The notes below the pieces were generated by a model. It was not told the DNA's origin, did not search any database, and saw nothing but the letters and a program-made list of their open reading frames with translations. The translations under genes and the position numbers were made by a program. From Polynucleobacter sp. 31A-FELB (GTDB lineage: Bacteria > Pseudomonadota > Gammaproteobacteria > Burkholderiales > Burkholderiaceae), in contig NZ_JACVOO010000001.1 in the NCBI RefSeq assembly GCF_018882405.1, positions 124,001 to 188,000 of the forward strand: a stretch of 64,000 nucleotides of DNA. Reading direction: 5' to 3'. Shown one piece after another: positions 1-64,000 of the stretch; within the stretch, counting starts at the first letter, position 1, and the number at the start of each line of letters is the position of its first letter.

Positions 1-15
1 ATCTTCTTCATGAAG

Positions 16-46
16 AAAAAAAGCCGCTGAAAAGCGGCTTTTTTAT
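16..46. terminator. Rho-independent terminator
   Basis: A perfect 7-bp GC-rich stem with a GAAA loop is flanked by an A-run on the left and a T-run on the right, so it can act in both directions. It lies just downstream of the bamC stop codon on the minus strand and probably ends the trpS-to-bamC transcript. Confidence 0.85.
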
Positions 47-72
47 TGGCTGGTATTTTTAAGGCCGATGAC

Positions 73-1221
73 TTAGCGAGACATCTGCTCTGTAAGCAAA
101 GTTAAGAGTTGTAATCCGGCCGCAGTATTTTCTGGTTTACCGTCAGCATCTTGAACATAGATGCTTGAAGAATTATCCCCAGTTGATTTAATCACTACGA
201 GGTACTTCTTGGCCTTCAAGCTAGAGTCGTCCTTGCTGCTAAACAGGTTGGAGAAGAATCCTTTGGTATCGCCCAAATCCTTAGGATTAACGTAACGAAC
301 ATAGTAAACACCGTTCGCACGATTACGGTCTTCAACAGTAAAGTTCGAGCGATCCAAAGCAAGTCCCGTATCACGCCATGCGCGATCAAAGCCTGCAGCC
401 ATTTCAATATGCGCAGTATTCACACCCTCTTGAACCAACTTTGCTTTTGGTGTCTTAGGACCTAGAGGCGCCGCCACTTGAGCCTTAGCCATTTCTTGCG
501 TCATGCCCAGGCGCTCCATCAAACGAGCCAGGAATACCGCTTCAAGTTCAGGATCGTTCGGCCGTGCAGTCCAAATCGTGGAGATACAGTTACCAGTACT
601 ATCTGTTGTACATTTTTCAATGGCGCCACGTTGCGTAATATAAACCTCGGTTTCACCGGGCTTGCTAACCTCAAGACGGGTCTTGTACTTATCGCGCTCA
701 CCAGTGTCATAGATTGAATCTAAGGCGCCACCAACGATGTTACGAATAAAGTCTTGTGAAATCTTGGCACGATTTTCAGCCCAATCCGTTTCCATAATGC
801 CAGTTGACGGTGAGTCAATGACCAACAAGAAACCGTTTTCTTGCCAAAAATCTTTAATTTGCGGATAAAGCTCTGGTGCCGGCTTTTCCACCACCAACCA
901 ACGACGCTCACCATCGCGAGCAATACGCATACCTGGAATACCAGTCATTACATTTTTGCGGGTTTGCACAGACTTCTTAACTGCAGCATTGTATTCAGAC
1001 ATGGTGGCAGAACCATCCTGAACGATATAACGGCGATCCGCTTGCGCGGTAATGAGATCTGGCGGATAAGACAAATTAGGTCCACGAACCGCACCGGCCG
1101 ACTTGTAATCAACGGTGTCATTGGTTGCAACAGATTTACAGCCAAGCAAAGCAACGCTAGCGAAAGAAATAATCAATAGAGTTGCGCAATGTTGGCGCAG
1201 GATTTGCATCAAATTCATCAT
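73..1221 (-). CDS. bamC: Outer membrane assembly lipoprotein BamC (NlpB family)
   Basis: Predicted BamC subunit of the BAM complex, which inserts beta-barrel proteins into the outer membrane. The 382-residue product has an N-terminal signal peptide ending in a lipobox (ALLGC, Cys near residue 28), so it should be a lipoprotein. The rest fits the BamC two-domain layout; the mature N-terminus contains a YPPDL stretch typical of the family. Its ATG overlaps the dapA stop codon (ATGA), which suggests translational coupling. The dapA-bamC order is conserved in proteobacteria. Start choice is between two adjacent ATG codons and matters little. Confidence 0.85.
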
Positions 1222-2177
1222 AGTAAGCCAGCCTGTTTCATTGCAGTCTTCAAAGGTTCACGCAAAGCAACACTCAAAGGGGTTAAAGGTAAACGAATTC
1301 CAGCTGTGACTTTGCCCATTTCATGCAGAGCCCATTTCACAGGAATTGGATTTGCCTCGGTAAACATGGCTTTATGAACAGCCAGTAATTGATATTGAAT
1401 CGCGCGCGTCTTCACTACATCATCAGACATCGCGGCCTGACATAGTTCATGCATAAGACGTGGAGCAATATTCGCAGTTACGGAAATGTTGCCTTTACCA
1501 CCCATGAGCATGAGCATTGCAGCACTCAGATCATCGCCTGAGAAAACAGAGAAATCTTGGTGGCCGGCACGCTTGAGATCAGCTAATAATAAAGTGCCAC
1601 GCTCAATGCTTCCGGTAGCATCTTTAATTCCGATGATTCCAGGGACGCCTGCTAGGCGTACAGTAGTTTCGCCGGCAAGATCCGCAACAGTTCTGCCTGG
1701 GACGTTATAAAGAATCACAGGTAAGTCGACTGATTCAGCAATTTTCTTAAAGTGGGCGTACATGCCCTCTTGTGTTGGTTTGTTGTAGTAGGGAACAACT
1801 TGGAGGCTTGCATCAGCGCCAACAGACTTAGCAAACTGAGTTAACTCAATTGCCTCTGTAGTTGAATTTCCACCCGTGCCAGCAATCACTGGAATACGTC
1901 CAGCTATATGCTCGACCGTCGTCTTAATTAACTCACAATGCTCTTCAACAGAAACCGTAGGCGATTCACCGCTCGTACCAACAATGACGATGCCATCCGT
2001 ACCTTCGGCAACATGCCAATCTAATAATGAACGTAAGGCCGGAAAATCCAGACTTCCATCCTCGAACATTGGCGTCACAATGGCAGGCATGCTACCTGCG
2101 ATAGGCTTTTTACTAGCTTTGGATTGTGTTGTATTAGTCACTGAATGTGTCTGAATTATCTGAATGTTAACCACCAA
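1218..2177 (-). CDS. dapA: 4-hydroxy-tetrahydrodipicolinate synthase
   Basis: Condenses pyruvate with aspartate semialdehyde in the lysine and diaminopimelate pathway; cytoplasmic TIM-barrel enzyme. Visible family motifs are GTSGESPT near the N-terminus, ILYNVPGRT with the catalytic Tyr, and GIKDATGS with the Schiff-base Lys. The frame from the ATG at 2177 gives 319 residues, about 25 more than the usual length. The real start may be the GTG near residue 13, because the first residues do not look like DapA and overlap the upstream methyltransferase by 11 bases. It is followed directly by bamC with a 4-base overlap. Confidence 0.95.
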
Positions 2178-2730
2178 ATTGTAACGGAATGCACCCTTTT
2201 AAATGGCCTTTTACGGCACAAATCCGCTGAACCATGGCTGGTTTAGGTTGGTCGAGGTAAATATCCTCAAAGGCAATCACTTTCAAGCCTGATCGCTCTG
2301 CCAAAGCAAGCAATTCGCCTGGTTTTAGCAGGAAATCGGGGTTGGAAGGCTTGCCAAATTTCGCATTCCCATCTGCAAAGGTTTCATAAATCAAGACACC
2401 GTCCTCGCAGAGCATTTTGGGCAATTCATCTAAAAATGGGCGATAAAGGTAATTCGTAACCACAATCCCTGAAAATTGCTTGCCTAGCAAGGGCCAGACA
2501 GAGCTCTCGAGATCAAGCTCTTGGGTTTGAATGAGGGCATGTTTCAGAGACCCAAAAGCAGAAATATCTCGGTCAGCAGCCAAAACAGTGTGGCCCTGAG
2601 ATGCCAGTAAAACCGAATGTCTGCCTGCCCCACAAGCTAGGTCCAGAACTACCCCACTCTTTGGAATGGTGGGAGCAAAACGCCTTACCCAAGGAGAGGC
2701 GCTTGCAACAGCATCATGCATTGATGTCAA
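2167..2730 (-). CDS. Class I SAM-dependent methyltransferase
   Basis: Small 187-residue methyltransferase. The SAM-binding motif I is clear ([12 protein letters not shown], about residues 28-39), followed by an acidic residue at the end of strand 2 (LAADRD) and a motif-IV-like region ([11 protein letters not shown]). No substrate-binding domain is recognisable, so the substrate is unknown. It sits 9 bases after trpS and overlaps the start of dapA, so it is probably co-transcribed with both. Tellurite-resistance-type (TehB-like) methyltransferases share this size, but nothing specific supports that role. Confidence 0.8.
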
Positions 2731-2739
2731 AAGGTGGCC

Positions 2740-3942
2740 TTAGTCGTACGCCAAGCCCATAGACTCTCGGACCTCGCGCATAGTTTCTTGAGCAACCTTA
2801 CGCGCCTTATCACTACCATCAGCAATAATGGAGCGCAATAAGCTAGGGTCATCCAGGTATTTCTGGGCACGCTCAAACATGGGCTGCTGCTCAGCAAGAA
2901 TGGCATCAATAACAGGCTGCTTACACTCTAAGCATCCGATACCCGCTGACTGACATTCTTTTTGAACCCAAGTCTTGGTTTCTTCATTCGAATACACCGT
3001 ATGTAACTGCCATACTGGGCAACGCGCAGGATCACCCGGGTCGGTTCTTCGTACCCGCGCTGGATCGGTGGGCATTGTCCTGATCTTCTTGATCACATCT
3101 TCAGGATTTTCACGAATGCTAATCATGTTGCCATAAGACTTGGACATTTTCTGCCCATCAATGCCTGGCATGCGTGATGCTGTTGTTAGCAATGCTTGTG
3201 GCTCTGGCAGAATAATTTTGCGAGCGCCTTCCAAGAAACCAAATAATCTTTCACGGTCGGCCATCGAGAGGCTCTGTGCCTCTTGCAGCAAAGCTTTCGC
3301 TTGCTCCAAAGCCTCATCATCGCCCCGCTCCTGAAACGCAACACGTAATTCAGCGTACATCTTTGCGCGCTTACTACCTAATTTTTTAACCGCCTCTAGC
3401 GCCTTCTCTTCAAAGCCAGGCTCGCGACCATAAAGATAGTTAAAACGGCGCGCCACTTCACGCGTCATCTCAACGTGAGGTACCTGGTCTTCACCTACCG
3501 GTACAAATTGTGCGCGATACATCAAAATATCAGCAGCCTGTAGCAAGGGGTAGCCCAAGAAACCGTAGGTCTGCAAATCTTTTTCTTTGAGTTTTTCGAT
3601 TTGATCTTTATAGGTTGGTACACGTTCCAACCATCCCAAAGGCGTACCCATCGATAGCAACAAAAATAGCTCTGCATGCTCAGGCACTTTGCTCTGGATA
3701 AATAAAGTGGCTTGGTTTGGATCAACGCCACAAGCCAACCAGTCAATCACCATGTCCCATACAGATTGCTCAATAACGTCTGGGGTTTCATAGTGGGTGG
3801 TTAAGGCATGCCAGTCTGCTACAAAAAAGTAGCAGGGATACTCGGACTGCAAGCGAACCCAATTCTTTAAAACACCATGGTAATGGCCGAGGTGCAAGCT
3901 ACCAGTTGGTCGCATGCCAGAGAGAACGCGTTCTGCAAACAT
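2740..3942 (-). CDS. trpS: Tryptophanyl-tRNA synthetase
   Basis: Charges tRNA-Trp. Class I signature motifs are present: a HIGH-type motif (GSLHLGHYHG, about residues 14-23) and KMSKS (GQKMSKSYGN, about residue 267). At 400 residues it is longer than the E. coli enzyme (334) and carries a C-terminal segment with several Cys residues (RCPVW, GCLECK), typical of the longer betaproteobacterial form. It appears to be the first gene of the trpS-methyltransferase-dapA-bamC cluster; a 57-base gap separates it from the PHP gene. Confidence 0.97.
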   Translation of the reverse strand: MFAERVLSGMRPTGSLHLGHYHGVLKNWVRLQSEYPCYFFVADWHALTTHYETPDVIEQSVWDMVIDWLACGVDPNQATLFIQSKVPEHAELFLLLSMGTPLGWLERVPTYKDQIEKLKEKDLQTYGFLGYPLLQAADILMYRAQFVPVGEDQVPHVEMTREVARRFNYLYGREPGFEEKALEAVKKLGSKRAKMYAELRVAFQERGDDEALEQAKALLQEAQSLSMADRERLFGFLEGARKIILPEPQALLTTASRMPGIDGQKMSKSYGNMISIRENPEDVIKKIRTMPTDPARVRRTDPGDPARCPVWQLHTVYSNEETKTWVQKECQSAGIGCLECKQPVIDAILAEQQPMFERAQKYLDDPSLLRSIIADGSDKARKVAQETMREVRESMGLAYD

Positions 3943-3999
3943 CTTGATCTTTATTCTTTAAAGGTAATTAAAACTAGTTAAGCAAATGGGAGAAATCGA

Positions 4000-4848
4000 T
4001 TAGTGAAAAAGTGACCATACGGGAGTTAAATGATCCGGCAAATGTGGCAATGTTCCGAGATCAATATAACTCTCTTCAGGATCATGAAAATCAGAGCCTC
4101 GAGAAGCTAAAAATCCATAATGCTGAGCAATCTTGCCATAGGTTTGATATTGATTCGGGCTATGGCTGCCAGTAATCACCTCAATGGCCATACCGCCGAT
4201 TTCTTTAAAGTGCTTGTAGAGTTCATCCATTTGCATGGCGCTGAGCTTGTAACGCCCCGGATGCGCAATTACAGCAGCACCACCCGCCCCTTTGATCCAT
4301 GCAACTGCATCATCAAGCGTGGCCCAGAGATGAGGTACATAGCCAGGCTTATCTTCAACTAAGTAATTTTTAAATACTTGATCGGTATCACGACAGATGC
4401 CCTGCTCCACTAAAAAACGTGCGAAGTGTGTTCGAGAAATGAGTTCATGATTACCCGCGAAATGTAAGGCACCTTCGTATGCACCAGGTATACCGGCTTT
4501 TAATAATTGTTCTGCCATCTGCTGAGCACGATTACCACGACCCTCGCGAGTACGGCGTAAGCCCTCTAGAATTCCGGCATGTGCGGCATCAATTCCTAAG
4601 CCAACAATATGAATCGTCTGCCCCATCCAGGTCACTGAAATCTCGACTCCGGAAAGATAGTCCATACCAAGCGAACTTGCGGCAGCCCGAGCTCTTTCTT
4701 GGCCACCCAATTCGTCGTGATCAGTTAAAGCCCACAAACGAACACCATTCGCATAGGCGCGCTCAGCCAGCTGCTCAGGCGTTAAGGTTCCATCGGAAAC
4801 AACGGAATGGCAGTGTAAATCTGCGTTTAGGCTGGAATTACTGGTCAT
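4000..4848 (-). CDS. PHP-domain phosphoesterase (RNase AM / TrpH / YciV family)
   Basis: A 282-residue PHP metalloenzyme. Motifs that bind the metal cluster are visible: DLHCHSVVSDG at the N-terminus, LTDHDE, VEISV, AHPGRY and the C-terminal SRGSDFH. Characterised relatives act as 3',5'-nucleotide bisphosphatases or 5'-3' exonucleases that mature rRNA 5' ends. The gene lies 9 bases downstream of zapE. The family call is firm; the exact substrate is inferred from homologues. Confidence 0.85.
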   Translation of the reverse strand: MTSNSSLNADLHCHSVVSDGTLTPEQLAERAYANGVRLWALTDHDELGGQERARAAASSLGMDYLSGVEISVTWMGQTIHIVGLGIDAAHAGILEGLRRTREGRGNRAQQMAEQLLKAGIPGAYEGALHFAGNHELISRTHFARFLVEQGICRDTDQVFKNYLVEDKPGYVPHLWATLDDAVAWIKGAGGAAVIAHPGRYKLSAMQMDELYKHFKEIGGMAIEVITGSHSPNQYQTYGKIAQHYGFLASRGSDFHDPEESYIDLGTLPHLPDHLTPVWSLFH

Positions 4849-4857
4849 GACCCTATT

Positions 4858-5961
4858 TTAGGTCAAGCTGGTATCAATTACCCGGCGAGGCGCATCGAGG
4901 TAATCGCGGGATTGCATCTCGATCAAGCGAGAAACCGTTCTGGAGAACTCGCTGGTAATTTGACCTTCGGTATACAAATCCACCGCTGGGACCTCTGCAG
5001 AGATGATTAATTTGATTTTATGGTCATATAAGACATCAATGAGCCAAATAAAGCGACGGGCTTCATTGGTCATTCTGGGGGGCATATAAGGCACACCAGA
5101 CAGAATTACCGTATGAAACTGATTGGCAATCTCCAAATAGTCATTTTGAGACCTTGGGCCACAGCATAGCGTTTGGAAATCAAACCAAACCACTCCTTCA
5201 GCCATATGCAGAGGTCTTAGCTCTCGAGATTCAATCCGTAAAACTGGGCGGACAGTTTCATTTTGATTACCTATCAAGGTCTGAAACATTTGCATTAGGG
5301 TTGCATGGGTTTCAGCATTAACCGGTGTGAGGTAAGCCTCAACTTGTGCCATCTGGACACGACGATAGTCATTACCCGCGTCAACGTTCATAACGTCTAG
5401 CTTTTCTTCCAAAAGTTTAATGGCCGGCAATAAGCGATCTCGATGTAAGCCATTCGGATAAAGTTGGCTTGGCTGGTAATTTGAAGTCATAACAAACTGA
5501 ACGCGATCCTCAAATAACGCGCTCAGTAAGCGATACAAAATCATGGCATCAGCAATATCGTTGATATGAAACTCGTCAAAACAAATCAGTCGATAGCGCT
5601 TAGCAATTCTTTTGGAGAGTTCATCCAATGGGTCAGACAAACCAGAAAGCTCATGCAACTCACGATGCACTTCGCGCATGAACTCATGGAAGTGAATACG
5701 GATCTTTTTTTCTAAGGGTGAAGCCGCAAAGAAGCAATCCATGAGAAAGGATTTGCCACGGCCTACTCCACCCCACAGATAGACGCCACGGGGAAGTTTT
5801 GGTTTAAAGAGTTTCTTTTTTAAGCCACTACTGCGGATTTCTTTATAAGCAATCCACTCATCTTCACAGCGCTGTAAGCGCTCAATGGCGGCAAGCTGCG
5901 CGGGATCACTTTGATACCCGCGCGCCTTTAACTCTTGATGGTAATACTCTAATGCTTTCAA
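4858..5961 (-). CDS. zapE: AFG1-like ATPase / cell-division protein ZapE
   Basis: P-loop ATPase of the AFG1/ZapE family, 367 residues. The Walker A motif is GGVGRGKSFLMD (about residues 64-75) and Walker B is ICFDEFHI; the sensor region MTSNYQPSQLYPNGL is also characteristic. In E. coli, ZapE interacts with FtsZ under stress; the mitochondrial homologue works in protein quality control. The start is TTG, placed immediately after the lpdA TAA, so translation is probably coupled. No ATG occurs early enough in the frame to replace it. Its position downstream of lpdA matches other Burkholderiales. Confidence 0.88.
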   Translation of the reverse strand: MKALEYYHQELKARGYQSDPAQLAAIERLQRCEDEWIAYKEIRSSGLKKKLFKPKLPRGVYLWGGVGRGKSFLMDCFFAASPLEKKIRIHFHEFMREVHRELHELSGLSDPLDELSKRIAKRYRLICFDEFHINDIADAMILYRLLSALFEDRVQFVMTSNYQPSQLYPNGLHRDRLLPAIKLLEEKLDVMNVDAGNDYRRVQMAQVEAYLTPVNAETHATLMQMFQTLIGNQNETVRPVLRIESRELRPLHMAEGVVWFDFQTLCCGPRSQNDYLEIANQFHTVILSGVPYMPPRMTNEARRFIWLIDVLYDHKIKLIISAEVPAVDLYTEGQITSEFSRTVSRLIEMQSRDYLDAPRRVIDTSLT

Positions 5962-7398
5962 TTACATGTTTAATGCACGTTTATCCGTCGCCAATGCTGC
6001 TTCGCGAACCACTTCCGACAAGCTTGGATGTGGGTGACAGATACGAGCAATATCTTCAGCTGCCGCTTTAAATTCCATTGCTACGGCTGCTTCAGCAATT
6101 AAGTCAGAAGCATTAGGCCCAATGATATGAACACCTAAGATTTCATCGGTTTTTTCATCGGCCAATACTTTAACGAAACCATCAGCACGATCCATACCTA
6201 ATGCACGACCATTAGCAGCAAATGGGAACTGACCTGCTTTGTAAGCAATGCCAGCCTGTTTGAGCTGCTCTTCAGTTTTGCCAACCCATGCAATCTCTGG
6301 ATCAGTGTAGATAACCCAAGGAATGCAGTTGTAATCAATGTGCGGCTTTTGACCGGCGATAGTTTCAGCAACCAATACGCCTTCATCTTCAGCTTTGTGA
6401 GCCAACATCGGTCCACGAACAACGTCACCAACAGCATATACGCCTGGCGCTGCCGTTGCACAAGTGTGATCATCAATCGGAATAAAGCCACGCTCGTCCA
6501 CTTTGAGGCCAATCTTATCGAGGCCTAATTTTTCGGTATTAGGAACGCGACCAACAGAAACGATTAAACGATCGCACTCTAATTTCTGAGCTTTGCCTTC
6601 GCTATCGGTGTAGTTAACAACAACACCCTTCTTGTCGGCTTTAACTTCACCAATCTTGACGCCCATATTGATTTTGAGGCCTTGCTTAGTAAAGATCTTT
6701 TGCGCTTCTTTTGCAATGCCCTGATCGCAAGCACCCAAGAAAGATGGGAGCGCCTCAAGAATGGTTACATCAGAGCCCACACGGCGCCAAACAGAACCCA
6801 ACTCTAAGCCAATCACACCAGCGCCAATGACACCTAACTTCTTCGGAATGGAATCAAACTTCAGGCCACCTTCATTGTCACTAATCAACACGTTGTCGAC
6901 AGGAATCCCTGGCAAATGACGCGCCTTAGATCCAGTAGCAATGATCACGTTTTTGGCGGTTACCACTTCTTTGTCTTTACCGTCAATCTTGACTTGATAG
7001 CCGTCAGCGCCCTTACCTTCAAAAGAAGCATGGCCTTTTAACAAAGTAATTTTGTTTTTACGGAACAAGAATTGAATACCGGCAGTCATCTTTGTCACAA
7101 TCGCATCTTTACGAGCGATCATCTTTGCGGAGTCTAGCTTCACTGATCCAACGGTGATACCGTGGTCAGCAACGTGATGACTAATCTTCTCGAACTCTTC
7201 AGAAGATGCAAGCAAAGCTTTGGAAGGAATACAGCCGACGTTCAAGCAAGTCCCGCCTAAGCGTGGCTCACCCTTTGGATCGTCGTAGGCGTTAGATTCC
7301 GCGCAAGCAACTTTGAAACCCAGTTGGGCTGCACGGATTGCGGCGATGTAGCCACCAGGGCCACCGCCGATAACTAATACGTCAAATGATTGGCTCAT
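5962..7398 (-). CDS. lpdA: Dihydrolipoyl dehydrogenase (E3)
   Basis: FAD enzyme that reoxidises dihydrolipoyl groups on E2 with NAD. Motifs: N-terminal FAD-binding GGGPGGY, the redox disulfide GGTCLNVGCIPSK (about residues 48-60), the NAD-binding GAGVIGLELG, a second FAD motif (GVYAVGDVV) and the C-terminal active-site HPHPSLSE. Normal length at 478 residues. It lies 11 bases downstream of sucB and belongs to the sucA-sucB-lpdA operon, so it should be the E3 of the 2-oxoglutarate dehydrogenase complex. Confidence 0.97.
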   Translation of the reverse strand: MSQSFDVLVIGGGPGGYIAAIRAAQLGFKVACAESNAYDDPKGEPRLGGTCLNVGCIPSKALLASSEEFEKISHHVADHGITVGSVKLDSAKMIARKDAIVTKMTAGIQFLFRKNKITLLKGHASFEGKGADGYQVKIDGKDKEVVTAKNVIIATGSKARHLPGIPVDNVLISDNEGGLKFDSIPKKLGVIGAGVIGLELGSVWRRVGSDVTILEALPSFLGACDQGIAKEAQKIFTKQGLKINMGVKIGEVKADKKGVVVNYTDSEGKAQKLECDRLIVSVGRVPNTEKLGLDKIGLKVDERGFIPIDDHTCATAAPGVYAVGDVVRGPMLAHKAEDEGVLVAETIAGQKPHIDYNCIPWVIYTDPEIAWVGKTEEQLKQAGIAYKAGQFPFAANGRALGMDRADGFVKVLADEKTDEILGVHIIGPNASDLIAEAAVAMEFKAAAEDIARICHPHPSLSEVVREAALATDKRALNM

Positions 7399-7409
7399 AT
7401 TCTTCCCTC

Positions 7410-8624
7410 TTACAAATCAAGGAGAAGACGTGAAGGATCTTCCAACGCATCCTTCATTGCTACCAAACCAAGAACTGCCTCACGACCGTCAATGATGCGA
7501 TGGTCATATGACAAAGCCAAGTAGTTAATCGGACGAATCACGATTTGGCCATTCTCAACCACTGCACGCTCTTTAGTTGCATGAATACCCAAGATCGCAG
7601 ACTGTGGAGGATTAATAATTGGAGTAGACAGCATGGAGCCGAATACACCACCATTAGAGATGGAGAATGTGCCGCCAGTTAGGTCCTCTAATGACAATTT
7701 ACCTTCGCGCGCTTTAACGCCAAACTCAGCAATCTTCTTCTCAATATCAGCCAAATTCATTTGATCAACGTCACGGAGAATTGGAACAACCAAACCGCGT
7801 GGTGAACTTACGGCAATACCAATATCAAAGTAACCGTGGTACACGATATCGTTGCCATCAACAGAGGCATTCAACAATGGGAATTTCTTCAGCGCATGAG
7901 TAGCAGCTTTCACGAAGAAAGACATGAAACCTAATTTCACGCCGTGAACTTTCTCAAACTGATCTTTGTACTTGTTACGCATTGCAATTACTGGAGCCAT
8001 GTTGACTTCATTGAATGTAGTCAAGATGGCATTGTTTGCTTGTGACTCGAGCAAACGCTCAGCAATACGAGCACGCAAGCGGCTCATTGGTACGCGCTCT
8101 TCTGGGCGATCACCCATTGGAATTGGTGCGCTTGGCAAAGCAGCGGCAGTTGATCCGCCGGCGGAAGCATTTAATGCATCGCCTTTGGTAATACGACCGT
8201 CACGTCCAGATCCAGCAACTTGACCAGCATCGATATTTTTCTCTGCGAGAATTTTTGCTGCTGAAGGTGCAGCAGCTGCGCCAGATGATTTGGCTGCAGG
8301 GGCAGCTTTAGCTGGTGCTGGAGCGGCAGCGGGAGCTGCTGCAGGTGCAGGTGCAGCAGCAGCGGGAGCAGCTGAAGCAACGGCCGTGCTGTCAATCTTC
8401 GCAATCAATTGTTCGGCAACTACAGTGCCACCATCAGCAACTACGATCTCTGTAATAACACCAGCAGATGGTGCTGGAACTTCCAGAACTACTTTGTCAG
8501 TTTCAATTTCAATCAAGATTTCATCTTGACCGACGGCATCGCCGACTTTCTTTTTCCATTGCAACAAAGTAGCTTCTGCTACTGACTCGGAGAGTTGGGG
8601 AACTTTAACTTCAAAAATAGCCAT
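7410..8624 (-). CDS. sucB: 2-oxoglutarate dehydrogenase E2, dihydrolipoyl succinyltransferase
   Basis: Transfers succinyl groups to CoA in the TCA cycle. The domains in order are a lipoyl domain with the lipoylated Lys in IETDKVVLE (about residue 43), a long Ala/Pro-rich flexible linker (about residues 80-120), an E3-binding domain (about 120-155, [12 protein letters not shown]) and the catalytic core ending in the active-site [11 protein letters not shown]. The total of 404 residues is normal. It sits between sucA and lpdA. The low-complexity linker produces long antisense frames that are not genes. Confidence 0.97.
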
Positions 8625-8667
8625 GATTAATCCTATTTAGTGTTTGTATATTGAGTGACGTCTACGA

Positions 8668-11532
8668 TTACTTCGTAATGACATAACCCTTTAGTTTTGC
8701 GAATGCTGCAGTTAGAAGAGATTTCTGTTGTTCTTGATGGAGATGGGCATATCCACAAGCTGGAGAGGCAGACGCTGGGCGACCTGCATATGCCAACTTC
8801 GTACCTTCAGACATGTTCTCCAAAATATTGTGCTGAACAAAGAACCAAGCGCCTTGGTTTTGTGGCTCATCTTGACACCACACAACCTCTTGCAGGTTCG
8901 GATACTTCTTCAACTCAGCGGTCAATGCTTTATGCGGGAACGGATACAACTGCTCCAAGCGAATAATGGCAACATCGTCAATTTTCTTCTCGGTACGAGT
9001 TTTAGCTAAGTCGTAATAGACCTTACCAGAACACATTACCAAACGAGTTACCTTCTTGCCATCAATAGACTCATCACGCTCTGGCAGGATAGTTTGGAAA
9101 CCGCCCTTTGTGAATTCAGTTAATGGTGAGGCAGCTTCTTTATTACGCAGCAATGATTTTGGTGTCATCAAGATCAGCGGTTTGCGGAACTGACGAATCA
9201 TTTGACGGCGCAATACGTGGAAGATTTGCGATGCAGTGGTAGGTTGAATCACCTGCATATTGGTATCGGCGCACAACTGCATAAAGCGCTCTAAACGTGC
9301 AGATGAATGCTCAGGGCCTTGACCTTCATAACCGTGCGGCAACATCATGACCAAGCCATTTGCACGGCCCCACTTCACTTCTCCTGAAGCGATAAATTGA
9401 TCAATTACCACTTGAGCACCGTTCGCGAAATCGCCGAACTGTGCTTCCCAGATAGTTAAGGTGTTTGGTTCAGCAGCTGCGTAGCCATATTCAAAACCAA
9501 GTACAGCCTCTTCAGAGAGAATCGAGTCAATCACCACAAATGGCGCTTGATCTTTAGTGACATGCTGAAGCGCAATGTAGGTACCGGTATCCCATTTCTC
9601 ACGATTTTGCTCATGCAATACCGCATGACGGTGAGTAAAGGTGCCACGTCCGCTATCTTCACCAGATAAACGTACTGGGTAACCGCTAGCAACTAGAGAT
9701 GCGAAAGCCATGTGCTCGCCCATACCCCAATCGATATTGACTTCACCACGTCCCATTGCTGCGCGATCGTTGTAAACCTTAGCAACCAATGGATGAGCCT
9801 TGAAGCCCTCAGGAACGGTTGAAATCTTTTCAGCTAAACGCTTCCACTCAGTCAACGGAATTGCTGTATCAGCTTCGTCAGTCCATTTCTTATTTAAGAA
9901 TGGGGACCAGTCAACAGCGAACTTACCTTTGAAGTTGCTTAATACTGGATCAGAAGTCTGTTTACCCTCATCCATTGCAGCGCGGTACTCTTTAACCATG
10001 AGGTCGCCAGTACCAGCAGGCAATACACCCTGAGTTTCCAATCTATCGGCATATAACTTACGTGTGCCTGGGTGTGCAGCAATGATTTTGTACATCAAAG
10101 GCTGAGTCATTGCAGGCGTATCTTGCTCATTGTGACCAAGCTTACGGAAGCAGATGATGTCAATCGCAACATCCTTATGAAACTTCATGCGGAACTCAAC
10201 AGCCAACTTGGTTGCCAAGACCACCGCCTCAGGATCGTCGCCATTCACGTGCAATACTGGAGCATCAACAATCTTCATGATGTCCGTGCAATACAAGCTA
10301 GAACGCAAGTCGCGCGGATCCGAAGTTGTGAAACCAATTTGGTTATTAATAACGATGTGCATTGTGCCGCCCGTGGAGTAACCACGAACCTCGGACATCG
10401 CTAATGTTTCTTGCATTACGCCCTGTCCAGCAATCGCCGCATCACCGTGAACCAAGACTGGCATCACTTGGAGACCGAGCATATCGCCACGACGTTCCAT
10501 ACGAGCACGTGCAGAACCCTCTACTACTGGGTTAACGATTTCTAAATGGGATGGATTAAATGCCAATGACAAATGTACTGGACCGCCAGGTGTGGAGATA
10601 TCGCTAGAGAAACCCTGGTGATATTTCACGTCACCAGCAGGCAATGTTTCTGGGCCCTTGTGCTCAAACTCAGCAAACAAGTCTTTAGGCATTTTGCCCA
10701 AGGTATTTACCAGAACGTTTAAACGACCGCGGTGGGCCATACCAATGACGATCTCTTGAACACCCTTGTTGCCTGAGTCACGAATCAACTCGTCCATACA
10801 GGCAATAAAGCTTTCACCACCTTCAAGTGAGAATCGTTTTTGACCAACGTACTTGGCCTGAAGGTAACGCTCTAAGCCTTCAGCCGCAGTAACGCGATCC
10901 AAAATCTGACGTTTCTCGTCCACATTAAATTGCGGAGTTGAACGAATCGACTCTAATTTTTCTTGCCACCACTTCTTAATCTTCTGGTCAGCGATAAACA
11001 TAAACTCGACACCGATAGTGCCGCAGTAAGTTTCACGCAATGCCTGCAGCAAATCGCGCAAAGACATTTCATTCTTACCAAAGAATGTATTACTTGTATT
11101 GAAGACGATATCCATATCGCCATCAGTAAAGCCATAGAAAGCTGGATCCAACTCAGGAATATCCTGGCGCTCTGTGCGCTTCAATGGATCTAAGTTCGCC
11201 CAGCGATTACCAACATTGCGATACGCGGCAATAAGCTGTTGAACGGCAACGCGTTTGCGACCCAACTCCGAATCAGCGGAATCAGAAATCGTTCTGATTG
11301 GGCCCTGCTTAGCGCGCTCTGCAAATGAAGCAACAATAGGTCCATGGGCAATATCAGTTCGAGAGGAACCGTCGACCGCTGGAATTTGCTTCACATTATC
11401 AAAATAGTCTCGCCAATGATCAGCTACAGAAGCTGGATCGTGCAAGTAGGATTCGTAGAGTTCCTCTACGTAGGGGGCGTTTCCACCGAAGAGATAGGAG
11501 TTATCTCTTTGATCCTGCATCATGATGCTCAC
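8668..11532 (-). CDS. sucA: 2-oxoglutarate dehydrogenase E1
   Basis: Thiamine-diphosphate-dependent decarboxylase of the TCA cycle, 954 residues, the usual length. The N-terminal family peptide (YLFGGNAPYVEELYESYL) is followed by the ThDP-binding core; GMAHRGRLNVL, the NPSHLE motif, GDAAIAGQGV and the C-terminal transketolase-like region (LPHGYEGQGPEHSSAR) are all visible. It is the first gene of the sucA-sucB-lpdA-zapE cluster. The promoter should lie in the 288-base gap shared with the divergent regulator gene at 11821. Confidence 0.97.
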   Translation of the reverse strand: MSIMMQDQRDNSYLFGGNAPYVEELYESYLHDPASVADHWRDYFDNVKQIPAVDGSSRTDIAHGPIVASFAERAKQGPIRTISDSADSELGRKRVAVQQLIAAYRNVGNRWANLDPLKRTERQDIPELDPAFYGFTDGDMDIVFNTSNTFFGKNEMSLRDLLQALRETYCGTIGVEFMFIADQKIKKWWQEKLESIRSTPQFNVDEKRQILDRVTAAEGLERYLQAKYVGQKRFSLEGGESFIACMDELIRDSGNKGVQEIVIGMAHRGRLNVLVNTLGKMPKDLFAEFEHKGPETLPAGDVKYHQGFSSDISTPGGPVHLSLAFNPSHLEIVNPVVEGSARARMERRGDMLGLQVMPVLVHGDAAIAGQGVMQETLAMSEVRGYSTGGTMHIVINNQIGFTTSDPRDLRSSLYCTDIMKIVDAPVLHVNGDDPEAVVLATKLAVEFRMKFHKDVAIDIICFRKLGHNEQDTPAMTQPLMYKIIAAHPGTRKLYADRLETQGVLPAGTGDLMVKEYRAAMDEGKQTSDPVLSNFKGKFAVDWSPFLNKKWTDEADTAIPLTEWKRLAEKISTVPEGFKAHPLVAKVYNDRAAMGRGEVNIDWGMGEHMAFASLVASGYPVRLSGEDSGRGTFTHRHAVLHEQNREKWDTGTYIALQHVTKDQAPFVVIDSILSEEAVLGFEYGYAAAEPNTLTIWEAQFGDFANGAQVVIDQFIASGEVKWGRANGLVMMLPHGYEGQGPEHSSARLERFMQLCADTNMQVIQPTTASQIFHVLRRQMIRQFRKPLILMTPKSLLRNKEAASPLTEFTKGGFQTILPERDESIDGKKVTRLVMCSGKVYYDLAKTRTEKKIDDVAIIRLEQLYPFPHKALTAELKKYPNLQEVVWCQDEPQNQGAWFFVQHNILENMSEGTKLAYAGRPASASPACGYAHLHQEQQKSLLTAAFAKLKGYVITK

Positions 11533-11820
11533 CTTTCATCGGGTTTCCCGAATAAAAACTGTGGTTAAAACCATTCACTCCACGGCTAAACCGCTTTGCG
11601 AATTGATCTGTGCGAATACTCTTACAACGGTGCTAATTTAACACGATTACCCATTGATTCATAAAGGGCTTTCCCTGATTTAGGGCTTGTCAGGGGTATT
11701 TCCCTATTTTGACCCCGAATAAGAATTTTCCTACTCTGATTTAAACCGCTCCTGACAGATTCCCCTGGGATTGATTCGTATTCTCTAAATCTTCAAATGA
11801 ATTAATGAGATTAAGGATAT
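11533..11820. promoter_or_regulatory. Divergent intergenic region between sucA and the HTH/receiver gene
   Basis: This 288-base gap separates two divergent genes and must hold both promoters. The stretch is AT-rich near the plus-strand gene and contains no open frame of interest. A weak Shine-Dalgarno (AAGGAT) precedes the ATG at 11821. I could not identify convincing -35/-10 pairs or an operator. The position makes the product of 11821 a possible regulator of the sucA operon, which is inference only. Confidence 0.5.
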
Positions 11821-12522
11821 ATGAAAGCTATTACCCCAGAATTGGAATATCTAAGCACTCGTCAAAGCGCGAAAGTATTACAAGTATCTCTTGGCACTGT
11901 CCAGAAAATGGTTGAATTAGGAGAATTAATCGCCTGGAAGACCCGTGGAGGCCATCGTCGTATTCTGGCAAGCTCTTTACATCAACAGCTTGCTCGTCGT
12001 AAAAGAGCTATGCGGCAAAAAACAACCCAAAACTGTATTGCCATGGGGATATTCAGGAGAATTGAAAATAGCCATGAATTAATCGAATCCATTCAATGTT
12101 GGCAGTTAAAGGTAGATATGGAGGTGGCTGTAGATAGCCTGGAGGGCCTCATGAAGGCAGTATCAATCTCTCCTGATTTGATATTTCTTGACGCCCTAAT
12201 TCCGCCTGTTGAGCAGGTTCACCTGATCCATTACCTGAGTAAAAACAAGGACACACAGCGCATTCCTATTTTAGTAGATGAAGGATTTATACGCCTTCAT
12301 CCCGGCGTAATGGGCTTAGCAGATGAAAACACAGTTGGGGTCAGGTCCCAGTACCCAGATGCCCTCAAAGAAGAGCTTGAAAATGGCCTAATTGATCAAA
12401 ATCCCCTCATTATTGGCTATCCAGCCACTAATCCGGAGCTTGAGACTACGCTGGGAGGCAAAAATCGGCATGACCTATTGGAGCCTATATTTATCCAAGC
12501 CCTCAATCGAAAGTGCGTCTGA
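11821..12522 (+). CDS. Excisionase-type HTH protein with receiver-like domain
   Basis: A 233-residue protein. Residues about 8-58 form a MerR/excisionase-type winged HTH (STRQSAKVLQVSLGTVQKMV, then TRGGHRRI). The middle resembles a response-regulator receiver: the segment PDLIFLDALIPP keeps the position of the phospho-accepting Asp, followed by a helix and RIPILV as strand 4. The upstream acidic pair of a receiver is not evident, so phosphorylation is uncertain. The C-terminal 70 residues are unassigned. The HTH is N-terminal to the receiver, the reverse of most response regulators. No kinase gene is adjacent. It is divergent from sucA. Confidence 0.7.
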   Translation: MKAITPELEYLSTRQSAKVLQVSLGTVQKMVELGELIAWKTRGGHRRILASSLHQQLARRKRAMRQKTTQNCIAMGIFRRIENSHELIESIQCWQLKVDMEVAVDSLEGLMKAVSISPDLIFLDALIPPVEQVHLIHYLSKNKDTQRIPILVDEGFIRLHPGVMGLADENTVGVRSQYPDALKEELENGLIDQNPLIIGYPATNPELETTLGGKNRHDLLEPIFIQALNRKCV

Positions 12523-12546
12523 AGCCTTGGGTCTACACCAAAAAAT

Positions 12547-12583
12547 TAAAGGCCTCCCAATTTGCGCTGAGCGGCCTTTTTTA
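12547..12583 (+). terminator. Rho-independent terminator after the HTH/receiver gene
   Basis: A 7-bp stem (AAAGGCC with GGCCTTT) encloses an 18-base loop and ends in a T-run. It lies 25 bases after the stop codon at 12522. An A-rich stretch before the stem could also let it serve the convergent H-NS gene. Confidence 0.7.
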
Positions 12584-12611
12584 AATAAAAAAATCTTTTT
12601 AAATCAATATA

Positions 12612-12896
12612 TTAGATCAGGAAATTAGTGCGATCTCTTCCTTCAATCCATTTTGGCGCCTTACCGCGACCCGTCCAAGTATCACCAGTAGATGGATTAC
12701 GGTACTTAGGTGCAACCTTACCACTAGAGCTACGAGCACCGGCCTTGCGGCTAAATAAGTCTGAAGCTGTTAAATCGTATTGTTCAATGATGAGTTTGGC
12801 TTTGGCAATACCATCAGCCTTTTCACGCAAAACCGCCTCTTTAATCTGTTTATCCAACAATTCACGTTGGGCTAAAAGTTCTTTATAAGAAGACAT
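12612..12896 (-). CDS. hns: H-NS family nucleoid protein
   Basis: A 94-residue DNA-binding protein. The N-terminal half is a charged helix that should dimerise (MSSYKELLAQRELLDKQI). The C-terminal half carries the H-NS DNA-binding signature (YRNPSTGDTWTGRGKAPKW). The expected role is silencing of AT-rich, often horizontally acquired DNA, such as the islands in this window. The upstream 200 bases are very AT-rich, which fits autoregulation. The exact paralogue type is not resolved. Confidence 0.9.
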   Translation of the reverse strand: MSSYKELLAQRELLDKQIKEAVLREKADGIAKAKLIIEQYDLTASDLFSRKAGARSSSGKVAPKYRNPSTGDTWTGRGKAPKWIEGRDRTNFLI

Positions 12897-13099
12897 GTAT
12901 TAATTTCTCCGAATATTAATTTTATGGAATAACTAAGGATTAGCTATTCCTGAATAGTTATTATATACACATATTAATAAATCGGAATATATATTCACTA
13001 AGTCTAATAACCCTTTAGAAATAAGCGAATTAGGGTATTTATAGTGGAATAATTAACATAATCATTATAAATACTATATTTATAATAGGTAAATAAACA
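12897..13099. promoter_or_regulatory. AT-rich region upstream of the H-NS gene
   Basis: About 200 bases of strikingly AT-rich sequence with many ATTA/TAAT steps lie between the H-NS start and the thioesterase stop. No open frame is seen. Such DNA is a preferred H-NS target, so this is probably the H-NS promoter with autoregulatory sites. No defined operator could be read. Confidence 0.4.
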
Positions 13100-13501
13100 C
13101 TATCTCCGCAGCATAAATGTGCCACTGGATTTAGCGGTAACCTCACCAGCTTCATTTAAAACTACTGCTTCACAATAATTAATGGTTTTGCCGGACTTGA
13201 GAACACTCCCCTCAACTACGATTTTGCCGACGCTGGGACGCAAGAAGCTCACGCTCATATCAATAGTCATGGCACCAAGCGGCTGATCAATCGTGCTACG
13301 AGCCGCTGCCCCCATCGCAAAATCCAATAGAGTCATAACCACTCCGCCATGTGCAATGTGAAAGCTATTCTCAAACTCCGGCTTAATGACTAAGCTAATA
13401 CGTGATTTACCGCCTTCGGCATACTCAGGCACAACACCTAAGTGAGCCAAAAAAGGAATAGTTAAGCCGAAGTAAGTTGTGTCGTTTGAGCTAGATGTCA
13501 T
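13100..13501 (-). CDS. PaaI-family hotdog thioesterase
   Basis: A 133-residue single hotdog-fold acyl-CoA thioesterase of the PaaI/YbgC-like superfamily. The signature [15 protein letters not shown] (about residues 49-63) includes the catalytic-region HGG, and the C-terminal strands ([13 protein letters not shown]) fit the fold. The substrate is unknown; homologues act on phenylacetyl- or hydroxybenzoyl-CoA. It is placed alone between H-NS and tRNA-Pro on the minus strand. Confidence 0.8.
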
Positions 13502-13523
13502 GGGAAGTTTGAAATTGAGTGAA

Positions 13524-13600
<77 letters not shown>

Positions 13601-13625
13601 ACAAGAAACAAAATTGTATCAGTAA

Positions 13626-13985
13626 CTATTTGGAGAGAATTTGCAGAACAGCCTGCAATTCATCACGCAAGCGAAGCTCACCACGAGCCTCATCAAGGCG
13701 ATTGCGGGCGCCACTAATGGTGAAACCCTCTTCATATAAAAGCGCCCTAATCTTGCGGATTAAGACAACCTCATGATGTTGATAGTAGCGACGATTACCT
13801 CGACGCTTTTGAGGGCTTAGCTGTGAGAACTCTTGTTCCCAGTAACGGAGTACATGGGAGCGAACGCCGCACAGGTCCGATACCTCACCAATTGTGAAAT
13901 AACGTTTAGCGGGAATTGGGGGGAGCTGCGAACTGAGCAGCGCCGACCCAGCATCAAATGCTGTTTTCTCGAGCATGTGACTCAA
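13626..13985 (-). CDS. MerR-family transcriptional regulator
   Basis: A 119-residue MerR-type regulator. The winged HTH is clear ([20 protein letters not shown], then RRGNRRYYQ). A short helical C-terminus follows, with no Cys-rich metal-binding tail. This protein is characteristically encoded immediately after ihfA in betaproteobacteria, and here it overlaps the 3' end of ihfA by 32 bases. Its regulon is not known from the sequence. Confidence 0.85.
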
Positions 13986-14277
13986 CTACGTCCTTGAGCT
14001 TTTGACTTGCATGAAAAGTAACAACGCGACGGGCTGCAATCGGAATCATTTGACCAGTCTTAGGATTGCGACCTGGACGCGCAGATTTATTACGCAATTG
14101 GAAATTACCAAATCCAGAAATCTTTACCTCTACACCAGTCTCTAAAGACTGTCCAATGCGGTCAAAGAAGGCATCAATCATGTCTTTTGCCTCGCGCTTG
14201 TTCAAGCCAACTTGATCAAAGAGAGCTTCCGAGAGCTCATTCTTGGTAACGGTATCGCTGCTAACTAAATCATTCAT
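13954..14277 (-). CDS. ihfA: Integration host factor subunit alpha
   Basis: DNA-bending HU/IHF-family protein. The core motif [21 protein letters not shown] and the C-terminal [11 protein letters not shown] are typical of IHF-alpha. The open frame extends to 14349, but I choose the ATG at 14277 ([20 protein letters not shown]) because the first 24 residues upstream are not conserved and homologues start there; this gives about 107 residues. It follows pheT by about 40 bases, the standard pheS-pheT-ihfA order. IHF is often required for tyrosine-recombinase elements like those nearby. Confidence 0.93.
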
Positions 14278-14317
14278 GGCGGAAGTCTCTTTGTAATATC
14301 TTTTACTAATATTAAAC

Positions 14318-16774
14318 CTAGCGCAGACGAGCTGCGCAATTTTTCTCAAGCGATGACAATAAAGCCGTCATAACCGCTTCAATTTGTGCATCCTGCAGGG
14401 TTTCTTGTGGGTTCAATAGAGTCACACGGAAAGCCAAACTCTTTTCATCGTCAGCCATACTGCTAGAGCCGGCTTTTGGCTTGAACTCATCAAAGAGCTC
14501 AATCGCTTTTACAAAGTTTTGCTTTTTAGCGTTCATCGCATCAAGCAAGGTCTGCGCAGAAACAGCCTGCTTCACTACTACCGCCAAATCTCGTTGTACA
14601 GCAGGGAATTTGCTTAACTCTTCCGGCTGGGGAATTCCAAGGTTGCGAATGGCTTCTAAGTCCATTTCAAACAACACTGGAGCCTGAGGTAATTCATAGG
14701 CCTGTTGTAATCCAGGATGCAATTCACCAATCCAGCCAATATTTTTTTTACCAGCTGGGGTTACAAGTTGAATCTGTGCACTACGACCAGGATGCAGCGC
14801 AGGATGAACTGCTGACTCAGTTGTGAAATGCAGGGGATCGAGTACACGCTCCAGATCACCCTTCACGTCAAAGAAATCAACTGCACGATCAGCGCTTGCC
14901 CACTGCTCAGGGACAAATGATCCATAAGCCAAACCACCAACTTGCTGCGGCTGATGAAAACCAGCTACTTTGCCAGCTTCCTCTTGAACGCTCGCATCAC
15001 GCTTAAATACGCGACCCGTTTCAAATAAACGTACACGGCCAGCACCACGATTCAAATTTGACTTGAGGTTACCTAGTAAGCCACCCCATAGATTGCTACG
15101 CATCACGCCATACTGACTAGCAATTGGATTGAGTACGGCAATTAAATCTTTTTCAGTAGCGGCGGCTAAGCGTTGCTCACTCTCAAGATCGGTAAATCCA
15201 AAATTCACCGCCTCTTGATACCCCTGCAAAGCCAAACGTTGGCGCAGTAAATGCACTCCACGTTTTGCCTCAGCTTTAGCGCTCATCTTCAAAGACGAGA
15301 TAGGCGGTACATCAGGAATATTTTCAAAGCCGTACATGCGTGCGACTTCTTCAATTAAATCTTCTTCGATTTCGATATCAAAGCGATAGCTAGGAGGTGT
15401 AACGATAAATGCATCACCCTCTTGTTTGAATTCAAAACCAAGACGCTTAAATACATCAGCAACTACCTCTTGTGTGAGAGGGATACCGATCACCTTTTCC
15501 GCCCTAGCCAAACGCATTTTTACTGGCTTGCGCTCTGGAACATTTAATACTTGATCATCAACTGGGCCAGCTTGACCACCACATACTTCAATAATTAAAG
15601 AACTTAGATACTCTAGGCAATTAACGGTATTTTGTGGATCAACGCCACGCTCAAAGCGATGTGCAGCATCAGTGCTGAAATTAAAGCGACGTGCACGACC
15701 CTGGATTGCTGATGGCTGCCAGTAAGCCGCTTCAACATAAATATTTTTAGTATCGTCAGTCACGGCGCAATGATTACCACCCATGATGCCGGCTAATGCT
15801 ACTGGACCGGATTGATCCGCAACCACGCCAGCATCCTGCAACTTACCTGCAGAATCAGGGCCCTGCAAAGTAACAGTCTGACCATTTAATAACTCAAGAG
15901 TTTCGCCTGCTTTAGCCCAGCGAACAGTGATGTCGCCCTGCAATTTATCAATATCAAATACGTGGGTTGGCTGACCCATTTCCAACATGACGTAGTTAGA
16001 TAAATCCACTAAAGCGGAAATGCTTCTTTGACCAGCATTACAAAGTCGTTGAATGATCCAATCTGGTGTTTTAGCTTTTGGATTGACACCGTGAATAACA
16101 CGACCCGCAAAGCGCCCACAAAGCTCTGTGTTCTCTACGGTAACTTTGCGTTTGTCTTGAATGCTGACGGCTGGTGGAGTCCACTTAGGCGCACACAATG
16201 CGGCACCAGTAATAGCGGATACCTCACGAGCCATACCCATCAAAGATAGACAATCTGCTTTATTAGGCGTCAATTTAATAACAAAGATCTGGTCGTCCAG
16301 ATTTAAATACTGACGAATATCTTCACCTACCGGTGCATCTGCAGGTAACTCCAAAATGCCTTCGTGATCATCACCAAGACCAAGCTCGCGACCAGAGCAC
16401 AACATGCCTTGGCTTTCTACACCGCGCAACTTACCTACTTTGATCATGAATGGCTTACCACCTGCTTCGGCTGGTGGCAATTCTGCGCCAACCATAGCGC
16501 AAGGGATTTTGATGCCAGCGCGTGCGTTCGGTGCACCACAAACAATTTGCAACTCTTGACCAGTGCCAGCATCAACTTTACAAACACGCAAGCGGTCTGC
16601 ATCAGGATGCTGCTCAGCTGAGAGGATTTGGGCAACAACAATCTTTGTAAATGGGGGCGCTACTGAATGCTGCTCTTCCACCTCTAGGCCAGCCATAGTC
16701 ATTGCATGACCTAAAGCATTGCTATCGAGCGAAGGGTTTACATATTGGCGTAACCAAGATTCAGAAAATTGCAT
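14318..16774 (-). CDS. pheT: Phenylalanyl-tRNA synthetase beta subunit
   Basis: Large subunit of the alpha2-beta2 PheRS, 818 residues, the usual size. The N-terminal tRNA-binding (EMAP-like) domain (about residues 40-150, [20 protein letters not shown]) is followed by the B3/B4 editing region, the B5 domain and the C-terminal ferredoxin-fold anticodon-binding domain ([14 protein letters not shown]). It lies 31 bases downstream of pheS. Confidence 0.96.
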
Positions 16775-16805
16775 ATGCGCTATCTACTATTAGAAAGTTG
16801 GCGAA

Positions 16806-17852
16806 TTAAGCCGGAAATTGCGCTAAGAAACGGAGATCGTTCTCAAAGAAAAGACGTAAATCATCAACGCCATAACGCAACATCGTCAAGCGCTCTAAGC
16901 CAGAGCCAAAAGCAAAACCGGTATAGCGCTCTGGATCAATGCCCATATTGCGCAATACATTTGGATGAACCTGCCCTGCTCCAGAAATCTCTAACCAACG
17001 GCCGGCTAACTTGCCGCTACCGAAGGCCATATCGATTTCAGCTGAAGGCTCAGTGAATGGGAAATATGATGGGCGGAAACGAACTTGTAATTCATTCGTT
17101 TCAAAAAAGGTTCTTAAGAAATCGGTATACACACCCTTGAGATCAGCAAAGGAAACGCTCTCTGCAATCCATAAACCCTCTACCTGATGAAACATCGGTG
17201 AGTGGGTGGCATCGCTATCAACACGATATGTTCTGCCCGGTGCAATCACTTTGATTGGTGGCATCACATCATCATGAGCATATTTCTTAACATGCTCACT
17301 CGCATAACGAACCTGAATCGGACTGGTATGAGTGCGTAGCAACAAAGGCTTCCCATTGGAATCTTTGCCATCAATATAGAAGGTGTCCTGCATTGAACGC
17401 GCAGGATGATTCTCAGGACTATTTAAGGCGGTGAAATTAAACCAATCGGTTTCAATTTCAGGGCCATCTGCTACATCAAAACCAATGGAGCGGAAGATCT
17501 CTTCAACGCGCTCCCAGGTTCGCATCACAGGATGCAAGCTACCTACAGCTTGGCCACGGCCAGGCAAAGAGACATCAATTGATTCCGCGGCAAGACGTTG
17601 CATCAATACCGCATCAGCCAATGCTTGGCGACGCTCTTGTAATGCAGCTTCTACTTGAGTTTTGATTTGATTAATTTGGGCGCCAGCACTCTTGCGCTCA
17701 TCAGGCGACATTCCACCAAGCGCTTTTAAACGCTCAGTGAGAACACCTGACTTACCGAGATACTTGGCTTTCGCGTCCTCTAGAGCTGCCGCATCGGCAG
17801 CTCCGAGGAAATCACGTTTAGCATCCTCGACAATGTGGTCGAGAGAAACCAT
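16806..17852 (-). CDS. pheS: Phenylalanyl-tRNA synthetase alpha subunit
   Basis: Catalytic subunit of PheRS, 348 residues. An N-terminal coiled coil precedes the class II core; motif 2 ([20 protein letters not shown]) and motif 3 ([17 protein letters not shown]) are visible. Located 29 bases after rplT in the translation-factor cluster infC-rpmI-rplT-pheS-pheT. Confidence 0.97.
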
Positions 17853-17881
17853 TGCAGCTTAGTTATTAAATAAACTAAGAA

Positions 17882-18247
17882 TTAAGCTGCAGCGCTTACT
17901 ACGGATTTGATCCGAGTAACCAAAGCGGCAAAAGCTGCTTTGTCAGCAATGGCCATATCAGAAAGCACTTTGCGGTCGAGTTCGATCGCAGCTTTCTTCA
18001 TACCATTCATGAATACGCTATAGGTCATGTCATGCTGACGAACTGCCGCGTTGATACGAGCAATCCACAATGCGCGGAATACACGTTTCTTATTGCGACG
18101 GTCGCGGTATGCATATTGACCAGCACGCATAACTGCTTGCTTAGCAATACGGAATACATTTTTACGACGTCCACGATAGCCTGTTGCGGCATCGGTGATT
18201 TTCTTATGACGGGCTCTTGCTGTAACCCCACGTTTGACTCTTGGCAT
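17882..18247 (-). CDS. rplT: 50S ribosomal protein L20
   Basis: L20 of 121 residues, fully typical: the basic N-terminal helix ([18 protein letters not shown]) and the conserved [20 protein letters not shown]. It binds 23S rRNA early in assembly and in several bacteria represses its own operon by binding the rpmI leader. Confidence 0.98.
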
Positions 18248-18272
18248 TTATTTCTCCTAATCTAGTCTGAGG

Positions 18273-18470
18273 TTAAGCGTATGGAAGCATGGAGCGAATT
18301 GACTTAACGTCTGCCTTCGCAACTTCTGTGGAACCACGCAAATGACGCTTGTTCTTTGTGGTCTTCTTGGTGAGGATGTGGCGTTTGAAAGCCTGACCTC
18401 GTTTGATCGTTCCGCCTGCGCGAACCGTGAAGCGCTTTTTAGCGCTACTCTTGCTCTTCATCTTGGGCAT
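18273..18470 (-). CDS. rpmI: 50S ribosomal protein L35
   Basis: L35, 65 residues from the start [14 protein letters not shown] at 18470. The open frame reaches 18491, but the seven extra residues (MQKKGCF) are not part of the family and the purine-rich GGGG just upstream of 18470 serves as ribosome-binding site. The C-terminus [15 protein letters not shown] is typical. It precedes rplT by 25 bases. Confidence 0.96.
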
Positions 18471-18609
18471 AAAGCACCCCTTCTTCTGCATGTGCGACTT
18501 AGGTGGTAACCGACGGTTACGCTTCCTGTACCTAGAAGCACTTCTAACTACCAGAGTCTTGCGACTCCTCCCTACTTAAACAACAAACCTAATCTTGCGA
18601 TTTGGTTTG
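18471..18609 (-). promoter_or_regulatory. infC-rpmI intergenic leader, possible L20 autoregulation site
   Basis: The 139 bases between the infC stop and the rpmI start are unusually long for this cluster and contain short self-complementary stretches (for example GTAACCG with CGGTTAC). In E. coli and Bacillus the corresponding region is bound by L20 to repress rpmI-rplT. That this happens here is inference; I could not fold a conserved L20 site by eye. Confidence 0.35.
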
Positions 18610-19134
18610 TTACTTAGCCTTACGAATGGGGGCCAATACCATCACCATCTGGCGACCTTCCATCTTTGGAAACTGTTCTACTTGACCATACTCAATCAGG
18701 TCTGACTTCAAACGCTCCAACATTCTGACTCCGATTTCTTGGTGGGCCATTTCACGACCCCGAAACCGCAGCGTAATCTTTGTCTTATCGCCATCTTCTA
18801 AAAAGCGGATTAGATTGCGTAGCTTCACACCATAGTCACCATCATCTGTGCCGGGACGGAATTTAACTTCCTTCACCTGAATCACTTTTTGCTTGAGCTT
18901 AGCTTCATGCAAACGTTTGGCTTCTTGGTACTTGAATTTGCCGAAGTCCATGATGCGGACTACAGGTGGCACAGCCGTCGGAGCAATTTCAACCAAATCG
19001 GTCTCTTTCTCTTCTGCTAAAGCCAGGGCTTCACTCAACTTAACTACACCGATGGGTTCTCCATCCAGTCCAATCAGACGCACTTCAGGAGCAGTAATCT
19101 CCCGGTTTATGCGCTGCGATTTATCAGTAGCGAT
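18610..19134 (-). CDS. infC: Translation initiation factor IF-3
   Basis: IF-3, with [13 protein letters not shown] in the N-domain and the C-domain [16 protein letters not shown] region. The first ATG or GTG in frame (GTG at 19083) would cut off the conserved N-terminus. The frame continues upstream as [18 protein letters not shown], beginning at an ATC codon (19132-19134) 9 bases after a strong AAAGGA. An ATT at 19143 is the alternative, but it abuts the Shine-Dalgarno. infC starting at AUU or AUC is an established feature that lets IF-3 repress its own translation. The product is about 174 residues. Confidence 0.92.
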
Positions 19135-19176
19135 CTTCTTAATTCCTTTAAAAAAACAATAAAAACCATTCCACCC

Positions 19177-21105
19177 CTAGCTAGGCTCGGGTCCGACTTT
19201 CTGGGAAATATCCTGCTGGAGTCGGGCAACGAAGGCATCAAGAGGCATTACGCCTAAATCCACTCCGCCACGGGCACGAACGGCCACCGAATTACTTTCT
19301 GCTTCTTTATCCCCTACAACTAACAAAAATGGGAGCTTCTGTAATGCGTGCTCGCGTATTTTATACGTAATTTTCTCATTCCGCAAATCCGATTCGACTC
19401 TAAACCCTTGTTTTTTCAGAGATTGCTGGACTTTTTGTGCGTATGCAGCGGAATTATCCGAGATATTGAGGACTACAGCCTGGGTCGGAGCAAGCCAAAC
19501 CGGCATGTTTCCAGCGTGGTTTTCGATCAAAATACCGATAAAACGCTCTAAAGAGCCCACAATTGCTCTGTGAAGCATCACAGGAGCCTTGCGAGCGTTC
19601 TCTTCGGTGACATATTCGGCGCCTAAACGGGCTGGCATCGAGAAATCCACCTGAATCGTGCCGCACTGCCAAGTACGCCCAATCGAGTCCTTGAGGTGAT
19701 ATTCGATCTTAGGACCATAAAAAGCACCCTCGCCTGGCAATTCTTCCCATTCTTGTCCTGAAGCAGTCAAGGCGCCACGTAAGGCAGCCTCAGCCTTATC
19801 CCAAATCGCATCGTCACCAACACGCTTTGCCGGACGTAAAGCTAACTTGACGGCAACTTCAGTAAATCCAAAGTCTTGATAAACCTCACGAACAGCCTTA
19901 TCAAATGCAGCTACTTCTGACTGAATCTGATCTTCAGTACAGAAAATATGGCCATCATCCTGCGTGAAACCACGTACACGCATCAGGCCGTGTAATGCGC
20001 CCGATGGTTCATTGCGGTGACATTGACCGAACTCGCCATAACGTAATGGCAACTCACGATAACTATGTAAGCCTGAGTTAAAAATCTGAACGTGTCCCGG
20101 GCAGTTCATCGGCTTTAACGCATAAGCGCGATTCTCTGACTCGGTCGTAAACATGTTTTCTTTGTAGTTATCCCAGTGACCAGACTTCTCCCACAATCCA
20201 CGATCGAGAATTTGTGGAGCCTTGACCTCTTGATAACCTTCGCGCTGATAAACGCGACGCATGTATTGCTCAACTTCTTGCCAAATTGACCAGCCTTTTG
20301 GATGCCAGAAAATTAAACCGGGTGCTTCAGGCTGAAAGTGGAATAAGTCTAAGAACTTACCGAGACGACGGTGGTCTCGCTTCTCAGCCTCTTCGAGCAT
20401 ATGTAAATGCGCATCTTGATCTTCTTTTTTCAACCAAGCTGTACCGTAGATCCGTTGCAGCATCTCGTTCTTGCTATCGCCACGCCAGTAAGCGCCAGCA
20501 ACGCTCAGAAGCTTAAATACCTTAAGCTTGCCAGTGGATGGCACATGGGGTCCACGACATAAGTCAGTGAACTTACCTTCGGCATACAAGGAAACATCTT
20601 CACCTTGCGGAATACTAGAAATGATTTCTGCCTTGTAGTTTTCGCCTTGATCTTTAAAAAACTTCACCGCTTCATCACGGGGCATCACTGTGCGAATCAC
20701 TGGCTCATCTTTTTTAGCCAGCTCAGCCATTTTCTTTTCAATCGCTACCAAGTCTTCTGGTGTGAATGCGCGATGAAATGAGAAGTCGTAATAGAAACCG
20801 TTTTCGATCACAGGCCCAATAGTGACTTGCGCTTCTGGAAAGAGTTCTTTAACGGCGTAGGCCAACAAGTGCGCTGTGGAATGACGAACAATCTCGAGAG
20901 CTTCTGGGCTTTTATCGGTAATGATGGCCAAGTGACTGTCTTTGTCGATAACAAAGCTAGCATCAACCATCTTGCCATCAACAATGCCACCAAGAGCTGC
21001 TTTGGCAAGACCGCTACCAATGCTTTGGGCAACATCAAGAACACGGACGGGAGCGTCAAACTCACGTTTAGATCCATCTGGCAGAGTAACTACAAGCATG
21101 ACCAC
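19177..21105 (-). CDS. thrS: Threonyl-tRNA synthetase
   Basis: ThrRS of 642 residues. The N-terminal TGS domain ([19 protein letters not shown]) is followed by the editing domain ([16 protein letters not shown], later [19 protein letters not shown]), the class II core with MNCPGH and RVRGFTQDD, and the anticodon-binding domain. It is the first gene of thrS-infC-rpmI-rplT-pheST. A terminator and tRNA-Val lie upstream, so thrS must have its own promoter between about 21106 and 21156. Confidence 0.97.
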
Positions 21106-21156
21106 CCCATCTTATTAAGATTCAGTCGATTGACTGATGTACTGCATAACATCCAC

Positions 21157-21196
21157 CAAAAAGAAAGCGCGGGAGCTTTTCGGCAACCGCGCACTT
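21157..21196 (-). terminator. Terminator between tRNA-Val and thrS
   Basis: On the minus strand a GCGCGG/CCGCGC stem with a 14-base loop is followed by TTTCTTTTT. It lies 17-56 bases downstream of tRNA-Val and should end its transcript before thrS. Confidence 0.75.
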
Positions 21197-21212
21197 TTGG
21201 GTCTTTATTCGT

Positions 21213-21289
21213 TGGTAGGCTCGATTGGACTCGAACCAACGACCCCCACCATGTCAAGGTGGTGCTCTAACCAGCTGAGCTACGAGCCT
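21213..21289 (-). tRNA. tRNA-Val (anticodon GAC), integration site of the island
   Basis: A complete 77-nt minus-strand tRNA with encoded CCA. The acceptor stem AGGCTCG pairs with CGAGCCT; T8-A9 are canonical; the anticodon stem CCACC/GGTGG holds loop TTGACAT, anticodon GAC. The T-arm has GGTTCGAGTCC. Its 5' half (the right side here) is duplicated at 32953-32989 next to relA, showing that an element recombined inside this gene and rebuilt it. A TAAAAT hexamer about 10 bases upstream of the tRNA could be a -10 box, but I see no good -35 box. Confidence 0.96.
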
Positions 21290-21469
21290 AATCTGTTTAT
21301 TTTACCCTATTGATCTCCACCACTTGTGCATTACTACCATCACCCTGCAAGCCATGATTTATATGGCATTGCGAGTGTATCGATGTATGGCACTTTGAGA
21401 TGTAAACACACTCATGCATATAGTAATTGCACCATTTGCAAACACCTCAAGAATATTCAAAAACTTGTC

Positions 21470-21513
21470 TGGGCCCAAATTGGGCCCATTTTGGGACAGT
21501 TTTGGGCCCAAGC
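21470..21513. repeat. Four 11-bp tandem repeats, probable integrase arm-type sites
   Basis: Four copies with an 11-bp period: TGGGCCCAAAT, TGGGCCCATTT, TGGGACAGTTT and TGGGCCCAAGC, starting at 21470, 21481, 21492 and 21503. Three contain the 8-bp palindrome TGGGCCCA. They lie between tRNA-Val and the integrase gene. Phased short repeats in this position are typical arm-type binding sites for the N-terminal domain of tyrosine integrases; binding is inferred. Confidence 0.65.
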
Positions 21514-21554
21514 TATAAATTTCTCGAGATGAACTATGAACACCACTCCACTAC

Positions 21555-21589
21555 TTTTCTCACTCTATACTATATATAGAGTGAGAAAA
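21555..21589. repeat. Perfect 15-bp inverted repeat
   Basis: TTTTCTCACTCTATA and its exact reverse complement are separated by 5 bases. It lies 13 bases beyond the stop codon of the RHH gene. There is no T-run after the stem in either direction, so it is a poor intrinsic terminator. It could be an operator or a recombination-protein site. Confidence 0.6.
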
Positions 21590-21601
21590 AAATCGTAAGA
21601 C

Positions 21602-21790
21602 TTATTTGCTCTCTGGGTTGATTTGCAAAAACTGCTCTAGTGCAATTCGAACAATATCCGAACGACTGGGAATAGAGCCCATTCCCTTGGATAGCTCAAT
21701 GCGTTTTTGGTCAATGGCCGACAAAAATGATTCATCAACTCTGACTGCCAACTGTTTGCTCTCGCCGCTTAATTTCATAAAACCACCCAT
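21602..21790 (-). CDS. Small ribbon-helix-helix (CopG-like) protein
   Basis: A 62-residue protein with the pattern of a ribbon-helix-helix DNA-binding dimer: a beta strand (SKQLAVRVDESFLSAID) followed by two helices (DQKRIELSKG, then SRSDIVRIALEQFL). Likely a repressor of island genes or a regulator of excision. It is divergent from the Xis-like/integrase pair with a 129-base AT-rich gap between. The start may be the first or fifth codon (MGGFMKL). Confidence 0.6.
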   Translation of the reverse strand: MGGFMKLSGESKQLAVRVDESFLSAIDQKRIELSKGMGSIPSRSDIVRIALEQFLQINPESK

Positions 21791-21919
21791 TTGAATTATT
21801 TGTTGTTTTTATATTGTCTCATTTGTCATACATATTGACAAATTCAATGTTTTCATATACAATATAGTTGTATTACAGTAATAAAGTAATTTAAATAACG
21901 TTAACTTCGGGAAATAAAT

Positions 21920-22144
21920 ATGACTACATACATGAAAGCAGCAGAATTGGCAGCCCATATTCCATATAAGGCTCGCTACATTAATGAATACCTAAAAGAT
22001 CGTGTATTCATAGAAGGGACCCACTACGTGCGGCTACCTGGATCCAGACGCATTATGTACATCTGGGAAACCATTCAAACGGATTACCTCAAACAAACAG
22101 CCTTAGAAATTCCAATGGCTAATGGAGGTGTGTGCCATGGGTAG
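21920..22144 (+). CDS. Excisionase-like small DNA-binding protein
   Basis: A 74-residue basic protein with an N-terminal helical part (MKAAELAAHIPYKARYINEYL) and a wing-like segment (GTHYVRLPGSRRIMY), resembling Xis/AlpA-type winged-helix proteins that are often encoded before an integrase. It overlaps the integrase start by 8 bases, which suggests translational coupling. Expected role: control of integration or excision. No close named relative is recognised. Confidence 0.55.
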   Translation: MTTYMKAAELAAHIPYKARYINEYLKDRVFIEGTHYVRLPGSRRIMYIWETIQTDYLKQTALEIPMANGGVCHG

Positions 22145-23387
22145 TATTCGCACACGAGCAGAGTCCAATGCCCTCTTTTTTGATTTTCGCTATCGCGGCA
22201 TCCGCTGCAAAGAACTTACCAAGCTCAAGCCCACTAAGGCAAATATCTTTAGATTGGAAGCAATCATGAAGACTATTCAAAAGGAGATAGACGAAGAAAC
22301 CTTCTCCTATCGCAAATACTTTCCCAATAGCAAACGTGCGGATTTATTTGAAAGCGCAGCTCCATGCACTACATCCACTACCAATGAAGAGTTATTGGCT
22401 GGCGCACAAGTCGCTGCTCTCGAGATGCGCAATACAGGCGCAAAACAAGCAATCATCAATATTGATGGCATGCCTAGCTTCTCCGAATTTTCCGATCTTT
22501 GGTTTACTGAACGTCAAATTAGTTGGAAGCGCTCCACTCAGGGGAAAGTAAAAGACATTCTAGTCAAGCACCTTGTACCCCGCTTTCGCGGAAGACGCGT
22601 CCACGAAATTTCCAAAGCCGACATCCTGTCTTATCGCGGACTTCTTGCAAAGCCCAATGAAGATGGAAAGGTCTTGTCAGCCACTCGGATCAATGGGATT
22701 CTGAACATCTTGAAACAAATTCTGACTGAAGCAGCTGATCGCCACGAATTTGAAATAGGTTTTCGCGGCATTAAACCCTTGCGGATCCCCAAGATAAAGA
22801 TTGAGCCCTTCTCCCTACTAGAGGTTGGACAAATCCTGGAGGCAGCCCCCAAGGAATATAAACCCTATCTCACCACGGCTTTTTTTACTGGTATGCGCAC
22901 CTCTGAATTACTTGGCCTTACTTGGGCCAGTGTTGATTTAAAAAACGCTAGCCTAACTGTTGAACAAGCTTGGGTAGGCGGTGAAATTGATTCGACCAAA
23001 ACCGCTGGATCCGAGCGAACCATTGATTTATCTACTCCGGTTATTCAAGCCTTACTCGAGCAACGCAAAATTACAGAATCCATTAAATCTGAATACGTCT
23101 TTTGCTCAAGCAATGGCACCCCCTTTAGTCGCCACAACTTTGCTAATCGCATCTGGCACCCCCTGCTAACGCAATTAAACATTAAGCGACGACGACCCTA
23201 TCAAACTCGTCATACAGCAGCAACGCTTTGGCTAGCTTCAGGTGAAAACCCAGAGTGGATTGCGCGGCAAATGGGTCACACGTCGACTCGCATGCTTTTT
23301 ACTACCTATTCAAGGTATGTACCTAACCTTACCCGCAAAGACGGCTCAGCTTTTGAGCAACTACTGAACTCTCAACTTCCAGGATAA
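22137..23387 (+). CDS. Tyrosine-type site-specific integrase
   Basis: Island integrase. The N-terminus (about residues 1-65) matches the Arm-DNA-binding DUF3596 type seen in tRNA-targeting integrases; a core-binding domain follows (about 105-195), then the catalytic domain. Catalytic residues: Arg in TGMRTSELLGL; YQTRHT in place of HxxRH (the first His is Tyr, a known variant); His in MGHTSTRM; and nucleophile Tyr in TTYSRYV. I start it at the ATG at 22137 because GGAGGTG lies 7 bases upstream; an in-frame ATG at 22122 is upstream of that site. It probably acts on the tRNA-Val att sites. Confidence 0.93.
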   Translation: MGSIRTRAESNALFFDFRYRGIRCKELTKLKPTKANIFRLEAIMKTIQKEIDEETFSYRKYFPNSKRADLFESAAPCTTSTTNEELLAGAQVAALEMRNTGAKQAIINIDGMPSFSEFSDLWFTERQISWKRSTQGKVKDILVKHLVPRFRGRRVHEISKADILSYRGLLAKPNEDGKVLSATRINGILNILKQILTEAADRHEFEIGFRGIKPLRIPKIKIEPFSLLEVGQILEAAPKEYKPYLTTAFFTGMRTSELLGLTWASVDLKNASLTVEQAWVGGEIDSTKTAGSERTIDLSTPVIQALLEQRKITESIKSEYVFCSSNGTPFSRHNFANRIWHPLLTQLNIKRRRPYQTRHTAATLWLASGENPEWIARQMGHTSTRMLFTTYSRYVPNLTRKDGSAFEQLLNSQLPG

Positions 23388-23389
23388 AA

Positions 23390-23947
23390 ATGAATACCCC
23401 ATATTACCTAATGACACAACAGGACAAAGAATATCTACTTCGTGGCGAGGAATTTCTTCGCAATCTTCTCAAAACAAGATTGATCGACTTTTCTATTAAT
23501 GAAATCAAAGCGGCAGGTTATACATGCCCTGACTATCGCTCGCTTTATTTGCTTGGAAGAGATTTACCCCCAGTTCCAGCCATCTACTTTCTCTTTAATC
23601 AAGCCGGCGGAATCTACTACATTGGCCAAAGCGTGAATGTCTTTAAACGTATCTGCTCAGGACATACAAAAACGATGGGCCGCAACTGGACCAAGCTTTC
23701 CATTCTGGGACTAAAACCAGGTGCAACTCAAGAACAATTGAACTATGCCGAAGCGATGTTTATTTTTATTCATCAACATAAACGTTCTCGTAATAAACAT
23801 GGCAAGACTTTGGTTGACATGAGTTTTAAAGAGGTAATACATCGTTTTGATGCTCAATTTGAAGAAACCATCTTTCCAATTGCACTTTTAGATATAGCTC
23901 AATTTATTGAATATTGGCAAAGAAATGAGGCTTTATTCCAAAAATAA
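23390..23947 (+). CDS. GIY-YIG nuclease-domain protein
   Basis: A 185-residue protein beginning 2 bases after the integrase stop, so it is in the same operon. The central part has the GIY-YIG fold signature: IYFLFNQ...GIYYIGQS (about residues 64-83), then NVFKRICSGH with the conserved Arg and His, and a Glu in the NYAEAMFI helix. Such nucleases occur in mobile elements as homing or anti-competitor enzymes; a role here is unknown. The N-terminal 60 residues are unassigned. Confidence 0.7.
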   Translation: MNTPYYLMTQQDKEYLLRGEEFLRNLLKTRLIDFSINEIKAAGYTCPDYRSLYLLGRDLPPVPAIYFLFNQAGGIYYIGQSVNVFKRICSGHTKTMGRNWTKLSILGLKPGATQEQLNYAEAMFIFIHQHKRSRNKHGKTLVDMSFKEVIHRFDAQFEETIFPIALLDIAQFIEYWQRNEALFQK

Positions 23948-24287
23948 GATCGGAGAGCTATGGGGGCGGACTACCAAATACTCATAATATTTGAACAATA
24001 AAGGCTATTTGCGAACAGAATAAGCGGCTTAAAAGAGAATGCTTGAATGTTGGCTGCACCCGGACCTACCTCAACCACCCAAACTTCACCCCCCCCCATC
24101 ACCTACAGTCGTAATCCGTTGCCCTCGGTTCGAGCAAAGATCGAGGGGCCAAGAATTAGAAAAAAAATCAATAGCCTGCAAAGATGCAGGCTATTTTTAC
24201 CCAAAATAAACTTGGAGCACTCAAAGAAATGAGTGAAACGCGAGGCTTACAAATCTTAAAATCTATTTCGAGGCTGCTATAGGCTAA
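23948..24287. other. Non-coding gap between the nuclease and hipA genes
   Basis: No credible gene is seen in these 340 bases. The stretch contains a C-run of eight near 24090, a hairpin CCTCG...CGAGG near 24125-24148, and a strong terminator at 24163-24198. Short frames here have no recognisable features. Confidence 0.6.
24163..24198. terminator. Bidirectional Rho-independent terminator
   Basis: A perfect 9-bp stem ATAGCCTGC/GCAGGCTAT with a 6-base loop is preceded by an A-run and followed by a T-run. It separates the plus-strand integrase operon from the convergent minus-strand hipBA genes. Confidence 0.88.
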
Positions 24288-25568
24288 TTACAGCAACTTT
24301 AAATTAGACCAAACTTCGTTCGTTAATTTGTCGTTTACCCCAACTTCCTTAGCAAACAACCTCCAGGAGCTAACAGCTCTTTTCACATCATCTAATATCA
24401 ATTCTGGTTTTTTAATATCAAATTGTTTTGCTAGTGCCAGTAAGTCCGCTCTCGTATGTCCATCGAACTTGCCATTAATGCCGCATAAATGTTGATAAGT
24501 CCATTCGCCTTTTGGGTTATATGCATACATCACATCATAAGCAGGTGCTAATTTCCAAACGCCATCTGGACCCATTAAGAAGCCAAAGTTCTTAGTATGG
24601 TCATCACAATTGCGAGCCATGATATTAAAAGCGACACGTCTAAATGCCTGGGATAAAGCGTCATGCCCTAAGCTGAGCGCATTGATTGCTCTTAAGTACT
24701 GCTGATAGTCATGCACGCCTTTTAGTCTGAAATCCATTTCCATCAATCCACATAACGATTGATAAAAGATCTTTTGATTGCCCTCTCGATCGAAGCGCTT
24801 GGTCATAAAATGTGAGCGGCCATTTTCTTCAAACAGTTTGGACTCAGCCATATCTATACCAGCTGCTTTTGCCATCAAGTAGTAGGCATACTCTACCTTG
24901 CCGTAGCCTTCTGATAAACCAAGCTCAGTATCCTCACCCACACCATCAAACTTTAAAAGCCAGTGCTCTGAGCCCGGTGGCGCATCAAACTGACCACCAA
25001 ATACTTCATTAGTTTTGGGATTCCAAGCAATTACCGCTTTTGCTCTTGCGCCACCAGCAGAAGTGCCAACTGACAGTAAGTCTTGCAAAGATTCCTCGGG
25101 AGTATCTTCCAAATTACCCGTTAGCGCCCTTCTTGCCATCTCGACAAGATTGGACATTTCTAAAGCAGCTTTATTTTTAACAATATCTTTAGTGGCTGGC
25201 ACAAACTCAAATGCGCCCATTGCTCTTTTGCCTGTATAGGCCAATCGATCCAACACAGTCACATCTCTTGGCAAAATACCTTTTGAGGCCATGTATTGAT
25301 TAACCAAGGCGTTACCAAAATCATCTGGCAACGAGTCGACTAAAAATGCTGGCAAGCCTCGATAGGTTCGCTCTGGTAGATCGTTAAATCGTTGTATTTG
25401 AGAAGGATTCTGACGTAAGTCATCGATAGGTAAATTAATCGGTGCAATATCTAAATTCAACTTCAGAAACTGTGGGTCAAACTGTGTATTCAGTTGACCG
25501 CTAGCATCTACAGCGATAGCGCAGACTCTTTGTCCCCAAAGGTTGACTGAGATTGCGGGAACACTCAT
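24288..25568 (-). CDS. hipA: HipA-family toxin kinase
   Basis: Toxin of a type II toxin-antitoxin pair, 426 residues. HipA kinases phosphorylate glutamyl-tRNA synthetase or similar targets and induce dormancy. Visible features: the couple_hipA N-terminal domain with FLVDSLPDDFGNALV; the Ser-containing loop SVGTSAGGARAK (autophosphorylation/ATP region); the catalytic NIMARNCDDHTKNFGFL; and the metal-binding LAPAYDVMY. Full length with intact catalytic residues, so probably active. It overlaps hipB by 4 bases (ATGA). Confidence 0.92.
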   Translation of the reverse strand: MSVPAISVNLWGQRVCAIAVDASGQLNTQFDPQFLKLNLDIAPINLPIDDLRQNPSQIQRFNDLPERTYRGLPAFLVDSLPDDFGNALVNQYMASKGILPRDVTVLDRLAYTGKRAMGAFEFVPATKDIVKNKAALEMSNLVEMARRALTGNLEDTPEESLQDLLSVGTSAGGARAKAVIAWNPKTNEVFGGQFDAPPGSEHWLLKFDGVGEDTELGLSEGYGKVEYAYYLMAKAAGIDMAESKLFEENGRSHFMTKRFDREGNQKIFYQSLCGLMEMDFRLKGVHDYQQYLRAINALSLGHDALSQAFRRVAFNIMARNCDDHTKNFGFLMGPDGVWKLAPAYDVMYAYNPKGEWTYQHLCGINGKFDGHTRADLLALAKQFDIKKPELILDDVKRAVSSWRLFAKEVGVNDKLTNEVWSNLKLL

Positions 25569-25903
25569 TGCTTATCCTTTGTTGTAGCTGCCTTCTTACC
25601 AAACCGTCTTGCATTCTTGCGCTCATGCCCAAGATCAACTGCATCTAGCGGCGATACCTGCGACACCGGAATTAGTTGAAGCACTTGATCCAAGCCGCCC
25701 AATACTCGCAGTAATCCTAGCAAAGTTGATAAACGAATATCTTCGCCTGCCTCCGCTTTAGCGATGGAACCTGCAGCAACACCTGCCTTTTCCGCCAACT
25801 CTGCTCTTGGCATATTGCGCTGTAAACGTAGGCGACGTAAACGCTGTCCAAGCTCTACTTGAAGCTCAGAATTGGTCTTAAACTTGGCTTTTATATTATA
25901 CAT
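25565..25903 (-). CDS. hipB: HipB-like XRE-family antitoxin
   Basis: A 112-residue protein with a Cro/C1-type HTH (about residues 15-72: ELGQRLRRLRLQRNMPRAELAEKA, GVAAGSIAKAE). It lies directly upstream of hipA with overlapping stop and start, the classic antitoxin-first order. The C-terminal tail is basic and probably disordered. It should neutralise HipA and repress the operon; the AT-rich gap at 25904-26064 should hold its promoter. Confidence 0.88.
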   Translation of the reverse strand: MYNIKAKFKTNSELQVELGQRLRRLRLQRNMPRAELAEKAGVAAGSIAKAEAGEDIRLSTLLGLLRVLGGLDQVLQLIPVSQVSPLDAVDLGHERKNARRFGKKAATTKDKQ

Positions 25904-26064
25904 AATAGTAGTAAATATATCATATTATTAGCTTTATTTACTATTTTAATAGAAAATATAGCTATGTAATATTAAGCCAGTTCAAGAAGTACCACCCCCG
26001 CCTTAAGCTTGCCAAAGTCATATTCACGGATACCCCTCCTTTAAAACTTGGGAAAAAGCCTAAT

Positions 26065-29000
26065 CTAGAAAGGTGCACGAACCAAAGCCAGAAGAGATAA
26101 TGCCGCCCTGACCCCAAACATCGCGGCAATCCCCTCATGTTGCGGAACACCCTTCTTCTTGGATATTTGAGTTAAATCGAGATCTACCCGAATCTTCCCC
26201 CTTGTGCTACCTGAATCTTTTGGCTCCAACTCTCTGGCCTGACTTATCTCAAGCTGGTCTTCCCAATATTGCCGCTGGCGCTTAGCGGATGGAAAATCCT
26301 TGCCAACGGATGGGGAATGGGCGATCACTATTGCCTCCTCGATTTTTAACTCACGCAAAAACCAGATCCAGCGCTTAGCTTTTGGCAACGAGTCGGTCTC
26401 AATGGAAAGATGGGTTCCCGCAATCCAAAGCTCAAGAAAGTCACTCAACAATTCTTGAACGCGCTTTTGACAGGCTAACTTCTTGCCAAGCCATGGCATT
26501 TCACCTTGATAGACCTTTTTCAGCAATTCACAAGTTGACATAGCAATGCTGAATTGTTCAGGCTTACCAACTAAATCGGCAACTAGCCTATTGGCTTTGG
26601 GTTTTGTTAGTAACACCCCTTTTGAACGCAATACCCCCTGAGGAAGACTTGGTAGCATCTGGATCCATAAATACAAATCCTCCAACCGATAGCCATAGCG
26701 ATCTGACGCCAACTTCAACGGGTACAACTCAGAATCTTCATTCTCAGGCAATGGTGCTGTTTTTGCATATTCAATGAAATTCAGAACCTCTAAAACCTGC
26801 AAAGTTTTTGCCGTTATTTCCTTTGGTGGAATTACCGCTGATGACTTGTTAAATTTTACTGTCGACTTCTTTTTAACTGGGGCGATATTTTTGCCATCCA
26901 ACAACAATCGATCGCAGAGGGAATCCAAATAAACGCCCTGCCTAATCTGAGGAGGCGTAGCAACCGATAGTTTTCTCTCGATTTCGTATAGATATGAAGT
27001 CGAGTAACCACTTAGAGGCTCTAAAGTAGCAATATCCAATTGGGGCGTGAGTCTATAGGCCATGCGCCCTAAAATAAAATCCGCCAGGTGGATGTATGAG
27101 CCCATCGTGATATCAAGCCCTGCGTGACCCATCAAGCTACTGATCTGAAGCATCGATCTCGTATTGGTTGGCGCCGATCCTAGCAATGATTGGCGCACGG
27201 ATGCAGAAATCATTAATCTTCTGGAATCATGCTCTGTTGGCAAGAACCATTGCGGCAAAAAAACGCCTTTACCCTGCTCGCCTAACCAGAACATCACCGC
27301 AAGCCAGTTGGCAAAACTATGTCTTAGATGATGAAACCGTAGCCCTTCATCATCATTTAAATGCTTAAGCGCTTTAGTGAGGCGCTCTAAATTGGGGTCT
27401 CTGTCATTGGCCTTGCCATTTTTAACAAATAGATTAAACAAGGGCTCAGCCCCCGTACTCGCCTTGAGCGGATCATGGGTATCGGGATTCTGTGCTTTAT
27501 CGCTTGCCCTGATTTGATTGCGGCGAAGCACCCATAAATTACGCACTGCAATTAATGCATGTGCAGGCATTAAAGCAAAAGCCGGCAAAAGTCGATTAGC
27601 AGAGCGTGACTTAAGTTCACGCAATCCATTTTTACAAATTTCAATCCAAAATTCAGGCGGGGTCTCCTGTGTAATGGAGACACCTTCAATAAAGTCGATA
27701 TCTTGGATTTGCAAACCCAAGACTTCCGATCGTCGCAAGCCACAGAAAAAACCCAAACTCAGAACAACCTGAAGTTGCTGGACTAGAGCGCTCGCTGCTT
27801 CATTCTTCCCTACCAAACCCCCATAGAGTTTTGTAATTTCTTGCTCAAGGTGATTAGAAATTTGAAGACAAGAATCCAAACTGATCAGATTGGCATCGAC
27901 AGCAGCATTACCACGGCCACTTACTCGAAAAATATCATGGTCGCTTAATGGCACTACACCATGTTTAGATTCCAAATACTGATGTAGTGACTTAAGAGCG
28001 CGGCCCACGATACGGCGAACACCATTTGAGGGCGTATCTTCTAGGGCAACCTGATAGACTTCGAGATAGGCTTCCTCATCACCTAACTTCGTTAAATCCA
28101 GTCGCCCCAGCTGCCCCACTAAGCGCCCGGCAATGCAGTTCACCATTTGATAAGTAGTGCGCGGTCTTTTAACCCTTCGTCCGCGACCCTTGGCTAAAAG
28201 ATACTCCGCTGCCCATAACCCCAGAATGCGTACACTTGGTAGTAGCTCACTATCATTGGCAGCCAACCAGGCCTTTACCCTTTTTTGAGGCTCATCTAGT
28301 TTCGAATTTAATACGCCACCCAATTCTCGCAACTGCACTGGAAGTGCATCATCTTTTTCCATCGGGATATTGCTTTGTTCATGCTCACCCTCTTCGCCTT
28401 CTTCTTGGCTCTCATCGCTTGAATCGCCCACCAAAGAAACGGGGCCTGCCAAGGCGGGCATCTCTCTGCTGGTGAGGCTACTGAAATACTTGGCAGGAGG
28501 ATGAATCAATCGGTCCCAAACATGCTCGGGTAGCGAGGTACTCACAAGGCGATCGCTTGCATATTGAACTAGCCAAGGAGGCATATGCAAATGAAGCCGT
28601 GCCCTTACTCCATCCAAAAGGGCTTTGATTCCACCCGGCAATTTATCTGAAAACTCATGATGTTTTGCGTAAGCGCTAATCAAGCCATAAACATTTTGTC
28701 CATCAGAAACCCGTTTGAGCTCTGGCATCACTAGTTTTTGCTGATCGCTAGAGCTAACTAAGATTAAACGGGTTACTGGGTCAATAAACCAGCGCCGTAA
28801 TACAGGATGTTTGGGAGGGTTTTTTCCTTTAACGGGGTACAAAGAAACCCAGCGTAGCCGCGGATCATGTTTTCCTTCCACAAGAGATTTAAGGAGCTCC
28901 ATCAGAAAAACACTATCCACCAATGCGCCATTTAGCATGGCCGAGAGCAGTACTTGACCCCACCAAGCCTGCGAACCTACGGTACATCGAGTCTCCTTTA

Positions 29001-29454
29001 AGGATCGATTGAAAGCCTCAAGCAAAGGGGTAATCTTTGCTCGCTTTTGCATATTGTCATGAGTAAAGGGAGATGGCGGCATGGGTGGCAGCGGCGCTGG
29101 CACATAGGGAATAGGAATATCAAAACGACCCAGAGCATTGCCTGCCTCAATTACCTCTAAAAATCGACGTCGTACTTTAAAACCAGAGTCAGCTTTTGCG
29201 GAGTGCTTCACCTCCAAAAGAATTGCTCTGATAGCGGACTTGTCCAACTTGAGAGTCCCAGGTTTGCACTTGAGAATTTGCGGATTTTTTTGCTGGACCT
29301 GATACAAGATTTTTAACGTGTCCGCGCTTAAGTCACTTAAATCTATCGATTGCTCGGCATGAGTTATATCCGATAATTTGGGATACGACCCCTCCAAATG
29401 TGACCAGCCCACCCAAATATCGGGATCTAAATCAGAGATCTGGACTCGTGCCAT
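26065..29454 (-). CDS. Very large tyrosine recombinase, third gene of the trio
   Basis: A 1129-residue protein. Residues about 1-380 have no recognisable domain and include a Pro-rich stretch (about 125-140) and an acidic linker (DESQEEGEEGEHEQ). A core-binding-like helical region follows (about 395-500), then a tyrosine-recombinase catalytic core: Arg in FFCGLRRSEVLGLQ (about 573), HHLRHSFANWL (about 710), LMGHAGLDITMGSYIHL with His and Tyr (about 780-790). All catalytic residues are present. A further 330 residues of unknown function follow, far beyond any normal integrase. It starts 2 bases after the 935-aa gene, so both are in one operon. The architecture resembles trio-type recombinase modules (Tn554-like, RIT, or gamma-mobile-trio elements), but membership is not established. 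Confidence 0.8.
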   Translation of the reverse strand: MARVQISDLDPDIWVGWSHLEGSYPKLSDITHAEQSIDLSDLSADTLKILYQVQQKNPQILKCKPGTLKLDKSAIRAILLEVKHSAKADSGFKVRRRFLEVIEAGNALGRFDIPIPYVPAPLPPMPPSPFTHDNMQKRAKITPLLEAFNRSLKETRCTVGSQAWWGQVLLSAMLNGALVDSVFLMELLKSLVEGKHDPRLRWVSLYPVKGKNPPKHPVLRRWFIDPVTRLILVSSSDQQKLVMPELKRVSDGQNVYGLISAYAKHHEFSDKLPGGIKALLDGVRARLHLHMPPWLVQYASDRLVSTSLPEHVWDRLIHPPAKYFSSLTSREMPALAGPVSLVGDSSDESQEEGEEGEHEQSNIPMEKDDALPVQLRELGGVLNSKLDEPQKRVKAWLAANDSELLPSVRILGLWAAEYLLAKGRGRRVKRPRTTYQMVNCIAGRLVGQLGRLDLTKLGDEEAYLEVYQVALEDTPSNGVRRIVGRALKSLHQYLESKHGVVPLSDHDIFRVSGRGNAAVDANLISLDSCLQISNHLEQEITKLYGGLVGKNEAASALVQQLQVVLSLGFFCGLRRSEVLGLQIQDIDFIEGVSITQETPPEFWIEICKNGLRELKSRSANRLLPAFALMPAHALIAVRNLWVLRRNQIRASDKAQNPDTHDPLKASTGAEPLFNLFVKNGKANDRDPNLERLTKALKHLNDDEGLRFHHLRHSFANWLAVMFWLGEQGKGVFLPQWFLPTEHDSRRLMISASVRQSLLGSAPTNTRSMLQISSLMGHAGLDITMGSYIHLADFILGRMAYRLTPQLDIATLEPLSGYSTSYLYEIERKLSVATPPQIRQGVYLDSLCDRLLLDGKNIAPVKKKSTVKFNKSSAVIPPKEITAKTLQVLEVLNFIEYAKTAPLPENEDSELYPLKLASDRYGYRLEDLYLWIQMLPSLPQGVLRSKGVLLTKPKANRLVADLVGKPEQFSIAMSTCELLKKVYQGEMPWLGKKLACQKRVQELLSDFLELWIAGTHLSIETDSLPKAKRWIWFLRELKIEEAIVIAHSPSVGKDFPSAKRQRQYWEDQLEISQARELEPKDSGSTRGKIRVDLDLTQISKKKGVPQHEGIAAMFGVRAALSLLALVRAPF

Positions 29455-29456
29455 GA

Positions 29457-32264
29457 TTAAAAATCGATCACCTGAAAATCAATACCCTCTTTGCCCAATA
29501 ATTTTTCAAATGGACTTTTGAGTGCCTCTCGCAGATAGTAGGGATCCATCGCCGAATCAGGCCCCCAAGGAGATTCCCCGAGTTGCCAGTGGCCCATCAC
29601 CGTTTTAATCACCGTTGCAAAACTTTTCTGCTTCTCATTAAACAAAGTGGTTGCTAAAAAATGGCGCCCATTATTGGGGATCGGCCAAGAACCTAACTTT
29701 AAGGAATCTAATAGCGCTTGCAATCTTCTGCCCGAGAATTCCTTGGGTTGCCATATGCCGCCCACTTCTTCAAAAAGAAAGAGCGAGCTTTGCAATGACA
29801 GCGCAAATGACTTGGTGCCGTAGATGCGGATGTCGCGATTTTTCGTCGCAGGGACTTTGAGCTCTGGACTGGTTTGAAAGGAAAGGGTTACCCATAATCT
29901 TTTGAGGTGATTCAAATAGGCGCTTACACAAGCACGTACATCGTCAGGAATCCATACAAGGCGCGCATGCGAACCGTTGTCCCGATCTTTCTCCTCCATA
30001 TGCAAGAAGCCCGTTTCCTGATCAATCAGACCTAAATCCAAAATAGGAGTATTGGCATTACGAAAGGCCGTAACAATACTTAGAGCAATGCCGGTATAGG
30101 CCACTACCAGGTTGTGATAGTGATGCGGCTCTTGTTGATCATGATCGGCAATTTGAGCGCGCAGCATTTCTAAGAGCGTTTTAATACCCTCTACTTTTGG
30201 AGCCCAATCATTGCCCGTGAGACTATTTGGAATCTGCGCAGTATTCTTCGATAAAGAAAAGAGAGGCTTTACTAGTGAGCCATCTTTTAGTAATTTTTTA
30301 TCATCAGGCGTAGCAACTTGAATTTGCTTCCAGAGATTACGCATGATCTTGCAGTAGTAATCATCCAAAACCGCTCTATCAAGGGCGGCGTAATGAGACT
30401 GGACCTCAGACTGGGGGCTACTTCTGCCAAAAAGAGCACAGTTTCTGAGCAACTCCCCCTCTTCCAGACCTTCGAACCAGCTTGGCAAAAGCTCCCCAAT
30501 GCTATCGACCCCGACCCAATCCTCATCAACCCCCGCCTCAATTAAGGCGGGTGCTATCTGCGTAATAAAAACTTTTTTATAGACCGCCTCAGTTTGGGTG
30601 AACCATTTCTTGTTACGAGTCTTGGGAAGTAATTGACCCACAGACCATATGTCCCAAAAGGCAATTCGGGGAGATACCGCAACAGAGTCGCTAAAAATGA
30701 TGCGGGCATTCTTATTTCTATCGGGTACTGGATATGGTCGAAGCCAAACACGATACTGATCTGAATAAGCAATCCTCCATTCAGATGGCAACTCTTCAAT
30801 AGAGGTGAAACAATGCAATGAGGTCGCTTCTTTAAGGCTATGGCCAGTAAATAAAGCTACTGCGCAAAGTTTGACGGTCTCATTAAGCAGGGCTTTGGCT
30901 TGGTCACCAGCATCCATCAAGCTTTGACTGTAAAGATTTTGCAAGACGCCTATGACCCTGACAAAGAGCGGGACTCTGGCACGATCCAATCGGTTACGAA
31001 AAGATTGTGCCCTCATGATTTCCATTCGATACCTAGCTCTAGCTGCAGCGTAAAGGGTATTTAATGGAGGCAGCTCTCGTGGGCCGCCATCGGTGGAGGC
31101 TGGGTCTAAAAAATCGTCAGGCTCAAAAAAGATTTCTTCTGCCTCAAGATACTCACCGGGATGAGCGCCCTCCTCAAATAGAGTCGCTACTGTATCCACT
31201 TCTGGACCAATCCATTCGATATGGGGCCGAGTATTACTCTTACGCTTTGATGCGATGGCGGGAAAACCTTGGGCAATCCAAAATAAATGGTGATCCTCAT
31301 AAATCCTTGAATCCGTCAATTTTTTTTGGGGAATCTTTTTTCTATCACCAGGAAGAGAAAAGGTATCAACTAATTTTTTTGCAAATTCACTGGGATGCCT
31401 CAATACATACCCAAAATTGACCACATCGGCAAACCCAGCAAACTCCTGACGGAATAATTCCTCAGGATTGGCGTGAATATCCGAGAACACCTGATGCATC
31501 GCATTGGGCTTGTTATAGGCAAAACAATGCGTGCTTAGGCGCTCTAGTAAAAAACCATGCTCAATAGAATGAATTTTGCGCAATAAGCGTCCGGAGTCCC
31601 GCAAGCGAGCATAGAGGTCGCTACCGTAAAAATACTTTGACTGCGCTTCCTCCTGGGAGCGGCGCAGCCTCATATAGGAGCTTAGATACAAGCCTTGCAA
31701 GCCTCGATAAACCTGATCACGCACCGTATAAATAGCCTCAGTGGGAGGTGTAGCTGATCGGTACCAAAGAGTCATCCACACGGGATGCTCCTCCTCAATC
31801 CCCCAAAATGGCGGGCCAATCGATTTCAAAACCCGCTTCTTATTCGACGCCTCACCATCCCCAGCTTCTGGACCCCATCTTCTTTCAACCTTACTTAAAA
31901 GGTATATCTTTTGGAGCTCAGGGGATTGGCGCTCTGCTTGAACAATCTCGATCCACCGCCCTAAATGATGAAAAATCTCATCTAGATCATGGGTGTAAAT
32001 TGGCCCTTGGCCCAAACTCCACTGTTTTGCGCAAGCCAGAATTTCGGGCAAGTTATCTAGGTTTAGCCAAAGACCAGCCAAAGATTTAGGGATATCGAGA
32101 TACCATTCGGCCACCTGGTGCAAAGCCTCAAAACCATCATATTTTGAGAAGGCAGACAGAAATGGTGTTCGATTGTCCTCATCCCTTGCAGGGGATTTAC
32201 GGGGGCCCTTCCCCTCGAGAATCTGGGGTAACTCTTCGTTATCCACCAGCCCTCGACTCCCCAA
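29457..32264 (-). CDS. Large recombinase-like protein, second gene of the trio
   Basis: A 935-residue protein with no domain recognised in the first 700 residues. The last 220 look like a divergent tyrosine-recombinase core: an Arg in SIVTAFRNANTP (about 735), a basic turn (EKDRDNGSHAR), NNGRHFLATTLF in the place of HxxRH (first His replaced by Asn, about 868), VMGHWQLGE (about 888) and MDPYYL as possible nucleophile Tyr (about 906). It may be active or a structural partner. It overlaps the 182-aa gene by 26 bases and is followed after 2 bases by the 1129-aa gene. Confidence 0.6.
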   Translation of the reverse strand: MGSRGLVDNEELPQILEGKGPRKSPARDEDNRTPFLSAFSKYDGFEALHQVAEWYLDIPKSLAGLWLNLDNLPEILACAKQWSLGQGPIYTHDLDEIFHHLGRWIEIVQAERQSPELQKIYLLSKVERRWGPEAGDGEASNKKRVLKSIGPPFWGIEEEHPVWMTLWYRSATPPTEAIYTVRDQVYRGLQGLYLSSYMRLRRSQEEAQSKYFYGSDLYARLRDSGRLLRKIHSIEHGFLLERLSTHCFAYNKPNAMHQVFSDIHANPEELFRQEFAGFADVVNFGYVLRHPSEFAKKLVDTFSLPGDRKKIPQKKLTDSRIYEDHHLFWIAQGFPAIASKRKSNTRPHIEWIGPEVDTVATLFEEGAHPGEYLEAEEIFFEPDDFLDPASTDGGPRELPPLNTLYAAARARYRMEIMRAQSFRNRLDRARVPLFVRVIGVLQNLYSQSLMDAGDQAKALLNETVKLCAVALFTGHSLKEATSLHCFTSIEELPSEWRIAYSDQYRVWLRPYPVPDRNKNARIIFSDSVAVSPRIAFWDIWSVGQLLPKTRNKKWFTQTEAVYKKVFITQIAPALIEAGVDEDWVGVDSIGELLPSWFEGLEEGELLRNCALFGRSSPQSEVQSHYAALDRAVLDDYYCKIMRNLWKQIQVATPDDKKLLKDGSLVKPLFSLSKNTAQIPNSLTGNDWAPKVEGIKTLLEMLRAQIADHDQQEPHHYHNLVVAYTGIALSIVTAFRNANTPILDLGLIDQETGFLHMEEKDRDNGSHARLVWIPDDVRACVSAYLNHLKRLWVTLSFQTSPELKVPATKNRDIRIYGTKSFALSLQSSLFLFEEVGGIWQPKEFSGRRLQALLDSLKLGSWPIPNNGRHFLATTLFNEKQKSFATVIKTVMGHWQLGESPWGPDSAMDPYYLREALKSPFEKLLGKEGIDFQVIDF

Positions 32265-32787
32265 TATTTAATGCCTTAGCCGAACCGAGCACCTCTTCTA
32301 TTTTTTTATCGGGATCTTGAAAGGCTAAATCTATTAACTTTGACCAATTTTTAGGCAGGTTAAGGGGTGGGCCCATTTTGGCCAATTCATCCTTTGGGAA
32401 GGATCTAACTCTCTCTCGCAACTCTTTAGGTCTGTTTCCAGAGAAAAACAATGGGATTAATAGATCTTGAGTCAATTCAACCAATTTTGAGGTTTTGGCA
32501 TCGTCAACAAGCCAAACTGGGATCTTCGTCTTCAGACCCAAAATTGCTTTTGCTAGGAGAAGTTGGGGTTTTCCACAAATTACCTTATATTTTGCCCCTC
32601 CCCCGTTAGCTAGGAATTCGGCCGAGGACTCCTCAAACAAGACAATGGGGTGCATAACAAGCAAGGTCTCAAGGGCTTCAGAATTTAGGGATTGAACTAA
32701 CTGCTGTAGAAACGGTTGATTCTCAGAAAAATCTGATTCAAGCTCGATTTGCTGGATGGTAAGAGAAATTTGCTTGATTTTCGTCAT
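32239..32787 (-). CDS. ParB-like small protein, first gene of the trio
   Basis: A 182-residue protein. Residues about 45-95 match the pattern of a ParB/sulfiredoxin-like fold: HPIVLF, then KYKVICGKPQLLLAKAIL and a closing strand IPVWLVDD, comparable to the ParB pattern of Pro-Ile-Val, a Tyr-x-Ile-x-Gly strand and Leu-x-Ala-Ala-Lys helix. The usual ParB GERRxRA box is replaced by GKPQLLLA, so CTPase or nuclease activity is not predicted. The C-terminal half is unassigned. It heads the operon and overlaps the next gene by 26 bases. The fold call is by eye only. Confidence 0.55.
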   Translation of the reverse strand: MTKIKQISLTIQQIELESDFSENQPFLQQLVQSLNSEALETLLVMHPIVLFEESSAEFLANGGGAKYKVICGKPQLLLAKAILGLKTKIPVWLVDDAKTSKLVELTQDLLIPLFFSGNRPKELRERVRSFPKDELAKMGPPLNLPKNWSKLIDLAFQDPDKKIEEVLGSAKALNIGESRAGG

Positions 32788-32952
32788 GAGACCAATTTGG
32801 GTGGTGTTCCCTTTTTAGCACACTATTTACCGAAAATCCACTATGGTCTTTGACTATTATTTTTATGTTTTTGTCAGTTTTAAAATGTCTTAATATGTAT
32901 AAAACCTTATTTTAAAGCATTTAAACGCTGTTTTTTAAATATGAGCTCGACT

Positions 32953-32989
32953 ATGTCAAGGTGGTGCAACCAGCTGAGCTACGAGCCTA
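32953..32989 (-). repeat. Attachment-site copy: 5' half of tRNA-Val
   Basis: Read on the minus strand, this matches the 5' half of tRNA-Val from the first base through the anticodon loop, with three bases (AGA of the D-arm) missing. It lies 17 bases downstream of the relA stop. It lacks the 3' half, so it is not a functional tRNA. With 21251-21290 it forms the direct repeat that flanks the island. The identity stops at the anticodon loop, which marks the probable crossover. Confidence 0.88.
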
Positions 32990-33006
32990 TATAGCCATAG
33001 AGTTTA

Positions 33007-35043
33007 TCACCGGCGGCGCACTTGAGTCACCCCTTTGACCTCTTCGAGACTGTTTTGAACTAAACGTAAGGCTTCTGAGTCTTTAATTTCCACAGTCAAT
33101 AGGATTTGAGCAAGGCCACGCTTGGCTGATTTACGCAAGTCAATCACGTGAATGCCCTGCCTTGTCAGGATTTCAAACAACTCGCGCATGAGCTCAGGAC
33201 GATCCAAACCAGTTACCGCTAAATCTGCTGGAAACACCCGTTTTGCATCACCTGCAGGCAAGGCTTCTGTAGAAGCTGCATTCCAAGCAGTCTGAATCAC
33301 GCGCTCTGGAGCGCGCTCCAATAAACCTCTAAACGTTTTACAAGATCGACGATGAATAGACACACCCCGACCTTGGGTCACAAAACCCGCAATCGCATCC
33401 GGTGGCACCGGTCTGCAGCATCGCGCTAACTGCGTCAGCAATGAATCCACTCCAACCACCAAAACATCACCAGCTTGACCCTGCTTGCGAGTGCTTTGCC
33501 TTAGGACAATCTCTGGGGCTGGTGCAGCAACCTTGGTCTCAGCCTTCGATTCTGTTTTGATTTCAGGAGGCTTAGCGCCTGCTTCTTCATCATCCAAAGC
33601 ATTAAACCAAGTGCGCACACGAGTACGGGCACGCTGTGAGCGCAAGTAGTTGCGGTTAGGGCTTATCCAATCGCGGGATGGGCCACCATGCTTTACCGCA
33701 ATGATTTCAATGGTCTGACCGTTCTGCAAAGGCGTATCCAGAGGAACCATCGCTCCGTCGACTCGAGCGCCACGACAGCGATGACCAAGATCAGTATGAA
33801 CGGCATATGCAAAGTCGATGGGGGATGAGCCCTTCTCCAATGAAATGACTTTACCCAGTGGGGTTAGGACATAAATATGGTCATCAATCTCGTGGTGCTT
33901 CAATTGCTCCCAGGCATCTTCTTTCCAGGAGATGAGCTGTCTAGCCCAAGCAATCTGACGCTCATAGGCTACTGCTGCACTATGTGTGCCAGTTTGATGA
34001 TTTGGGTTTGGCGTGCTTGAGCCGTTGGATGCGGGTTTATTTTTTGGCGGTGTTGCAGCTCCAATATAAGCGCCCTCTTTATAGCGCCAGTGCGCAGCCA
34101 AACCATACTCAGCTTGTTGATGCATTTCATTAGTGCGCACCTGAATTTCAAAGGCGGTACCATGCTCGTCCATCACTACGGTATGTAAAGATTGATAGCC
34201 GTTGGGTTTAGGCCTAGCAATGTAATCATCGAACTCGCGTGGGACTGGCTGCCAAACGTTATGCACTATTCCTAAAATGGCATAGCAAGATTTAACGTCC
34301 TCAACCAACACTCTAAATGCTCTGACATCATAGAGATTGGCAAAGTCGAGTGACTTACCCTGCATCTTTTTCCAAATGCTGTAGATGTGCTTTGGGCGAC
34401 CCTGGACTTCACCTTGAATATGCGCGGCATTTAATTCTTCTTTGAGCTTTCTGACAATCTGCTCAATAAAAGATTCACGTTCAATACGCTTACCATCCAA
34501 CATCTTGGCGATATCACGATAGACCTCGGGGGAAAGAACTCGAAACGCCAAGTCCTCCATCTCCCATTTCATTTGCCAAATACCAAGGCGATTAGCTAAT
34601 GAGGCGTCAATGTTGAGAATCTCTTGCGCCCAAGCTTTTGGCATCTCCATCTTTTCTTGGGTAACCCAACGCAGTGTTTGCAAGCGAGAGGCAAGATAGA
34701 TGAGAACAACCCGCAAGTCATCACCAAAGGCGAGCAACATCTTTCTAAGCATTTCTTCTTGACCAGAAATACTTAGACCGCCATCATTGCGAACTAACTT
34801 AGCTTGAGCCTGCCTGAGGCCGCGATATCCAATCAGGAGTTTGGCTGACTCATCACCGATGAGCTTAGTCAGCGCCTCTTTGCCATGGGTGCGCGCAATA
34901 TTAGTTGCAGCGGTTAGCGTAGCCTCATCAAGGTGCAACTGCTTAAGGATACTAAGAACGCCAGCGGCATGATTTTCTGAGGGCTCGCCATACCAGCCAT
35001 CAACAATTTTGATGCTCTCAGATGCATTGCCAACATTGGACAT
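33007..35043 (-). CDS. relA: (p)ppGpp synthetase RelA
   Basis: Ribosome-associated alarmone synthetase, 678 residues, slightly shorter than E. coli RelA (744). The N-terminal hydrolase domain is degenerate: the HD motif is missing, while FGDDLRVVLIYLASRLQTLR remains. The synthetase domain is intact (YDVRAFRVLVEDVKSCY, RPKPNGYQSLHT, QVRTNEMHQQAEYGLAAHW). A TGS domain (HIYVLTPLGKVISL) and a C-terminal ACT domain follow. The ancestral tRNA-Val probably followed relA directly, since its 5' half is still 17 bases downstream. Confidence 0.94.
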   Translation of the reverse strand: MSNVGNASESIKIVDGWYGEPSENHAAGVLSILKQLHLDEATLTAATNIARTHGKEALTKLIGDESAKLLIGYRGLRQAQAKLVRNDGGLSISGQEEMLRKMLLAFGDDLRVVLIYLASRLQTLRWVTQEKMEMPKAWAQEILNIDASLANRLGIWQMKWEMEDLAFRVLSPEVYRDIAKMLDGKRIERESFIEQIVRKLKEELNAAHIQGEVQGRPKHIYSIWKKMQGKSLDFANLYDVRAFRVLVEDVKSCYAILGIVHNVWQPVPREFDDYIARPKPNGYQSLHTVVMDEHGTAFEIQVRTNEMHQQAEYGLAAHWRYKEGAYIGAATPPKNKPASNGSSTPNPNHQTGTHSAAVAYERQIAWARQLISWKEDAWEQLKHHEIDDHIYVLTPLGKVISLEKGSSPIDFAYAVHTDLGHRCRGARVDGAMVPLDTPLQNGQTIEIIAVKHGGPSRDWISPNRNYLRSQRARTRVRTWFNALDDEEAGAKPPEIKTESKAETKVAAPAPEIVLRQSTRKQGQAGDVLVVGVDSLLTQLARCCRPVPPDAIAGFVTQGRGVSIHRRSCKTFRGLLERAPERVIQTAWNAASTEALPAGDAKRVFPADLAVTGLDRPELMRELFEILTRQGIHVIDLRKSAKRGLAQILLTVEIKDSEALRLVQNSLEEVKGVTQVRRR

Positions 35044-35058
35044 GGGCGACTGAAGTCC

Positions 35059-36879
35059 TTAACTAAAAAATTCTTTTGCTAGAGCTACTTGTTCTGGCTT
35101 CACAAAAGCAGGTGCATGCCCTACCCCTGGAATTTCAATACTACGAATGTATGGGTTGACTTTGCACATCTCCGCCACTGTTTTAGCTGAGAGCAAATCC
35201 GATTCACCGCCACGAACGATAAGCATCGGGATATGGATTTGTTTAAAGGCATGCCACATCGCCATCTCCCCTGCCTTTGCCATGATTGGATTAACAGAGG
35301 CAAACGGCACAGAAATATCTGGGTCATAGTGCATAACCCAAAGGCCATCCTTTTGGACTAGCATCGGCCCGTTATAAATTTCCCACTCTTCGGGTGCATG
35401 ATTGCCAAACGATGCGCAGATCTCATTTAGGCGTTGCAAGGCATCTGCACGATTAGTGAAGGTGAATGGTTGACCAACGTAAGAGCCTAAGCGCTTAATT
35501 GCCTCTGGTTCAATGCGTGGACCGACATCATTAATCAACATGCGACGGATTGGATTCTTGGGCATTGAGGCATAGACCATGCCAATCAGGCCGCCCATGG
35601 AAGTTCCAAACCAATCTACTTGTGTAACGCCAAGTTGCTTAATCAAGCTTGCCATGTCAGCTACGTATTGAGGCACGGCATACAACATAGGATTCTTAAG
35701 GCGGTCAGAATCGCCTCGACCGACTACATCTGGACAGACGACGTAGTAATCATTACTCATCGCCTCGGCAAGGGTTTTGAAATCACTACCTCTGCGAGTT
35801 AAGCCATGAACACAAACTAATACTTTTGGGTTGTTGGGATTACCCCAGGCGTGATAAGCCATACGATGTGGGCCATCAGGACTGGTGCAAGTGACAAAGA
35901 AGGTATCGCCATGATGAGTCACATTCGGCTTCTTAATCTCTTCGTTGAGGTGTTCGTCGTGAGTATGCTCATCCACCATACCCGCAACTTCTGGCTGCAG
36001 GGTGACATGATCAATACCATGCTTGTCCAATAGCATTGTATTGATGCGCGCCATGATGTCTGGCCACTCATTCATCTGCTCGATTTCAATATGACCAATC
36101 AAAGCTGGAAAGCTAGGCGTCATTTCCCACACATGTAAATCATGAACAGCCAATACACCTGGAACTTTTTTAAGATCACTACCTACTTGTAGATAGTCAA
36201 TATGTAGCGGCACACCCTCCATCAAGAAGTGATAAGACTCACGCAAGATGGAAACGGTAGACTTCAAAATCAGCAGCGAAACCAGGATAGAAAGAATTGC
36301 ATCGATTGGCATCCAACCAGTTAACTGAATCACGACACCGGCAATCAGGGCGGCTACAGAGCCCAATAAGTCACCCATGACATGCACCAACGCAGCACGA
36401 GTATTAACACTTTTCTTATCGCGTGAAAGCACCCAAGCCACGACGATGTTCATTAGTAGGCCAATCGCGGCCACTACAGTCACCGTTAGCCCATCAACCT
36501 TATGTGGATCATAAAAACGACTGACTGCCTCAACCATAATCCAAACGACTAGGGCCAACATCGCAATGCTGTTAACAAATGCCGCCAAGGCTTCAGCCCT
36601 TCCGAAACCAAACGAATGCTTAGGCGATGGTGGACGACGAGAAATAATTTGAGCCAGTAAGGCCAAGCCTAATGCAGCTGCATCCGTCACCATGTGACCT
36701 GCATCTGAGATCAAGGCTAATGAATTCGCAAAATAAGCTGCGGCACCCTCAACACCAGAAAAACCCAATGTCAGAACTAAAGCAATGAGAAGGAGGTTTT
36801 GATTGGATACCTGCTTGGCATGGGAATGCTTAGCATCACCCTGCTTATGTGCATGAAGCGAATGATCAACAGCACTCAT
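35059..36879 (-). CDS. Cation diffusion facilitator fused to an alpha/beta-hydrolase
   Basis: A 606-residue fusion. Residues about 25-310 are a CDF metal exporter: His-rich N-terminus, six membrane segments, metal-site motifs SDAGHMVTD in helix 2 and HVMGDLLGS in helix 5, and a cytoplasmic C-domain (LAVHDLHVWEMTP). After a His/Asp-rich linker (about 310-330) comes an alpha/beta-hydrolase: VCVHGLTRRGSDF (oxyanion region), nucleophile elbow GTSMGGLIG (Ser about 424) and a late Asp/His (GVGHAPAFV). CDF proteins are normally about 300 residues and end before the hydrolase. No stop, frameshift or start candidate separates the halves. It lies 15 bases upstream of relA. Confidence 0.9.
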   Translation of the reverse strand: MSAVDHSLHAHKQGDAKHSHAKQVSNQNLLLIALVLTLGFSGVEGAAAYFANSLALISDAGHMVTDAAALGLALLAQIISRRPPSPKHSFGFGRAEALAAFVNSIAMLALVVWIMVEAVSRFYDPHKVDGLTVTVVAAIGLLMNIVVAWVLSRDKKSVNTRAALVHVMGDLLGSVAALIAGVVIQLTGWMPIDAILSILVSLLILKSTVSILRESYHFLMEGVPLHIDYLQVGSDLKKVPGVLAVHDLHVWEMTPSFPALIGHIEIEQMNEWPDIMARINTMLLDKHGIDHVTLQPEVAGMVDEHTHDEHLNEEIKKPNVTHHGDTFFVTCTSPDGPHRMAYHAWGNPNNPKVLVCVHGLTRRGSDFKTLAEAMSNDYYVVCPDVVGRGDSDRLKNPMLYAVPQYVADMASLIKQLGVTQVDWFGTSMGGLIGMVYASMPKNPIRRMLINDVGPRIEPEAIKRLGSYVGQPFTFTNRADALQRLNEICASFGNHAPEEWEIYNGPMLVQKDGLWVMHYDPDISVPFASVNPIMAKAGEMAMWHAFKQIHIPMLIVRGGESDLLSAKTVAEMCKVNPYIRSIEIPGVGHAPAFVKPEQVALAKEFFS

Positions 36880-36899
36880 AAAAGGCTCTTTAGAAATAG

Positions 36900-36921
36900 A
36901 AATGGGGTCATTGACCCCATT
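36900..36921 (-). terminator. Weak terminator-like palindrome after scoAB
   Basis: AATGGGGTCA and TGACCCCATT form an almost perfect palindrome in the gap between the scoB stop and the start of the CDF fusion. The following minus-strand sequence is T-rich but interrupted, so termination would be inefficient. Confidence 0.45.
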
Positions 36922-36944
36922 ATTTCACTATCCGATGAAAAAGG

Positions 36945-37595
36945 TTAGAAACCTGATGTGTCAACAGGGGCACCTGTTTTAGACACGACCTCTTCCTTGG
37001 ATACGCCTGGAGCCAACTCTACCAACTTCAAACCCTTAGGCGTGATATCAAGAACACAAAGGTCGGTGATGATGCGACTAATTACACCCACACCAGTTAA
37101 TGGCAATGTGCACTTAGGCAAGATCTTGATTTCTTCTGTGCCGTCCTTCTTCTTGGCAACGTGCTCCATCAAGACAACTACATGCTTTACGCCAGCAACC
37201 AAATCCATGGCGCCGCCCATGCCTTTAACCATCTTGCCTGGAATCATCCAGTTCGCCAAGTCTCCATGCTCGCTCACCTGCATTGCACCCAAAATGGCGA
37301 TGTTAATTTTTCCGCCACGAATCATTCCAAAGGAATCCGCAGAAGAAAAGATTGAAGAGCCTGGCAAAGTAGTAATTGTTTGCTTGCCCGCATTAATTAA
37401 ATCAGCATCAATCGTTGCTTCAGTTGGGAACGGGCCAATACCCAATAAACCATTCTCAGACTGGAGCCACACTTCCATTCCTTCAGGAACATGGTTGGCC
37501 ACCAAGGTTGGCATACCAATACCTAAATTAACGTAGTAGCCATCTTTTAATTCTTTAGCAGCACGTGCTGCCATTTCATCTCTATTCCAAGGCAT
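36945..37595 (-). CDS. scoB: 3-oxoacid CoA-transferase subunit B
   Basis: Beta subunit (216 residues) of a two-subunit 3-oxoacid/succinyl-CoA transferase. The catalytic Glu is in [15 protein letters not shown] (about residue 49), and [11 protein letters not shown] near the N-terminus is typical. It likely converts acetoacetate to acetoacetyl-CoA using succinyl-CoA. It lies 50 bases after scoA and pairs with it; the divergent ETF-ubiquinone oxidoreductase points to organic-acid oxidation. Confidence 0.92.
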
Positions 37596-37645
37596 ATCAA
37601 TCTTCCTAAATATTCTGTACTGTTTTTATATAGCGTCTATGGGTA

Positions 37646-38344
37646 TCAAGCTGCAGACAATGTGCGCTGCTCAATACGCTTCTCAGGCGTAGTGTTGAGC
37701 ACCAAGCGATGCACGTAGATACCAGGCGTATGGATCTGATCGGGATCTAACTCGCCGTTCTCCACAATCTCTTCCACTTCAGCAACAGTGATCTTGCCCG
37801 CCATTGCGACAACTGGGTTGAAGTTACGAGCGGTATAGCGATAAACCAAATTGCCAGATTTATCAGCCTTCCATGCTTTCACTAGAGAAATATCAGAAAC
37901 GATTGAGCGCTCCATGATGTAGCGCTCGCCATCGAATTCTTTTTCTTCTTTGCCTTCAGCAACCAAAGTGCCAACACCTGTTTTGGTATAGAAAGCAGGA
38001 ATACCGCAACCACCAGCACGCAACTTTTCCGCCAAGGTTCCTTGCGGAGTAAATTCCAGCTCAAGCTCACCAGCTAAAAACTGACGCTCAAACTCTTTGT
38101 TCTCGCCTACATAAGATGCAACCATCTTCTTCACTTGCCTTGAGTTCAAAAGCAAACCCAAGCCAAAGCCATCTACCCCAGCGTTATTGGCAATCGCCGT
38201 CAGATTTTGCGCGCCAAGATCCTTAACCGCTTGAATCAGGGCTTCAGGAATACCACACAAACCAAAACCGCCAACTGCGAGCTTCTGGCCATCCTTCAAG
38301 ATATCCCGCAGGGCATCCACGGCTGATGGGTAAGTCTTATTCAT
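37646..38344 (-). CDS. scoA: 3-oxoacid CoA-transferase subunit A
   Basis: Alpha subunit, 232 residues. Family motifs: [16 protein letters not shown] (the CoA-binding GGFGxxGxP pattern, about residues 21-36), the [20 protein letters not shown] region and [16 protein letters not shown]. It is the first gene of scoA-scoB. It shares a 205-base divergent promoter region with the plus-strand ETF-QO gene. Confidence 0.93.
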
Positions 38345-38549
38345 AAATTCGTCCTAATATTGCCAAAAAGGGTAAAATAGTAATCATAACGCTTTAGCCT
38401 CCTAAGCCTATTAGCGTTGGGCACCAACCTGGTTTTTCTGGCTTAGAACTAAACTATGGGTGTGATTTGAGGCTAAATAAATGGCAGAAATGCTCAAAAC
38501 GCCCAAAATACCTTAAGCACCCTATTTTTAAGCAATGCGGAGAGATAAA

Positions 38550-40220
38550 ATGACTGCCCAGGAATTACTCGAACAGTTTGGCCCCAGAGAATCTATGGAC
38601 TACGACCTTGTCATCGTAGGTGGTGGCCCCGCAGGCTTATCTGCAGCCATTAAAGCAAAACAGCTAGCCAATGAATCTGGCAAAGAAATTAGCGTCTGCG
38701 TTCTCGAAAAGGGCTCTGAAATCGGCGCACATATTCTGTCAGGCGCAGTAATGGATCCCAAGGCGCTTACTGAACTCTTCCCAAACTGGAAAGAGCTAGG
38801 AGCGCCACTCGATACTGAAGTCAGTCAAGATCTGTTTTTATTTCTGACAAAAGACAGCTCATTCCAAGTTCCGAATTGGATGCTGCCCCACTGCTTCAAG
38901 AATGAAGGTAACTATATTGTTAGCTTAGCCAATGTCACTCGCTGGCTCGGTCAACAAGCCGAGAATCTCGGTGTAGAAATTTTTCCTGGCTTTCCAGCTG
39001 CAGAAATTCTATACAACGACCAAGGTGCAGTTTGTGGCGTTATTACAGGTGCTATGGGTTTGGACAAAGAAGGTCAACCTACCGATCAATTTCAACTTGG
39101 TATGGAATTGCGCGCTAAGTACACCCTGTTCGCCGAAGGTTCACGCGGTCATTTAGGCAAACAACTCATTAGCAAATTTGCATTGGATAAAGATGTTGAT
39201 CCGCAAAGCTACGGCATCGGTATTAAAGAGTTATGGGAAGTTGAACCTTCCAAGAGTAAACAAGGCCTAGTAGTTCATACCGCAGGCTGGCCTTTAGAGA
39301 GCGATACCTATGGCGGCTCATTCTTGTATCACTTGGGTGATAACAAAGTTGCTGTTGGCTTGGTGGTGGGCCTCTCCTATAAGAACCCATACCTCTCACC
39401 GTTTGAAGAGTTTCAACGCTATAAGTTACATCCAAAAATTCGTGAAACTTTTGAAGGTGGTAAACGTCTGGCCTATGGTGCTCGCGCACTCACAGCTGGC
39501 GGCTTAAATAGCCTACCTAAAACTGTTTTCCCCGGTGGCGCATTGATTGGTTGCGATGCTGGCTTCTTAAATGCCTCTCGCATCAAAGGAAGTCATGCGG
39601 CTATTAAGACTGGCATGCTTGCCGCTGAAGCTGCTGTTGCCGCACTTGCTGAGAATCGCTCTGCTGATGTGTTGGCTGCCTATCCAAATGCATTTAAAAA
39701 TAGCTGGCTCCATACTGAGTTAAGTCAGGCGCGCAACTTTAAGCCATGGATGTCCAAAGGACTTTATCTCGGCACCCTGATGGTTGGTTTAGAGCAAAAG
39801 CTTCTGGGCGGCAACATGCCTTGGACAATTCATTTAAAGCATGCAGATCATGAGTGCCTTGAACCAGCAGCACAACATCAACCAATTGATTATCCAAAGC
39901 CCGATGGCAAGATTACATTTGATCGCCTCTCATCGGTATTTATCTCCAATACGAATCATGCTGAGAATCAGCCCATCCATCTCACCTTAAAAGATGCATC
40001 GGTACCGGTGAATTTGAATCTCAAAACCTACGCAGGACCAGAACAACGTTACTGCCCTGCTGGCGTGTATGAGTATGTAGAAAAAGATGGTCAAGAACAG
40101 CTGCAAATTAATTCGCAAAACTGTGTGCACTGCAAGACTTGTGATATTAAGGATCCAAGTCAAAACATTGTTTGGATTACTCCTGAAGGCGGTGGCGGCC
40201 CTAACTACGGTTCAATGTAA
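38550..40220 (+). CDS. Electron transfer flavoprotein-ubiquinone oxidoreductase
   Basis: Membrane-associated FAD/4Fe-4S enzyme that passes electrons from ETF to ubiquinone during fatty-acid and amino-acid oxidation. The N-terminal FAD motif is DLVIVGGGPAGLSAAIKA; the C-terminus has the cluster ligands CPAGVYEY, CVHCKTCDIKDP and the typical GGGGPNYGSM end. I start at the ATG at 38550 because GGAGA is 7 bases upstream; an in-frame ATG at 38535 lacks a ribosome site. The length is 556 residues. Confidence 0.94.
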   Translation: MTAQELLEQFGPRESMDYDLVIVGGGPAGLSAAIKAKQLANESGKEISVCVLEKGSEIGAHILSGAVMDPKALTELFPNWKELGAPLDTEVSQDLFLFLTKDSSFQVPNWMLPHCFKNEGNYIVSLANVTRWLGQQAENLGVEIFPGFPAAEILYNDQGAVCGVITGAMGLDKEGQPTDQFQLGMELRAKYTLFAEGSRGHLGKQLISKFALDKDVDPQSYGIGIKELWEVEPSKSKQGLVVHTAGWPLESDTYGGSFLYHLGDNKVAVGLVVGLSYKNPYLSPFEEFQRYKLHPKIRETFEGGKRLAYGARALTAGGLNSLPKTVFPGGALIGCDAGFLNASRIKGSHAAIKTGMLAAEAAVAALAENRSADVLAAYPNAFKNSWLHTELSQARNFKPWMSKGLYLGTLMVGLEQKLLGGNMPWTIHLKHADHECLEPAAQHQPIDYPKPDGKITFDRLSSVFISNTNHAENQPIHLTLKDASVPVNLNLKTYAGPEQRYCPAGVYEYVEKDGQEQLQINSQNCVHCKTCDIKDPSQNIVWITPEGGGGPNYGSM

Positions 40221-40235
40221 GGATTGCTAGTTTAA

Positions 40236-41393
40236 TTATCTGGCTGGGTAGTGGCGAGGACGTAGTTTTCCAATCGCCATGCCTGCTAGACCACAGGCTA
40301 AAGCGGCCATCACAAACACATTACGTGGCTGAGTTGCTTCCCAGAGCCAGCCGGCAACTAAACCACCCAGCGTTCCACCTAAGCCATAAGACACTGTCGC
40401 CATTAATGCTTGGCCTCGTGCCTGCAGTGGCCCAGTAAACCAGCGTTGTAGTAGCTTTGTGGCCGCACTATGATGGGCGCCAAAAGTGCCCGCATGCATT
40501 AGCTGAGCCAGAATTAATACCCAGGTTACCGGGAAGAAAGCAATCAATATGAATCTGAATACGCCAATACCAAAGGCGATTTGTAAAACGACTTCGGCAT
40601 CCAAACGGCTTAGGACTTTGCTTTGGAAATAAAAGAAGATCACTTCAGCGCCAACACCTAGAGCCCAGAACAAACCGATCTGGAACTTGTCATAGCCTAG
40701 ATCCGCTAAGTAAAGTGAATAGAACACATATAAAGCGGCATGCGCAAAGATCATAAAAAATCCAGAGAGCAGGAACCAGCGCACATCAGGATTAAATAAA
40801 ACAATTAGGAGTTCGCCCTTGACCATCTTGCGACGCTCCATCTTCGGCTCATGAAGACGAAAGGTGTTTAATGCCAAGAAAATCAGAATCACCGCGCCCA
40901 CTATGGGGTACAACTCAATACCTTTACGCTGAAATAACTCACCAGCAAATAGAACCATTGCGATAAAACCAATTGAGCCCCACAGACGCAAACGGCCATA
41001 GCGCTTATCAAATGAATTATCTTTAAATAATGCGTGAACCGTGGCCGACTCACCCAAGGGCATCAGGCTGCTGAGGATGGTGTGGAGTACAAACATCCAA
41101 ATGAAGAATGCAATGTAGCTATGTAGAAAAAAGATGCATAAGAAAGTGACTGCGGCCAAGCAGGCGCAAAAGCGAATAATCCTAATACGATCGGATAGAT
41201 AGTCAGACAACCACCCCCAAGAGAATGGGCCGACTATTCGTGTAATTTGCAGCATGGACATTAAGACTGCGATCTCAATGACACTAAAACCTCGATCGAG
41301 AAAGAAGAGGCTGGCGTAAGGAGAAACTAAGCCAACGTAAGCAAAATATAAAAAGAAAAAGGACCCGAAGGCCCAACGCACTGAAGGTGTCAT
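40236..41393 (-). CDS. MFS transporter, PPP (HcaT-like) family
   Basis: A 385-residue membrane protein with about 12 hydrophobic segments. The N-terminal LYFAYVGLVSPYASLFFLDRG and the WGWLSDYLSDR loop match MFS_1_like/PPP-family carriers related to the 3-phenylpropionate transporter HcaT and nucleoside permeases. The substrate is unknown. It converges on the ETF-QO gene with a 15-base gap and lies 27 bases downstream of aroC. Confidence 0.8.
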   Translation of the reverse strand: MTPSVRWAFGSFFFLYFAYVGLVSPYASLFFLDRGFSVIEIAVLMSMLQITRIVGPFSWGWLSDYLSDRIRIIRFCACLAAVTFLCIFFLHSYIAFFIWMFVLHTILSSLMPLGESATVHALFKDNSFDKRYGRLRLWGSIGFIAMVLFAGELFQRKGIELYPIVGAVILIFLALNTFRLHEPKMERRKMVKGELLIVLFNPDVRWFLLSGFFMIFAHAALYVFYSLYLADLGYDKFQIGLFWALGVGAEVIFFYFQSKVLSRLDAEVVLQIAFGIGVFRFILIAFFPVTWVLILAQLMHAGTFGAHHSAATKLLQRWFTGPLQARGQALMATVSYGLGGTLGGLVAGWLWEATQPRNVFVMAALACGLAGMAIGKLRPRHYPAR

Positions 41394-41420
41394 TTTCTTT
41401 TTCTTAGCTGAATATTTTTA

Positions 41421-42536
41421 TTAATCAGTTGCAGAGCCGGGACGTGCCGCTGGTATCGGCGGAACAGTATGTTTCACATCACCACATTGAGCGCGATGAC
41501 GTAAAGCGTGATCGATTAATACCAAAGCTAGCATCGCTTCAGCAATCGGCGTTGCCCGAATGCCGACACAAGGATCATGACGGCCTTTGGTTTGCACAGT
41601 AATAGGCTTGCCATCCAAATCAATCGATTGTTTTGGACTCAGGATGCTAGAGGTAGGCTTGATTGCAATCGATACACGCAAATCTTGGCCGCTACTGATG
41701 CCACCTAAAGTGCCGCCACTATGGTTACTAGCAAAACCATCTGGATGAAGTTCATCACCATGCTCGCTACCGCGTTGTGCTACCGACTTAAAGCCAGCAC
41801 CAATCTCTACACCCTTAACAGCATTGATACCCATCATGGCATGCGCAATATCAGCATCCAACTTATCAAATAAAGGCTCACCCAATCCAATAGGCACATT
41901 ACGCGCCCGCACCTCAATCTTCGCCCCACAAGAATCCCCTGCCTTACGCAGTGAATCCATGTAAGCCTCTAACTCAGGAACGATATCGGTATTCGCGGCA
42001 AAGAAAGGATTGCTCTCAATCAGCGCCGCATCTTTAAATGGAATCTCAATCTCACCCAGCTGACTCATGTAGCCATAAAACTCAGTGCCATATTGTTCTT
42101 TCAACCACTTCTTCGCAATTGCTGCTGCAGCCACTACAGGCGCAGTCAATCTTGCTGAAGAGCGTCCACCGCCGCGAGGGTCTCGTAAACCATATTTGTA
42201 GTGATATGCGTAGTCCGCATGACCAGGTCTAAATGTTTGCAGGATGTTGCCGTAATCTTGGCTGCGTTGATCGGTATTTCGAATCAACAATCCAATTGGC
42301 GCGCCGGTAGTTTTGCCTTCATAAACGCCAGACAGAATTTCAACCTTGTCTGCCTCTTGACGTTGAGTCACATGACGCGAAGTTCCTGGTTTGCGACGAT
42401 CCAAGTCAATCTGCAAATCAGCTTCAGATAAAGACATTCCCGGAGGGCAGCCATCAACAACAGCGCCGATTGCGGGACCATGGGATTCACCAAAAGTGGT
42501 GACAGTAAAGAGAAGGCCTAAAGTATTTCCTGACAT
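41421..42536 (-). CDS. aroC: Chorismate synthase
   Basis: Last step of the shikimate pathway, FMN-dependent, 371 residues. Signature motifs: [20 protein letters not shown] at the N-terminus, [26 protein letters not shown] and the C-terminal [18 protein letters not shown]. Located upstream of the MFS gene. Confidence 0.97.
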
Positions 42537-42578
42537 ATCGACATTATGTCATTTGTCAGGGCTATCAGGCTAGGCAGC

Positions 42579-43034
42579 TTAGGGGGATGCCTTTTCGGCC
42601 TCTTCTGGCCAGTCACGGATATAAGCCTTGAGCATAGTGTTCTCAAAGTCTTGGGCCTCAACTACCGATTTAGCTACGTCGTAGAAAGAAATCACGCCCA
42701 TCAGCATCTTTTGATCAATAACCGGCAGATAACGGGCATGGTCAACCAACATCATGCGACGCACTTCATCAATCTCTGTTTCCATATTGCAGGTAAGCGG
42801 CTTGGCATTCATCACGCTTTGCACTTTGAGATCGTCCAATTTACCGTGATGTTTAGCCAATGCGGCAATGACTTCGCGGAATGTCAGGATGCCCACGAGC
42901 TTGTCGTATTCCATCACGACCAAAGAGCCGATGTCGTGTTCACTCATCACCAAGACGGCGGTTTGCAAAGCAGTATCTGGCGCCACTGTAAATAGCGTGC
43001 TGCCCTTAACGCGCAATATGTCACAAACTTTCAT
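42579..43034 (-). CDS. Tandem CBS-domain protein
   Basis: A 151-residue protein made of two CBS modules (about residues 10-65 and 75-130), with GSLVVMEYDKLVGILTFREV in the first and YLPVIDQKMLMGVISFYDV in the second. Stand-alone CBS pairs bind adenine nucleotides and act as regulators. No partner domain or neighbour indicates the target. Confidence 0.85.
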   Translation of the reverse strand: MKVCDILRVKGSTLFTVAPDTALQTAVLVMSEHDIGSLVVMEYDKLVGILTFREVIAALAKHHGKLDDLKVQSVMNAKPLTCNMETEIDEVRRMMLVDHARYLPVIDQKMLMGVISFYDVAKSVVEAQDFENTMLKAYIRDWPEEAEKASP

Positions 43035-43111
43035 GTGGTCTCCAGCAATGAGTTCTCATTTAAACAATATATTCTTATGCCCCCAAGGAATCAAGGGTCT
43101 AGTGAGGGATT

Positions 43112-43972
43112 TCAGTAACGAATAACCCTAACCACCCCACTCCGAATACTAGGGAGGTTGGCAACCAGGACTGCGCCAGCCAAGGTAATCCACCATGTCA
43201 GGTAAATCCAAATGAGTGCCAATGGGAAGATGGCAAAGGCACCATAGACCGTTTTGTAAAAGGCTACATTCGTTAAAAACAGGCCAAAGCCGAATTTCAT
43301 TAATTCAAAAGTCAGCGCTGCGAATAAAGCGCCACTGAGAGCATCACGCCATTGAATTTGAGCATACGGAAGAATTTTGTAGGCCACCGAGAAAACTGAC
43401 ATTGCCAGCAGCACCGGCACCACCGTTGCAATAAATCCCAAGCCAAAACTCAAGGCCTCCGTCCAACCTTCAGCAGCACTAAATAAAAGACCGCTCAAGT
43501 AGGTTCCGACACCCAGCAAGATAGGGCCCAATATGGTTGCTGCAGAGTAGATCGCGATCTTCTTCAAAATGGGTCTGCTCTGAGTGACGCGAAAGATCTG
43601 ATTAAAAGCGCTCTCAATGACTGCCATTGTCATGATGGTCGTAATCACCAGCCCAAGCAAACCAATTAAGGTGAGGCCTTTAGCCTGCGCTGAAAATTGA
43701 TCCAAGTAGTTAAAGACCTGCTGGTTTAGCCCGCCAGGCATATAGGTATCAAGCAACCAGGCCTGAAAGGCGTATTTAATCCTGACTACACTGGGTAGAT
43801 AGCCAATCAGAATGGAAGCCACCGTTAACATCGGAACCAAGGAAAGTGTCGTTGTAAAGGCCAAACTAGCTGCAACCTGCTTCAGATTTTGGCCACGATT
43901 GCGCTCCCATATCTCTTTTCCAAGAGAGAGCCATAATTGAGGATTCTGAATGAAGCGCATCGCCCATATCAT
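43112..43972 (-). CDS. YihY/BrkB family inner-membrane protein
   Basis: A polytopic membrane protein of the YihY (Virul_fac_BrkB) family, with about six hydrophobic segments; QVAASLAFTTTLSLVPML near the N-terminus is the family hallmark. It was once mis-annotated as ribonuclease BN. The open frame begins at a TTG at 43999, but that would overlap the divergent wrbA start; I prefer the ATG at 43972 (another is at 43960). The function is unknown. Confidence 0.85.
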   Translation of the reverse strand: MIWAMRFIQNPQLWLSLGKEIWERNRGQNLKQVAASLAFTTTLSLVPMLTVASILIGYLPSVVRIKYAFQAWLLDTYMPGGLNQQVFNYLDQFSAQAKGLTLIGLLGLVITTIMTMAVIESAFNQIFRVTQSRPILKKIAIYSAATILGPILLGVGTYLSGLLFSAAEGWTEALSFGLGFIATVVPVLLAMSVFSVAYKILPYAQIQWRDALSGALFAALTFELMKFGFGLFLTNVAFYKTVYGAFAIFPLALIWIYLTWWITLAGAVLVANLPSIRSGVVRVIRY

Positions 43973-43981
43973 AAGAGATAA

Positions 43982-44587
<606 letters not shown>

Positions 44588-44596
44588 AGGCAATTC

Positions 44597-44995
44597 ATGT
44601 TCAAAAGCTGGCTCTCCAAAAATCCATATCAGCTCATTGCTACCGCAGCTTTTGTTGACCTATTCATTCTCTGCATAGCCTGGGAATGGTTTATCTCCCC
44701 ACTCAGACCTGGTGGCTCCTGGCTCATTCTGAAAGCCATCCCCCTGTTATTTGCCATTCCAGGGCTATGGAAAGGCAATGTCTACACTATGCAGTGGGCG
44801 TCGATGCTGATCTTGCTCTACATCACCGAGGGCTTGGTCCGGATTCTGGAAACGGGGGCTAATTTCTGGATGGCCGTCTTAGAAACCACCCTAGGAACGG
44901 TCGCCTTTGTTTGCCTACTGATCTACCTCAAACCCATCAAAGCACGTGCTAAAGCGGCAAAAAAAGAGCTGGCTGAGGCTGAAAAACAGGCTTAG
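44597..44995 (+). CDS. DUF2069 small membrane protein
   Basis: A 132-residue inner-membrane protein with four predicted membrane segments and a basic, Ala/Lys-rich C-terminal tail. The size and the pattern WEWFISPLRPGGSWLILKAIP fit the DUF2069 family, which is often encoded next to wrbA in betaproteobacteria. No function is known. Confidence 0.75.
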   Translation: MFKSWLSKNPYQLIATAAFVDLFILCIAWEWFISPLRPGGSWLILKAIPLLFAIPGLWKGNVYTMQWASMLILLYITEGLVRILETGANFWMAVLETTLGTVAFVCLLIYLKPIKARAKAAKKELAEAEKQA

Positions 44996-45108
44996 AGGGC
45001 TAAAAATGGTCGATTTGACTGGTTTTTGTTAATTTCTTCAAAAATATTACTTATTCCTGTCATCTCAGCCACTTTTCCATGCGTTGTATGGTCATGGAGG
45101 TGGCAAAT

Positions 45109-45294
45109 ATGTCAACAAGACTCAAACGTTGGGCCCGTGCAATTCAACAGATCGACTTGTCCAAAAGGACACCTGAAGTCGCGATTGGCTATTTAGATAG
45201 CAAATACCGCGATATCGCCTGGCGTTATATCCGCATTTTGGGCTTTGAGCGCACTATCAGCTTTATGGCTAGTAATAACTTCCACCCGGAATAA
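45109..45294 (+). CDS. Small basic hypothetical protein
   Basis: About 61 residues from the ATG at 45109 (MSTRLKRWARAIQQIDLSKR), chosen because GGAGGTGG lies just upstream; the open frame itself begins at 45079. The protein is basic and probably helical; no domain is recognised. A terminator follows 27 bases downstream, supporting expression as a separate gene. Confidence 0.6.
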   Translation: MSTRLKRWARAIQQIDLSKRTPEVAIGYLDSKYRDIAWRYIRILGFERTISFMASNNFHPE

Positions 45295-45321
45295 CTCTGC
45301 AGAGCCTTTAGCTTTCCAACC

Positions 45322-45353
45322 ACCCCAGATGAGGTATTTATCTGGGGTTTTGT
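45322..45353 (+). terminator. Rho-independent terminator
   Basis: A perfect 9-bp stem ACCCCAGAT/ATCTGGGGT with a 9-base loop is followed by TTTTGTG. It ends the small plus-strand gene and overlaps the end of the convergent MFS gene. Confidence 0.75.
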
Positions 45354-46522
45354 GTTTCTGGGGCCCTAAAAACCCAAAAGCCGAGCATTAGAAAAGCTAG
45401 GCCAGCGCATGAGCCTGAAAACAGAAATGCATAACTGGGGTTAAAGGATTCATAAAGCCATCCAAATATCAACGAGGCTGGGAGCAGCATCAATCCTGAG
45501 ATGAGGTTAAACCAACCAAAGGCTGTACCAGCCATTCCCTTTGGAGCCAAGTCTGCCACCAGCGCCTTCTCAACACCTTCTGTCGCAGCCTTAAATAATC
45601 CATAGATTGCAAATAGCCCGCACAGCATCCACAAAGAAATGCCAGAAAAACTCATTGCGATATAGAAGAAGGCGAAAGCACTCCAAGCAATCAAAATGAA
45701 ATTTTTACGACTAAATCGATCCGATAAGGATGAAAGTGGAGTTCCGAAAATAGTTGTTATCAGAGAGATGGCAGCCCAGAGCAATGGAATTTGCTCTTGG
45801 GGAACACCAAGCTCTCTGGCTCGCAATAAGAGAAACATGTCAGATGAGTTTGCTAGAGCAAAAATACCAGCAACCAAAATATAACGCTTAAATTGTGGAG
45901 GTAATCCTTGTAGAGACCAGGAGAATGGCTGGACTACAGCTTGCTCCCGCTGCGGCTCTTTAAGGCAAAGAGCTAAAGCCACCGCAATAACCCCAGGAAT
46001 GATCGCCCACAGAAAGATATCTCTTAAGGGCACATGAATCGAAAGCAAAAATGCTGCCATTAAAGGTCCAAAGACAGCGCCCGCATTATCCATTGAACGA
46101 TGCAGCCCAAATGTAATGCCACGTTGATTAGGTGCAACACTCTCCGCTAATAATGCATCTCGCGGGGAGCTTCTCAAGCCCTTACCAAGACGATCCGTAA
46201 ATCGAATACATAAAACCCATGTCCAAGAATTTGCGATTGCAATTAAAGGCCTACCAATACCGGCCAAGAAATAACCGATCACAATCCAGGGCTTTGTCTT
46301 TTTAGTCCGATCAACAATGACGCCAGAAACTAACTTAAAGATGCTGGAGGTAGCTTCAGCAATCCCCTCTATCAAACCCAGCGCTTTTGGTCCAGCCATG
46401 AGTACGGTGGCAAGATATAAAGGCATTAAGGGATACAGCATCTCGCTGGCAGCGTCATTGACAAAACTAATTAGTCCAATGAGCCAGACTGCTCGAGGAA
46501 GAGAAAATAAAGTCTTGAACAT
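45338..46522 (-). CDS. MFS transporter
   Basis: A 394-residue membrane protein with about 12 hydrophobic segments. MFS loop motifs are visible, for example RFTDRLGKGLRSSPRDALLA and LSDRFSRKNFILIAW. RLGKGLRTSPRDA-type sequences are common in a subgroup of uncharacterised carriers annotated as drug or metabolite exporters. The substrate is unknown. The 3' end overlaps the plus-strand terminator region. Confidence 0.8.
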   Translation of the reverse strand: MFKTLFSLPRAVWLIGLISFVNDAASEMLYPLMPLYLATVLMAGPKALGLIEGIAEATSSIFKLVSGVIVDRTKKTKPWIVIGYFLAGIGRPLIAIANSWTWVLCIRFTDRLGKGLRSSPRDALLAESVAPNQRGITFGLHRSMDNAGAVFGPLMAAFLLSIHVPLRDIFLWAIIPGVIAVALALCLKEPQREQAVVQPFSWSLQGLPPQFKRYILVAGIFALANSSDMFLLLRARELGVPQEQIPLLWAAISLITTIFGTPLSSLSDRFSRKNFILIAWSAFAFFYIAMSFSGISLWMLCGLFAIYGLFKAATEGVEKALVADLAPKGMAGTAFGWFNLISGLMLLPASLIFGWLYESFNPSYAFLFSGSCAGLAFLMLGFWVFRAPETQNPR

Positions 46523-46667
46523 ATTGACTCAATTTAGCATCAAATTAAATATGCACTTGACTGTCACAATCGCTTGAAACTCGACCGAATAAAACGTAGC
46601 ATCAAAGAGTAGGCGTAAGCCAATTACACAGATTTAATAATAAGCACCCTCTCCAAAGGAATACATC

Positions 46668-46955
46668 ATGAGTCAAAAAAAATTAGTTAAGCAATTATTG
46701 AAAAAATTAGACAAGCTCGAAGCCGAAAGAGAGAAGTTGATCGATAAGTTAGCAAAAGCATTGGATAAGCTGGAGAAAAAAGCACCAGCAAAGAAAGCGC
46801 CAGCTAAAAAAGCTGCGGCGAAGAAGGTGCCCGCTAAAAAAGCTGTGGCCAAGAAAGCGCCAGCAAAGAAAGTGGTAGCCAAAAAAGCTCCCGCTAAAAA
46901 GGCGCCTGCAAAGAAGGTTGTGGCGAAAAAAGTAGCTCCTGCTAAAACCGCTTAA
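46668..46955 (+). CDS. Histone-H1-like Lys/Ala/Pro-rich protein
   Basis: A 95-residue, extremely basic protein. Residues 1-41 form a charged helix or coiled coil ([20 protein letters not shown]); residues 42-95 are about ten PAKK/VAKK-type repeats ([17 protein letters not shown]). Such proteins bind DNA non-specifically, as in Bordetella BpH1-like and chlamydial Hc-type histones; polyphosphate binding is another possibility given the ppk2 gene 27 bases downstream. The strong ribosome site AAAGGA supports the start. Confidence 0.8.
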
Positions 46956-46982
46956 TAGTCAATTTCCTAGCAAAGGCTGCCC

Positions 46983-47756
46983 GTGAGTAAATCCTTAATA
47001 TCAGAACATACTTACGAGGCAGACTTACGACTTCTTCAAATTGAATTAGTCAAACTCCAGCGCCACATCATTCAAAAAGGTAAGCGCCTCTTAGTTATTT
47101 TTGAGGGACGCGATACTGCCGGCAAGGATGGAAGCATTAAAAGCATTACTGAAAATTTAAGCCCCCGAGATACCAAGGTTGTTGCTCTAGCAGCACCCTC
47201 CTCTGTTGAGGAGCATGAATGGTACTTTCAACGATACATTGCACAGCTACCCTCGGCCGGTGAAACCGTCCTCTTTAATCGAAGTTGGTATAACCGTGCC
47301 GGCGTTGAAAAAGTAATGGGATTTTGCACTGATGAGCAATACAAATTATTCATGGCAACAGTGAATGATTTTGAATCCTTGCTCGTAAGAGCTGATATTC
47401 AAATCGTCAAGTACTACCTAGATATATCTAAGGAAGAGCAAGCCAAAAGACTCAAAGATCGAGCAAAAGATCCGCTGAAGCAGTGGAAGATTAGCCCTAT
47501 AGATCAGAAAGCTCAAAAGATGTGGGGCGCTTACTCAGATGCTCGAGACAAAATGCTCAAGCAAACTAGCTCATCAGATGCACCTTGGACCGTCATTAAT
47601 GCAAACGATAAAAAGCTTGCGCACCTCAATTTGATTGCGGATTTGTTATCAAAATTTTCTTATCCAGAGAAAGACAAGAAAATTCTCAAGATTGATCCAA
47701 ACATTGTTTTAACTTGGCCGGTGGGATCCAAAAAACTTCCCAAGCTGTTCAAGTGA
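46983..47756 (+). CDS. ppk2: Polyphosphate kinase 2 family protein
   Basis: A 257-residue PPK2 enzyme, which moves phosphate between polyphosphate and nucleotides. The Walker A motif is FEGRDTAGKDGSIK (about residues 40-53), the lid-type Arg region is FNRSWYNRAGVE, and EEQAKRLKDR is also conserved. The start codon is GTG at 46983. It lies 27 bases after the histone-like gene and is likely co-transcribed with it. Single-domain PPK2 subclass (ADP or AMP preference) is not resolved. Confidence 0.92.
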   Translation: MSKSLISEHTYEADLRLLQIELVKLQRHIIQKGKRLLVIFEGRDTAGKDGSIKSITENLSPRDTKVVALAAPSSVEEHEWYFQRYIAQLPSAGETVLFNRSWYNRAGVEKVMGFCTDEQYKLFMATVNDFESLLVRADIQIVKYYLDISKEEQAKRLKDRAKDPLKQWKISPIDQKAQKMWGAYSDARDKMLKQTSSSDAPWTVINANDKKLAHLNLIADLLSKFSYPEKDKKILKIDPNIVLTWPVGSKKLPKLFK

Positions 47757-47761
47757 CCCAA

Positions 47762-48655
47762 TCAAATAAAGAATAGCTCCGTTTCAGCAAGAAGCTCTTG
47801 CGGCAGTTCCTCAGGAATGTAGTGACCAGACGGAACACTTTTTCCAGAAACAGTCTTCGCCACCCTCTTCCAATCCTCAATGGGCGAGAAACATTTAGCA
47901 ACTAAACCATGCTCGCCCCAGAGAACCCTCAGAGGCATCGCCAGCATTTTGCCGGCATCTCTATCGGCTCGATCATGAATTAAATCAATTGTGGCTGCAG
48001 CACGATAGTCCTCGCACATGGCATGCATGGACTCTGGATTGCTTGCACCCGCTAGATACTCCGCCCAAGATTGCGCATCAAAAATTCCGGTACCAGCATG
48101 TCTACCCATGTGATTTCTGAGCCAGAACTCGGGATTGGCACCAATAAGCGTTTCTGGAATTGGATGAGGCTGGATTAAGAAAAACCAATGCCAATAGCCT
48201 TTGGCAAATTCCATGCTCGTGTTCTCATACATCGTCAGTGTCGGAGAAATATCGAGCACCATCAAACGCTCCACGCTTTCAGGGAAATCTATCGCTAAGC
48301 GATGCGATACCCGACCGCCACGGTCATGGCCTAATACGGAAAACTTGTTATGCCCAAGTGATTGCATCACTGCATGCTGATCGGCAGCCATGGCTCTTTT
48401 TGAATAAGTCGAATGATCAGGTGCGCCTACTGGCTTTGATGAAGCACCATAACCCCGAAGATCCGTTACAACTACTGAAAATCGTTTTGCTAGTTCAGGT
48501 GCAATATGTCTCCATATAGCCTTAGTTTGAGGGAAGCCATGTAGCAATAGCAATGCAGGCCCAGAGCCGGCAGTCTGGCAAGCAATATCAATGGGGCCAT
48601 CCGCCGAGGGCACAGTAATGATGGAATCTTTAAAACCTTCAATTACATACGACAT
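47762..48655 (-). CDS. Alpha/beta-hydrolase, haloacetate-dehalogenase/epoxide-hydrolase-like
   Basis: An approximately 297-residue hydrolase. HGFPQTKAIWRHIAPEL is the oxyanion region, GHDRGGRVSHRL the nucleophile elbow with Asp as nucleophile (typical of haloalkane/haloacetate dehalogenases and epoxide hydrolases), RVLWGEHG the later acid region and SGHYIPEE the catalytic His. I start at the ATG at 48655 because GGAG is 6 bases upstream; the frame extends to 48697 through the terminator of the upstream gene. Confidence 0.85.
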   Translation of the reverse strand: MSYVIEGFKDSIITVPSADGPIDIACQTAGSGPALLLLHGFPQTKAIWRHIAPELAKRFSVVVTDLRGYGASSKPVGAPDHSTYSKRAMAADQHAVMQSLGHNKFSVLGHDRGGRVSHRLAIDFPESVERLMVLDISPTLTMYENTSMEFAKGYWHWFFLIQPHPIPETLIGANPEFWLRNHMGRHAGTGIFDAQSWAEYLAGASNPESMHAMCEDYRAAATIDLIHDRADRDAGKMLAMPLRVLWGEHGLVAKCFSPIEDWKRVAKTVSGKSVPSGHYIPEELPQELLAETELFFI

Positions 48656-48666
48656 GATCTGCTCCA

Positions 48667-48692
48667 ATAAAAAGAGCCCCTTTCGAGGCCCT
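48667..48692 (-). terminator. Terminator after the EF-hand gene
   Basis: On the minus strand AGGGCC pairs with GGCTCT (one G-U pair) around an 8-base loop, followed by TTTTTATT. It lies 25 bases after the EF-hand stop codon and before the hydrolase ribosome site. Confidence 0.6.
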
Positions 48693-48716
48693 TTCATTCT
48701 ATCAATCTATTGGCAA

Positions 48717-48980
48717 TTACCTTGCAGCCATAGCTTGAATTTCAGCAACAGTCACATAGCCCTTACCCTGCGTATCAATCATGCTGAAATGATCATAGAT
48801 CCGAGGCATACAACCCTTTGCCTCTTCGAGAGTGAGCTTGCCATCACGATTGGTATCGCATTTAGCAAAGCGCTCTTGAATTTCTTTATTACGTGAGGCG
48901 TCATCAGCATGTGCAGGAACTGCTGCAAACACAAACGCGGCTGCGCCAATCAGACCTAAGTATGTAGTGAGAGTTCGCAT
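48717..48980 (-). CDS. Periplasmic EF-hand protein
   Basis: An 87-residue exported protein. A signal peptide ends at about AHA (residue 25). The first EF-hand loop (D42-E53: DTNRDGKLTLEE) has all calcium ligands; the second (D69-E80: DTQGKGYVTVAE) has Gln and Lys at two ligand positions and is degenerate. Two Cys (41 and 57) could form a disulfide. The function is unknown, perhaps calcium sensing or buffering. It starts 2 bases after the DUF3313 gene ends, so the two form an operon. Confidence 0.82.
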   Translation of the reverse strand: MRTLTTYLGLIGAAAFVFAAVPAHADDASRNKEIQERFAKCDTNRDGKLTLEEAKGCMPRIYDHFSMIDTQGKGYVTVAEIQAMAAR

Positions 48981-48982
48981 AT

Positions 48983-49669
48983 TTATTTACTAGCAGTTGC
49001 TCTTGGATCAGCAGAAGTTTCCATAGCTACCTTAACTACCTTCTTAGCCATTGCAACAAAGGATTCAACTGAACCACCACCGGTACGGAATGATTCACCC
49101 TGAATAGTTACCAAGCCTTCACCAATTACTTCTTTGGTTTGACTGTCGGTAATCTTGCTCTCTACCAACATCGCTGGAGTTTTGGAATTTACGCCACCAG
49201 CATAAGCAGCCGCGTTCATTGCCAAACCAATCGGCGTGAAATTCCATGGCTGCAAGCTGTCTGTTGAACTTTCTGCACCGGTAATACCTACAGAGATACG
49301 AGCTACGCCAGGGCCTGGTTGATTTACGATCTTAATGTTTCCACGGCCGTTCACCGCATTCACCATTGAATCCTGTAATGCGATCTGCGCCTGACTAATC
49401 GCCTCTGGAGAAATCTCCTTAGTAGCGTTCTGATTTAAATAAATTGGATCCAAAATCACTGCGGTGTATGAGCCTGGATTAACGCCACCCTTACGATATC
49501 TCCAGATGCGAGTATCTGCTTCAGAAGTAGCCATAGGCACAAGCACGGAGTAATTTGGCAAGAAACCTGACTTTGGCATTGGCTGACTGGCCAATTTAGG
49601 AGTGTTACTACAAGCAGCCAATAAAGTAGCTACAGAAATAGCTGCAACTAAGGTTCCTAATTTATTCAT
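48983..49669 (-). CDS. DUF3313-type lipoprotein
   Basis: A 228-residue lipoprotein: signal peptide with lipobox LLAACS (Cys about residue 20), then a conserved pattern (GFLPNYSVLVP, RYRKGGVNPGSYTAVILDPI, ARISVGITGAE) matching the DUF3313 family. Probably periplasmic and anchored to the outer membrane. Function unknown. Located directly upstream of the EF-hand gene. Confidence 0.75.
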   Translation of the reverse strand: MNKLGTLVAAISVATLLAACSNTPKLASQPMPKSGFLPNYSVLVPMATSEADTRIWRYRKGGVNPGSYTAVILDPIYLNQNATKEISPEAISQAQIALQDSMVNAVNGRGNIKIVNQPGPGVARISVGITGAESSTDSLQPWNFTPIGLAMNAAAYAGGVNSKTPAMLVESKITDSQTKEVIGEGLVTIQGESFRTGGGSVESFVAMAKKVVKVAMETSADPRATASK

Positions 49670-49761
49670 TTTTTAGATCCAGTGAGTGATTTGATTGGCA
49701 TTAGCCCTTGAGCTAGTTTTATCAGATCATACGCTCATTGCAGAGCGCAAATAAATCCAGC

Positions 49762-50109
49762 CTATGGGGCTGGGCAAGGCATCAAACTACCTGATTTTTG
49801 GTGAAGCTGTGGCTTGCACTCAACTGGTGCAGTAGCTGCTTTTGGGCTTGGCGTAACGGCAGCTGAAGATGATTGCGTCGCTGCAGCTGGAGTTGCCTTA
49901 GGCGTACTCACGTTTAAGGCGGGAATGGATTTATAAAATTGCTTATCAGTCCCAGGGCAAGGCATTAAAGCGCCAGTCTTAGCATTCATGATTGGCTTGC
50001 ATTCAGGGTCTGCCTGAAGTCTTGCCTCGAGCTTATCAACGGTACAGGCGCTTAACAGAGCGAGTACAAAAAAGAGAGTAGCAATGCGAATAGGGATGAT
50101 GATTTTCAT
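49762..50109 (-). CDS. Small lipoprotein with duplicated Cys-Pro motif
   Basis: An approximately 115-residue lipoprotein with lipobox LLSAC (Cys about residue 22). The motif ECKP..KTGALMPCPG occurs in the mature N-terminus and again as ECKP..KSGSLMPCPA at the very C-terminus, separated by a Thr/Ala/Ser/Pro linker. The paired Cys in each copy could bind metal or form disulfides. The start at the ATG at 50109 or 50118 is undecided. The final codons overlap a hairpin (CCAGCC/GGCTGG) that may act as terminator. No family is recognised. Confidence 0.65.
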   Translation of the reverse strand: MKIIIPIRIATLFFVLALLSACTVDKLEARLQADPECKPIMNAKTGALMPCPGTDKQFYKSIPALNVSTPKATPAAATQSSSAAVTPSPKAATAPVECKPQLHQKSGSLMPCPAP

Positions 50110-50195
50110 GGAAATCATTCTAGGCTAAACAGCACTACATGAATAGTGGCAATATATGGAATCGATTCAATATGACAACAACACAGGAGATCAAG

Positions 50196-50573
50196 ATGAG
50201 TAAAGAAGCATTTGAAAAAGGCCTGAAAACTCGCCGAGAGGTACTAGGATCCGAGTACGTGGATAACTCCATCAAGAATGCGGGCGAATTTAATATGCCC
50301 ATGCAAGAGTTGGTTACTGAGTTTGCTTGGAATGCAATCTGGAATAGACCCGGCTTAGATCGCCGCTCCAGGAGCATGATTAACTTGGCGATGCTGACGG
50401 CACTCAACCGCCCTCATGAACTCAAGTTGCACCTAAAAGGCGCGATTAATAATGGTCTTACGAAAGACGAGATTCGTGAAATCCTAATGCAGACGGCAAT
50501 CTACTGTGGCGTACCGGCTGCGATTGATAGCTTTAGATGCGCCAAGGAAGTCTTTGCGGAAATGGGAATTTAA
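50196..50573 (+). CDS. Carboxymuconolactone decarboxylase family protein
   Basis: About 125 residues from the ATG at 50196, chosen for GGAG 6 bases upstream; the open frame starts at 50139. The family features are RRSRSMINLAMLTALNR and the CGVPAAIDSFR stretch. It resembles 4-carboxymuconolactone decarboxylase (PcaC) of the protocatechuate pathway, but no other pathway genes are nearby, so the true substrate is uncertain. It is the last chromosomal gene before the tRNA-Arg element. Confidence 0.85.
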   Translation: MSKEAFEKGLKTRREVLGSEYVDNSIKNAGEFNMPMQELVTEFAWNAIWNRPGLDRRSRSMINLAMLTALNRPHELKLHLKGAINNGLTKDEIREILMQTAIYCGVPAAIDSFRCAKEVFAEMGI

Positions 50574-50610
50574 AGCGGGGAGCTTGTGGGCTGGGTAGAA
50601 CAGGAGAGTT

Positions 50611-50660
50611 TGGCCTGCCCAGCACGATTCGAACGTGCGACCTACGCCTTAGAAGGGCGT
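50611..50660 (-). pseudogene. 3' half of tRNA-Arg (anticodon TCT), element boundary
   Basis: Read on the minus strand, these 50 bases hold an anticodon stem-loop ACGCC-CTTCTAA-GGCGT (anticodon TCT), a variable loop, a T-arm GCACG-TTCGAAT-CGTGC, the acceptor 3' strand TGGGCAG, discriminator G and an encoded CCA. The D-arm and 5' acceptor strand are absent: upstream sequence holds a GACCC/GGGTC hairpin instead. This is the remnant left when an element integrated into tRNA-Arg. The intact rebuilt copy should be at the far end of the element, outside this window. Confidence 0.85.
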
Positions 50661-50736
50661 TGCGGACCCAAAGGGTCATAGGGAAAAGCCAAGATAAAAC
50701 AATGAGTTGGGAGGAAGCGCCACATTCTTAGAAACC

Positions 50737-50766
50737 TTTTGGTCAAATTTTGGTCAACGAGGTCAA
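50737..50766. repeat. Short phased repeats in front of the integrase
   Basis: TTTTGGTCAAA and TTTTGGTCAAC follow each other with an 11-bp period, and a third GGTCAA follows 9 bases later. They run up to the integrase start and include its ribosome-binding site. Like the repeats at 21470-21513 they are probable integrase arm-type sites, which would also let the integrase repress its own gene. Confidence 0.55.
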
Positions 50767-50768
50767 TT

Positions 50769-51806
50769 GTGGCATCCATACAGAAACGTGGCGACACCTT
50801 TAGAGTGCGCATCATACGCAAGGGTTACTCCACCCTATCGCAAACCTTTAAAACCCGTCTTGAAGCCATTAAGTGGGCAAGAAAGATCGAGACAGACATC
50901 GATCAAGGGGTTATAAAACCCAACAAGACGCTGACCAACCGCATGCTAGATCAGGATTTAACCTTTGGCGAAGCGGCAGCGCACTACATCAAGAATCACT
51001 CTATTCATAAGCGCAACTGCAAAACAGAGAGCGGCACGATTAGAACGCTGATTGGGCACTGGGGCAGTGAAAACATCCAAAGTATCGATAAAACCAAAGT
51101 CTTTGCCCTACGAGATGACCTACTTTCCAGGGGGCGGTCTGGCGACACCGTAAACCACTACTACAACGCCATCTCCAAGATTTATCAAATGCTACAAACG
51201 GAATGGTCAATCGCTGTTGATAACCCGATAAAGGGGGTTAAGAGGCTACCAGCAAACCCGAGCAGAACAAAACGCATCAATGGGGCAGCAGAAACTGCCC
51301 TACTTTCTGCATGCGAACAATCCAAATCAAAACTACTAAAGCCTATTGTGGAATTTGCCCTAGAAACTGGGATGCGCAGAGGTGAGCTTATGGGCTTAAG
51401 GTGGTTGGATATCGACCTACCAAGCCGAAGGGCCTTTTTACACATTACGAAAAACGGTGACCCTAGACAAGTGCCTCTTACCCTAAAGGCAGTTCAAATA
51501 CTAAATGGGGTAATGCATGAGGACCCCGAATATGTTTTTCCATTGAAGCTGGATGCGCTGCGTAGATATTTTGAAAAAGCTGTCAAAACCGCAAAAGCTA
51601 ACTGGGCATTAAATGGGGTTAATCCGTTTGAAGACTGCCGCTACCATGATCTGCGTCACGAAGCGCTGAGCCGCCTCTCGGATGCTGGATTGAATGTTAT
51701 CGAACTTAGCCATATCAGCGGACATAAGACACTTAGTCAGTTGGCACGCTACACACACCCGAGCCATCAGGCAATTTTTGCCAAGCTAGACAAGATAAAC
51801 ACATAG
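50769..51806 (+). CDS. Tyrosine-type site-specific integrase
   Basis: A phage-type integrase of about 345 residues. The N-terminal arm-binding part (ASIQKRGDTFRVRIIRKGYS) is followed by a SAM-like core-binding domain and the catalytic domain: Arg in TGMRRGELMGLRW, DLRHEALSRL (first His replaced by Asp within YHDLRHE, where His precedes Asp), HISGHKTLSQLARYTH with His and nucleophile Tyr. I start at the GTG at 50769 since GAGG lies 6 bases upstream; a TTG at 50739 opens the frame. It probably catalysed insertion into tRNA-Arg. Confidence 0.93.
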   Translation: MASIQKRGDTFRVRIIRKGYSTLSQTFKTRLEAIKWARKIETDIDQGVIKPNKTLTNRMLDQDLTFGEAAAHYIKNHSIHKRNCKTESGTIRTLIGHWGSENIQSIDKTKVFALRDDLLSRGRSGDTVNHYYNAISKIYQMLQTEWSIAVDNPIKGVKRLPANPSRTKRINGAAETALLSACEQSKSKLLKPIVEFALETGMRRGELMGLRWLDIDLPSRRAFLHITKNGDPRQVPLTLKAVQILNGVMHEDPEYVFPLKLDALRRYFEKAVKTAKANWALNGVNPFEDCRYHDLRHEALSRLSDAGLNVIELSHISGHKTLSQLARYTHPSHQAIFAKLDKINT

Positions 51807-51828
51807 CTCTGTTGCCGAAAAACACCAA

Positions 51829-51856
51829 CCTTCTCCATAACGTGTTGTGGAGAAGG
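51829..51856. repeat. 28-bp palindrome
   Basis: CCTTCTCCATAAC and GTTGTGGAGAAGG form a near-perfect palindrome around a central GT, with one T-G pair. It lies between the integrase stop and the stop of the short antisense frame at 51870. There is no T-run, so either a protein-binding site or a weak two-way terminator. Confidence 0.55.
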
Positions 51857-51869
51857 AACTCTTGAATAT

Positions 51870-52010
51870 TCAATGCTGAACGGTTAAGATCAAATCAGCG
51901 CCAAACTGAATTCGCAACTCAGACACCGGAAGCTCTGTTAAGTCCCTATCGTCATGACGTAAAACTGACGCCCCCAACAGACTCCAATAATTCACCAGGT
52001 GATTTACCAA
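51870..52010 (-). pseudogene. Short minus-strand coding remnant or small gene
   Basis: The minus strand is open from 52031 to a TGA at 51870-51872. The peptide looks like real protein, with WSLLGASVLRHDDRDLTELP and ELRIQFGADLILTVQH, rather than random translation: charged and hydrophobic residues alternate as in a helix-strand module. The only start codons are TTG (52010) and GTG slightly later, with no good ribosome site. It may be the C-terminal end of a truncated gene or a small gene of about 46 residues. No family is recognised. Confidence 0.4.
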
Positions 52011-52087
52011 AAACGGATCAGCGTCCGTTGCCTAAAACGTCTGCAAACAAATTCCACCAATTAACTATCCTAATTAAGGAAAGAATC

Positions 52088-52726
52088 ATGCACGTTTACT
52101 GCGTCTATAAATCCGTCTCGCCTTTGGGGTCACCCAGAGTACTAGTATTGGCAATTAATGCACTTCAATCTTTCTCGCTGTACGACCGATACAGCTTTAT
52201 ATGGGGTGCAAACACTAAGATTCAAAAAATACCAAAACATCAATGGTTCGAGAATCGCGAAGCTGCAGCGTCAATGCTACTGAGGGTCGCACGCTTAATT
52301 CAACTTGTTGATGCAACCGGACTAGAACCCCTGACAGTGGTTGAAGCGCCAGTCCAGCACAACAAAATTCGAAAACTTGAAACGACTAGTGATCACATAA
52401 CTTGGTGGGAAACCAAAAACGGGTCACCCATCGTTTTCGTAGAGCCAAATCATGGGCGCCCAGAAATTGAAGTCGAAATTCAAACAAGAGAGCTAGCGGG
52501 ATTCACACTAAACGACGGTATTGGGATTTACGGAGGCTGCGCTAATGGCTTGTCTGTAATTATCGGTAGCAATAACTCAGGCGAACTCCTGGAACTTCGT
52601 CAACAGATTGGCGCCTTAACAGCAATCAAATCCCAAGACGATATAACGATCGAAGAAATGACATTCCTAGAAGTTTTGTGTCAAACAAGGCAACTGGAGG
52701 GCAACAAAAATGCAATCCATATTTAA
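52088..52726 (+). CDS. Hypothetical protein upstream of the replication protein
   Basis: A 212-residue protein starting at the ATG at 52088 (MHVYCVYKSV), which has AAGGA 7 bases upstream; the frame is open from 52028. No domain is recognised. It is mixed alpha/beta in appearance, with KTSANK-type residues only in the rejected upstream part. It overlaps the start of the primase-like gene by 17 bases, so the two are translated together and it may help that protein in replication or copy control. Confidence 0.6.
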   Translation: MHVYCVYKSVSPLGSPRVLVLAINALQSFSLYDRYSFIWGANTKIQKIPKHQWFENREAAASMLLRVARLIQLVDATGLEPLTVVEAPVQHNKIRKLETTSDHITWWETKNGSPIVFVEPNHGRPEIEVEIQTRELAGFTLNDGIGIYGGCANGLSVIIGSNNSGELLELRQQIGALTAIKSQDDITIEEMTFLEVLCQTRQLEGNKNAIHI

Positions 52727-54626
52727 ATCAAATCTAGAGTCAAAAAAATCTTATGCAGTCTTTAATAATATTAAAACTGTTAAGGCCCATACTCTAGAAA
52801 AAAGCACGTCCGACCTTCTTTCATACCTAAGCACTCCGGTAGTATCTGAAACAAAAGATGTAAATCTATTCGGGCCCTATCGGTTTGGTAACGAAAAGAC
52901 TCGGGCAAATCGAAATATCGAGGCGGTTTCAGCACTCGTATTTGACATTGATGATGCTCAAGGGAAGTCATTTGAAGAAATTATTGATTTAGTTAAGGCC
53001 TTTTCGGGCGTGATACACACAACATGGTCACACACTGCCACCGAACCAAGATATCGAGTTTGCTTGGCACTAACTGATGAAGTTGAGGCAGATAACTACT
53101 CTGCAGTTAGAGAAAATTTTCTTGAATTCAACTCAGGATTACGCGAAATCATTGACCCAGCATGCTCGGATATCTCTAGGGCGTATTACGTATTTAGCTA
53201 TCCACCAAAAAATGCAGTATTTGCAAAATGTTGTGCGCTACTAGGCTCGCCGATAAACCCCAGACACTACAGAACGCCAACCTATACAAACTATAAGGAA
53301 CTGCAGCCTCATGCACAACCCAGAGTTTTATCGGCCCTCCTAGGAGGCGGCTTTACAGAAGGATCAAGAAATACAAATTTGGCGGCACTTGTGGGTGGAT
53401 GTATTGGTAGAGGCGAAACAAGACAGGAAACGCTTAAAACAGCAATCGAATGGAATCAGACTCTTGAGCCACCACTCCCCTATGCAGAAGTTATGCGTAC
53501 TCATGACAGCATCTGGAAAACACACTTGCAAAATCACCCGGAGGTGATTAACAAACAAACCAAACCAAAAACACTCTATAAGTTAATACCTGCAGGAACC
53601 TTATTAAGCACTCAACCCCCGGCTCGTGAATGGGTAATACAGGATTTCTTGCCTTCAAAGATAGTAAGTGCCGTAATAGCTGCCGGCGGAACGGGAAAGT
53701 CATTTCTAGCTATGCATATAGCGATAAGCGTTGCATCAGGAACAAGTCTTTTGGGGAGGTTTACTGTCAAAGCACCAGCAAGGGTGGTTTTCATTAGCGG
53801 TGAGGATGACGCAACGGAACTACAAAGGCGTCTACATAAAGCGGCAAAGGGGCTTTCAGCTCAGGCACGAATAAATATTAATGAAAATCTCCATTTCATA
53901 GATTTAGCCGATTCGGTAGAGCTATTTACCGAAAAAAATATAAAGGGCGAAGTATCTGAAACAGAAGTGCCAAGTAGACTCTGCGAACAAATACAGAGCA
54001 TTATTGGAGATCAAATTGGTCTAGTAATTATTGATCCAATAGCCCGCTTTAGAGGTGGCGAAGAGAACCTGGCAGTAGATACCACGAGGTTCGTGCAATC
54101 CCTGCAAACAATTAGAGATCGACTTAATACATGCGTTTTAACCCTTCATCACGTAAATAAAATTGCCGGGCAGGCTGGTAGCCAAAACAATTCTCGTGGA
54201 TCGAGCGCATTTATTGATGGCGTTCGACTTGTATATCAACTGAACTCTTTAAATGAGGCTAGCTCAAAAAACTACGGTGACCCCAAAACACTTCCCCCGC
54301 TTCTATCCTTACAGTCAGTTAAGTCAAACTATGGCAAACCAATTGACCCTATTCTATTAGCTAGGCGTGATGACGGCTCCCTTGAGTTATTTGACGTAAT
54401 AGCAAAAGACCATCAACAATCCGATCTACTTAAGGAGATCGAGCTCTGCGCATTATCAAAGACGCAATTTAAAGAGATTTATGGTGGGGTTAAAAAGAAG
54501 TTCGGCCTAGCGGAGAAAGCACTACTGGAAAAGCTCGAACTGCTAAACCGGGAGGGCTTCATCACAATACCCAATCGTGGCGTGATGACCGTAACCGAGA
54601 GCGGCAAGAAACTAGCAAACTCATAA
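52710..54626 (+). CDS. Primase / RepA-like AAA replication protein
   Basis: A 638-residue protein. The N-terminal 200 residues resemble a small primase-type domain of mobile elements (ALVFDIDDAQGKSFEEI with an Asp-x-Asp metal motif, then HTTWSHTATEPRYRVCLAL). A C-terminal RecA-type ATPase of the RepA/AAA_25 family follows: Walker A AAGGTGKSFLAMHIAI (about residue 325), VVFISGEDDATELQRRL, Walker B LVIIDPIARFRG, and LHHVNKIAGQAGSQNNSRGS. This combination is typical of plasmid or satellite replication genes. The final part (about 570-638) looks like a winged helix. GGAGG precedes the ATG. Confidence 0.82.
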   Translation: MQSIFKSNLESKKSYAVFNNIKTVKAHTLEKSTSDLLSYLSTPVVSETKDVNLFGPYRFGNEKTRANRNIEAVSALVFDIDDAQGKSFEEIIDLVKAFSGVIHTTWSHTATEPRYRVCLALTDEVEADNYSAVRENFLEFNSGLREIIDPACSDISRAYYVFSYPPKNAVFAKCCALLGSPINPRHYRTPTYTNYKELQPHAQPRVLSALLGGGFTEGSRNTNLAALVGGCIGRGETRQETLKTAIEWNQTLEPPLPYAEVMRTHDSIWKTHLQNHPEVINKQTKPKTLYKLIPAGTLLSTQPPAREWVIQDFLPSKIVSAVIAAGGTGKSFLAMHIAISVASGTSLLGRFTVKAPARVVFISGEDDATELQRRLHKAAKGLSAQARININENLHFIDLADSVELFTEKNIKGEVSETEVPSRLCEQIQSIIGDQIGLVIIDPIARFRGGEENLAVDTTRFVQSLQTIRDRLNTCVLTLHHVNKIAGQAGSQNNSRGSSAFIDGVRLVYQLNSLNEASSKNYGDPKTLPPLLSLQSVKSNYGKPIDPILLARRDDGSLELFDVIAKDHQQSDLLKEIELCALSKTQFKEIYGGVKKKFGLAEKALLEKLELLNREGFITIPNRGVMTVTESGKKLANS

Positions 54627-54641
54627 AGGCAGCAGGCAAAT

Positions 54642-54727
54642 GAACGGGCAACAAATTGGGCGAAGAAGCTTACCCCACCTAGCAACTAAGTTATACGGGC
54701 AGGTACAAGCGTGCCTGTTGCCCGTTC
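54642..54727. repeat. Long hairpin with perfect 12-bp arms
   Basis: GAACGGGCAACA and its exact reverse complement TGTTGCCCGTTC enclose 62 bases, 15 bases after the stop codon of the replication gene. It could form an RNA structure or a protein-binding or origin element. The core sites required for an integron attC are not present. Confidence 0.5.
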
Positions 54728-54819
54728 TAAGTGATTGATTTTATTGGGTCTCATCCGAGCAGGCGCCTATATATATAAGCACCCATTGGGGGTGCATTTA
54801 TGAATTGAGAATCTCGACT

Positions 54820-55209
54820 ATGACTAATATGAATATAGAAAAAACCACTACAACTGCACGGCTCCAACAACGTTCAAAAAAATGTCAAATCAGGAATCCC
54901 GAACCCTTCTTGGTGACGGCAGGAGGTAAGATTAAATGCCGTAGATGTGTTGGCGTCAGCTCGCGAACAAAAAAACAGTGTGGTCATGTCGCACTAAAGA
55001 CGAGCAAGGTATCACGCTGCAAATTCCATTCAGGTTGTGCTACTGGACCACGAACAAAAGAAGGAATTGAGGCAATTCGCAAGGCCAATACAACATTTGG
55101 GAACTTCACAAAAGAAGCGATAGCTGAAAGAAGAAAGAAGTTTGCGGAACTAAATGAACTGGCAGTTACCCTAGGAATTAATTTTAGAAGAAAATCAAAA
55201 CCACTTTAA
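54820..55209 (+). CDS. HGGXTG-type zinc-binding protein
   Basis: An approximately 129-residue basic protein. The central CRRCVGVSSRTKKQCGHVAL...CKFHSGCATGPRTKEG resembles HGG-type (HGGXTG) proteins of phages and mobile elements: a Cys/His cluster followed by a Gly-Pro-Arg-Thr-x-Glu-Gly helix (here HSG instead of HGG). The function is unknown. I start at the ATG at 54820; a TTG at 54805 opens the frame. A GCACCC/GGGTGC hairpin lies just upstream. Confidence 0.65.
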   Translation: MTNMNIEKTTTTARLQQRSKKCQIRNPEPFLVTAGGKIKCRRCVGVSSRTKKQCGHVALKTSKVSRCKFHSGCATGPRTKEGIEAIRKANTTFGNFTKEAIAERRKKFAELNELAVTLGINFRRKSKPL

Positions 55210-55343
55210 TCAGCAGGATATGACCGCCCCCCCATTGACTCATAGCGGTCTTTGGTGGAGTCTACCCCCGCCTTAATTTCACCCACCAGCACATAAGTGG
55301 CGACTATTAACCCAAGATGAAGAGTTAATCTCCGTTAAGGAGC

Positions 55344-55391
55344 ATGAATATCAATAACCACTCATCTTCCAAACTCGAAATAGCCCCATAA
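55344..55391 (+). CDS. Possible 15-codon leader peptide
   Basis: A good ribosome site (AAGGAG) stands 1-2 bases from an ATG that opens a 15-codon frame ending in TAA, 35 bases before the Gly-rich repeat gene. The spacing between the ribosome site and the ATG is short, so translation is uncertain. It could be a leader peptide or a chance match. Confidence 0.2.
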   Translation: MNINNHSSSKLEIAP

Positions 55392-55426
55392 TCAAGCCAA
55401 GCAATTGCCATTAAAGGATTTGCAAT

Positions 55427-55831
55427 ATGAATACTCGCCTCATTTACTGCACCCTTATTCTCCTAGCTTTCTTTGCTAGACCATCACTTGCAAATTGCAT
55501 TGGATATTCTGGTCCTGGGGGCCCCTGCTACTCTGGGCCAGGAGGCGGTTTATATACCGGACCAGGGGGTGGCGCTTATACCGGACCAGGGGGTGGCGCT
55601 TATACCGGACCAGGAGGCGGTTTATATACCGGGCCGGGTGGAGGAGCTTATACAGGGCCGGGGGGTGGCCTATACACTGGGCCAGGGGGTGGCGCTTATA
55701 CCGGGCCGGGTGGAGGAGCTTATACAGGGCCTGGCGGCGGTGCATATACGGGACCAGGGGGTGGATGCTATACCGGCCCTGGGGGTGGCGGCACCGATCA
55801 ATGGAATAGACCCAATCCAAACTGCAAATAA
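55427..55831 (+). CDS. Secreted Tyr/Gly/Pro 8-residue repeat protein
   Basis: A 134-residue protein. A signal peptide (MNTRLIYCTLILLAFFARPS, cleaved near ALA) precedes exactly twelve tandem copies of an 8-residue unit, xYTGPGGG (x = Ala, Leu, Cys or Gly), spanning residues 26-121. The 13-residue tail ends in Cys; Cys also occurs at the first and last repeats (about residues 24, 34, 114), which could link chains. It is not a collagen (no Gly-x-y triplets) and resembles spider-silk-like or cell-wall Gly-rich proteins. Probably an extracellular or periplasmic structural protein. It precedes two surface-adhesin-like genes. Confidence 0.8.
   Translation: MNTRLIYCTLILLAFFARPSLANCIGYSGPGGPCYSGPGGGLYTGPGGGAYTGPGGGAYTGPGGGLYTGPGGGAYTGPGGGLYTGPGGGAYTGPGGGAYTGPGGGAYTGPGGGCYTGPGGGGTDQWNRPNPNCK
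55502..55789 (+). repeat. Twelve 24-bp in-frame tandem repeats
   Basis: The repeat array encodes the 8-residue units of the protein above. Copies differ mainly at synonymous third positions (for example GGACCAGGG against GGGCCGGGT), so selection has kept the protein sequence rather than the DNA. Such arrays may change copy number by slippage. Confidence 0.9.
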
Positions 55832-55873
55832 AAAATAAGATTTCTATTTTTATAACGAATAGAATATTTAATT

Positions 55874-56755
55874 ATGGATAAGAAATCATTAATTACCTCG
55901 CTAATTACACTTAGCGCATTTGCCCTTGCTGGCTGTATGAGTGCCGCTGTAAACCGAACATTTCAGAAGCCCGAAGAAGTAGCGGCGAATGACAGGGCTG
56001 AGTGGGTCCCAATTACAAAAAATCAATACGGAACCGTTTATTTCGATCCATACCAACTTACTTTCTTAAGTAAAAATACTTTTAGAGCGCCCGCAAAGGT
56101 TCCTATATCGGCAACTGCATCTGGTAATTGGGTGTATGAACTTAATTGTGATAACACTTCGGGAAAGGTAATTGGCACCCTAGGCGGTACCCCCACTCCG
56201 CAAAATATGGACTTTCCTCCTGGATCAGTAGGCTACATAGCAAAAGAAAAGATTTGCGGAAAGACTTTTTATAACAAACCATACGGTTTTATATCTGCAG
56301 ACTCCAGTCAAAATGAGTTTTACTATTCAAAGAATGAGGTCGCAAGAAACTCAAGAATTGCAAATATTTATCGTTTTGACATTCTTACGCTCGGTCAAAG
56401 TGGCAATAGCTGGTCAACAGGGCAAATTGAAATAAATTGCAAAGACAGTATTTCAAGACCCGTTGATACAGTTCAGTGGCAGCGACCACCTAAAAGGTCG
56501 CCTGCAAATGTTTTGCTCTATCAGTTCTGCCCTAAATCAAGCCAGATTACAAAGACATATATTCCCGGCGAAGTTCAAAGCGCACAAACATCGAAAGATT
56601 CTAGCCTAGCTGATTATTTAACGAAATTAAATAACTCCTCCAAGCCCGATAGAGCACCGGAACATAAACCACCTACTGCCAAATCAGCCGAACCATCCGG
56701 CCTGCCTTCTGGTGCCAAAAATGATTTCGATTGGCAGAAACTATACAAAAACTAA
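55874..56755 (+). CDS. Surface-adhesin-like lipoprotein
   Basis: A 293-residue lipoprotein: signal peptide with lipobox LAGC (Cys about residue 21). The start of the mature part (EWVPITKNQYGTVYFDPYQL) followed by a strand-rich region with paired Cys (ELNCDN, EINCKDS) resembles the surface-adhesin protein E family of Haemophilus-type small adhesins. The C-terminal part is Ser/Lys/Pro-rich and probably unstructured. It lies 42 bases after the Tyr/Gly/Pro repeat gene. The family call is tentative. Confidence 0.55.
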   Translation: MDKKSLITSLITLSAFALAGCMSAAVNRTFQKPEEVAANDRAEWVPITKNQYGTVYFDPYQLTFLSKNTFRAPAKVPISATASGNWVYELNCDNTSGKVIGTLGGTPTPQNMDFPPGSVGYIAKEKICGKTFYNKPYGFISADSSQNEFYYSKNEVARNSRIANIYRFDILTLGQSGNSWSTGQIEINCKDSISRPVDTVQWQRPPKRSPANVLLYQFCPKSSQITKTYIPGEVQSAQTSKDSSLADYLTKLNNSSKPDRAPEHKPPTAKSAEPSGLPSGAKNDFDWQKLYKN

Positions 56756-56771
56756 GACCCACTTCACTCAT

Positions 56772-57602
56772 ATGCGCATACTCAACAAACTACTCTTAGC
56801 ATCATTGTTAGCTTTATCACTGACAGCTAACTCACAAAATCTCAGTCAGATGACCTTGGTGTCATCCACATATTCATCTGGGGATACATATGAGATTGAC
56901 CCCTCATCCATCCAACTATTGCCTGATGGCTCAAGGTCTGCCTGGTTTAGATTCAAGAGAGGGTACAAAGAAACGCCAAGACCCATATTTGACGACTTTG
57001 ATTCAAGACTTCAAAAGCAAGCCTACAACTGCACCAATGGTTCTTTTGTCATATACGAAGTAAGAACGCTGGATAAATCCGGAAATGTCATTAAATTTGA
57101 CTTTGCATTCCAGCCAGATGACCCACGCCTAAGCCCTATAACGATTGGAAAAGGCAGTGTTGGCGAACTAAATATGAGATTTGTTTGTGATTACAAAATT
57201 GGTGGATCCTCAGGAAGCTCCAGCACAGCAGTAAATAGCACGCTGTTAGCTAAATATCCACCCAACACTGAGTGGGCCAGCCTAGGTCCCGATGTTTCCA
57301 ACTCATACACGGTTTACCTCTTAAAGGAATCCGTAATAAAAAAGGGTAATTTTGTTGGTTACATTTCTAAAATTGAATATGCGCCCCCTATTCAATCCGA
57401 GGGTAAGACCATAAAAACTACCATAACTGAAAATGTTTACGACTGCAGAATCTCCAAGTATCAAATGCTTAAATCAGAATCTCTATCCCCTCAAGGAACT
57501 GTTGCACTTGAGTCAAAAATCGATCCCGAATTCGCCCCCTGGGGAAATGCTCCTAAAGGAAGCTTTTTTGAAAGGATTGGAAGCGTTTACTGTAAAAAAT
57601 AG
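56772..57602 (+). CDS. Exported surface-adhesin-like protein with two repeats
   Basis: A 276-residue exported protein with a signal peptide (MRILNKLLLASLLALSLTAN). It has two copies of a similar module: TYEIDPSSIQLL...RFKRGY...YNCTNGS...VYEVRTLD and a second with NSYTVYLLKESV...ITENVYDCRISKYQ. It resembles the preceding lipoprotein, so the pair may come from duplication. I start at the ATG at 56772, after the upstream stop; the open frame begins at 56712 inside that gene. It converges on the kinase gene with a 19-base gap. Confidence 0.55.
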   Translation: MRILNKLLLASLLALSLTANSQNLSQMTLVSSTYSSGDTYEIDPSSIQLLPDGSRSAWFRFKRGYKETPRPIFDDFDSRLQKQAYNCTNGSFVIYEVRTLDKSGNVIKFDFAFQPDDPRLSPITIGKGSVGELNMRFVCDYKIGGSSGSSSTAVNSTLLAKYPPNTEWASLGPDVSNSYTVYLLKESVIKKGNFVGYISKIEYAPPIQSEGKTIKTTITENVYDCRISKYQMLKSESLSPQGTVALESKIDPEFAPWGNAPKGSFFERIGSVYCKK

Positions 57603-57621
57603 AGGGTTATTGCATTCAACT

Positions 57622-59613
57622 TCAGCGCTTGCAGGCCTTTGTACCAATGGAATTCTGCCCCAGAAATTTTCCGGTTGAATTCTCGACATATCTATCCTGA
57701 ATCTCAAACATTTCGAGGAGTGGTTTTAATTCTTTATTTGAACACCACTCCTTGATTCGATTGGGCAAAAGACTCGTTATTTGCTGCTGACCTATCGATG
57801 ATGTATCACCTAAAACACCATAAGTGTAGACAAAGGTTGGCACCCCAGAATTCAAATAACATGTTGCAGACTTGAATATTGTTATTTTGTCCAACTGTTT
57901 TCCGGGCGTCTTATTCATCTCATCTGCAGCTCGAGTACATATCGACATACGCTCGGATGCGCTCATCTCTGGCTTTTGCTGAACCTCTGATTGAGATTGG
58001 AGCTGCCCTCCTACCCAAACCCCCTTTACGGCTACCGAACCATCAGGCTTGTAAAGCGTGCCCTGTCCGTCCATAAGGTCATTGCGATACCCTCCGACAT
58101 ACTTACCCCCCTTCAATAATGTTTGGGTGCCGTTGCCATGTTTCAATCCATCTTTAAATGATCCGACATAGCTAGTGCCATCAGCCCAAATAAATGAACC
58201 CGAGCCATTTGGAGCATTGTTTTTAAATTGCCCAATATATTTATCACCATTTGGCCATGAATAAGTCCCGTCGCCGCTTCGCTTTCCATCAACAAAGGTT
58301 CCGATATATTTTTGACCTGCCCACTTAGAATCAGCATCAAATGATTGGGTACCAAGGCAATTGGTCCACAAAGAAGTATTTGCCCCAATGCAGTTCGGAA
58401 TACTTTGAGGCTGAACAGCAGGCTGCTGCACTGGGTGGGATGAGGTGCCTTCATTCGAGGCGCTTATAGAGCCGGGAACTACAGTTGGCTTAACAAGGCT
58501 TTGATCATGTGTTGTTGAATTTAAAGCTACATATCCTACAGAGATAACCGCAAGCATGGCAATTCCAATTAGCATCGGTTTAAAAGTGCTGCTTGGGGTA
58601 GCCTTAATTTTCGATGGGGTATTAGGGATTTGTTTGAGTGGTGAATCCGCAGTCTGAACCTGCTTTATAGGTTCCGCTGGAATTGGGGCCGAAATAATTA
58701 CCGTCTTTTGAGCTGGAATTTCCATTTGCTTAATTTCGGGAGCTCGAATACCAAGTTGACTGCGCCACTGCTGGACTGACTGCGGGCGCTGATTTGGACG
58801 AACCCCCATCGCCATATCAATGGCTCTTAATAACCTTCCATCGAAGCTAGGGAGAGGCTTAGCTGTCAAAGGCTCAAGAGTGTCCTCCAAAATTCTGTCG
58901 GGTGCATCTTGAGGTTTTTCGCCGGTAATGGCGCGATACAGCGTTGCACCAAGACCATAAATATCAGTCCAAGGCCCCTGCTTTCCGTGAGTAGAGTACT
59001 GCTCAAAAGCAGCATATCCAGGAGTAGCCAAACTTGTTACGCTCTTACTATGACTGACGACCTCCTGCCTTGCCGCTCCAAAATCCAAAAGAACTGGGCT
59101 ACCGTCAGATCTGATAAAAATATTTGCCGGCTTGATATCCCTATGAAGAAAATTTGCGTTATGAACCCTCTCCAAGCCATCAAGTATGGGAATAAGCAAT
59201 CTATTCAACTGATCCGAATTAAGTGGCCCCTTATTTTTAATTAACTCATCCAAAGGAACACCATCACAGTAATCCATTACAAGGTAGGCCGTTCCATTCG
59301 ATTCAAAAAAGCGTCTGACCGCAACAATATTGGGGTGGTCAAACAGCGCTAGTACACGAGCCTCGTCTAAAAAACGCTTTAAACCCCAAGAGAAAGTTTC
59401 CCTATCCTCCTTATTACCTGCAGCGCGGACTATCAAAGTCCCCTCTCGCACAGCAAACTCACGTGGAAAGTACTCTTTTATGGCGACCCGCCTATTAAGC
59501 ATCGTATCTGTTGCTAAATAAGTTATACCAAAACCACCATGACCCAATACTCCGTCAATACGGTAGTCAGAAACTACATAACCAATGGGAAGCGCCCTAA
59601 GATCATCTGACAT
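57622..59613 (-). CDS. Membrane Ser/Thr protein kinase with MORN repeats
   Basis: A 663-residue Hanks-type kinase. The kinase domain (about residues 15-275) has the Gly-rich loop LGHGGFG (24-29), Lys46 in AIKEYF, LHRDIKPANI (about 158) and DFGAA (about 177), all intact. A linker and a single membrane segment (about 346-364) are followed by MORN repeats (about 430-530: YIGTFVDGKRSGDG, KYIGQFKNNAPNGSG and similar). A C-terminal segment with Cys follows. The MORN part should face the periplasm, where it may sense lipid or cell wall; this is inferred. Last gene of the FHA operon, 3 bases after its neighbour. Confidence 0.9.
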   Translation of the reverse strand: MSDDLRALPIGYVVSDYRIDGVLGHGGFGITYLATDTMLNRRVAIKEYFPREFAVREGTLIVRAAGNKEDRETFSWGLKRFLDEARVLALFDHPNIVAVRRFFESNGTAYLVMDYCDGVPLDELIKNKGPLNSDQLNRLLIPILDGLERVHNANFLHRDIKPANIFIRSDGSPVLLDFGAARQEVVSHSKSVTSLATPGYAAFEQYSTHGKQGPWTDIYGLGATLYRAITGEKPQDAPDRILEDTLEPLTAKPLPSFDGRLLRAIDMAMGVRPNQRPQSVQQWRSQLGIRAPEIKQMEIPAQKTVIISAPIPAEPIKQVQTADSPLKQIPNTPSKIKATPSSTFKPMLIGIAMLAVISVGYVALNSTTHDQSLVKPTVVPGSISASNEGTSSHPVQQPAVQPQSIPNCIGANTSLWTNCLGTQSFDADSKWAGQKYIGTFVDGKRSGDGTYSWPNGDKYIGQFKNNAPNGSGSFIWADGTSYVGSFKDGLKHGNGTQTLLKGGKYVGGYRNDLMDGQGTLYKPDGSVAVKGVWVGGQLQSQSEVQQKPEMSASERMSICTRAADEMNKTPGKQLDKITIFKSATCYLNSGVPTFVYTYGVLGDTSSIGQQQITSLLPNRIKEWCSNKELKPLLEMFEIQDRYVENSTGKFLGQNSIGTKACKR

Positions 59614-59616
59614 TGA

Positions 59617-60423
59617 TTAATCCCTACCTATAGTAAAAATAATGCCCCCAATGGTCAGAGTCCCTCTAGAAGGCAACAATGATTTCCCTTGGGATGAAAG
59701 TAATTTTCCAGAAATAGAAATGCCATTAGTCGAACCGAGATCTTCAATCCAAATTTCTTGATCGAGCCTAAATAAACGTGCGTGATTTCTGGAAATTGAG
59801 GCATCCCCAATGTGGATGTCTGCTGTTTTTGAATCGCGGCCAATGATAATCCCCCGCTCCAATAACCTTGGGTCATCAAAATCAAAACTAATACGAATCA
59901 CCCTTCCATCCGAATCAAAGCCAGCCATGACCCACTTTTGACGCTTTCGACCGCTTGACTCAGCAGTAACAACAACGCTGCTATCAATTGGATTCTCTAA
60001 GTCAATCTGATCAAAGGCAAAATCATTATTCGGTACACCCTTTAAAACTAAAGTATTCACAATCTGATCATGTAACGCCTGCTTCTTGTCCGTAAAAGCG
60101 GTCATGATGTAACCAATTCCCAGAAGCAATCCAGACAGGATCCTGGCCAAATTTCTAGCTGCCGCCCTGCCAATAGTTATACGAGATCCACTTAAGTCCG
60201 TAACTCGAATTTTTAACAAACGCTTCCCAGGGGTAGCCTGCCATTTACTTGATTCAAAAAGGGTAAAGTAAATCCACATGGTGCATATTGAAAGCAACGA
60301 AGCAAGTCCGCCAGTTTCATCTTTGATACTAAAGACCAAAAAAACTAACGTCAAACATACAATCGCAAACACATAGTCGATTACATATGCTGCCGCTCGA
60401 AGCCAAAATCCAGCATAAATCAT
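59617..60423 (-). CDS. RDD membrane protein with FHA domain
   Basis: A 268-residue protein. Residues about 1-130 form an RDD-type domain with about three membrane segments (FWLRAAAYVIDYVFAIV). Residues about 170-268 are an FHA domain: RGIIIGRDS, then SISRNHARLFR and DLGSTNGISI, the phospho-Thr-binding loop pattern. It probably binds phosphorylated partners of the neighbouring kinase at the membrane. It overlaps the protease gene by 4 bases. Confidence 0.88.
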   Translation of the reverse strand: MIYAGFWLRAAAYVIDYVFAIVCLTLVFLVFSIKDETGGLASLLSICTMWIYFTLFESSKWQATPGKRLLKIRVTDLSGSRITIGRAAARNLARILSGLLLGIGYIMTAFTDKKQALHDQIVNTLVLKGVPNNDFAFDQIDLENPIDSSVVVTAESSGRKRQKWVMAGFDSDGRVIRISFDFDDPRLLERGIIIGRDSKTADIHIGDASISRNHARLFRLDQEIWIEDLGSTNGISISGKLLSSQGKSLLPSRGTLTIGGIIFTIGRD

Positions 60424-61688
60424 TCGGAAACCTCATCAACTTTTAGACCCACTTTTCCAAATGAAATATGATGACCAAACTTTAATTGGGTTGAGCCAGA
60501 AATTGGCCTTCCATCGATTAAGGTGCCATTTTTTGAATTAAGGTCAGTAACAAACAATTTACCGGATTCCAGATGAAACTTTGCGTGCTGTCTGGATACA
60601 GTTGGATCAATAATTACCAATTGAGAATGATTGGAATCACGACCCACAATTAACCCTGATGGCGTAATTGCGCGAGGACTTAGTTCGACCCTTAATTTAT
60701 TGCCAAGCGAGTCGCATCCATTCAATATCCAAGATGAGCCCCTGGTAACGTTAGGTAAAGGCGATCGAATACTCTTACTGGATCTTTTAAGAAATTGTGT
60801 ATAGCTTTCAGTCACTAACTTTGGCTTCTTAAGAGCAATTACTATCGCTCCAATTGCAAGTAGCAAGGTCCCAATAATCAAGCCGGGGAAAAGCCATGTT
60901 TGAGGCCCGGACTTAATGACATCAGCCGAGCTTGACGCCCCTGGAATACACTCGCTATCTACAGCCGTAAATTTGACCCCCATTGAGGTGAGCTGAGATA
61001 TTAGTTCAGAAATATGGGAGGCAAAATAGATTCCATCTGTCTGGCTAACAAAAAATCCATCCCTAGCGTTGCCGACCAAACGTCCAAGTGAAGTTTGAGT
61101 ATTGACCCCAAGAACTCGGCCACATAGATCAATAAGAGGGCCACCACTATTCCCCTTGTTAATAGGGGCGCTGTGTTGCACTATATTTATCGGGTCGCCC
61201 TTTCTAAACCAAGGAGATTTGAAATTTCGCCCAATAATTCCCTGTGTTGCAGTGGACTCAAGATGATCGGGCTTCATAAATCTGTTTGCATCGCCAGGAA
61301 ATCCAATTGAGATGACTTGACTACCCTTTGCTGGCAAGGCTATCGCAAGAGGTAGCGGTGGAGCCTTTAATGTGGGCGAGCTTAATAGAGCAAGATCAAG
61401 AGTCTCTGAGCTCCAAATAACCCTAGCTGGAAAGTTATTAACTTCTTTACCAGTTGATTTGGCAAAAAGATACACTTCTTTTGCGTCATCAATTACATGG
61501 TAGTTTGTTGCAACGATACCACCATCTCCGACAACAAACCCCGTTCCAAGACCAACAAGATCACCTTTACCGTCTGCCGTAATAATCATCACAGTACTTT
61601 TATCAGCCCTATCAATAGTACTTTCAGCATTCGCAAGACTGGAGAGAGCGAATGAAATAAAAAATACTTTAAACAGCTGCATTCTCAT
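60420..61688 (-). CDS. HtrA-like serine protease fused to an FHA domain
   Basis: A 422-residue membrane protein. The signal or membrane segment at residues 1-21 is followed by a trypsin-fold protease with the full triad: His64 (TNYHVIDD), Asp98 (LDLALL) and Ser181 (GNSGGPL). There is no PDZ domain. A membrane helix (about 265-290) precedes a cytoplasmic FHA domain (about 325-420: GLIVGRDSN, TVSRQHAKF, SKNGTLIDG). The layout places the protease outside and the phosphopeptide-binding part inside. It overlaps the PP2C gene by 4 bases. Confidence 0.9.
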   Translation of the reverse strand: MRMQLFKVFFISFALSSLANAESTIDRADKSTVMIITADGKGDLVGLGTGFVVGDGGIVATNYHVIDDAKEVYLFAKSTGKEVNNFPARVIWSSETLDLALLSSPTLKAPPLPLAIALPAKGSQVISIGFPGDANRFMKPDHLESTATQGIIGRNFKSPWFRKGDPINIVQHSAPINKGNSGGPLIDLCGRVLGVNTQTSLGRLVGNARDGFFVSQTDGIYFASHISELISQLTSMGVKFTAVDSECIPGASSSADVIKSGPQTWLFPGLIIGTLLLAIGAIVIALKKPKLVTESYTQFLKRSSKSIRSPLPNVTRGSSWILNGCDSLGNKLRVELSPRAITPSGLIVGRDSNHSQLVIIDPTVSRQHAKFHLESGKLFVTDLNSKNGTLIDGRPISGSTQLKFGHHISFGKVGLKVDEVSE

Positions 61689-62917
61689 TGAGGCTTTGCC
61701 TCCCCTGAATCTGACTGTGGAATACTTTTGGGGGAGCTGTCAGCATCAGGGCTTGGGTTTACCACCGCTTCATTTGCAAGCTTCTTATTTACGACTGAAG
61801 GGGTCTTTTTAGATTTTTGAGCTGGCGACTCAATCACTTTAGTCTTTTCAGGCGGAGGCTTAACGGCCGGAGATTTATCAGCATCTTCTTGACCAGAAGG
61901 CTTAAGTCCATCCAATCCCTGTGGTTGCGGCTGTATCAAACCATCAGTCTCAGGCAACTTAACTGGTTTTGGAGCATTCACATCCGAGCTAGAAAATAAT
62001 CTATTGATTGCCCCCTCATCATTCGTAATCCAGTAGTACGTTACAAATCCAGAAAACGCGAATAGCACTAAGCTGATTAAATATAAGATCACTTTTCTAA
62101 AGCCAAATCGCGATTGAATCATCGAGGATGGCATGGCTATTACCTGAACAGAGGTGTTATCTTGCCTGGGATGATTTTTTGCCTCAACGGCTGACAGTAA
62201 TCGTTGGGCAATGGTCTCTGCCCCACCCCCAAGGTTTCTGCTAATAATCTGCTCAATTTCTTTCATGGCAAGGGTGAGCAGACCATCACTAGCCAGAATA
62301 ACGACATCACCCTTAAATAGTGCTATTGGTGAATTTGGCGCATCAATTAGCGGCAATTCATCACCCATCACCGCCGAACGTAATGCGTGCCGATTTGGAT
62401 GATTTTGTGCCTCATCCTTTGTAATCTTTCCCTGGCTCAATGACTCAGAAATTAAAGGCGCCATGGAATGATCAGCATTTAATCTTGATAACCTACCACC
62501 CCTGAACAGAAACAACGGGGAGTCCCCAACACTGATCCACTGCAAACCATTTTTATCAATATAAGCCCCAACAAGTGTGCAGCCCATTCCATCTAGGTCA
62601 TTCTTTAAACGTATTGCTTTAGCTAGCTCACTGTTGGCCTGCTGTAAGGCGGCCCCTAGCTTTACAGGGGTTGATTCTGAGGGGTATTCATTAAATGTTC
62701 TATCAAAAGAATCAACTGCAGTTCTACTTGCTACCTCACCAGATGAGTGGCCGCCCATGCCATCAGATAAGACTGCAAGCAGGGCTGTAGAACCGTTTAG
62801 CAATCTAAAAAGCGAATAGTCCTCCTGATTAGCTCTTTGACCAACGATCTCCTTAGCAGAAAAATTCACATTTTTACGAAACATGACTGGACTTATACCC
62901 CGCATCTTTTTAAACAT
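61685..62917 (-). CDS. PP2C-family protein phosphatase, membrane-anchored
   Basis: A 410-residue phosphatase. The PP2C signature SDGMGGHSSGEVAS (about residue 51), GVGDSPLFLF-like strand (SVGDSPLFLF) and DNTSVQVIAM with the metal-binding Asp are present. One membrane helix (about 275-298) follows, then a long Pro/Lys/Ser-rich C-terminal tail that would lie outside the cytoplasm. It should reverse phosphorylation by the STK encoded downstream. It lies 3 bases after the FHA gene. Confidence 0.92.
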   Translation of the reverse strand: MFKKMRGISPVMFRKNVNFSAKEIVGQRANQEDYSLFRLLNGSTALLAVLSDGMGGHSSGEVASRTAVDSFDRTFNEYPSESTPVKLGAALQQANSELAKAIRLKNDLDGMGCTLVGAYIDKNGLQWISVGDSPLFLFRGGRLSRLNADHSMAPLISESLSQGKITKDEAQNHPNRHALRSAVMGDELPLIDAPNSPIALFKGDVVILASDGLLTLAMKEIEQIISRNLGGGAETIAQRLLSAVEAKNHPRQDNTSVQVIAMPSSMIQSRFGFRKVILYLISLVLFAFSGFVTYYWITNDEGAINRLFSSSDVNAPKPVKLPETDGLIQPQPQGLDGLKPSGQEDADKSPAVKPPPEKTKVIESPAQKSKKTPSVVNKKLANEAVVNPSPDADSSPKSIPQSDSGEAKPQ

Positions 62918-62920
62918 TAA

Positions 62921-63466
62921 TTACCAATCAAAATCCTGGCCACAGAATGGTATAAAACAAAGCTTAGTGCTGCCTATGGAAATAATTTCTCTGCCCTTAA
63001 GCTCTTGCACTTGAAGTACGGGGGAGTCACCAACATAAGTTAAATTTATTCCGCCCCCATGCTGCACATAAAATTTTCTATTCTTTCCATCATATGTCAG
63101 CATTGCATGAGAGTTACGTGAAATCTCCTCATCACCAAAATCTAGCGGGACACGTTCTTTGGAGTCTCGCCCAATACTATTCATTCCATAGCCAAGGCTG
63201 GCAGATCTTCCACGACCAGGCCCATCCACAACAACCAGCCAACCGACTACTGGATCGCCAGAGAAACCATCCTTAGAATCAATGGAATCTGCACCGCTTG
63301 AGGAGGGCTTGAATATTTTCGTAAGAGGCTCATCGTTACTGCTTGATGATACGTGACCTCGATCTTGTGAAATAGCATTTGTATTCGCAAGCGTCTCATC
63401 CACACCTTGATTTGATTTTCTTGTAACAATGCGCGTTGTATCGTCATCTGACATAGCTTCTCCCAC
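62921..63466 (-). CDS. Soluble FHA-domain protein
   Basis: A 181-residue cytoplasmic protein. The N-terminal 75 residues are Ser/Asp/Thr-rich (MSDDDTTRIVTRKSNQGVD) and may be a phosphorylation target. The C-terminal FHA domain has MNSIGRDSKE, EISRNSHAMLTYD (an insertion changes the normal SRxHA motif) and a non-canonical ending with Cys. It is probably the adaptor that links the kinase to other members of the operon. The frame may start at the ATG near 63451. Confidence 0.82.
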   Translation of the reverse strand: MGEAMSDDDTTRIVTRKSNQGVDETLANTNAISQDRGHVSSSSNDEPLTKIFKPSSSGADSIDSKDGFSGDPVVGWLVVVDGPGRGRSASLGYGMNSIGRDSKERVPLDFGDEEISRNSHAMLTYDGKNRKFYVQHGGGINLTYVGDSPVLQVQELKGREIISIGSTKLCFIPFCGQDFDW

Positions 63467-63468
63467 TA

Positions 63469-64000
63469 TTAATTGTTAATAATAAAATGTAATCTAACTT
63501 CGCCCAACTCTACCAAATCCCCATTTGACAATTCGGTTTGGGTAATTTTGTTTTCATTTACAAATACACCATTAGTAGAGGCAAGATCGACAATATAAAA
63601 TCCACCCTCTCTCCTCCTATGAATCTCAGCGTGATGAGAGGAGATGGAGTCATTCATTAAACGAATATCGTTATCTGCCCCTCTTCCAATACGACTTGCA
63701 GTTTTTGTAATTGAATATCTAGTTCCCTCCCCATTCATTTCATCTAGAAATGCGTATTCAATAGGGCTAGATTTATTTTTAAATCTTTTGATTCCAACAA
63801 TTACCGCGGCTAGCATTGCAAGGGAAAGTAAAAAAATCCACCAAAAATGCATTAACCAGTCAAGTGATCTCCGCCAATAACTCCGGCCAACAGAAAAATC
63901 AGCTGTCGTAGAAACTATTATGGGATCAGGAGTGTCCGCATTCATCTCGAGAGAGATTGTCTGCACACCCCTAAACGGAGTTGAGTCAAAACTAATATCA
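63469..64000 (-). CDS. FHA-domain membrane protein, truncated by the window edge
   Basis: The first possible start inside the window is a GTG at 63966, but the frame stays open to the edge and the upstream residues (DISFDSTPFRGVQ) look coding, so the N-terminus is probably outside. What is visible: an outside segment, one membrane helix (FWWIFLLSLAMLAAVIVGI) and a C-terminal FHA domain (ASRIGRGADNDIRL, SISSHHAEIHRR, DLASTNGVFV). This fits a membrane FHA receptor, perhaps with a von Willebrand-type extracellular domain; that is inference. It lies 2 bases upstream of the next FHA gene. Confidence 0.8.
   Translation of the reverse strand, partial: DISFDSTPFRGVQTISLEMNADTPDPIIVSTTADFSVGRSYWRRSLDWLMHFWWIFLLSLAMLAAVIVGIKRFKNKSSPIEYAFLDEMNGEGTRYSITKTASRIGRGADNDIRLMNDSISSHHAEIHRRREGGFYIVDLASTNGVFVNENKITQTELSNGDLVELGEVRLHFIINN

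Follow-up and report, generated by a model that had tools for sequence, protein, structure and literature searches.

The window, a stretch of 64,000 nucleotides from one contig of Polynucleobacter sp. 31A-FELB, contains a genomic island with an integrase at one end and three adjacent genes, P3, P2 and P1, at the other. The island and its chromosomal flanks are laid out as follows.

19177-21105, minus strand: thrS, chromosomal flank (Pfam tRNA-synt_2b 2.8e-53, HGTP_anticodon 3.8e-21)
21213-21289, minus strand: intact tRNA-Val(GAC), the rebuilt island end on the integrase side (ARAGORN)
22122-23387, plus strand: Int, tyrosine integrase of 421 aa at the tRNA end (Arm-DNA-bind_2 3.8e-21, Phage_integrase 4.5e-20)
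23390-23947, plus strand: GIY-YIG-like gene of 185 aa behind Int (Pfam GIY-YIG 2.4e-4, 21.8 bits against a cut-off of 22.6)
24288-25568, minus strand: HipA-like protein, cargo (HipA_C 3e-48)
25565-25903, minus strand: HipB-like helix-turn-helix protein, cargo (HTH_3 1.1e-8)
26065-29454, minus strand: P1, large tyrosine recombinase of 1129 aa, ATG start (Phage_integrase 2.1e-7)
29457-32264, minus strand: P2, 935 aa, TTG start, predicted tyrosine-recombinase fold near the C-terminus (residue counts and structure alignment)
32239-32787, minus strand: P3, 182 aa, ATG start, of a probably ParB-N-like family (family profile against the PDB)
32950-32989, minus strand: 5' remnant of tRNA-Val, the island end on the trio side, 163 nt before the P3 start
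33007-35043, minus strand: relA/spoT, chromosomal flank (RelA_SpoT 5.7e-44)

Bases 21248-21290, at the intact tRNA-Val, and the remnant at 32950-32989 are a 91% match, and the empty site relA-tRNA-Val-thrS is present in a related genome (G592). The locus therefore has the intact tRNA, the displaced fragment at the opposite end and the empty site in relatives that characterise a tRNA-integrated genomic island. An earlier reading of this DNA, made from the sequence alone, had described the trio as three overlapping minus-strand genes of 182, 935 and 1129 aa; sizes, strand and coordinates were correct, but the overlap is confined to P3 and P2 (26 nt), and P2 and P1 are separated by 2 nt.

The same reading had credited the 1129-aa protein with a complete catalytic set far from its C-terminus, and such a set is indeed found, comprising R574, K615, H708, R711, H777 and Y787 and ending 342 residues before the end of the protein. 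All six residues are invariant in 84/84 P1 sequences of 900-1260 aa, and also in 19/19 relatives chosen without any motif. The 80 named loci were found by one peptide pattern at P1 ~706-715, fixing H708, L710, R711, H712 and S713, so that conservation of this segment in those loci is by construction, whereas the 19-row P1 set and the plasmid copies are free of this selection. The AlphaFold2 model of P1 (mean pLDDT 82.6) suggests an N-terminal region of ~400 aa, a core-binding domain (~406-500), a catalytic domain (~517-804) and a C-terminal region of ~320 aa, and it aligns with 3nkh_A (Z 14.2, rmsd 3.7, 199 residues aligned). Neither the P1 nor the P2 model gave a Foldseek match at E<=0.001, and the fold assignments rest on a second look with VIA-align; no named fold for the N- and C-terminal regions of P1 appeared among the matches listed, which were filled by one domain. 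P1 combines the R-K-H-R-H-Y active site and the predicted integrase fold that define a tyrosine recombinase and, judged from its residues and its model, is a catalytically complete member of this class.

The degenerate core that had been placed at the end of the 935-aa protein is likewise seen at the C-terminus of P2, and the recombinase fold on which the sequence-only reading had made a dedicated trio system depend is present in the predicted structure at ~685-929 (4a8e, Z 15.5, rmsd 2.7, 172 residues aligned by VIA-align), the best Foldseek match being only E 5.6e-3. P2 also aligns with recombinase-fold regulators, namely SroF (Z 10.0 and 9.1), MrpR (8.4) and YopR (8.1). Among sequences of 680-990 aa, R735 is kept in 76/79, K759 in 79/79, N864 in 73/79, R867 in 77/79, H892 in 79/79 and S904 in 73/79, and the same R/K/N/R/H/S residues occur in 3/3 plasmid copies. 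No tyrosine is conserved at >=80% after residue 625 in these 79 sequences; Y625, upstream of the catalytic domain, is kept in all 79. P2 of the window has no Pfam or NCBIfam family match, and Phage_integrase was matched in 5/17 P2 relatives, the fused protein of locus L033 being among the 17 scanned. The first 420 residues of the P2 model, with a pLDDT under 50, were left uninterpreted. Homology between P1 and P2 beyond the recombinase core is weak, with the best pair at E 0.0049 over P2 565-875. A strong P1-P2 profile match was discarded because the fused L033 row in alignment A1 had produced it.

P3 alone matches no Pfam or NCBIfam family and no recombinase. At the family level its profile matches ParB 7o0n (E 5.5e-4) and Noc 7ol9 (E 1.5e-3) in the PDB, a profile built from 10 rows gives a ParB match at E 0.0039, and individual relatives match ParB_N in 2/10 (best 0.0085) and Noc in 2/10 (best 8.9e-4). 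The P3 family is likely to be ParB-like by this weak family-level signal, which lends some support to the ParB-like small member proposed earlier.

The trio is found together in many Pseudomonadota and in a few other phyla, with P1 present in 23/398 sampled Pseudomonadota genomes. Six loci that were duplicates or nearly so (L059, L104, L095, L113, L096 and L126) were set aside before counting. Of the 84 testable loci, 77 have P2 immediately ahead of P1 and one has the two as a fusion, and an ORF of 100-330 aa abuts P2 in 60/73 loci. Recurrence of the P2-P1 pair together with one natural fusion places the association far beyond chance and answers the question, raised by the sequence-only reading, of whether the genes occur together elsewhere. 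The tree distances of P1 and P2 are closely correlated (r 0.95; 0/2000 permutations, 39 loci). A phage origin was set aside, as P1 and one relative had no match in 50,697 phage records; among viral contigs there are five loci, with one good match (L127, E 9e-26) and four weaker. No description of the trio was found among open-licence PMC papers, and it looks like an undescribed DNA-recombination module.

Seven Polynucleobacter islands of 11.7-66 kb could be fully mapped, with both tRNA pieces on one contig, three of them in tRNA-Val and four in tRNA-Arg. In 7/7 Int adjoins the intact tRNA and the trio lies towards the remnant, with variable cargo between them. The P3 start lies 163-207 nt from the remnant in four islands and ~2.3 kb in two; in the remaining one, P2 is 275 nt away and no P3 was called. 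In the four close islands, the ~230 nt ahead of P3 hold no conserved inverted repeat, and no P1/P2 recombination site was found. Three loci of the Halomonas group (L028, L071 and L082) have an inverted repeat in common. In these islands the trio is not free-standing and probably belongs to the island backbone, with a phage-type integrase at the opposite end. The sequence-only reading had set the trio apart from the tRNA integrase; Int is a distinct gene, but it shares its islands with the trio, one towards each end, and the two occur together much more often than chance predicts.

Co-occurrence was assessed with the Int family defined as 28 places scoring >375 bits in the 398 genomes, 18 weaker places (E 1e-50 to 1e-73) being left out. 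Both Int and P1 are present in 16 genomes against 1.1 expected, Int only in three and P1 only in seven (Fisher 1.6e-20). Inclusion of the weaker places gives 34 Int genomes among the 398, 18 of them shared with P1 (counted by eye). Within the genus (186 genomes) the counts for both, Int only and P1 only are 11, 2 and 3 (1.6e-13). P1 and Int tree distances are correlated (r 0.68; 0/2000 permutations, 39 loci), Int of the window shares 43-52% identity with 12 integrases from other loci that carry the trio, and a homologue of the 185-aa GIY-YIG-like protein stands beside Int in L170, L176, L178 and L048. The trio-Int pairing could mean that both act in the same reaction. In G380, an Int family member has no trio within ~60 kb, and G602 and G604 are genomes with Int only. 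In L037 the trio has a serine recombinase as a neighbour at a distance of 0.78 kb, and L038 carries a homologue in the corresponding position; these loci represent one lineage, their two genomes belonging to the same genus, and each of these genomes also has an Int elsewhere.

Acinetobacter plasmids carry a similar set: relatives of P1 are present on 247 Acinetobacter plasmid records, against two plasmid records for Int, and Int was examined in five Acinetobacter stretches. As a single query, P1 of the window reached three plasmid records and relatives were needed as queries to find more; P2 of the window as a single query reached no record, and the P3 profile matched none of the plasmid small proteins. 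In the plasmid records that were opened, the trio is annotated only as hypothetical proteins and a site-specific or tyrosine-type integrase. Since P1 occurs on plasmids nearly without Int, and in one lineage beside a serine integrase, choice of the integration target is probably not a task of the trio.

The explanation that we favour, tentatively and at a little short of an even chance, is that P3-P2-P1 is a conserved recombination module of the island backbone, in which a heteromeric recombinase acts on the circular form of the element. Site choice, at the anticodon stem-loop of the tRNA, would fall to Int alone; within a heteromer of P1 and P2, cleavage would be left to P1; and P3 would set the complex onto the element DNA. 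The complex may then act on the circular form, in multimer resolution or in finishing the circular intermediate, rather than on a chromosomal target. Such a role would explain why most mapped islands pair the trio with a tyrosine integrase, one lineage pairs it with a serine integrase and the plasmids examined have none of the Int family. Several points weigh against this reading: no P1/P2 site was found in the ~230 nt before P3 of the four close islands, the strong pairing of the trio with Int could reflect a shared reaction, the serine integrase is seen in a single lineage, and on plasmids Int was examined in five stretches only, while the P3 profile and the single P2 query gave no match there. 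Host XerCD is moreover available for dimers of chromosomal islands, so that a dedicated resolver is not obviously needed there. A more specific and quite improbable version is a half-active synapse, in which the R-K-N-R-H pocket of P2 holds the scissile phosphate without cutting, or the P1 tyrosine is supplied in trans as in Flp, so that exchange is limited to one strand and replication completes the junction.

Joint excision and integration by Int, P1, P2 and P3, as by IntA-IntB-Tfp-Srap of SE elements or GinA-D of GInt elements, is the main competitor and is considered rather unlikely. It would account for the co-occurrence and correlated trees of Int and the trio, for a division of labour like that in the available descriptions of SE and GInt (an ordinary, a large and a catalytic-residue-less recombinase with a small helper), and for the arrangement in the circular form, where Int and the trio would flank the joined ends. 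It is harder to reconcile with the near absence of the Int family from the 247 plasmid records, with the serine integrase in the place of Int in L037/L038 and with Int lacking a trio in G380, G602 and G604; moreover, Int by itself is equipped with arm, core and catalytic domains.

The spread of the trio over plasmids and over the islands of many taxa might instead suggest that P1, P2 and P3 move their own DNA, as known trio elements are thought to do in the part of the literature seen (PMC3414803), and have inserted into islands and plasmids. An independent element is, however, not the first choice because the trio keeps a fixed end in all seven mapped Polynucleobacter islands and travels, by co-inheritance, with one integrase family; separate ends are also lacking in the ~230 nt before P3, and we regard this explanation as very unlikely. 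The alignment of P2 with SroF, MrpR and YopR would suit recombinase-fold DNA binders that do not recombine, as in phage repressors, or a module that attacks incoming DNA. Retention of the P1 active site in every one of the 84 sequences argues against this, as does the PADLOC scan, which at E<=1 matched none of P1-P3 and none of the three proteins of L028, and a regulatory or defensive role is the least probable of the readings.

If the favoured module does work as a half-active synapse, it would represent recombination machinery with an intrinsic strand bias, serving islands and plasmids whatever their integrase, and would offer a molecular basis for strand-biased copy-out as proposed for SE elements. 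The function of the trio would reveal by what means islands and plasmids of a large class are maintained or moved, and the trio provides a natural test case for why several mobile elements pair a live with a tyrosine-less large recombinase.

By the descriptions available in part, GMT elements resemble the trio in being a trio by name and in lying on mobile islands whose cargo serves defence and offence. P1-P3 and alignments A1, A2 and A3 (17, 19 and 10 members) gave no match to NF040693 recomb_GmtY (NCBIfam) at E<=1, and this assignment was rejected; the model, 441 positions long, hits this Polynucleobacter genome only at other places, with scores below its cut-off. NF040692 recomb_assoc, which we take to be a GMT member, has no match in the same genome or in any control genome. 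The available account of RIT elements describes a possible catalytic motif in each of three proteins, and that of Tn554 two catalytic recombinases with TnpC (PMC3414803). Adjacent tyrosine-recombinase genes and one long protein are shared with both, but here one protein is catalytic, one is tyrosine-less and one is probably ParB-like: three adjacent recombinases with catalytic motifs, as in RIT, are not found (P2 lacks the tyrosine and P3 has no recombinase match), nor are the two catalytic recombinases with TnpC of Tn554, there being one in the trio. The poor fit to Tn554 and RIT that the sequence-only reading had anticipated is borne out, and of its broader trio-type resemblance the conserved three-gene set survives, but not a GmtY relationship or a RIT/Tn554-like make-up.

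In the part of the SE description that was available, the operon is intA-tfp-intB with srap, the element has imperfect inverted repeats and a 6-nt spacer, the sites named are not tRNA genes and reports are from Gammaproteobacteria only (PMC10214605). An ordinary, a large catalytic and a non-catalytic recombinase-fold protein with a small helper, together with variable cargo, recall the present islands (PMC10214605); compared by description, these differ in their P3-P2-P1 order, in having Int apart, in tRNA sites and in a wider range, and by gene order and Int position the trio does not have the SE operon layout. For GInt, the available text gives ginABCD as one operon at one end, a helix-loop-helix GinD and sites in or at protein genes (PMC5385486). 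Several tyrosine recombinases, one of them incomplete (GinC), a small protein and island cargo are common features (PMC5385486), and P2 is likewise a recombinase with an incomplete catalytic set, but GinC lacks the first arginine (PMC5385486) and P2 the tyrosine. Again by description, the present system has three genes, a probably ParB-like small protein, a separate arm-domain integrase and tRNA sites, and the contiguous four-gene operon is absent: the integrase is opposite in Polynucleobacter, and the three adjacent genes begin with the small one. IntBPP-1-type integrases, in the accessible part of their description, carry DUF3596, now Arm-DNA-bind_2 (PMC8138268), an arm domain that Int (22122-23387) also has, a likeness that concerns Int only and not the trio. 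The trio is like SE and GInt in parts and unlike them in layout.

Three neighbouring minus-strand genes, P3, P2 and P1 (the trio), occupy one end of a tRNA-integrating island, with a phage-type tyrosine integrase (Int) at the other.

21213-21289: tRNA-Val(GAC)
26065-29454, minus strand: P1, large tyrosine recombinase, 1129 aa
29457-32264, minus strand: P2, recombinase-fold protein, 935 aa, TTG start
32239-32787, minus strand: P3, small ParB-like-family protein, 182 aa
32950-32989: copy of the tRNA-Val 5' part, between relA and P3

The sequence-only reading had described three overlapping genes; their presence, strand and sizes stood, and P3 does overlap P2, by 26 nt, but P2 and P1 lie 2 nt apart. 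P1 carries a Pfam Phage_integrase match at residues 562-719 (E 2.1e-7) and its only NCBIfam matches are weak and of Xer and integron type, while P2 and P3 matched nothing in Pfam or NCBIfam. The P1 model (68 sequences, mean pLDDT 82.6) has predicted core-binding and catalytic domains at approximately 406-804 (3nkh_A, Z 14.2, rmsd 3.7 over 199), and its flanks of ~400 and ~320 residues gave no named match in a slight structural search. The complete catalytic set proposed for this protein was borne out: R574, K615, H708, R711, H777 and Y787 are invariant in 84 sequences, many of them fetched with a pattern fixing H708, R711, H712 and S713, and also in 19 sequences found without that pattern.

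The expectation of a degenerate core at the end of the 935-aa protein agrees with the P2 model (17 sequences, mean pLDDT 57, residues 1-420 unreliable), in which ~685-929 are predicted to adopt the recombinase catalytic fold (4a8e, Z 15.5, rmsd 2.7 over 172 residues). With Foldseek alone, neither the P1 nor the P2 model had a hit at E<=0.001. Among 79 P2 sequences R735 (76), K759 (79), R867 (77) and H892 (79) are kept, asparagine N864 (73/79) takes the usual histidine position, S904 (73/79) lies close to the expected place of the tyrosine, and no tyrosine is conserved in the catalytic domain. From this residue conservation the P2 pocket therefore appears to be under selection, though the usual nucleophile is absent. 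Y625, before the catalytic domain, is an invariant tyrosine (79/79). The small member had been called ParB-like, a moderate statement for the family: ParB 7o0n (E 5.5e-4) and Noc 7ol9 (1.5e-3) are hit by the family profile, and 2/10 relatives matched Pfam ParB_N. The term is kept to family level because P3 on its own matched nothing.

Among genome contigs of bacteria and archaea, a scan yielded 115 confirmed loci, of which 80 were kept, mainly from Pseudomonadota (including Halomonas/Vreelandella, Marinobacter, Pseudomonas, Stutzerimonas, Acidithiobacillus, Thioalkalivibrio and Rheinheimera), with a few Acidobacteria and Desulfuromonadales and one Nitrospirae bin. The gene order recurs: of 84 loci with at least 2.5 kb fetched before P1, 77 have P2 immediately before it in the same orientation, one (L033 7288-12876) has the two naturally fused into a single 1862-aa ORF, and in six (L026, L035, L099, L103, L117, L128) no P2 was found before P1. 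Of 73 testable loci, 60 have an ORF of 100-330 aa abutting P2, and the P3 profile matched in 41.

Genome G592 shows the empty site, with relA, tRNA-Val and thrS contiguous: its relA-side (C1:611693-612646) and thrS-side (C1:610745-611735) matches meet inside the tRNA. Together with the tRNA copies, this marks an island of ~11.7 kb (~21250 to 32970) containing Int (421 aa), a GIY-YIG-like gene, a HipBA pair and the trio. Among the loci kept from the scan, the closest named relatives of P1 are from Polynucleobacter genomes (83-90% identity), which suggests a Polynucleobacter host. The GIY-YIG-like gene (23390-23947, 185 aa) is directly behind Int and has homologues in other tRNA-Val islands, none being recognised in the tRNA-Arg type; the HipBA pair (24288-25903) is the recognisable cargo. 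Outside the island, a second ordinary tyrosine-integrase-like ORF (50739-51806, 355 aa, translation judged by eye) and a short ORF (55427-55831) in whose translation a glycine-rich motif, YTGPGGG, is repeated were noted.

Two further islands, L047 (66 kb) and L052 (30 kb, no P3 called), share with that of the window the order thrS, intact tRNA-Val, Int, GIY-YIG-like gene, cargo, P1, P2, P3, tRNA remnant and relA, with differing cargo; L048 and L050 have the same two ends on separate contigs. Int identity in these is 78-94% (two matches partial). A giant cargo ORF of >3,000 residues starts at ~8963 of L206, in the 30 kb tRNA-Val island. A second element type, at Polynucleobacter tRNA-Arg(CCG), has the same Int family and a more distant trio (stretches L198-L203 and L208-L211). 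In its islands G657, G618, G603 and G694, the intact tRNA and Int are 0.7-0.8 kb apart and the trio lies towards the tRNA-Arg remnant, which is 201 and 207 nt from the P3 start in G603 and G694, respectively; in G618 and G657, where no P3 was recognised, ~2.3 kb with two other ORFs separates it from P2. The arrangement is the same in 7/7 islands with both ends on a single contig (G000, G620, G623, G657, G618, G603, G694): Int by the intact tRNA, the trio towards the remnant. Remnants comprise positions 1-42 of tRNA-Val and 29-76 (two islands), 48-76 and 53-76 of tRNA-Arg; the overlap of ranges 1-42 and 29-76 suggests a crossover at the anticodon stem-loop.

Of 398 Pseudomonadota genomes, 23 had P1 (profile E<=1e-20), 19 the Int family (>375 bits) and 16 both, against 1.1 expected (Fisher 1.6e-20); of 186 Polynucleobacter genomes, 14 had P1, 13 Int and 11 both (Fisher 1.6e-13). 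These p-values are indicative only, because the genomes are phylogenetically non-independent. In 15 of the 16, an Int and a P1 share a contig, 0.6 to 70 kb apart; in G695, one of the 11, they are >300 kb apart. Tree distances over 39 loci correlate at 0.95 for P1-P2, 0.76 for P2-Int and 0.68 for P1-Int (0/2000 permutations each; host phylogeny uncorrected), with median pairwise identity of 56% for Int versus 19% for P1. In 45/95 loci the fetched stretch contains an ORF of the Int family with a length of 150 aa or more, many stretches ending short of the island's far end. Int is without a trio within ~60 kb on either side in G380, and without P1 in G602 and G604.

Relatives of an Acinetobacter P1 were found on 247 plasmid records, all Acinetobacter, 213 covering at least 80% of the query. 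Four of five such stretches (L181, L183-L186) have three genes of trio size and order, two of them bearing the annotation hypothetical protein and one that of an integrase; the middle gene is absent from the annotation in the fifth. P1 and P2 of three match the family profiles and have the same P1 and P2 residues (3/3 each); the small proteins gave no P3 profile match, so the third gene is equated with P3 by position alone. The Int family matched 2/72,556 plasmid records at E<=1e-60 and none of the five stretches. L185 also has a HipA gene, downstream of the trio. In L037 and L038, two genomes of one genus, a short-type trio has as its neighbour, at a distance of 0.78 kb, a 507-aa ORF (L037 9849-11372, L038 5607-7130) whose end overlaps tRNA-Glu. 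In L037 this ORF encodes a large serine recombinase (Resolvase 5.6e-23) and in L038 the homologue of that protein, and thus the trio can adjoin another integrase chemistry; both genomes have Int and another P1 elsewhere.

The trio is a fixed gene set with a complete and a tyrosine-less recombinase, placed at one end of tRNA islands or close to it and paired with Int, and P1 and P2 occur Int-free on plasmids. Since a tyrosine integrase, a serine integrase or no integrase can accompany it, the trio more likely serves some step that circular elements share than the choice of the tRNA target. Our tentative preference is that it acts on the circular form, resolving or finishing intermediates. A joint reaction of trio and Int, as in the strand-biased circularizing integrative elements (SE) and the GinA-D islands (GInt), would suit the co-occurrence and the 7/7 arrangement and sits less easily with the Int-free plasmid sets; we consider it rather unlikely. 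Those same plasmids would accommodate an independent transposon, which is improbable beside the recurrent place of the trio opposite Int. A regulator or defence module, to which the alignment of the P2 model with the recombinase-fold phage regulators SroF, MrpR and YopR (Z 8.1-10.0) might point, is more doubtful still, the catalytic residues of P1 being invariant.

No description of the P3-P2-P1 set was found in the open-licence literature. The suggested likeness to trio-type modules held for a conserved three-gene set, but not for the particular modules named: no match to the NCBIfam GmtY model was found, which excludes Gamma-Mobile-Trio to the extent of that model, and RIT and Tn554 do not have the same number of catalytic proteins as the trio (PMC3414803). 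Compared by description, SE (PMC10214605) and GInt (PMC5385486) differ from the trio islands in operon layout, site type, integrase type and small protein. SE (IntA, IntB, Tfp, Srap) nevertheless combine, as here, an ordinary recombinase with a large catalytic protein, a fold-only protein and a small helper, and the division of labour in GInt is the same.
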